A stretch of 24,313 nucleotides of DNA. It comes from a virus. The stretch is taken from positions 1 to 24,313 of IMG/VR virus record IMGVR_UViG_3300010885_010166; one strand, given 5' to 3'. Below, one piece after another: positions 1 through 24,313 of this stretch. Both the position numbers and the translations under genes were made by a program. Positions within the stretch are counted from its first letter, which is position 1, and each line of letters opens with the position of its first letter. The notes under the pieces were generated by a model that was not told the origin of the DNA, did not search any database, and saw nothing but the letters and a program-made list of their open reading frames with translations.

Positions 1-372
1 ATTAGGAAAGCGTACATCACTAATAACAATGTCATCGTTACTGGTTAATAGTTTATGCTCTAAACTAGCAATCCAAATATCATTATGAAATGCTTTACGG
101 CAAACTTCTGTACCCCACCATTGAAGAATCCACCTTGGTGTTAGATTGGGCATGTCTAAACGTTCTGCCCACCACGGATCCACTTGTTCTCGCCATTCTC
201 GGGCTTCTTTTGTACGGCCTTCGAGTAATGTACGATCCCAACCAAACACGGCTGCTACAGCATCTTTTAATGTGCCAGCAAAACTATCTCTTCTAAATCC
301 GTGAAAATTAACCAAATAATCGGCGGCGGTGTCTTTTCCAGAGCCAATTAAACCTACAAAACCAATGATCAT
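1..372 (-). CDS. T4 gp1-like deoxynucleoside monophosphate kinase (partial)
   Basis: Likely phosphorylates dNMPs to dNDPs for phage DNA synthesis in the host cytoplasm. The gene starts at the ATG complementary to 370-372 and runs off the left edge, so 124 codons are visible. Residues 7-15 (GLIGSGKDT) are a P-loop (Walker A). They are followed by a FRRDSFAGTLKDA segment, a Trp-rich middle (EQVDPWWAERL, ILQWWGTEVCR) and the segment DIVISDVRFPN near the cut. This order is typical of the phage dNMP kinase family that includes T4 gene 1. AGGA lies 8 nt before the ATG (TTGAGGATGTTATG), which supports this start. It lies downstream of gp13 on the same strand with a 57-nt gap, so the two may be co-transcribed. 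The C-terminal part lies outside the window. The family call is from remembered motifs, not from a search. Confidence 0.85.
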   Translation of the reverse strand, partial: MIIGFVGLIGSGKDTAADYLVNFHGFRRDSFAGTLKDAVAAVFGWDRTLLEGRTKEAREWREQVDPWWAERLDMPNLTPRWILQWWGTEVCRKAFHNDIWIASLEHKLLTSNDDIVISDVRFPN

Positions 373-429
373 AACATCCTCAAGTGATACTATAATATAT
401 TACAATTATATTAATTTGTCAATAATTTA

Positions 430-1188
430 TTAGCCAATTACAAAAGTAAGCGGTGTGCCCCCGTCTTTGTAATTTACTAAATCAAGTTCAAGGGTTTCAA
501 TTTCAGCTTTACCTTCACCTTTGAGAGCTGCACCATTTAATTGTGTGGTGCCCGATGGTGCAGCAATACTGGCAAACTTTTCACGTGCTTCACCTAGCAT
601 AAGTTTACAAGTTGCTAATGAATATTCTTTTAACCACTGTCCTGCAAACTGATCTTGCATGAGATTAAAGTCTGGGCGATAGTTATATAACCACAACATG
701 ACTTCTTCTTCGGCTCGTGGACGTTGCATAATAGTAAGTTTTTTAGTAGTTTTGTTAAATGTAAAGTTAATTTCGCTACCAAACATTTTACCTACTAATT
801 TTTGATAGCTGGCAAATGCGTAATAAGTTGCTAATCCTCCCATATTTGTACTAGTTAACAAATAAGTGTTAGAATATGCTAGATTAAATGGTTCGTATAC
901 TGAGCCGCCTTGACCGCCTCCTGATCTACTGCCAACGCTACGACGGAAAATCTGTCGAACATTGGTAACTTCTTGTGGAAGCATATACTCATTTTGATCC
1001 ACTTCGAGTGTTAAGAATCCAAAACTTTCTTCTACTGCATTACTACTGCGTTGGCGAAATTTAGCCAATGCCCTGTTAATTGCTGTGCTGTAATGTACAG
1101 GGTCTAGTTCTACATCAACCATGCCACTACCTAACATGGATTTGACGTATTCTACAATTTGTTGGCGTTCGTTTTCGTTTTCAGTCAT
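430..1188 (-). CDS. Neck protein, T4 gp13-like
   Basis: Head-completion (neck) protein that in T4 joins gp14 to close the filled head and form the tail-docking site. The 252-aa product shows features I associate with marine T4-like gp13: an N-terminal segment with VDVELDPVHYSTAINRAL, then FRQRSSNAVEESFGFL, NEYMLPQEVTNVRQIFRR, a tyrosine- and leucine-rich middle, WLYNYRPDFNL, KLMLGEAREKFA, and the C-terminal TPLTFVIG. It is soluble, with no signal peptide or membrane segment. The ATG at 1188 has no strong ribosome site; only a TAGG lies about 13 nt upstream. It is transcribed away from gp14, with 28 bp between the two starts, whereas in T4 genes 13 and 14 run in the same direction. The dNMP kinase follows downstream. 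Confidence 0.88.
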   Translation of the reverse strand: MTENENERQQIVEYVKSMLGSGMVDVELDPVHYSTAINRALAKFRQRSSNAVEESFGFLTLEVDQNEYMLPQEVTNVRQIFRRSVGSRSGGGQGGSVYEPFNLAYSNTYLLTSTNMGGLATYYAFASYQKLVGKMFGSEINFTFNKTTKKLTIMQRPRAEEEVMLWLYNYRPDFNLMQDQFAGQWLKEYSLATCKLMLGEAREKFASIAAPSGTTQLNGAALKGEGKAEIETLELDLVNYKDGGTPLTFVIG

Positions 1189-1201
1189 AACAATATTTAC
1201 C

Positions 1202-1209
1202 TATAAATA
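1202..1209 (+). promoter_or_regulatory. T4-type late promoter TATAAATA before gp14
   Basis: An exact TATAAATA lies in the 28-bp gp13/gp14 intergenic region, 7 nt before the gp14 ATG. In T4 this octamer is the -10-like element recognised by sigma gp55 with the sliding clamp, and transcription starts about 6 nt after it. Here that would be near 1215, only about 2 nt before the ATG. Confidence 0.75.
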
Positions 1210-1216
1210 CAATACT

Positions 1217-2416
1217 ATGCCAAGACTTTCCATGTACAAGCCCGAAAAGGGCAATGATTTTAGATTTATAGATCGTGTAATTAACGAAGAATTCCAAGTC
1301 GGCGGTACAGATGTTTATATACACAAATATCTCGGCCCTGTTAATCCCGAAGAAGGAAACAGTACTCCTACACAACCTAATAATTCTAATCCTATTCCAG
1401 AATTAGGAATACAAGATTTGTTGTTTATGGAAAACAGAGATAGACATTATGCTCCAGATGTTTACGTTATTCGTGGCATATACACCATGCAAGACTTAGA
1501 TTTTAATTTGAGTCAATTTGGATTATTTCTTCAGAATGACAACATTATGATTAATTTTCACTTACGTAGCAGTTTTGATGCATTAGGTAGAAAAATTATG
1601 GCAGGCGATGTTATAGAATTGCCACATCAAAAAGATGAATATGCATTAGATGATAGTCTTGTAGCACTAAGAAGATTCTATGTTGTTTCAGAGGTTACAC
1701 GCCCTGCCAGTGGATATAGCCAAACTTGGTATCCACATTTAGTTAGAGCAAAATGTTCACCACTAGTTGATAGTCAGGAATTTAAAGAAATTCTTGATGC
1801 AGATTCTGGAGCAGAAGATGGTAGTACATTACGTGATTTAATATCATCATATAAGAAAAATATAGAAATTAATAATCAAATTATTCAACAGGCACAAGCG
1901 GATGTTGAAAAGAGTGGATATAAAACTGAGCAATTTTACATTGTACCAGTTAGTAATACCGGAACAGGATTATTATCCGTAGCTGATGCTACAATTGATA
2001 ATACCGATGTTACGTCAGAATCATCATATTTAGATGCATCGGCTGTATTAAATACTCCTGGTAAAAATTATTATATCGGATATTTAACAGGTGATGGACT
2101 TCCACCAAATGGTATTCCTTATGGATTTGGTATTATATTTCCTGCAACTCCAGCACTTGGTGATTTTTTCTTAAGAACCGATTATTTGCCTAATAGGTTA
2201 TTTAGATACGATGGGGTACATTGGATCAAATACGAAGATAATGTAAGAATGACCACCAGTATGATGGGAGAATCACAAACAGATAATCCATTATTGGTAA
2301 GAAGAAAGTTAAAAACTAGTTTTGTCAATAATACAACAACTGGTACAATTTCTGGTGTAGTTGTTCGAGAACGACAGGCACTAAGTCAAGTATTAAAACC
2401 AAGGGCAGATTTATAA
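1217..2416 (+). CDS. Neck protein, T4 gp14-like
   Basis: Neck protein that in T4 works with gp13 to complete the head and accept the tail. The ATG at 1217 gives 399 aa beginning MPRLSMYKPEKGNDFRFIDR. A longer reading from 1121 would run back through gp13 on the other strand and lacks this conserved beginning, so 1217 is chosen. Seen in order: GGTDVYIHKYLGP (about 27-39), IQDLLFMENRDRHY, LSQFGLFLQND, RKIMAGDVIELPHQKDEYAL, TWYPHLVRAKCSPLVDSQE (near 180-200), a charged coiled linker, then GDFFLRTDYLPNRLFRYDG and KYEDNVRM near the C terminus. It is longer than T4 gp14 (about 256 aa) because of this C-terminal extension, which I recall from marine and other divergent T4-like relatives. A TATAAATA lies just upstream, and gp15 follows directly. 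Confidence 0.82.
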   Translation: MPRLSMYKPEKGNDFRFIDRVINEEFQVGGTDVYIHKYLGPVNPEEGNSTPTQPNNSNPIPELGIQDLLFMENRDRHYAPDVYVIRGIYTMQDLDFNLSQFGLFLQNDNIMINFHLRSSFDALGRKIMAGDVIELPHQKDEYALDDSLVALRRFYVVSEVTRPASGYSQTWYPHLVRAKCSPLVDSQEFKEILDADSGAEDGSTLRDLISSYKKNIEINNQIIQQAQADVEKSGYKTEQFYIVPVSNTGTGLLSVADATIDNTDVTSESSYLDASAVLNTPGKNYYIGYLTGDGLPPNGIPYGFGIIFPATPALGDFFLRTDYLPNRLFRYDGVHWIKYEDNVRMTTSMMGESQTDNPLLVRRKLKTSFVNNTTTGTISGVVVRERQALSQVLKPRADL

Positions 2417-2417
2417 T

Positions 2418-2456
2418 ATGGTTATTTACAAATTAAACACGGAGGCAGCGGTTTAA
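2418..2456 (+). other. 12-codon ORF at expected gp15 start, wrong frame
   Basis: An ATG begins one base after the gp14 stop codon and encodes MVIYKLNTEAAV before TAA at 2454-2456. This is where the gp15 start would be expected, but it is one frame away from the conserved gp15 coding sequence, which is open back to 2437. A +1 shift anywhere between 2437 and the GTT TAA at 2451-2456 would join it to the gp15 frame. It could be the real gp15 N terminus reached by frameshifting, a sequencing indel in the TTT at 2452-2454, or a short leader peptide. Confidence 0.4.
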
Positions 2457-2465
2457 CACCGACTG
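2441..2465 (+). promoter_or_regulatory. GGAGG followed by hairpin ahead of gp15
   Basis: GGAGG (2441-2445) is the strongest Shine-Dalgarno-like sequence near gp15. It is directly followed by a hairpin: 2446-2452 (CAGCGGT) pairs with 2458-2465 (ACCGACTG), with a TTAAC loop and one bulged A at 2462. The TAA stop of the short ORF lies largely in the loop. In T4 gene 38 a hairpin is known to bring a distant ribosome site close to the start. A similar role, or stimulation of frameshifting, is an inference here because no normal start codon lies at the matching distance. Confidence 0.4.
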
Positions 2466-2508
2466 TACTAAATCGGACTACTTTTATGATGGGCAAATAC
2501 GTAGATAT

Positions 2509-3867
2509 TTGTCACAATTTATTCAAATACTTAGTAATTTTGCCTACAAAGATGCCAAAGGTAATTTAGTACAGGTGCCTGTTCGTTATGGAGATATGAC
2601 TAGACAAGTTGGACAAATACTAAAAAAGAATAGTGAGAACACAATTCCTAGTGCTCCATTTATTTCTTGCTATATCAAAGAATTAGAATTTGATAGAGAA
2701 CGATTACAAGATCCAACTTTTATTAGTAAAATTAATATAATAGAAAGAGACATTGAGCATCAACAATACTTAAATACCAAAGGCAATAACTATACCATTG
2801 AACGTATTATGCCAAGTCCGTATAAATTAACGTTAAATGCAGATATATGGACTACTAGTAACGATCAAAAATTACAAATATTTGAACAAATAGCAATTTT
2901 CTTTACTCCAAGTTTTGAAATACAAACTACAGATAATTATCTTGATTGGACAAGTCTAAGTACTGTTAGATTAGATGATGTGAACTGGACTAGTCGTCAA
3001 ATTCCCCAAGGAGTTACAGAAGATATAGATATCATGACTATGACATTTGATACGCCTGTATGGATTACTCCTCCTGCCAAAGTAAAAAAATTAGGAGTTA
3101 TTACTAAAATTATATCTAATATATTTTCAGGTAATGCACAAGGAACAATTTCTAGTCTATATAATGTACAAGATGCTTCTGATGTATTTTCAAATGTTTC
3201 TCCAGATGCAACAATTACAATAACTCCTGGAAATTATGATTTATTAGTTTTAAACAATACTGCAAGGCTAATACACAGTAATGGTGTTGGTGAAAACATT
3301 GATATTACAGCACCAAAAAATACAGCATCGTGGCATAAAGTATTAGATTTATATCCTGGAAAATTTAGAGCAGGGTTAAGTGAATTAAGATTTGCTCAAT
3401 CGGGAGGCAATGAAATAATTGCTTATATGAGTTTAGATCCTAGTGATGATTTTGCTATGAGATTGAACATAAACACCGACACTGTACCAAGTAATACAAT
3501 TATTGCAGGTAGAGGAACAGTCGATGCTGTAGTTAATCCTGAAAATTTTAATCCTGGAACAGTCACAATAAACACAAGATATTTGATATTAGAAGATATC
3601 AATAACAATCCGCTATTTGGACACACAGGATATCAAGGACCGGTTGCATGGCAAAATTCCGATCATACAGATTTTCAAGCATTTGCCAATGACATTATAG
3701 AGTGGAATGGTAGTAACTGGAATGTTATATTCAGTTCTGCGACAGTTACTAGTATTATATACATAACTAATTCATATACGAGTACACAGTATAAATGGGA
3801 TAACGGAGCATGGAGTAAGAGTTATGAGGGCGTTTATAGTTCAACATTATGGAGAATAATTCTTTAA
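2509..3867 (+). CDS. Tail terminator/sheath stabiliser, T4 gp15-like; start unresolved
   Basis: T4 gp15 caps the tail tube and sheath and links the tail to the neck. The only standard start codon in frame is TTG at 2509 (452 aa), but the conserved family beginning DYFYDGQIRRYL lies upstream in the same open frame (about 2476-2511), so the true protein starts earlier. No ATG, GTG or TTG occurs in that frame between the stop at 2434-2436 and 2509. Seen from the TTG: VPVRYGDMTRQVGQIL, IPSAPFISCYIKELEFDRER, TIERIMPSPYKL, ADIWTTSNDQKLQIFEQI, EIQTTDNYLDWTSL, DIDIMTMTFDTPVWI and KVKKLGVITKII (core to about residue 205). A long beta-rich extension follows, ending in a WNGSNWNV/YKWDNGAW region and SSTLWRIIL, as in marine T4-like relatives. 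It overlaps the Nudix gene by 19 nt. The identity is firm; the start is not. Confidence 0.85.
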   Translation: MSQFIQILSNFAYKDAKGNLVQVPVRYGDMTRQVGQILKKNSENTIPSAPFISCYIKELEFDRERLQDPTFISKINIIERDIEHQQYLNTKGNNYTIERIMPSPYKLTLNADIWTTSNDQKLQIFEQIAIFFTPSFEIQTTDNYLDWTSLSTVRLDDVNWTSRQIPQGVTEDIDIMTMTFDTPVWITPPAKVKKLGVITKIISNIFSGNAQGTISSLYNVQDASDVFSNVSPDATITITPGNYDLLVLNNTARLIHSNGVGENIDITAPKNTASWHKVLDLYPGKFRAGLSELRFAQSGGNEIIAYMSLDPSDDFAMRLNINTDTVPSNTIIAGRGTVDAVVNPENFNPGTVTINTRYLILEDINNNPLFGHTGYQGPVAWQNSDHTDFQAFANDIIEWNGSNWNVIFSSATVTSIIYITNSYTSTQYKWDNGAWSKSYEGVYSSTLWRIIL

Positions 3868-4289
3868 ATCAAGTAATATGTAGCGGCGGGCTATTTCTTG
3901 CCAAAGATACTAAACGATTTTTATTTTTATCAAGAACTCAGTCCAAAACCGCAGGAACATGGGGACTAGTTGGGGGTAAAAAAGAACCCTCAGATGTTAC
4001 CCCATATGATGCTCTTATACGAGAGATACATGAAGAAATAGGCAAAATGCCTACTATAAAAAAAGTAATTCCTTTAGAATTGTTTATCAGCAATGATCTA
4101 CAGTTTCAGTACAACACATATCTATTGATTGTTGATCGTGAATTTATTCCTGTACTAAATGAAGAGCACGATGGATATGCTTGGGCCAGTTACGATCAGT
4201 GGCCCAAACCGTTGCATAGAGCTGTAAAGAATTCATTTAGCAGTAAAATTATTAGAGCCAAATTAGAATTATTATTGGATTTATTTTAA
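3849..4289 (+). CDS. Nudix hydrolase
   Basis: Small (146-aa) Nudix-fold hydrolase, expected to cleave a nucleoside diphosphate linked to another group; the substrate cannot be read from sequence. The Nudix box runs from about residue 43 to 66: GGKKEPSDVTPYDALIREIHEEIG. The REIHEEIG helix with metal-binding Glu residues (59, 62, 63) is intact. The first half is unusual: between the Gly and the TPYDALI segment there is one more residue than in G-x5-E-x7-REUxEExGU, and the usual Glu is replaced by Asp-Val. TWGLVGG precedes the box, as in other Nudix proteins. The start overlaps the end of gp15 by 19 nt in another frame, suggesting translational coupling. Its stop overlaps the stop of the converging glycosyltransferase gene at the palindrome TTAA. 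Functions proposed for phage Nudix enzymes include nucleotide clean-up and RNA decapping. Confidence 0.82.
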   Translation: MENNSLNQVICSGGLFLAKDTKRFLFLSRTQSKTAGTWGLVGGKKEPSDVTPYDALIREIHEEIGKMPTIKKVIPLELFISNDLQFQYNTYLLIVDREFIPVLNEEHDGYAWASYDQWPKPLHRAVKNSFSSKIIRAKLELLLDLF

Positions 4290-5074
4290 AATCCTAGATG
4301 TTTTTTTCTAACAAATTCTAAATCGTAATTAGATTGCTGAGAACTTTCTGCTTGTTTTTCAAATGGTGTACGTGTTGGAGAACATATTCTCCAGTCTGGT
4401 CCCCATTTCTTTGTCAAATACTCTATATTCATTGCGTTGACATCATCTAATTTTTCTTTTAAGCTAGGATCATTTTTTTGTGTTTGATAATGATATTCCC
4501 CATCGCTTAGTTCTAATCCGTGATAGTATGGTTTTTCTAAAGACAATATTTTTCTAATTGGTCTATGTATAAATCTCATAATATAGTCCGCATCTTCACA
4601 ATATGCTGGATATAAGTTTTCGTCAAATAATCCAAAATGTTGAATAATAACATCTCTTATTAAAAATAAATCCCAACTACCAACACCAAATGCTCCCGGA
4701 TTACCATGTATCAATCCTAGATTAGAATCGTTCTCTATCTTAGTTGACATTTCTTCCAATACACCTGGACCAAATGACACATCGTCATTGGCTATAATCC
4801 AATATGGACTATTCATGAAACATTTAATTATAAGATTCCATGCACCAGCAACTCCTATATTTGCGGGTAAATGTACTATTTTTATATTCTTAACAAATTT
4901 GTGATTTATTTTTTTTAAATTATCCAAATCTTCGTCTAATTCTCCACGACCATTATTGTTGATAATAACAAAATTATCAACAGGATAGTCAATACTCATT
5001 AGTAATCTAGTTACCCAGAAATTACTATTAACTACTGCTGTTCCAATAACTGGTATTGATTGTTGTGTGCTCAT
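4286..5074 (-). CDS. Family 2 (GT-A) glycosyltransferase
   Basis: Probable inverting sugar transferase of the GT2 fold using a nucleotide-sugar donor; acceptor unknown. In the 262-aa product, the N-terminal Rossmann-like part has IPVIGTAVVN and NFVIINNNGRG (about 34-44). LPANIGVAGAWNLII (69-83) is the typical stretch before the metal site. IIANDDVSF (93-101) holds the DxD-type motif as NDD (96-98). YCEDADYIMRF (158-168) supplies the acidic residues near the acceptor site, followed by YYHGLEL. The protein ends with a charged tail after TKKWGPDWRICSPT. No membrane helices are seen, so it is probably cytosolic. Its ATG overlaps the stop of the radical SAM gene upstream (ATGA), which indicates coupled translation. 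Resemblance is closest to rhamnosyl-like GT2 enzymes, but the donor sugar is not determinable. Confidence 0.8.
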   Translation of the reverse strand: MSTQQSIPVIGTAVVNSNFWVTRLLMSIDYPVDNFVIINNNGRGELDEDLDNLKKINHKFVKNIKIVHLPANIGVAGAWNLIIKCFMNSPYWIIANDDVSFGPGVLEEMSTKIENDSNLGLIHGNPGAFGVGSWDLFLIRDVIIQHFGLFDENLYPAYCEDADYIMRFIHRPIRKILSLEKPYYHGLELSDGEYHYQTQKNDPSLKEKLDDVNAMNIEYLTKKWGPDWRICSPTRTPFEKQAESSQQSNYDLEFVRKKHLGF

Positions 5075-5991
5075 CTTATAAAACCTTTTTCAAATTTAAT
5101 TACATCAGAATCTAACTTTATTCCATTTTCACAAGATCTACAAATGTTAAAAGTAGAATAAGGTTCTGGGATTACTTCTTCGTAACTTTGATCATATAAA
5201 TTACCTATAATATTTTCTAAACTATAATCCATACAACAAAGAGAAACATCTCCATTTGGCAATAAAACATTATGATACAATCTTTCTTCACAATTGCAAG
5301 TCATGTCATGATTTCCGTGAAATACTGTTTTATATTCATTCTTTAAATTTTCTAACTCGGGTTTTAATAATGCCTCACCTAGTAAATTTCCTGCACGATG
5401 CCACATTTCGTGTACTGGTGCAGATGAATATAGATGCCTAATATCTTCATGAATTTCGGTTCCCATAGACATGGTATGTAAATTATGTATTTCATGTTGA
5501 ATTGTTTTCATGTATTCTAAAAGTTTAATATATCCTTTAGTTATTGGATGTTTTGCTAAACGCCCTTGATCGGGCAAATGTAAAACAAAACCACCGTTGG
5601 GATTACCAGAAAACGGAATATGTTTAATACGTTCCATATCTTCTATAGACATTCCTATACCAGTAGTGAATATAGACACAGGATGGCCTTGATCGTGTGC
5701 ATACAATACCATATCTGTACAATATTTATTCATCCACGGCTCAGTAAATCCTGCAAATGTAATTCTTATGTCTTTAGGTACTTTATCTATTAACGTTCTA
5801 AACCCTTCTATAGATAAAATTGCTTCGCCTTTATATTTAGATTCTAAAATGCGTTGTGGACAGAACACACAATCAACCACGCATCCTTTTTTTGGAATTA
5901 TGGTAGTAATTTCCAACGTGGGAGCACGAGACAGTCTCCACTTCTCAGTATAAACTCCTGGAAAAACTTTTATTTTATGTTCTGATTTCAT
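5071..5991 (-). CDS. Radical SAM protein with SPASM-like C terminus
   Basis: Predicted 4Fe-4S enzyme that cleaves S-adenosylmethionine to make a 5'-deoxyadenosyl radical. In the 306-aa product, Cys37, Cys41 and Cys44 form CxxxCxxC (GCVVDCVFCPQ), the cluster motif. FAGFTEPWMNKY (about 79-90) resembles the glycine-rich SAM-binding strand with an acidic residue. The C-terminal part has further cysteines at 232, 234, 252, 253, 284 and 287 in the pattern of a SPASM/Twitch auxiliary-cluster domain (VLLPNGDVSLCC is typical). SPASM proteins often modify peptides or sugars, but the substrate here is unknown. It sits in a compact minus-strand cassette: the glycosyltransferase start overlaps its stop, and the methyltransferase gene ends 1 nt upstream of its start. 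The small upstream 63-aa gene is not obviously a peptide substrate. Confidence 0.82.
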   Translation of the reverse strand: MKSEHKIKVFPGVYTEKWRLSRAPTLEITTIIPKKGCVVDCVFCPQRILESKYKGEAILSIEGFRTLIDKVPKDIRITFAGFTEPWMNKYCTDMVLYAHDQGHPVSIFTTGIGMSIEDMERIKHIPFSGNPNGGFVLHLPDQGRLAKHPITKGYIKLLEYMKTIQHEIHNLHTMSMGTEIHEDIRHLYSSAPVHEMWHRAGNLLGEALLKPELENLKNEYKTVFHGNHDMTCNCEERLYHNVLLPNGDVSLCCMDYSLENIIGNLYDQSYEEVIPEPYSTFNICRSCENGIKLDSDVIKFEKGFIR

Positions 5992-5992
5992 A

Positions 5993-7954
5993 CTATCTGT
6001 TGTCTATGTATATGGTAATTGCACCGTAATAATCAATAAAATGATCATTCCATAGATCCCACTTGATATTTACGTTATCCATTGAAAATATTTCAATTTT
6101 CTTAAAATCTTTTAAATATGTATCTCTAAATTTTTTAAATTTAATTTTTAGCTCTTCATTATGAAGATGGAATTCTCCAGAAATTTTCTTTACATTACTA
6201 AAAACCCATTCTTTGTTTTCATCTGTGAACATATCATATTCACCGCCCTCACAATCAGTTTTTAAGAAATCAATTTGATTAATACCATAGGTGTTTATTA
6301 ACGTATTAAAAGTAATTCCGTCAGCATCTGATTCTTTACCCCAAATTTCTTGTACATCTTTGTCAAATATTCCCCAAGATTTAAATGCTGTATCAACGTG
6401 AGCTACTGCTTTATTAATACCAGTAACATTATTATACTTTTTTAAATTATTAGTTAATGTTTTATATAAATTCTTGTTAGGTTCTAGGCAAATTACCCTT
6501 GATGGTTTTTTATCAATAATACTATATGTAAATGGGCCAACACTAGCACCTACGTCTAATACTACATCACCTTCTTCAACTTTGAAAAACTTTTGATATA
6601 AATCTTGTACAAAAATTTCATCTTTAACTACTTTAAGGAACCATGGATTTTCTTGAATTTCTCCCCAGTCGAACTCATCATCGGTAATTTTACCAAACAT
6701 ATAGTCTTCTGCTTTTTTGATTTGTGAACCAGTAAATTTCATCTTTTCTAATATTGATGGATCTATTAAATCTGGATGTATCCACCAATCTTCATAGTTA
6801 CGCCATTCGTCAGGTGCAATATTGCCTGCTACCATAACATATCCAAAGGACTCTAAATATTTTCTTGATTTTTCCCTAAAACTTTTAGATTCATCACAAT
6901 AATAATCGTGCTCATAAGTAATAACTGCAAATTGATATTTTTCAAAAGGTATTGATAATAGTATTTTATACGTAATATTAGGTGGGTCACAATCTAATTG
7001 CAGATAATCTATATTGTTAGAAAAATCCAATCCAGATAAAAATTTCTCATAATTTACTAATGTTGCATCTTTCAGCAGACATGGGTTTTTTCTTTCTTTT
7101 GAAAACGCATCAATAAACTGCTGATCTATATCTAGAGATATTCCTGTCCACTCAAAATCTTGTTCTAGTAATGCTGTATTATTTCCATAAAATGGATCAG
7201 CAGCACCTATCTCTAAATAAGTGCCTTTGCGTTTTCCATTTAACATCGTTAACACAAACATATCTTGATACGATTCAGAAAAGTTTTTTTCAATTTTTTC
7301 CGACCCTGGAAATTTTAATTTTAGTTGATTAAATTTTTCTTTATTGAATAAAGTTAATTTATTTTCTTTAATTCCAATTTCTTCAAAATACTTTAAATTT
7401 TTTAGAACTGCTTCTCTATGTACAGTATCAATATTATGATTAACTAATAAATCGTTGAATAACGTTCTAGATTCTTCGCATAATCCACACCACCAACTAC
7501 TAACTGCCTTTTCAAATAATAATCCATATTTTCCGGGATATCCTACATCGGTAATCAATGATGGAGAATTATGGTCACAAACACCCAACCCTGTAGATGA
7601 TAACATGTAACATAAAAACCAATCGCCTTCTTTCTGTTCAACTTCATGTAATCTACTTAAAAAGAAATATGCCTCTGGTCGGGTTGGCAACAATGCAATA
7701 GCATGTTGCAGTAGACCTTTTACGGAAAATGCCCGTGTTCCTTGAGATTCAAAACATCGTGCGGCTTTTATTAAACATTCGTATTTTAACAAATCGTCGT
7801 TTGTTCTTTCAGCGGTCCTTATATAATAAGAAACTGCCGATGCGGTTTGTCCTATACTATTATAATACAATGCTAATGAAAAATTAATTTCAGCATCCGC
7901 GGGGTCATGTATAAATTTTTCTAATAAACTAATAAGTGTGCTATTTGTTTTCAT
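5993..7954 (-). CDS. TPR protein with two FkbM-type methyltransferase domains
   Basis: A 653-aa three-part protein. Residues 1 to about 200 are helical and TPR-like (AEINFSLALYYNSIGQTASA, then LLPTRPEAYFFLSRLHEVE), a pattern common in front of sugar-modifying domains in marine phages. Residues about 225-400 form a first SAM-dependent domain: GTYLEIGAADPFYGNNT (SAM-binding motif I) and IDYLQLDCD. Residues about 440-653 form a second, more canonical FkbM domain: DVVLDVGASVGPF (463-475), ICLEPNKNLY and IDFLKTDCEGGEYDMF (561-576). The FkbM family methylates sugar or other hydroxyls in glycan and polyketide pathways; the target here is unknown. The first domain is degenerate in the CEGGE position (CDPPN), so it may have another substrate or reduced activity. 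No membrane segment is seen. The gene is 7 nt downstream of the GH130-like gene and 1 nt upstream of the radical SAM gene, consistent with one operon. Confidence 0.78.
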   Translation of the reverse strand: MKTNSTLISLLEKFIHDPADAEINFSLALYYNSIGQTASAVSYYIRTAERTNDDLLKYECLIKAARCFESQGTRAFSVKGLLQHAIALLPTRPEAYFFLSRLHEVEQKEGDWFLCYMLSSTGLGVCDHNSPSLITDVGYPGKYGLLFEKAVSSWWCGLCEESRTLFNDLLVNHNIDTVHREAVLKNLKYFEEIGIKENKLTLFNKEKFNQLKLKFPGSEKIEKNFSESYQDMFVLTMLNGKRKGTYLEIGAADPFYGNNTALLEQDFEWTGISLDIDQQFIDAFSKERKNPCLLKDATLVNYEKFLSGLDFSNNIDYLQLDCDPPNITYKILLSIPFEKYQFAVITYEHDYYCDESKSFREKSRKYLESFGYVMVAGNIAPDEWRNYEDWWIHPDLIDPSILEKMKFTGSQIKKAEDYMFGKITDDEFDWGEIQENPWFLKVVKDEIFVQDLYQKFFKVEEGDVVLDVGASVGPFTYSIIDKKPSRVICLEPNKNLYKTLTNNLKKYNNVTGINKAVAHVDTAFKSWGIFDKDVQEIWGKESDADGITFNTLINTYGINQIDFLKTDCEGGEYDMFTDENKEWVFSNVKKISGEFHLHNEELKIKFKKFRDTYLKDFKKIEIFSMDNVNIKWDLWNDHFIDYYGAITIYIDNR

Positions 7955-7961
7955 AATATTT

Positions 7962-8942
7962 TTAATAGGAATTTATAAAATTTTCAAGTTCTTTTACTGG
8001 AAACTTTAGCAAGTAGGCAGCGTTATCTTGGAATCCAAATGTAATTAATATATCATTTTTATAGTTGCACATACCTATGGAAAATTCAACATGAGCATCC
8101 ATGATAGAAAAATCATTGGTATATTTAACTACGTTCCAGTTTTTATCCCAAATGATAAATCTATGTCTATATACTGCATCTTTTCTACCAACTTCACTTT
8201 TGAATAAATCTACTTCGTGTGTTAATGCAATATATCCGTCTTTGAATTTCATCACTTGCGAACCGCCGCGTATATCTCTAGGTAGCCATATTGATCCACT
8301 TAGATATTCTGTTTTAGAAGTTTGTAATATTGGATCAACACTTACTAGTTCGGTAGGATTGGTCCACTTAATATAATGATATGGGACATCCAATACAGGC
8401 ATCCAATTTTTTTCACAATAAGAATCTAGATCTTTAGGGGGAGGTATTCTAAATCTGGATATTTCTGTAACAGCATTTTCTGAAACTGCTATTTCAGACA
8501 GTTCCATTCTACCCTGCCCATTGGTGGTGGTGTCTCTACGTACACCGGTTATATATAACTTTCCGTTCCATCTTATTAATCTTGCATCTTCTAATCCTAC
8601 AAAATCCCACATAGGTTCATAGGTATCAAATTTAGATGTGTCAATTTTATTGATTCTAGTAATTTCAAAATCATCATTGAGTTCGCAATAAAAATTGTCA
8701 GTCCTTAAATGAATATCATTTTCTGGATGCAGGTAAGTTAGAGGACCCCATGGATGTTGAAATAATTTCTTTTCAGAATGAAAAAATGTATAATTAACAT
8801 GTCGAATATTAACAATAATTTTACCGTCGTCTATTAAAATAGATGGATTCATTAATCCCGTACCATTTGTTTGCTCTGACGGGATAATAAGAGGATGTAT
8901 GCTACCGCCTCTATCTAGAGCGAATTTTGCAAGATTTGTCAT
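7962..8942 (-). CDS. GH130-like beta-propeller glycosidase/phosphorylase
   Basis: A 326-aa protein whose spaced motifs suggest the five-bladed beta-propeller group that includes GH130 mannoside phosphorylases: GLMNPSILIDDGKIIVNIRH (29-48), FVGLEDARLIRWNGKLYITG (114-133, the Gly-x-Glu-Asp-x-Arg signature), CEKNWMPV (176-183), DIRGGSQVMKFKDGYIALTH (223-242) and HVEFSIGMC (284-292). Known members act on beta-mannosides, using phosphate or water. Activity here is not proven, and related sequences may be only glycan-binding. There is no signal peptide, so cytosolic action or packaging is more likely than secretion. The start at 8942 has no clear Shine-Dalgarno; CTAAATA about 11 nt upstream is a weak late-promoter-like match. 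It is the first gene of the accessory cassette, with 76 nt separating it from the 63-aa gene. An alternative call is a generic glycoside-hydrolase-fold protein of unknown role. Confidence 0.55.
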   Translation of the reverse strand: MTNLAKFALDRGGSIHPLIIPSEQTNGTGLMNPSILIDDGKIIVNIRHVNYTFFHSEKKLFQHPWGPLTYLHPENDIHLRTDNFYCELNDDFEITRINKIDTSKFDTYEPMWDFVGLEDARLIRWNGKLYITGVRRDTTTNGQGRMELSEIAVSENAVTEISRFRIPPPKDLDSYCEKNWMPVLDVPYHYIKWTNPTELVSVDPILQTSKTEYLSGSIWLPRDIRGGSQVMKFKDGYIALTHEVDLFKSEVGRKDAVYRHRFIIWDKNWNVVKYTNDFSIMDAHVEFSIGMCNYKNDILITFGFQDNAAYLLKFPVKELENFINSY

Positions 8943-9018
8943 AATTGAGCTTTTATTTAGTTGAATAAAATACTCAGTTAATTATAATTGATAATCTTGC
9001 AAAATCCTAGTAATGTTT
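8943..9018. other. 76-nt intergenic gap, no clear signal
   Basis: Very AT-rich spacer between the 63-aa gene and the GH130-like gene. It contains the short palindrome AATTATAATT but no GC-rich stem followed by T residues, so I do not call a terminator. Read-through from the upstream fibre operon into the cassette is therefore possible. Confidence 0.4.
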
Positions 9019-9210
9019 TTAGTTCATTTTTTCCAAAGAACTTGCCGATAATGAATTAGAATTTGGATCACCTAATTGAGCGTGTGCTTGTTTTTGTATT
9101 TCTGTAAACGTGTCAAGCCCCATTTCAATTGGCAATTTGGCTACTCCTGTTAATATTGTATTAAGTTGATTAATATCTAATTTTAATGTAACTGATTGTT
9201 GTTCGTTCAC
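9019..9210 (-). CDS. Small phage protein of unknown function (63 aa)
   Basis: Encodes 63 aa starting at GTG (9208-9210). The start is supported by AGGAG at 9217-9221, with a 6-nt spacer. The middle, TLKLDINQLNTILTGVAKLP followed by EIQKQAHAQL, resembles small proteins I recall among marine T4-like structural genes (pattern: hydrophobic-N-x-I-L-x-x-hydrophobic-x-x-L-P, then I-Q-x-Q-A). It is predicted to be helical and acidic to neutral, with a Ser/Asn-rich tail (NSNSLSASSLEKMN). No function is known to me. It has its own late promoter (TATAAATA at 9242-9249) after the collagen-like fibre gene. It lies 76 nt upstream of the accessory cassette and could be its first gene. A role as a radical-SAM peptide substrate was considered and not favoured. 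Confidence 0.7.
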   Translation of the reverse strand: MNEQQSVTLKLDINQLNTILTGVAKLPIEMGLDTFTEIQKQAHAQLGDPNSNSLSASSLEKMN

Positions 9211-9216
9211 GATGTT

Positions 9217-9221
9217 CTCCT
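9217..9221 (-). promoter_or_regulatory. Ribosome binding site AGGAG (63-aa gene)
   Basis: AGGAG on the minus strand, 6 nt before a GTG codon. It decides the unusual GTG start of the 63-aa gene. Confidence 0.7.
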
Positions 9222-9241
9222 ATTATATACATTGTTAACGA

Positions 9242-9249
9242 TATTTATA
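9242..9249 (-). promoter_or_regulatory. T4-type late promoter TATAAATA
   Basis: An exact TATAAATA on the minus strand, in the gap after the collagen-like fibre gene. Start of transcription about 6 nt further would give a leader of about 25 nt containing the AGGAG ribosome site of the 63-aa gene. It may also drive the accessory cassette beyond it. Confidence 0.72.
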
Positions 9250-9290
9250 TAAGAGAATGTACTAGAAGAGTATATATTGATGTTTTATAT

Positions 9291-11303
9291 TTAAGATTTT
9301 TCAAGTTTTTTAATTTTTTCTTCTAGCTCTTTAATAGCTTCAATTAATAGAGGAATAATAAGATCATATCTAACAGCCTTAAATGGATTGTTGGGATCGT
9401 TTTTATTTTCTAACCCTAGAGGAATATGTTTAAATACAGCCTCGGGTAATACATTTTCAAGTTCTTGAGCAATAACACCAACTAACTTATCATCTGTTCT
9501 ATGAATATAATTATAATGATATCCATTAATTTGAGATACTTTATCCAGTGCTCCTGTTATCTTAACAATATTTTCTTTAAGTCTTCTATCTGAAGTACCA
9601 TAGAAAGCAGTAATATCACCAGTAGCAGTGATTGCACCATTTATAGTAAGTCCAGCGAATGTTGGACTATTACCGGTGCCAAGTGGTTGTACAGCAGGTC
9701 CAGTTGCACCCGTGGCGCCCTGTGTGGCTGTACCCGTGGCACCCTGTGTGGCTGTACCGGTAACGCCTTGTGTGGCTGTACCGGTAACACCTTGATTACC
9801 AGTCGTACCTTGATTACCAGTATTACCTTGATTACCTGTAGTACCTTGATTACCTGTAGTACCTTGATTACCTGTAGTACCTTGATTACCAGTCGTACCT
9901 TGATTACCAGTCGTACCTTGATTTCCTGTAGTACCTTGACTGCCAGTAGTACCTTGATTACCAGTAGTACCTTGATTACCAGTAGTACCTTGATTACCAG
10001 TAGTACCTTGATTACCGGTGATACCTTGACGACCTTGAGTTCCTTGACTGCCTAATACCCCTTGACTACCAGTAGTACCTTGATTACCAGTAGTACCTTG
10101 ATTACCGGTGATACCTTGATTACCAAAAGTACCTTGACTGCCTAATACACCTTGATTACCAGTAGTACCTTGATTACCAGTAGTACCTTGACTACCAATA
10201 ACACCTTGACTGCCAATAGTACCTTGATTACCAGTAGTACCTTGAATACCAGTAGCACCTTGAATACCAGTAGCACCTTGAATACCAGTAGTACCTTGAA
10301 TACCAGTAGTACCTTGACTGCCTAATACACCTTGATTACCAGTATTACCTTGATTACCTGTAGTACCTTGACTACCAATAACACCTTGACTACCAATAAC
10401 ACCTTGACTACCAATAACACCTTGACTGCCAATAGTACCTTGATTACCTGTAGTACCCTGAGTTCCTTGATTACCAGTAGTACCTTGATTACCAGTAGTA
10501 CCTTGACTACCAGTAGTACCTTGACTACCAATAACACCTTGATTACCAATAACACCTTGATTACCTGTAGTACCTTGATTACCAAAAGTACCTTGACTGC
10601 CTAATAAACCTTGAGTTCCTTGATTACCTGTAGTACCTTGATTACCTGTAGTACCTTGAATACCTGTAGTACCTTGACTGCCTAATACACCTTGATTACC
10701 AGTAGTACCTTGATTACCAGTAGTACCTTGAATACCAGTAGCACCTTGAATACCAGTAGCACCTTGAATACCATTGGTGCCCTGACCGGCAGTAGCACCT
10801 TGATTACCAGTCGTACCTTGATTACCAGTAGTACCTTGAATACCAGTAGCACCTTGAATACCAGTAGTACCTTGATTACCAGTCGTACCTTGATTACCAG
10901 TATAACCTTGATTACCAAAAGTACCTTGACTGCCTAATACCCCTTGACTACCAATAACACCTTGACTACCAATAACACCTTGATTACCTGTAGTACCTTG
11001 ACTACCAATAACACCTTGATTACCTGTAGTACCTTGTGTAGCTGTACCAGTAGCACCTTGGACACCTGTTGTACCTTGAACGCTAGTTCCTTGGGGTCCC
11101 GCAGTACCCTGAGGTCCTGTAAGGAGGCCAGTACTAATATAAACTTGTCCACCAACATATAAATCTTTACCAATACCAACACCACCAGAAACGGTTAATG
11201 CTCCAGTAATTGTTGAAGATGCATTGGTAGTGCCATTGACTAATAATCGAGTATCAACGGTACCGGTTCCGTATATTCTTGTTCCAGATAAGAGTTGTGC
11301 CAT
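9291..11303 (-). CDS. Collagen-like tail fibre with S74 chaperone domain
   Basis: A 670-aa fibre subunit, presumably trimeric and on the virion surface. Residues 1 to about 60 hold an N-terminal module MAQLLSGTRIYGTGTVDTRL and one fibre repeat (SSTITGALTVSGGVGIGKDLYVGG). Residues about 63-536 are Gly-x-y collagen-like triplets, mostly G-N-Q/G-T-T, G-S-Q, G-I-Q and G-V-L, with almost no proline, so the triple helix would rely on Gln/Thr/Asn chemistry. After a linker come residues about 567-670, an S74 intramolecular chaperone: YGTSDRRLKENI, LVGVIAQELENVLPEAV and RYDLIIPLLIEAIKELEEKI (a terminal coiled coil). The family self-cleaves at a Ser helped by a Lys; Ser571 and Lys576 in SDRRLK fit, releasing 100 residues. 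The ATG lies 7 nt after a TATAAATA and lacks a Shine-Dalgarno. It is the last large gene of the fibre operon. Confidence 0.88.
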   Translation of the reverse strand: MAQLLSGTRIYGTGTVDTRLLVNGTTNASSTITGALTVSGGVGIGKDLYVGGQVYISTGLLTGPQGTAGPQGTSVQGTTGVQGATGTATQGTTGNQGVIGSQGTTGNQGVIGSQGVIGSQGVLGSQGTFGNQGYTGNQGTTGNQGTTGIQGATGIQGTTGNQGTTGNQGATAGQGTNGIQGATGIQGATGIQGTTGNQGTTGNQGVLGSQGTTGIQGTTGNQGTTGNQGTQGLLGSQGTFGNQGTTGNQGVIGNQGVIGSQGTTGSQGTTGNQGTTGNQGTQGTTGNQGTIGSQGVIGSQGVIGSQGVIGSQGTTGNQGNTGNQGVLGSQGTTGIQGTTGIQGATGIQGATGIQGTTGNQGTIGSQGVIGSQGTTGNQGTTGNQGVLGSQGTFGNQGITGNQGTTGNQGTTGSQGVLGSQGTQGRQGITGNQGTTGNQGTTGNQGTTGNQGTTGSQGTTGNQGTTGNQGTTGNQGTTGNQGTTGNQGTTGNQGNTGNQGTTGNQGVTGTATQGVTGTATQGATGTATQGATGATGPAVQPLGTGNSPTFAGLTINGAITATGDITAFYGTSDRRLKENIVKITGALDKVSQINGYHYNYIHRTDDKLVGVIAQELENVLPEAVFKHIPLGLENKNDPNNPFKAVRYDLIIPLLIEAIKELEEKIKKLEKS
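9696..11117 (-). repeat. Collagen-like coding repeat, 9/18-bp period
   Basis: About 1.4 kb of near-identical 18-bp units, seen on the plus strand as accagtagtaccttgatt and variants. Each unit encodes two Gly-x-y triplets such as GTTGNQ. Longer blocks also recur, for example the segment encoding GVLGSQGTFGNQG and that encoding GIQGATGIQGATGIQGTTG. The collagen frame is interrupted near both ends by five-residue steps (GTATQ). Confidence 0.92.
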
Positions 11304-11310
11304 AGTTTAG

Positions 11311-11318
11311 TATTTATA
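11311..11318 (-). promoter_or_regulatory. T4-type late promoter TATAAATA overlapping a stop codon
   Basis: An exact TATAAATA on the minus strand, 7 nt before the ATG of the collagen-like fibre. Its internal TAA is the stop codon of the upstream 73-aa gene, so promoter and stop share bases. The expected start of transcription near 11305 leaves about 2 nt of leader. Confidence 0.75.
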
Positions 11319-11535
11319 TCGGTTTATTAACTTCGTCAAATCCATTAGATACAAAGATTGTTCCTGTATTTGTTTCTCGTTTCGCCACATTGTTTCTATA
11401 TAAAAAAACTTCATCAAATTGAGCCGCATAGTAAGTTGTAGTAGTGAGTTTTATGCTTGATGTAGTAACCTCGTTTAATTCTCCACTGATAAACAATGTA
11501 CCTGATGAGGTCAAACGTGATGCTACTGTAGGCAT
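11314..11535 (-). CDS. Small fibre-operon protein of unknown function (73 aa)
   Basis: Encodes 73 aa. The ATG shares its A with the TAA stop of the 1465-aa fibre gene (TAATG), indicating coupled translation. The sequence contains three loosely repeated units ending in a [F/L]-[D/N]-E-V core: SGELNEVT, AAQFDEVF and SNGFDEVN. Similar short FDEV-repeat proteins, beginning with a Met-x-x-x-Ala-Ser-Arg-Leu-type segment, occur in marine phage fibre regions as far as I recall, without known function. It is mostly beta-strand-like and Thr/Ser-rich, with no signal peptide. A structural accessory role such as a fibre tip, adaptor or chaperone is an inference from position only. The late promoter of the next gene overlaps its stop codon. 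Confidence 0.7.
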   Translation of the reverse strand: MPTVASRLTSSGTLFISGELNEVTTSSIKLTTTTYYAAQFDEVFLYRNNVAKRETNTGTIFVSNGFDEVNKPI

Positions 11536-14500
11536 TATCCAAACACCGTATCTAAACTATTGGTAGCAGTATTGTAATATTGATAAACAGCACTAATATT
11601 TGTAGCAGATGTCCACCCAATTCTATTACCTACATATATATTACCACCAACTCCTATGCCGCCTCTTACCTGCAATGCTCCAGTTGTAGTACTAATTGAA
11701 GTTGTTGTGCCTGCTAATGTCAATGTGTTTTGGAATACAGGACCTGTTAATGCTGTTCCAGCACTCACTAAAAGATTACCAGCGGTTCCTGGACCAAAGA
11801 AACTTGTTAATCCAGTTCCAGTTTGGAATGGAATCTGTCCAATTGTTCCTCCTCCAATATTTGTTGCGGTAGTTGCACCTTCTGTAGCAACTTTAATCCA
11901 TGATGGTGCAGAACTAACACCGGTTGACGCTAAAACCCAACCAGATGTTGTGGCTGGTGATAAGAATGCCGTTGTGTTAGGAGCACTTTGATATATTATA
12001 GAATTTGATGCACCGCCTGCTAAGTGTACATCTACTGCTCCTTTGGTCCCAGAGACAACATCTTCTGAAATTCCAGCTTCTGGAATAAATGTAAAAAATC
12101 CCAATGAATCTTTATAGCCAAAAAATCCTGTTTTTGCGCCGCCATCGTACCATTTAAATGCAATACCTTTATCTTGATTAGTATCAATTGTGTATGGTGC
12201 ATCATCAGTAGCACCACCTAGTGTAATAATAGGATCGGTAATATTTGTCACTGTACTATCAACTATTGTTCTTGTACCTCGAACAATTAAGTTTCCTCCT
12301 ACAGTTAAATTATTATTAATAGTAGTAGTACCGGTACTAGCACCAATATTAATAGTTGTACCAGCACCGGCAAAATTAATCACAGTAGCAACACTGTTTA
12401 ATAAATTAATGGTATTTTCATCTGTTTCAATATTGTTACCACCAATATAAAGATTACCACCAATACCAACACCGCCTACAACTATTAATGCTCCAGTAGT
12501 AGTACTTGATGCTCCGGTATTGTTTGTTATGCTTGTTGCTCCTGATATTCTAACTGCTCCACCAATATCAACGTTAACAGTAGGTGTTGAAATTCCAAAG
12601 CCTGTATATCCTGTACTTGGAATATAAGTTAATCCTGATGGTCCGGACGTTTTAACACCAGCAGCACCGGTAGTAGTATTCAAGAAAGTAATGTAATGTA
12701 CAGTAGCACTACTTATTTCATTAGTGACAGATACATTAGTTGCTGTTCCTGCGGACAAGGATCCTAGTCCAACCCAGGCAGGATTAGATCCATCGGAAGT
12801 TAGTAAGAATCCGCCGGTACCAATAGGCAATGTGGTAGTTGCACCAACAGCAGTTTGATAAAGTAAAGACCCTGAAGCACCGCCTACAATGTTTGTAGCG
12901 GTAACTGCCGATCCTACATATAAAGAACCAGTAGTAATAAAGTCAGTGGTATTTGGTGCAATTTGATATAATAGTGTTCCGGTACTACCTCCTACTATAT
13001 CATTTGCATATCCTACAGTAAATGTAGAAGTGTCTACAAATATAGCAGCATCTGTTCCCCTACTAACTAATATTTGTCCCACTGTTCCAGTGGACACAAA
13101 TCCAGTAGTACCAGTACTAGATTGATATATAAGTTGTCCAGGTCCGCCATTACCAATATTAGTTGCAGTAGTAACTACTCCAGTCAAACTACCAACAAAT
13201 GATGTTGCGGTTACAATACCACCAACAAATATATTGCCACCAACAAATATATTGCCACCAACTCCAATACCACCCGAAACTCTTAATGCTCCGGTTGTTG
13301 TATTTGCACTAGATGTAGTACTGGTAAAATGAACTATATTAGTAAATGTGCTTATTCCGTTAACAAATAATGCACCACCAATGCCAACACCACCTGATAC
13401 TCTTAATGCTCCAGTTGTTGTTGAAACTGCCGAGCCTGTATTTGTGATATTAATTACGTTTGTGGTAGTTGATCCCCTATTTGTAATAGTTTGAAATGTG
13501 CTAGTATTCCAAATTGTAACTATACCCGAACTAGTATTAACAGCAGTATCGGTTCCTGCTCTAATAGCCGCCACTCCAAAACTTCCTATATTTCCTGTGT
13601 GTACAATTTCACTATTATTAATATAACCTTTACCACCAATATATACATCGCCACCAATGCCTACACCACCGCTAACTATCAAAGCCCCTGTAGTAGTAGA
13701 TGTTGATATTACGTTGCTGGTTATTGTTGTTTGATTTCTAATAAGTGTAAATCCATTGTTATTACCAATGGTAATTGCAGTTCCATCACCGGCAAAATTA
13801 ACAGTAGTAGCAGTTGTATTAATTAAATTAAAAGTAGTGTTATCTGTTGCAAAATCTCCACCAATATATAAATTACCACCTATACCAACACCACCTGCAA
13901 CTCTTAATGCACCTGTAGTAGTATTTGATGCAGATCCTACGCTTTTAATAGAAATATATCCAGTATCAGAACCAATATTAATTACAGTACCAGATCCGGC
14001 AAAATTAACAGTAGTAGCAGTAGTATTAATTAAATTAAAAGTAGCTTTATCTGTTGTAAAATCACCGCCGCGTACCTCGATATCACCCAAGATAACTTCA
14101 TTGCCGCCTACATATAAGTCTTTACCAATCCCAACACCGCCGGCTACTTGGATTACTCCAGTGATAGTACTTGATGCATTTGTAGTATTAGTAAATATGC
14201 CCGAACCAGCAGTTAGTGTAACAGCACCTAATGAGCTTTCAATTTTTAAATCTGTAAGAGTACTAGAAAATTTAATTGTATCAACATATAATGAGTTTGA
14301 TCCTAGGAATATATCAGCAAATGGAGATGCTAATGATCCTAATGACACAAAATTGCTGGTAGGAATTATATTTCCTCCAACTTTGATTTCACCACCTACA
14401 TATAAGTCTTTACCAATGCCAACGCCGCCTGCTACTTGCAATGCACCAGATGAGGTACTTATTGATGATGCAGTGTTTGTAATTGTTGTTCTATTTTTTA

Positions 14501-15932
14501 TTTCAACATATCCGTTACCTGATCCAATATTAATTGTAGTTCCAGATCCTGCAAAATTAATAGTAGTAGCGGTAGTATTAATTAAATTAAATGTTCCAGA
14601 ATTATTAGTATTAATATTACTACCATTAACAGAAATGTTGCCAAATAAAACAGCATCGTTACCTAAATATAAATTTTTACCAATAGCAACACCACCGGAT
14701 ATTTGTAATGCACCTGTTACAGTACTCGATGCATCGGTAGTTCCTGTAAATATAGCATTAACTGTTCTTAAGGTATTGTTAGTATAATCATATCTAAAAT
14801 CGTATTCAAACTCTGTTTTTCCATACCCTGTTTGGTAAGGAATCTGCATATCTGCACCAGCATTTATATTTGTAGCAGTATTTGAATACTCAACTGGAAC
14901 GGTAGCTAACGGGTACCATACTGGAATATTACCATCTGATGATAATACTTGTCCACTTCCTCCAATTGGAAGAGTTGTTGAAACGCCTGGAGCACTTTGA
15001 TATATTATAGAACCAGTAGTACCTGCTATAATATTAGATGCCGTTGACGCAATTCCTTGTAAATATCCAGTAAATGTTGATGCACTGACTATTCCAACTA
15101 CAAATAAATCTTTACTAATACCCACACCACCAATAACTTGTAATGCTCCAGACTGAGCGCTAACTGCTGTATCTGTTCCAGTTAATATTATATTACCAGT
15201 TTTAAATGTTCCGTAAGTAGTGGCTGTAAAAGTTCCAGTAGTAGATTCTGCACCAGTATCATACCATTCTAAATATTTTGTACTGTTGTTTAATACCAAT
15301 GCTCCTCGTTGATTAGAGCTATTTGAATAATAATTAAAACGTAAACCGATATCTTTCCCGTCATCAAATGTCCATGTGGAGGTATTGTTGGGTACATGTA
15401 ATTCTAATAAATTATCAGTATAAACAGTATTAGTGCTATAAACATTTGTAGTAGCACCAGTAAAAATTACATCGCCTTGAAATAATGTTTGCCCGGATAC
15501 AACTAAAGATTTTGCAATACCAACACCGCCGGCTACATATAGTGAATTGTTTACAATACTACCTGTGCTAGCATTTGTTCCATTTATTACAATATTACTA
15601 CCAATATATACACCACCGCCAACTTTAAGTGTTCCTACTCCTCCTATAGTTGCTGTGGTTAAATCAAGTAATATTAATGATGTAGCAGTAGTGGCTCTTA
15701 GTTTAATACTTCCAAGAACTGATAAATCTCCAGATATAGTTGCATCTCTGGTTGTGATTAAATTCCCGCCAATAGTAGCGGTAGTTCCTACAATCAAATT
15801 TTTAGCAATAGCTGCACCGCTGTTAACTTGAAGAGCTGTAGTTTGTCCTGTTGAACTTGTAACCGTTCCGGTACCTTGGATAATTAGTCCACTTCTGGTT
15901 ACAAAATCTTCTGTGATTACTGCTATTGCCAT
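11535..15932 (-). CDS. Large repeat-built tail fibre-like structural protein (1465 aa)
   Basis: A 1465-aa, Gly/Thr/Ser/Asn-rich virion fibre protein built from interleaved repeats. (a) About 13 copies of a unit like STTTGALRVSGGVGIGGNLY followed by IGG. (b) Four copies of FNLINTTATTVNFAGSGTxI plus NIG, within roughly 12360-14600. (c) About six copies of ATNIxxGxxGxLxYQ...TTLPIGGSGQVLSSDG. (d) Two copies of a DKGI-type module (near 15290-15440 and 12080-12250), the second with GIAFKWYDGGAKTGFFGYKD. No enzymatic domain is recognised. The composition fits an elongated trimeric beta fibre, and this repeat style is frequent in marine T4-like phages. The ATG at 15932 is preceded by AAAGGAATGAAAAA, a plausible ribosome site. 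It is flanked closely by fibre genes on the same strand, with a 16-nt gap upstream. Receptor binding or fibre-shaft function is inferred from context. Confidence 0.8.
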   Translation of the reverse strand: MAIAVITEDFVTRSGLIIQGTGTVTSSTGQTTALQVNSGAAIAKNLIVGTTATIGGNLITTRDATISGDLSVLGSIKLRATTATSLILLDLTTATIGGVGTLKVGGGVYIGSNIVINGTNASTGSIVNNSLYVAGGVGIAKSLVVSGQTLFQGDVIFTGATTNVYSTNTVYTDNLLELHVPNNTSTWTFDDGKDIGLRFNYYSNSSNQRGALVLNNSTKYLEWYDTGAESTTGTFTATTYGTFKTGNIILTGTDTAVSAQSGALQVIGGVGISKDLFVVGIVSASTFTGYLQGIASTASNIIAGTTGSIIYQSAPGVSTTLPIGGSGQVLSSDGNIPVWYPLATVPVEYSNTATNINAGADMQIPYQTGYGKTEFEYDFRYDYTNNTLRTVNAIFTGTTDASSTVTGALQISGGVAIGKNLYLGNDAVLFGNISVNGSNINTNNSGTFNLINTTATTINFAGSGTTINIGSGNGYVEIKNRTTITNTASSISTSSGALQVAGGVGIGKDLYVGGEIKVGGNIIPTSNFVSLGSLASPFADIFLGSNSLYVDTIKFSSTLTDLKIESSLGAVTLTAGSGIFTNTTNASSTITGVIQVAGGVGIGKDLYVGGNEVILGDIEVRGGDFTTDKATFNLINTTATTVNFAGSGTVINIGSDTGYISIKSVGSASNTTTGALRVAGGVGIGGNLYIGGDFATDNTTFNLINTTATTVNFAGDGTAITIGNNNGFTLIRNQTTITSNVISTSTTTGALIVSGGVGIGGDVYIGGKGYINNSEIVHTGNIGSFGVAAIRAGTDTAVNTSSGIVTIWNTSTFQTITNRGSTTTNVINITNTGSAVSTTTGALRVSGGVGIGGALFVNGISTFTNIVHFTSTTSSANTTTGALRVSGGIGVGGNIFVGGNIFVGGIVTATSFVGSLTGVVTTATNIGNGGPGQLIYQSSTGTTGFVSTGTVGQILVSRGTDAAIFVDTSTFTVGYANDIVGGSTGTLLYQIAPNTTDFITTGSLYVGSAVTATNIVGGASGSLLYQTAVGATTTLPIGTGGFLLTSDGSNPAWVGLGSLSAGTATNVSVTNEISSATVHYITFLNTTTGAAGVKTSGPSGLTYIPSTGYTGFGISTPTVNVDIGGAVRISGATSITNNTGASSTTTGALIVVGGVGIGGNLYIGGNNIETDENTINLLNSVATVINFAGAGTTINIGASTGTTTINNNLTVGGNLIVRGTRTIVDSTVTNITDPIITLGGATDDAPYTIDTNQDKGIAFKWYDGGAKTGFFGYKDSLGFFTFIPEAGISEDVVSGTKGAVDVHLAGGASNSIIYQSAPNTTAFLSPATTSGWVLASTGVSSAPSWIKVATEGATTATNIGGGTIGQIPFQTGTGLTSFFGPGTAGNLLVSAGTALTGPVFQNTLTLAGTTTSISTTTGALQVRGGIGVGGNIYVGNRIGWTSATNISAVYQYYNTATNSLDTVFG
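12360..12415 (-). repeat. Copy of NFAG cassette in fibre gene
   Basis: Encodes INLLNSVATVINFAGAGTTI, the most divergent of four copies of this cassette in the 1465-aa fibre gene. The others lie near 13789-13849, 13996-14056 and 14545-14600. Confidence 0.6.
13219..13254 (-). repeat. Exact 18-bp tandem duplication in fibre gene
   Basis: Two identical 18-bp units (plus strand ccaccaacaaatatattg) lie head to tail and encode NIFVGGNIFVGG where other fibre repeats have a single copy. This looks like a recent in-frame slippage event. Confidence 0.85.
13789..13849 (-). repeat. 61-bp direct repeat, copy 1
   Basis: By eye matches 13996-14056 with three mismatches in 61 bases. Both encode the FNLINTTATTVNFAG cassette of the 1465-aa fibre. 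The similarity at DNA level indicates segmental duplication or gene conversion. Confidence 0.8.
13996..14056 (-). repeat. 61-bp direct repeat, copy 2
   Basis: Partner of 13789-13849, about 207 bp away in the same orientation and reading frame, so a recombination between them would remove or add 69 codons without a frameshift. Confidence 0.8.
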
Positions 15933-15948
15933 TTTTTCATTCCTTTAA

Positions 15949-16857
15949 TTAAGAAATCATCGCGGTTCTTAATACTTTAACATGTTTTACTGGCGATGAT
16001 GATGCCGCCTTAAAAGTTAAAGATATTAGTATATCGGTACCGGTAGATTCTCCTATTGCACCAAACGTTCCTAACTCTGCTCCAGTGGTCACATATCCAT
16101 ATTGTGTCATATATGGCGTTCCGTCATTTTTAGCAGTTAAAATTATTTCTACTGCCTGATAATTTAAATTAGGCTCTGTATTAGAATATCCTGTTCCTTC
16201 TGAAACTTGTATAAAATATTTTGATGATCTATATTGACTTAACAAATAAGAATCAATTGTATATTCACTAAGATCGTTTACATAAGTATCAGTTGAATCA
16301 AATACAGTATCAGCAATTTGTATACTTTCTGTATTTAATCGTCCTCCAATACCAACCCCACCTGTTACTACTAATGCACCGCTGAACACTGATGTTGAAG
16401 TTGTACCATTTGTAATTTGTATAATATTTGGAGTGGTTGCACCTCTACCTGTAACTGATTCTAATGTTGAAATATTATTAAATTGTATAGTAGGTAATCC
16501 TGAAACTGGATCAATTACATTTGATATATTAATATCAACGCCGCCGTCTGGTCCTGCGCTAAGATTAAAACTTGCTGTTGTTAATGCAGGAACGCCGTTG
16601 GTATAAAGTATACCACCTATATGTACATCTCCACCAATGCCAACACCACCTGTTACTGTCAATGCACCAGTGATGGTTGAAATAGAAACAGTACTACTTG
16701 TAATGGTTACATTTGGAGTTATTACACTTGTTGATGTAGTTTGTGATGTATATATTAACCAAGCACCCTGAGATGAGGACCATTGATAGGTTTTATTACT
16801 CCCGGAGGGAGAATATATATACCCGTTTGGTATGCCAGTTGGAAATCCTAATGCCAT
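15949..16857 (-). CDS. Tail fibre-like structural protein (302 aa)
   Basis: A 302-aa predicted virion fibre protein. Residues 1-40 (MALGFPTGIPNGYIYSPSGS, then YQWSSSQGAWL) form an N-terminal module of a type often found at the start of marine phage fibre proteins. Two fibre repeats follow: STITGALTVTGGVGIGGDV (about 60-78) and SVFSGALVVTGGVGIGGRL (about 156-174). The C-terminal part (about 195-302) is different: YTIDSYLLSQYRSSKYFIQV, then VEIILTAKNDGTPYMTQYGY and SSPVKHVKVLRTAMI. It resembles a terminal domain I recall from several marine phage structural proteins, containing the RSxKYxIQV motif; its function is unknown. The start at 16857 has a weak site (GAGAAAAATATT). Spacing is 16 nt to the next gene and 17 nt from the previous one, consistent with one operon. 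Confidence 0.78.
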   Translation of the reverse strand: MALGFPTGIPNGYIYSPSGSNKTYQWSSSQGAWLIYTSQTTSTSVITPNVTITSSTVSISTITGALTVTGGVGIGGDVHIGGILYTNGVPALTTASFNLSAGPDGGVDINISNVIDPVSGLPTIQFNNISTLESVTGRGATTPNIIQITNGTTSTSVFSGALVVTGGVGIGGRLNTESIQIADTVFDSTDTYVNDLSEYTIDSYLLSQYRSSKYFIQVSEGTGYSNTEPNLNYQAVEIILTAKNDGTPYMTQYGYVTTGAELGTFGAIGESTGTDILISLTFKAASSSPVKHVKVLRTAMIS

Positions 16858-16874
16858 AATATTTTTCTCATTTA

Positions 16875-18260
16875 TTAAATTGAACTAACCTGTAACCAAA
16901 TTTTATTAGCACCATCTACAATATATTGTAGATATGCATACGTATTTTGATTTATCCAAAAATCTCCAACTCGTGGATCAGTCGGTGTACTAGTACTTAC
17001 TGTTACTCTAGGAGTGTATAACAAATAATTTTCATCTGGATGACCTTCATTGCTATATACACTACCATCTGCTCCAATTCCACCTATAACTCGAAGAGAA
17101 CCTGTTTCCCTTGATGTAGAGTTTTCCCCTAATCCTACACTAAGTGTAGAATATATTTCACTAGTACCGGTTCCGTCATAATAAAATATACTACCAATAC
17201 CAATTTGATTATCAATTCCATCTAAAATTGTTTCTGCACCAATAGAAATTATACCATTAACACTGGTTAGATTATTTCCTACCTCGTTGCCTATAAAGAA
17301 ATTATTAGATCCAGTGGTTAAATCTTTTGCTGATCTATTACCAAGAATAAAATTGTTGCCACCGTCTATTAAGTTAAGAGCAGTCTCATGTCCAATAGAG
17401 ATATTATCATTACTGCTAACAACTCTACTTAATATTCCGCCGCTGCCATATGCAGTATATCCAGTACCATCAACGGTGGTTGATAAAAGAATATCCGTAT
17501 AAAGTGATAAATTACTTGTATCTATAGCATTAACATAATATTCATTACCATTTAATTCTGTCATTCCAGTAATATCAGCAATGGTAATAACGGACCCAGT
17601 ATTTAGATTATGATTTGCAACATGTATTACTACAGGATTTGCGTTAGTTGCATTAGTTATATTACCTACGTATATAGAATGAATAGTGCCCAAATTTTTC
17701 ATTGCACTATGGCCAATTGCAATACTATTAGAAATTTTAGTACCAGTGGAAAATATGTTTGATCCAATAGAAATAGTTTTATAGGCCTGGTCTATATTTT
17801 TTAATGTGTTATATCCAAATACTAAATTTTCTTGACCTCTATCTGGTGTTACAACTGTTTGTGCCGCACCTGTTACTACAATATTATTTTTCCCTTCATA
17901 CCCACGGCCAATAGTTATATCATTAACATGAATATCATCTTTCACCCATAAATTTCTACCAATTCCAACTCCTCCATTAACTACTAGTGTTCCGGTAGCG
18001 GTACTTGTTGATAGTGAGGTTGTTCCTGTAGAAAGTATAGTAATTGTTCCAGTACTTTGATTACTATACATTTTAGATTGATTAAATTCAATATTCCCCA
18101 AACTAGATGCATATGATGTTTGCAAAAATTTGTTGGTAATTATAGTAAAACCAGTAGTAGTAGAAGCACTTTCAGGCAACTGGGGTTGGGCATTTGATAC
18201 CTGAAGGAATTCCCCGCTGCCTCCACCTCTTAATCTTGATCCACTTAATAAATTAGCCAT
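16875..18260 (-). CDS. Tail fibre protein with adhesin head-like repeats and FCCH-like insert
   Basis: A 461-aa predicted fibre. The N terminus MANLLSGSRLRGGG resembles that of the collagen-like fibre (MAQLLSGTRIYGTG). A fibre repeat follows (STATGTLVVNGGVGIGRNL, about 86-104). Residues about 144-193 and 284-345 carry repeats like those in trimeric adhesin heads: ENLVFGYNTLKNI, SIAIGHSAMKNLG, ISIGHETALNLIDGGNNFIL and NNFFIGNEVGNNL. Between them, residues about 207-277 (NPVVIHVANHNLNTGSVITI, then MTELNGNEYYVNAID) resemble the FCCH-type domain annotated in ubiquitin-activating enzymes and also in many phage fibres. The C-terminal TPTDPRVGDFWINQNTYAYL with WLQVSSI is a common fibre ending. GAGAG precedes the ATG by 7 nt. 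The architecture suggests a surface-binding shaft or tip; receptor unknown. Confidence 0.78.
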   Translation of the reverse strand: MANLLSGSRLRGGGSGEFLQVSNAQPQLPESASTTTGFTIITNKFLQTSYASSLGNIEFNQSKMYSNQSTGTITILSTGTTSLSTSTATGTLVVNGGVGIGRNLWVKDDIHVNDITIGRGYEGKNNIVVTGAAQTVVTPDRGQENLVFGYNTLKNIDQAYKTISIGSNIFSTGTKISNSIAIGHSAMKNLGTIHSIYVGNITNATNANPVVIHVANHNLNTGSVITIADITGMTELNGNEYYVNAIDTSNLSLYTDILLSTTVDGTGYTAYGSGGILSRVVSSNDNISIGHETALNLIDGGNNFILGNRSAKDLTTGSNNFFIGNEVGNNLTSVNGIISIGAETILDGIDNQIGIGSIFYYDGTGTSEIYSTLSVGLGENSTSRETGSLRVIGGIGADGSVYSNEGHPDENYLLYTPRVTVSTSTPTDPRVGDFWINQNTYAYLQYIVDGANKIWLQVSSI

Positions 18261-18273
18261 ATTAATCTCTCTT

Positions 18274-18684
18274 TTATGTATTTGCCGTTTCTAAAACGCT
18301 CAATACTAATTGAAGTGTACCTGTACTGCTACCATATGCACGTATACTATCAAGTTGTTCTAAAATCAATTTACCAGTTAATACTGATGCAGAGTCTCCA
18401 GAGGGAATTGAAAAATTCTTCACTAATGGACTATCGGTATTTCCAGCTTGAGAACCGTTTCCTTGTGCGTCTGATAATATTGGTCTATTTCTATGATGCA
18501 TGAAACTACAATATTGTGTTTGTGTGCCAATATTTGCTACTTGGGCCATTAGAATAATTGAAGTTACTCCAATTGGTGCTGTATATACTGTAGAGGTACT
18601 AACTCCGTTATAATTAGAATACGTGATTGATCCTGTCAACACTGTTGTTTTTGTTTTAAATGTGTTTAATGGTATTAACGCCAT
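18274..18684 (-). CDS. Small virion structural protein (136 aa), unknown function
   Basis: Encodes 136 aa beginning MALIPLNTFKTKTTVLTGSI. The pattern VYTAPIGVTSIILMAQVANI, then FMHHRNR, LVKNFSIPSGDSASVLTGKL and LILEQLDSIRAYGSSTGTLQ to LVLSVLETAN matches a small protein repeatedly found among structural genes of marine T4-like phages, as far as I recall. The beta-rich composition and aligned hydrophobic strands suggest a compact beta-sandwich, possibly a fibre or baseplate decoration. There is no signal peptide or membrane helix. AAGGA precedes the ATG at a good distance (AAGGATAAATC). It lies 16 nt after the giant structural gene and 13 nt before the 461-aa fibre gene. The biochemical role is unknown. 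Confidence 0.75.
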   Translation of the reverse strand: MALIPLNTFKTKTTVLTGSITYSNYNGVSTSTVYTAPIGVTSIILMAQVANIGTQTQYCSFMHHRNRPILSDAQGNGSQAGNTDSPLVKNFSIPSGDSASVLTGKLILEQLDSIRAYGSSTGTLQLVLSVLETANT

Positions 18685-18700
18685 GATTTATCCTTTTATA

Positions 18701-21700
18701 TTATCCCATTCCGCCGCCTTCAATTGCTAGAATGAACGGAGTCATGTTAGCAAATAAAGATTTAGTAAATGTTCTACCGCTTAGAACACCTGTTGCCTGA
18801 CTAATTACCAATCCTGGACCAATTCGGAAATCGCCGTTCTGGTCCGTAGATGTAAAGAATACTTTACCGCTATCTAGTTGTACAACTTCTTTACCTTGTA
18901 CAGGATCTGCAACGCCTCGTTGCGGTAATGCTCCATAGTTGGTACCGGCACCAACATATTCAAATACATATCCCGAAGCACTGATATAACTACGTTGATA
19001 GAAGTTAACTGTGGCTCCATCTGGGAATAAATCTGTTCTGGTTACTCCTTCACCTAATTGAACAATATGGTGGGCACCATCTCTTGACCAATAACTTAAA
19101 CCAGTTAACACTGAGTTGTATCTGCCACCGGTTTCAATATCATATATTAATCTTTGTAAAATTATTTTTATATCTCTCTGACATTTAAACTCATCGTATT
19201 GAGTTGATAACGAAGGATTGTTTATTTTTACACGAGCATTAATCTCGTCGGCTAAAAATTCAATATTAGCCTTAATTAATGTAATTGCATCACCGCCGCC
19301 TTGAACAGTGGGTCCTGATTTAGTTCGTTGACTTAGTTTGATAACAGCTTCGGCAGCAGCTAATGTAAATGGTTGCCCAATACGGGTTGGATCAACAATA
19401 TTTTTTATTTCTTGGAATCGAAGATCAATAAATGTAGTTGCTAGACCGCCTCGTGCTACTAATGAAGCAGTAGTTTGATATGTAGGTACACCTTTATTAT
19501 TTCCACCAGGCCCAGATGTTTGTAATCGTGTAATCAATTGATTATTAACAACTTGATTAGTTAATGTATTTAAAAATGTCAATGCCTGAATGTGTGCAGA
19601 AACTTGATCAATTGTTCCACCTGTAGATGCTGTTGTTAGTATATTAATTCCTGATGGTTTAGGATTATTTCCAACAGTACTGCTTAAAACTGTATAGTAG
19701 GCATTTCCACAGAAATATAAATCAAAGTAATTATTATTATAACTGTTTAAAGTATTTAATGGATCAGATCCACCACTGGTCAATGCATAATTTAGTGTAA
19801 CACTTTGGTATCCAAGTGCAGTTACTACGGTTCCGGAGGCCGCATACAATATACCATTTGTTCCAGTTTGACTTGCATTTTGATCACGTATATATAAAGT
19901 ATTGCCAATGGCAATACCGGTTGTATCAATTCCTGTAATTGTAATACTACTGGTTGTTAATGTTCCTGTATTAGGAGCAGCATTTAAGAATCCAGGAAAT
20001 CCCTGATCATTAACATACGGAACTACATTACCTGTAAAATCTTTAAATGTTTCAGGTGGTACTGTTTCCATAACCAATGAAATATGTGGCCTGTCGTCTA
20101 AATCAGGTAAAAATATTCTTACTTGACCATTATTTGGCCAATATCCGTTTGGATAATATATATTAAGATCCGGATCATCTGGATATGCTTTATTTGGAGG
20201 ATTATAAACTGTTCCACTAAACTTACGTGATCCATACCCAGTTGATAATAAACAGATATCGCCAAAGTTAGCATTACTATTAACAATACTTGCAATACCG
20301 CCATTGTCAGTCTGAACACCAATAGAACAGAAAATTGTAAACACAGAAACTAACTGTGCGTATCCATCATTGGTAATATGAACTCCCCTACCACCTTGAT
20401 TAACTTGTGTAAACGCATCATAAACAAAAGATTGAATAGGACTTCGACTACTAATTACCGCACCGTCGACTAAACTACCTCCCATACTACCGATTGGATC
20501 AACTTTACGATTGTTCCAGGTAGATGCTCTGCCTGTATATTCTAAACTTAATGCTTCTACTTCTGAATCTCGCTTTGGATATATTGATGTTTCTCCAAAG
20601 TATAATGTAGAATTAGTACCAAACCCAATTGTTGGCGAACTTAATCCAATTAGATACTTATTTCCGCTGATCTGAGACACAGAAGTCACTGTCGGAGAAA
20701 TTTTTACATCAGATCCATTCAGTCCTGTTAATGCAAATAGACCACCTCCAGCGTATGATATTGGTGCATACAACGGACCTCTTTGAATTATATCAGTAAT
20801 AATACCAAAATTGCGAGTTACTGCCTGCTGCGGCATGTAGTCAGCACCATATTGGAAGAATGTATTAATTACCTGGACGGTTGTTGTTCCAGTTTGTGGA
20901 ATAACTGTGGTATTGGCAATAATCTTTAATGCTATATCTCTAGCATGATTGATAGCATTTGTTGTAGTAGTTTCTTGCCCTTGAACTTGATTATAACCAA
21001 AATTCCAATATGCCAATCCTGCGTCAACTGATTTTTTATTACCACCCAACAGTATATCTTGGCTAACAGCATCAACAATTAATCCAGTATCTCTGTAACA
21101 TAATTCTTCATCATATGAAAATTTACCAGGATTATAAGTTTGATCAATATAAGCAATTACTTCTTCAACAATGAATGCTTTGTTAGCCAACAAGTTTTTG
21201 TAAGCATTATTAATATTAGTATCAGCGCTCTTTGTAAGTGAAATAGAAGTACCAGGGCTGGCATTAGTAATGCTGGTTATAATGCTATTAATTTTAGTTA
21301 CTTTTGCATTTAATGTTATTGCTTCGGTAGCAGTAGCAGGAGTAAGAGATAAATTTTGTTTTACTCTTGCTTGTAATGCAGTTACTCTAATATTTTGTAT
21401 AATTTCTTGTGCTATTGTAGATAAATGTGTAAACGCATTAGTAGTTTGAACTATTTGTCCTTGTATTGAAGAACTTGCAGAATTTATGCCAAGGTAATAA
21501 ACACCTGCCTGAATACTTTGACGATTACCTCCGTGTAATAAATCAAAACATATACAATCAATTATTAATCCTATATCAGTTTTACATCTGTTTACATCAT
21601 AATTTGCTGATGAATATCCTAGCCCACCACTTGCAACAGAAGCTTGAATATACTCGTTTACTTCATTTTGTAAATAAGTTTTATTATTTTGTAACGATGT

Positions 21701-24202
21701 AACAGCATGTTGAACACTAAGTAATTGACTATCATCTCCGTTAGGAATAACACTGTCGGTCCATGTGGTGTTAACTTTATTAATAATATCTATTATTGTG
21801 TCAAACAATGGATTAATAATTGCAACTTCACTATCAGTAGCAGGTTCTATACTGATATTTTGAGAAGCAACTGAAAATCTTTGAACTAAATCATCGGTGG
21901 GTGTAATATTTTTTATAATTTTAACTGATAATTCTTTTAGATAACGAATGGCACCAGTAGTGGTACTTAATTCTCTTTCAATAGCACCGGTATACCCACT
22001 TTTATTCCAGTATTGAATTCCTGCAAAATTACTTTGTGTAAGTCCATTATATAATAAATCAAGTGCAATAGAGTCAACAATTAATCTTGTATCTCTACGA
22101 CACTTAATTTTACTGTATGGAAATGACCCTGCATAGATTACATTATTAATATAATTAATTGTATCTTCTTGTATAAACTTTCTGTTAGCTTGCATTAATA
22201 TTTCAGCACTAACAAAAGCAGCATCTGGACCAGTACTCTTATACATAGTGGGTGCAGCACTTGGTCCATTATTGATTATAGTAGTAATAATTCCAAACAA
22301 GGATGTTATTGAATCGGTTGCTATGCTACCGCCAAGTAATACAGTGTTTCTCACTTGTGAAAATAATCCACCTGATAGAGTATTTGTACATGTGGTATTA
22401 GTTATAACTTCCAAGCAACGAGCTTCAAGATAATTGATAGCATTACTAGTTTGTAGTTCCTGTCCTGCAATTAAACTAATCACTCCGTCATAATACGATA
22501 GCCCACTTTCTACCGCTTTTTGATTTCCACCAAATGCTGCGTCATATGCAACATTTTCAACCAATATGCCTACATCTCTTCGACATTTTTCTTGATTATA
22601 TGTAAATCTATACCATATACTCGATGGAGTACTTACATTACTTACTATTTGTTGATTTATATACTTAACAACTTGTTCTTGTAAAAACTGTTTACTGGCT
22701 AATAATAAAGTACGGGCATTAAAAAATCCTGGATTTTGCTCTCCCGCATTAATAGACATTCCGTTAACTATAGTACCTAAGCTAGTAGATACAACAATAG
22801 TGGTAGTATTAGCAATCCAGGTACCTGTACCAACCGCAGCAGGTACTTGTACAGTTTGACTTGGTACAAACATAGTACCATCTTTAAGCCACGGGCCGCT
22901 TTGATTAGTACAGTTTTGAATGTATGGAGAATGGAATAAATCAATTCGATCGCTGCCAGTTAGTGGAGGAAATGATGTTGCATACGCACCACGATTAAAT
23001 CCTTGAGCATACTGGCCTTCTAATAATCCACTACGTCCATTTAAGAAAGTCATATAGTTAAGATAGCATCCACTTTCTACATGAAATAAATCTTGTGTTT
23101 TATTAATCGGTTCAATAAACGTTGTACGGATATCACTACCTCTAATACTAGTATAAGGTTTCATTCTTAGAGGATTATCTTCTAGATAAAATCCAGCACT
23201 GACTAAAATTTGTGTACCAGGTTGATAGTACGGACTATTAAGTGCTGCTCCAATAGTACGGCAGGCACGACTTGCATCCATTGCACGACCGTCGTTGGTA
23301 TCATTACCGTCTACTGTAACATACAAAGTATTTGTAACTACTGGTGCAGTACCAATGGGATTTGTACCCCGTACTCTAATGTCACCATAAATGTCTGTTA
23401 AGCCTGCTTCGGGTCTAATATCAATGGTACCAGTGGTAGATGCAAGTACTCTAGTATATATATCGTGAACATAGGCTTCTGCCCATTGAGTACCAGTGTT
23501 ACCTAATTGTTGTTCAAGATCAACAGCAGGTATTATATCCCCTCCAATGGTCATTGTACTTGCAATTCCAACGCCTCCATTAACAACTAATGCACCGGTT
23601 TGCGTACTTGTAGATATATCACTTTGTTCTACAAATATCCTATCAGTTTTTAATGTTCCGGTAAAAGGATTATATCTTAATCCATTTCCTATTCCATCTT
23701 TGTCAACAAATACTATCTGATAAGATGAAGTATTCAATACAAAAGTAGGATAATAGTCTATATCAACATTAGTTGCGGTAACAACTACAGATAATGAAGT
23801 GTTAGCAGTTTCAATTCTGCCATATATAAATCCGCCAACGTTTAAATCTTTTTCAATACCAACGCCGCCAGATACATATAATGATGCAGTATTTCTATTA
23901 GCAGGAGTGTCGTACATGTCTGTAGGATCATACGGACGATTGTATTTGTTTTTAACATTATTTGGGCTAAGTATTCTCTGTTGTTCATTGTATATGAAAT
24001 TCCAAGAATTAGTTGCAGTACCTAAATTATAAGTTGAGGAAGTTTTTGGTATTAAATTGGTAATAAATTTTGCAAAAACGGCAATTGTACTAGTACTAGT
24101 ACTGGCTCCCAAAATAATATTTCCTGAAATGGACACCGTTCCATTCGTACCACTAGATACAATTTTATAATTACCTGGTAAATTTAATACGTTAGTTGTC
24201 AT
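18701..24202 (-). CDS. Giant virion structural protein with beta-helix and repeated CxRD modules (1833 aa)
   Basis: An 1833-aa predicted tail or baseplate-associated structural protein. Residues 1 to about 225 hold fibre repeats (TASLYVSGGVGIEKDLNVGG; STQTGALVVNGGVGIASTM). From about 293 a pectate-lyase-like beta-helix begins: LYVTVDGNDTNDGRAMDASR, CRTIGAAL, ILVSAGFYLEDNPLRMKPY and SIRGSDIRTTFIEP. Four helical modules of about 100 residues follow (cysteine cores at about 540, 701, 873 and 1035), with the pattern F-I-x-E...Y-I, then C-[RKY]-[RT]-D-x-G-x-I-V-D-x-x-x-x-D-x-x-x-G-G-N-x-x-S, then L-x-Y-W. Beta-helix-like sequence resumes near 1210-1340. A fifth module has its CQRD at 1674. The ending, FEYVGAGTNYGALPQ and FFTSTDQNGDFRIGPGLVIS, recurs in marine T4-like structural proteins. 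GAGGA precedes the ATG and an AATAAATA lies upstream. No catalytic site is recognised. Confidence 0.8.
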   Translation of the reverse strand: MTTNVLNLPGNYKIVSSGTNGTVSISGNIILGASTSTSTIAVFAKFITNLIPKTSSTYNLGTATNSWNFIYNEQQRILSPNNVKNKYNRPYDPTDMYDTPANRNTASLYVSGGVGIEKDLNVGGFIYGRIETANTSLSVVVTATNVDIDYYPTFVLNTSSYQIVFVDKDGIGNGLRYNPFTGTLKTDRIFVEQSDISTSTQTGALVVNGGVGIASTMTIGGDIIPAVDLEQQLGNTGTQWAEAYVHDIYTRVLASTTGTIDIRPEAGLTDIYGDIRVRGTNPIGTAPVVTNTLYVTVDGNDTNDGRAMDASRACRTIGAALNSPYYQPGTQILVSAGFYLEDNPLRMKPYTSIRGSDIRTTFIEPINKTQDLFHVESGCYLNYMTFLNGRSGLLEGQYAQGFNRGAYATSFPPLTGSDRIDLFHSPYIQNCTNQSGPWLKDGTMFVPSQTVQVPAAVGTGTWIANTTTIVVSTSLGTIVNGMSINAGEQNPGFFNARTLLLASKQFLQEQVVKYINQQIVSNVSTPSSIWYRFTYNQEKCRRDVGILVENVAYDAAFGGNQKAVESGLSYYDGVISLIAGQELQTSNAINYLEARCLEVITNTTCTNTLSGGLFSQVRNTVLLGGSIATDSITSLFGIITTIINNGPSAAPTMYKSTGPDAAFVSAEILMQANRKFIQEDTINYINNVIYAGSFPYSKIKCRRDTRLIVDSIALDLLYNGLTQSNFAGIQYWNKSGYTGAIERELSTTTGAIRYLKELSVKIIKNITPTDDLVQRFSVASQNISIEPATDSEVAIINPLFDTIIDIINKVNTTWTDSVIPNGDDSQLLSVQHAVTSLQNNKTYLQNEVNEYIQASVASGGLGYSSANYDVNRCKTDIGLIIDCICFDLLHGGNRQSIQAGVYYLGINSASSSIQGQIVQTTNAFTHLSTIAQEIIQNIRVTALQARVKQNLSLTPATATEAITLNAKVTKINSIITSITNASPGTSISLTKSADTNINNAYKNLLANKAFIVEEVIAYIDQTYNPGKFSYDEELCYRDTGLIVDAVSQDILLGGNKKSVDAGLAYWNFGYNQVQGQETTTTNAINHARDIALKIIANTTVIPQTGTTTVQVINTFFQYGADYMPQQAVTRNFGIITDIIQRGPLYAPISYAGGGLFALTGLNGSDVKISPTVTSVSQISGNKYLIGLSSPTIGFGTNSTLYFGETSIYPKRDSEVEALSLEYTGRASTWNNRKVDPIGSMGGSLVDGAVISSRSPIQSFVYDAFTQVNQGGRGVHITNDGYAQLVSVFTIFCSIGVQTDNGGIASIVNSNANFGDICLLSTGYGSRKFSGTVYNPPNKAYPDDPDLNIYYPNGYWPNNGQVRIFLPDLDDRPHISLVMETVPPETFKDFTGNVVPYVNDQGFPGFLNAAPNTGTLTTSSITITGIDTTGIAIGNTLYIRDQNASQTGTNGILYAASGTVVTALGYQSVTLNYALTSGGSDPLNTLNSYNNNYFDLYFCGNAYYTVLSSTVGNNPKPSGINILTTASTGGTIDQVSAHIQALTFLNTLTNQVVNNQLITRLQTSGPGGNNKGVPTYQTTASLVARGGLATTFIDLRFQEIKNIVDPTRIGQPFTLAAAEAVIKLSQRTKSGPTVQGGGDAITLIKANIEFLADEINARVKINNPSLSTQYDEFKCQRDIKIILQRLIYDIETGGRYNSVLTGLSYWSRDGAHHIVQLGEGVTRTDLFPDGATVNFYQRSYISASGYVFEYVGAGTNYGALPQRGVADPVQGKEVVQLDSGKVFFTSTDQNGDFRIGPGLVISQATGVLSGRTFTKSLFANMTPFILAIEGGGMG

Positions 24203-24219
24203 TCTCTGATCCTCAGATA

Positions 24220-24227
24220 TATTTATT
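24220..24227 (-). promoter_or_regulatory. Possible late promoter AATAAATA
   Basis: A one-mismatch variant of TATAAATA on the minus strand, directly after the stop of the entering gene and 17 nt before the ATG of the giant structural gene. It is placed like the three exact copies in this window and may drive the fibre operon. Confidence 0.5.
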
Positions 24228-24229
24228 TG

Positions 24230-24313
24230 TTAATGTACTCTTAGTTCAATTGCATCTACTAACGCACTACATTTATGTGGCCAGTTTGGGTGACTTTGGA
24301 ATCTTACTACCAC
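24230..24313 (-). CDS. C-terminal end of an upstream gene (partial)
   Basis: The minus-strand frame is open from the right edge to a TAA at 24230-24232, giving 27 residues: VVVRFQSHPNWPHK, then CSALVDAIELRVH. The ending resembles ordinary coding sequence and leaves a normal 27-nt gap to the next gene, but it is too short to identify. It could also be a chance open frame. Confidence 0.4.
   Translation of the reverse strand: MVVRFQSHPNWPHKCSALVDAIELRVH

Follow-up and report, generated by a model that had tools for sequence, protein, structure and literature searches.

The window analysed here, the whole 24,313-nt stretch of virus record IMGVR_UViG_3300010885_010166 (IMG/VR), carries a cassette of four packed minus-strand genes which is a modular enzyme kit present on hundreds of aquatic viral contigs, and this cassette and proline-poor Gly-(Thr/Ile/Val)-Gln fibres are shown below to be co-specialised. 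The cassette is probably a phage-encoded protein-modification kit for the adjoining collagen-like fibre, the likeliest job being decoration with methylated sugars because the two are found together and the fibre is proline-free. We infer the fibre as substrate and, likewise, the step order, sugar, modified residue and benefit proposed below.

The coordinates of the four genes were confirmed, as were the 4-nt overlap between the GT2 and radical SAM genes and the following gaps of 1 and 7 nt (Table 1). The Nudix gene adjoins gp15 in most related phages, with or without the cassette, and is therefore placed outside it. A late promoter had been suggested upstream: a T4-type late-promoter-like octamer does lie at sensible sites, but the motif is not enriched across the window (3 found versus 6.5 expected). 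The 63-aa ORF possibly shares one late transcript with the cassette.

Table 1. Features of the cassette and its surroundings (positions in the window)
Feature	Position	Strand	Remarks
Nudix hydrolase	3849-4289	+	convergent neighbour; overlaps GT2 stop by 4 nt
GT2 glycosyltransferase	4286-5074	-	262 aa; ORF list, Pfam Glycos_transf_2
Radical SAM enzyme with SPASM domain	5071-5991	-	306 aa; Pfam SPASM and Radical_SAM
TPR, FkbM-like middle domain and FkbM methyltransferase	5993-7954	-	653 aa; Pfam, NCBIfam, AF2/Foldseek
C-terminal FkbM domain	about 6634-5996	-	
Middle domain, distantly FkbM-like	about 7318-6635	-	residues ~213-440
TPR domain	about 7954-7319	-	N-terminal, residues ~1-212
GH130-like five-bladed propeller enzyme	7962-8942	-	326 aa; first cassette gene; Pfam, AF2/Foldseek
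Catalytic ED motif, Glu118-Asp119	8591-8586	-	in GH130-like protein
63-aa ORF	9019-9210	-	GTG start; between fibre and cassette; ORF list
TATAAATA, T4-type late-promoter-like octamer	9242-9249	-	upstream of 63-aa ORF and cassette
Collagen-like fibre gene	9291-11303	-	670 aa; Pfam Collagen 5e-63, C-terminal Peptidase_S74 5e-16
TATAAATA, same octamer	11311-11318	-	directly upstream of collagen-like fibre gene

Three of the names given in the initial annotation (GT2, radical SAM/SPASM and GH130-like) were upheld by Pfam, the last below the cut-off and with support from its fold. The GT2 protein matches PF00535 (Glycos_transf_2; 6e-7, 30 bits, cut-off 23.3) and PHROG 29879, galactosyl transferase (1e-23); its NDDV region is conserved across 23 sequences, and its homologue at locus L020 has an N-terminal GT25 domain. 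For the radical SAM protein, the Pfam match to SPASM (2e-5) is over the cut-off and that to Radical_SAM (1.5e-4) below it; the CxxxCxxC cysteines (C37, C41 and C44) and six SPASM cysteines (C232, C234, C252, C253, C284 and C287) are invariant in the same 15 sequences. The GH130-like protein scores just below the Glyco_hydro_130 cut-off (5e-5; 22.9 bits against 26) and is therefore regarded as a clan relative, not a GH130 member proper. A search of solved structures by sequence, with alignments of all four proteins, gave no matches, so that comparison of folds was needed.

Structure prediction, one of the checks initially proposed, gave a five-bladed beta-propeller of GH130/GT108 type for this protein (AF2, pLDDT 93.4). 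Its 25 best Foldseek matches are GH130-type proteins, including mannoside phosphorylases (5e-10), followed by the GT108 mannosyltransferase of Leishmania (6e-8); the model resembles the GDP-Man mannosyltransferase structure 6q4x. In hhalign its GLEDAR falls on the GxEDPR motif of GH130, its N32, R47 and D306 align with conserved GH130 positions (Asn, Arg and Asp of the -1 subsite), and the catalytic ED motif is invariant among 49 GH130-like sequences. Given this modelled fold, the mannoside-type cleavage or phosphorolysis first envisaged is possible, and the protein may act as a glycan hydrolase or phosphorylase, which would count against fibre modification; a GT108-like transferase role suits the cassette context better.

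The 653-aa protein had been described as a double FkbM. This is clear only for its C-terminal domain, which exceeds both cut-offs (Methyltransf_21, PF05050, residues 467-611, 4e-10, 40 bits against 22.7; TIGR01444, 56 bits against 37.7). The middle domain has no significant match in the window protein, reaches the FkbM cut-off in 2 of 8 tested homologues and aligns with the C-terminal domain over 30 columns only (hhalign). An N-terminal TPR domain had been missed; no other part of the family is as constant, and TPR hits were obtained in 16 of 26 homologues. When the AF2 model of the whole protein (pLDDT 87) was compared by Foldseek, the TPR of O-GlcNAc transferase (OGT) and SPINDLY was matched, together with tandem methyltransferases.

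At least 600 viral DNA stretches carry GH130-like relatives, and 16 different fusions of the cassette domains are seen across 97 distinct loci. The propeller and TPR form a constant pair, while the methyltransferase, radical SAM and GT2 parts vary, and TPR is fused to several of the cassette's enzymes among homologues. Neighbours of cassettes include a mannose-6-P-isomerase-type cupin with a nucleotidyltransferase, sulfotransferases, and a GT25 domain fused to GT2. The proposal of one pathway is strongly supported by co-occurrence and fusion in so many permutations on hundreds of contigs; for the same reason the genes are not an incidental pile of cargo, as they would have been taken to be had they never co-occurred elsewhere. 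That TPR and propeller stay together next to long repetitive fibres (97 loci) is also what would be seen if these proteins assembled or chaperoned the fibre, folding long Gly-X-Y shafts with catalysis secondary or lost; we give this very little credence, since homologues ~40-95% identical all retain the catalytic ED pair, the cysteines of the radical SAM and SPASM motifs and many further residues.

Two ideas about the origin and range of the cassette were rejected. Recent capture of a bacterial operon was one: a genome scan, made with two short conserved peptides only, so that distant cellular relatives could be missed, gave just five relatives, all on 3-18 kb contigs and one of them with phage gp13/gp15 genes, and the family therefore looks viral. 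The other was a cyanophage-only system: psbA/psbD-type genes were found in just 2 of the tested long records, both cassette-linked. One carrier is in culture: Synechococcus phage S-SCSM2R (host WH7803) has both a GH130-like and a TPR gene and also encodes a GXQ-rich protein (PQ898602.1, locus tag SSCSM2R_204).

Association with the fibre was apparent at several scales. Among gp15-anchored loci, a collagen-like fibre gene was present in 13/13 with the cassette versus 2/50 without it (Fisher 1e-11). For whole records the corresponding figures were 27/34 and 6/28, and among those of 100 kb or more, 10/10 and 2/9 (p 7e-4); all 7 of the 34 cassette records that lacked a collagen domain were 64 kb or shorter. 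On the gp15 tree the cassette was gained or lost four times or more, and in four independent pairs the fibre changed in the cassette's direction every time. The enzymes are genetically tied to a collagen-like fibre, as is sought in a glycosylation system for collagen-like proteins. Such a tie could also arise by joint transfer inside one hypervariable island, and the independent contrasts are few (4 pairs, sign test p 0.125). Cassette and Gly-(T/I/V)-Gln fibre might then be one mobile block by history, with unrelated jobs. That reading, to which we assign a low probability, is consistent with the way cassette-bearing loci cluster on the gp15 tree (4 changes, versus 12.1 in shuffles), with the grouping of 59 of 75 cassette-linked fibres in one flank-similarity cluster and with the hypervariability of the region (PMC7029224). 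It is at odds with the repeated fusions and invariant active-site motifs, with separate gains or losses that each take the fibre along, and with the occurrence of homologous fibre flanks bearing proline repeats where there is no cassette.

The cassette also follows the type of repeat. The fibre of the window (locus L006) has proline-free Gly-X-Y repeats rich in GNQ/GTT/GVI/GSQ, its long tracts comprising 139 triplets with zero Pro and with Q (50%) or T (34%) at Y; cassette-linked fibres in general have almost no proline and Gly-(Thr/Ile/Val)-Gln repeats. In a fibre-anchored search, the TPR domain was found in 23/43 records whose GXQ repeats are Pro-poor and rich in T/I/V, against 1/30 where the repeats are poor in both Pro and T/I/V (Fisher 2.8e-6) and 0/50 with GPQ (Gly-Pro-Gln) repeats (Fisher 2.6e-10). 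Of the 43 T/I/V-rich records, 20 have no TPR cassette, many of these being fragments; among those of the 43 that reach 40 kb, the cassette was present in 13/20; when the genes adjoining four T/I/V-rich GXQ fibres were inspected by eye, no obvious replacement enzymes were seen. Flanking domains common to cassette-linked fibres were found in 43/81 cassette-free fibres of the proline type; identity across repeat types reached 52% over 195 aa, with the same gp15/Nudix position. Because the flanks are common to both fibre types, repeat type and cassette change together and the cassette tracks the repeat, not the fibre gene. GH130-less cassettes adjoin Thr-poor fibres (7 versus 69 fibres, p 2e-4 to 2e-3), mainly in one phage clade.

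Virion fibres and the host surface glycan had both been suggested as targets. Were sugars added and methylated on the host O-chain or capsule, so excluding competing phages, fibres would adjoin the cassette through a common host recognition island. Such a role is the published view for glycosyltransferases of the same island (PMC7029224) and of jumbo cyanophages (PMC7824862); lipopolysaccharide is also a target of the FkbM, GT2 and GT25 families, a point against fibre modification, and Foldseek also matched the 653-aa protein to the capsule synthesis multienzyme 8qoy. However, host-surface modification does not predict a link to one collagen-like repeat type (23/43 versus 0/50), a constant TPR domain fused to several enzymes, or fibre Thr content co-varying with GH130. 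We consider it unlikely and favour modification of the fibre.

Proline is the usual stiffener of collagen, and the TPR of OGT grips peptides. In the fibre-modification scheme, the TPR domain would similarly hold the extended, unfolded Gly-X-Y polypeptide; the propeller would add the first sugar, most likely mannose, with Thr as likeliest acceptor; GT2 would lengthen the sugar; O-methylation of the sugar would fall to the FkbM-type domains; and the radical SAM/SPASM enzyme would modify a C-H bond, either in the sugar or in a Gln, Thr, Ile or Val side chain. The modified repeats would form the fibre shaft, with the stiffness or protection otherwise given by proline. The resemblance of the TPR part to OGT and SPINDLY, and of the propeller to a GDP-Man mannosyltransferase, speaks for this scheme, as do the cassette neighbours named above and the literature on glycosylated collagen cited below. 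The radical SAM/SPASM, methyl- and glycosyltransferases could conceivably make a small-molecule or peptide natural product (RiPP-like or a sugar-derived metabolite), and a secondary-metabolite reading has been suggested for another cyanophage cluster (PMC7824862). SPASM enzymes frequently serve in peptide maturation. We think this reading very unlikely: no conserved small precursor came to light, the 63-aa ORF beside the genes having no match in phage records, and what consistently accompanies the cassette is the collagen-like fibre. More tentatively, and with some doubt, we propose a second route to a collagen-type shaft, in which TPR-guided enzymes would act on the unfolded chain, Gly-(Thr/Ile/Val)-Gln repeats would be stabilised by methylated, radical-SAM-tailored modification, and cassette and proline would be alternatives within one fibre family.

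The host-recognition islands of abundant aquatic phages are dense with genes for glycosyltransferases, methyltransferases and radical SAM enzymes, which have been explained by changes to host lipopolysaccharide. If fibre modification is correct, one large class of them modifies the virion's own fibres instead, and it becomes clear how proline-free collagen-like repeats can work. It would also provide a defined set of enzymes, open to co-expression and testing, for which the repeat substrate is predicted, and a new toolkit for modified collagen-like materials.

The initial annotation knew of no described phage system with this exact gene set, and in the literature searched, which covers few subscription journals, no paper on one was found, nor any report of the cassette-fibre link. 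The location and a related set are already on record. T4-like pelagimyophages and cyanomyophages have a host recognition cluster (PMC7029224), a variable island by gp14/gp15 in the same genome position as the cassette, with collagen-repeat fibres, glycosyltransferases and radical SAM cassettes; that paper interprets the glycosyltransferases as modifying the O-chain, and its available text reports no GH130-TPR core, domain shuffling or link to proline-free collagen repeats. In Synechococcus phage DSL-LC02 (OR032571.1), genes for a GH130-like protein, a TPR-radical SAM fusion and an FkbM protein (52-63% identity) lie between collagen-like and tail fibre genes, but in another fusion order and with GT2 not found; GenBank labels FkbM and beta-mannosyltransferase gene by gene and proposes no function for the set, and PMC10611076 mentions neither mannosyltransferase, FkbM nor collagen. 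With GH130 mannoside phosphorylases/beta-mannosidases and GT108 Leishmania mannosyltransferase-phosphorylases the phage protein shares the propeller fold, GxED[AP]R and the sugar-site Asn/Arg/Asp; it differs in its ~15% identity to them, the lack of a PDB match by sequence, its near-confinement to viral contigs in the collections searched, and its fusion or linkage to TPR, methyltransferase and radical SAM domains. In OGT and SPINDLY a TPR solenoid is likewise linked to enzymes acting on polypeptides, the OGT TPR being fused to a glycosyltransferase domain and the phage TPR to methyltransferase, radical SAM or GH130-like domains. Collagen is known to be stabilised by glycosylation of Thr, and BclA is glycosylated (PMC3368898, PMC8968730). 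BclA-type proteins of the Bacillus exosporium and mimivirus collagen have sugar-bearing collagen-like repeats, the sugars being a proposed aid to stability without hydroxyproline; the phage system, in which the sugars are putative, uses other enzymes and a tailed-phage fibre with Gly-(T/I/V)-Gln instead of Gly-Pro-Thr.

The window, a 24.3-kb viral record from IMG/VR, is that of a T4-like phage, judging by its genes for the neck and tail; the tail sheath stabiliser, gp15, scored over the Pfam cut-off in the search of the window proteins. Four open reading frames had been put forward in the initial annotation as one set, and all were found at the window as described. They lie on the minus strand in the order (5' to 3') GH130-like enzyme, 653-aa TPR and methyltransferase protein, radical SAM/SPASM enzyme and GT2. 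Each name was backed by family searches, but the 653-aa protein has a middle domain, read as one of two FkbM domains, that is only distantly FkbM-like, and the N-terminal TPR domain, which is the most widely shared part of that protein, had been overlooked. A Nudix hydrolase gene comes after gp15 in almost every gp15-anchored locus of adequate length (e.g. L176, L248 and L338), with or without the cassette alike.

Features of the window and of compared loci (L-numbers denote individual loci or contigs)
Feature	Sequence	Position	Remarks
Head-tail connector	Window	430-1188	PHROG search match
Nudix gene	Window	3849-4289	After gp15
63-aa ORF	Window		Directly upstream of cassette
Collagen-like fibre gene, 670 aa	Window		Peptidase_S74 end; upstream of cassette, beside 63-aa ORF
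Large fibre-like ORFs	Window	11535-15932, 16875-18260, 18701-24202	Repeated TTGALxVxGGVGIGGxLxVGG-type segments, not collagen-like
Sulfotransferase	L075	2619-3452	Near cassette
GT25-GT2 fusion	L020	12857-14419	GT25 (PF01755) domain is N-terminal half
Giant multi-domain protein	L051	14078-17077	FkbM, GT17-like and DUF6445 domains

The initial annotation had proposed seeking the gene set in phage and bacterial genomes, and its domains do recur in viral contigs. GH130-like relatives are encoded in at least 600 viral contig stretches, and further loci were recovered via the radical SAM and TPR proteins. Related sets also occur in annotated phages: in DSL-LC02, GH130-like and FkbM genes and a TPR-radical SAM fusion lie between genes for collagen-like and tail fibres, and S-SCSM2R encodes GH130-like and TPR proteins. 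Profile mapping of 97 dereplicated loci showed these domains shuffled into 27 different gene orders and joined in 16 fusion architectures (for example GH130-FkbM-rSAM, TPR-FkbM-rSAM, GH130-rSAM and TPR-GH130). Of 52 dereplicated GH130 loci with 5 kb or more of sequence downstream, all encode the TPR domain, 35 the middle methyltransferase, 32 GT2, 22 FkbM and 18 radical SAM; therefore, the core consists of the GH130-like and TPR parts, and the tailoring enzymes are variable. When 84,980 genomes of bacteria and archaea were scanned, just five relatives emerged, every one on a 3-18 kb contig and one with phage genes alongside. L246, a contig in a Rhodobacteraceae genome bin, has gp13/gp15 and the cassette, and is probably phage DNA inside the bacterial bin.

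Because cassette-anchored samples are biased, gp15 was taken as the anchor. Among dereplicated loci reaching 5 kb or more past the Nudix gene, a collagen-like ORF was found in 13/13 with the cassette versus 2/50 without it. The gp15 tree demands at least four gains or losses of the cassette, and in four independent pairs, too few for significance, the fibre changes together with the cassette each time. Across whole records, PF01391 was present in 27 of 34 with the cassette versus 6 of 28 without (3 of these 28 controls were chosen because a collagen-like ORF had already been seen there, which acts against the association); in records of 100 kb or longer, the figures were 10/10 and 2/9. None of the 28 cassette-free control records had a GH130-like match.

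In 69 cassette loci, the fibres contain almost no proline, with Thr (33%), Ile (22%) or Val (14%) at X and Gln (74%) or Thr (17%) at Y, and the few collagen-bearing loci that lack a cassette have fibres of different types (Pro-, Ala-Thr- or Tyr/Phe-rich). In the reverse test, records were picked by repeat DNA pattern alone. Pro-poor, T/I/V-rich GXQ fibre records had the TPR domain in 23/43 and a GH130-like gene in 22/43, versus a TPR domain in 0/50 Gly-Pro-Gln records (Fisher's test, P = 2.6e-10) and 1/30 Pro-poor, T/I/V-poor records (P = 2.8e-6), the class limits having been fixed after the cassette-anchored sample was known and a few contigs (e.g. L397 and L145) being common to both samples. 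Of 81 proline-type fibres, 43 have flanks outside the repeats that are homologous to the flanks of cassette-linked fibres, in some cases at the identical gp15/Nudix site; therefore, the cassette goes with the repeat tract rather than with the fibre gene. These data demonstrate that the cassette, a modular set of enzymes, is co-specialised with a single type of collagen-like repeat, and the fibre as its substrate is the most economical reading. Modification of the host O-chain, the alternative put forward in the literature (PMC7029224, PMC7824862), is possible; however, it gives no prediction of the link to repeat type. For the fibre as substrate, the exact chemistry, acceptor residue and benefit are proposals. 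In one fragment, a 40.9-kb record with a GXQ fibre (L457), apparent photosystem reaction-centre genes were noted by eye and the cassette was not found.

Cassettes with FkbM or radical SAM accompany fibres richer in Thr at Y, and GH130-free cassettes accompany Thr-poor fibres, a contrast resting mainly on one clade; the trend agrees with Thr as acceptor, the GH130-free contrast being no more than a lead. In the clade of L145, L146, L147, L148, L150, L156 and L158, the cassette has TPR-methyltransferase and GT2 only, and the fibres are Thr-poor with GIQGVQ repeats. Near the cassette, a nucleotidyltransferase with a mannose-6-phosphate isomerase cupin occurs in 11/84 loci and a sulfotransferase, hinting at sulfated sugars, in 7/84; together with the GT25-GT2 fusion, these neighbours fit sugar chemistry. 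Some GT2 homologues, that of L020 among them, are ~520 aa long, and the GT25 family includes both collagen galactosyltransferases and LPS enzymes. Giant proteins like that of L051 adjoin the cassette in 33/84 loci.

The CxxxCxxC motif and six SPASM cysteines of the radical SAM protein are invariant, and so is the Glu118-Asp119 pair in the GH130-like enzyme. AlphaFold2 gave the latter a confident propeller (pLDDT 93.4), whose top PDB matches are beta-1,2-mannobiose phosphorylases and which also matches the GDP-Man-dependent Leishmania MPT-2 (GT108); GH130 and GT108 are separate families with a common fold and mechanism (PMC8950772). When the GH130-like protein was aligned by profile with 21 bacterial members of GH130, its GLEDAR fell on GxEDPR, and Asn, Arg and Asp, all conserved, fell on their GH130 counterparts. 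In BT3780, such residues (Asn74, Arg89, Glu141-Asp142 and Asp363) touch the mannose substrate, several being essential (PMC4599007). The TPR-methyltransferase model (pLDDT 87) matches tandem methyltransferases as well as the TPR regions of O-GlcNAc transferase and SPINDLY.
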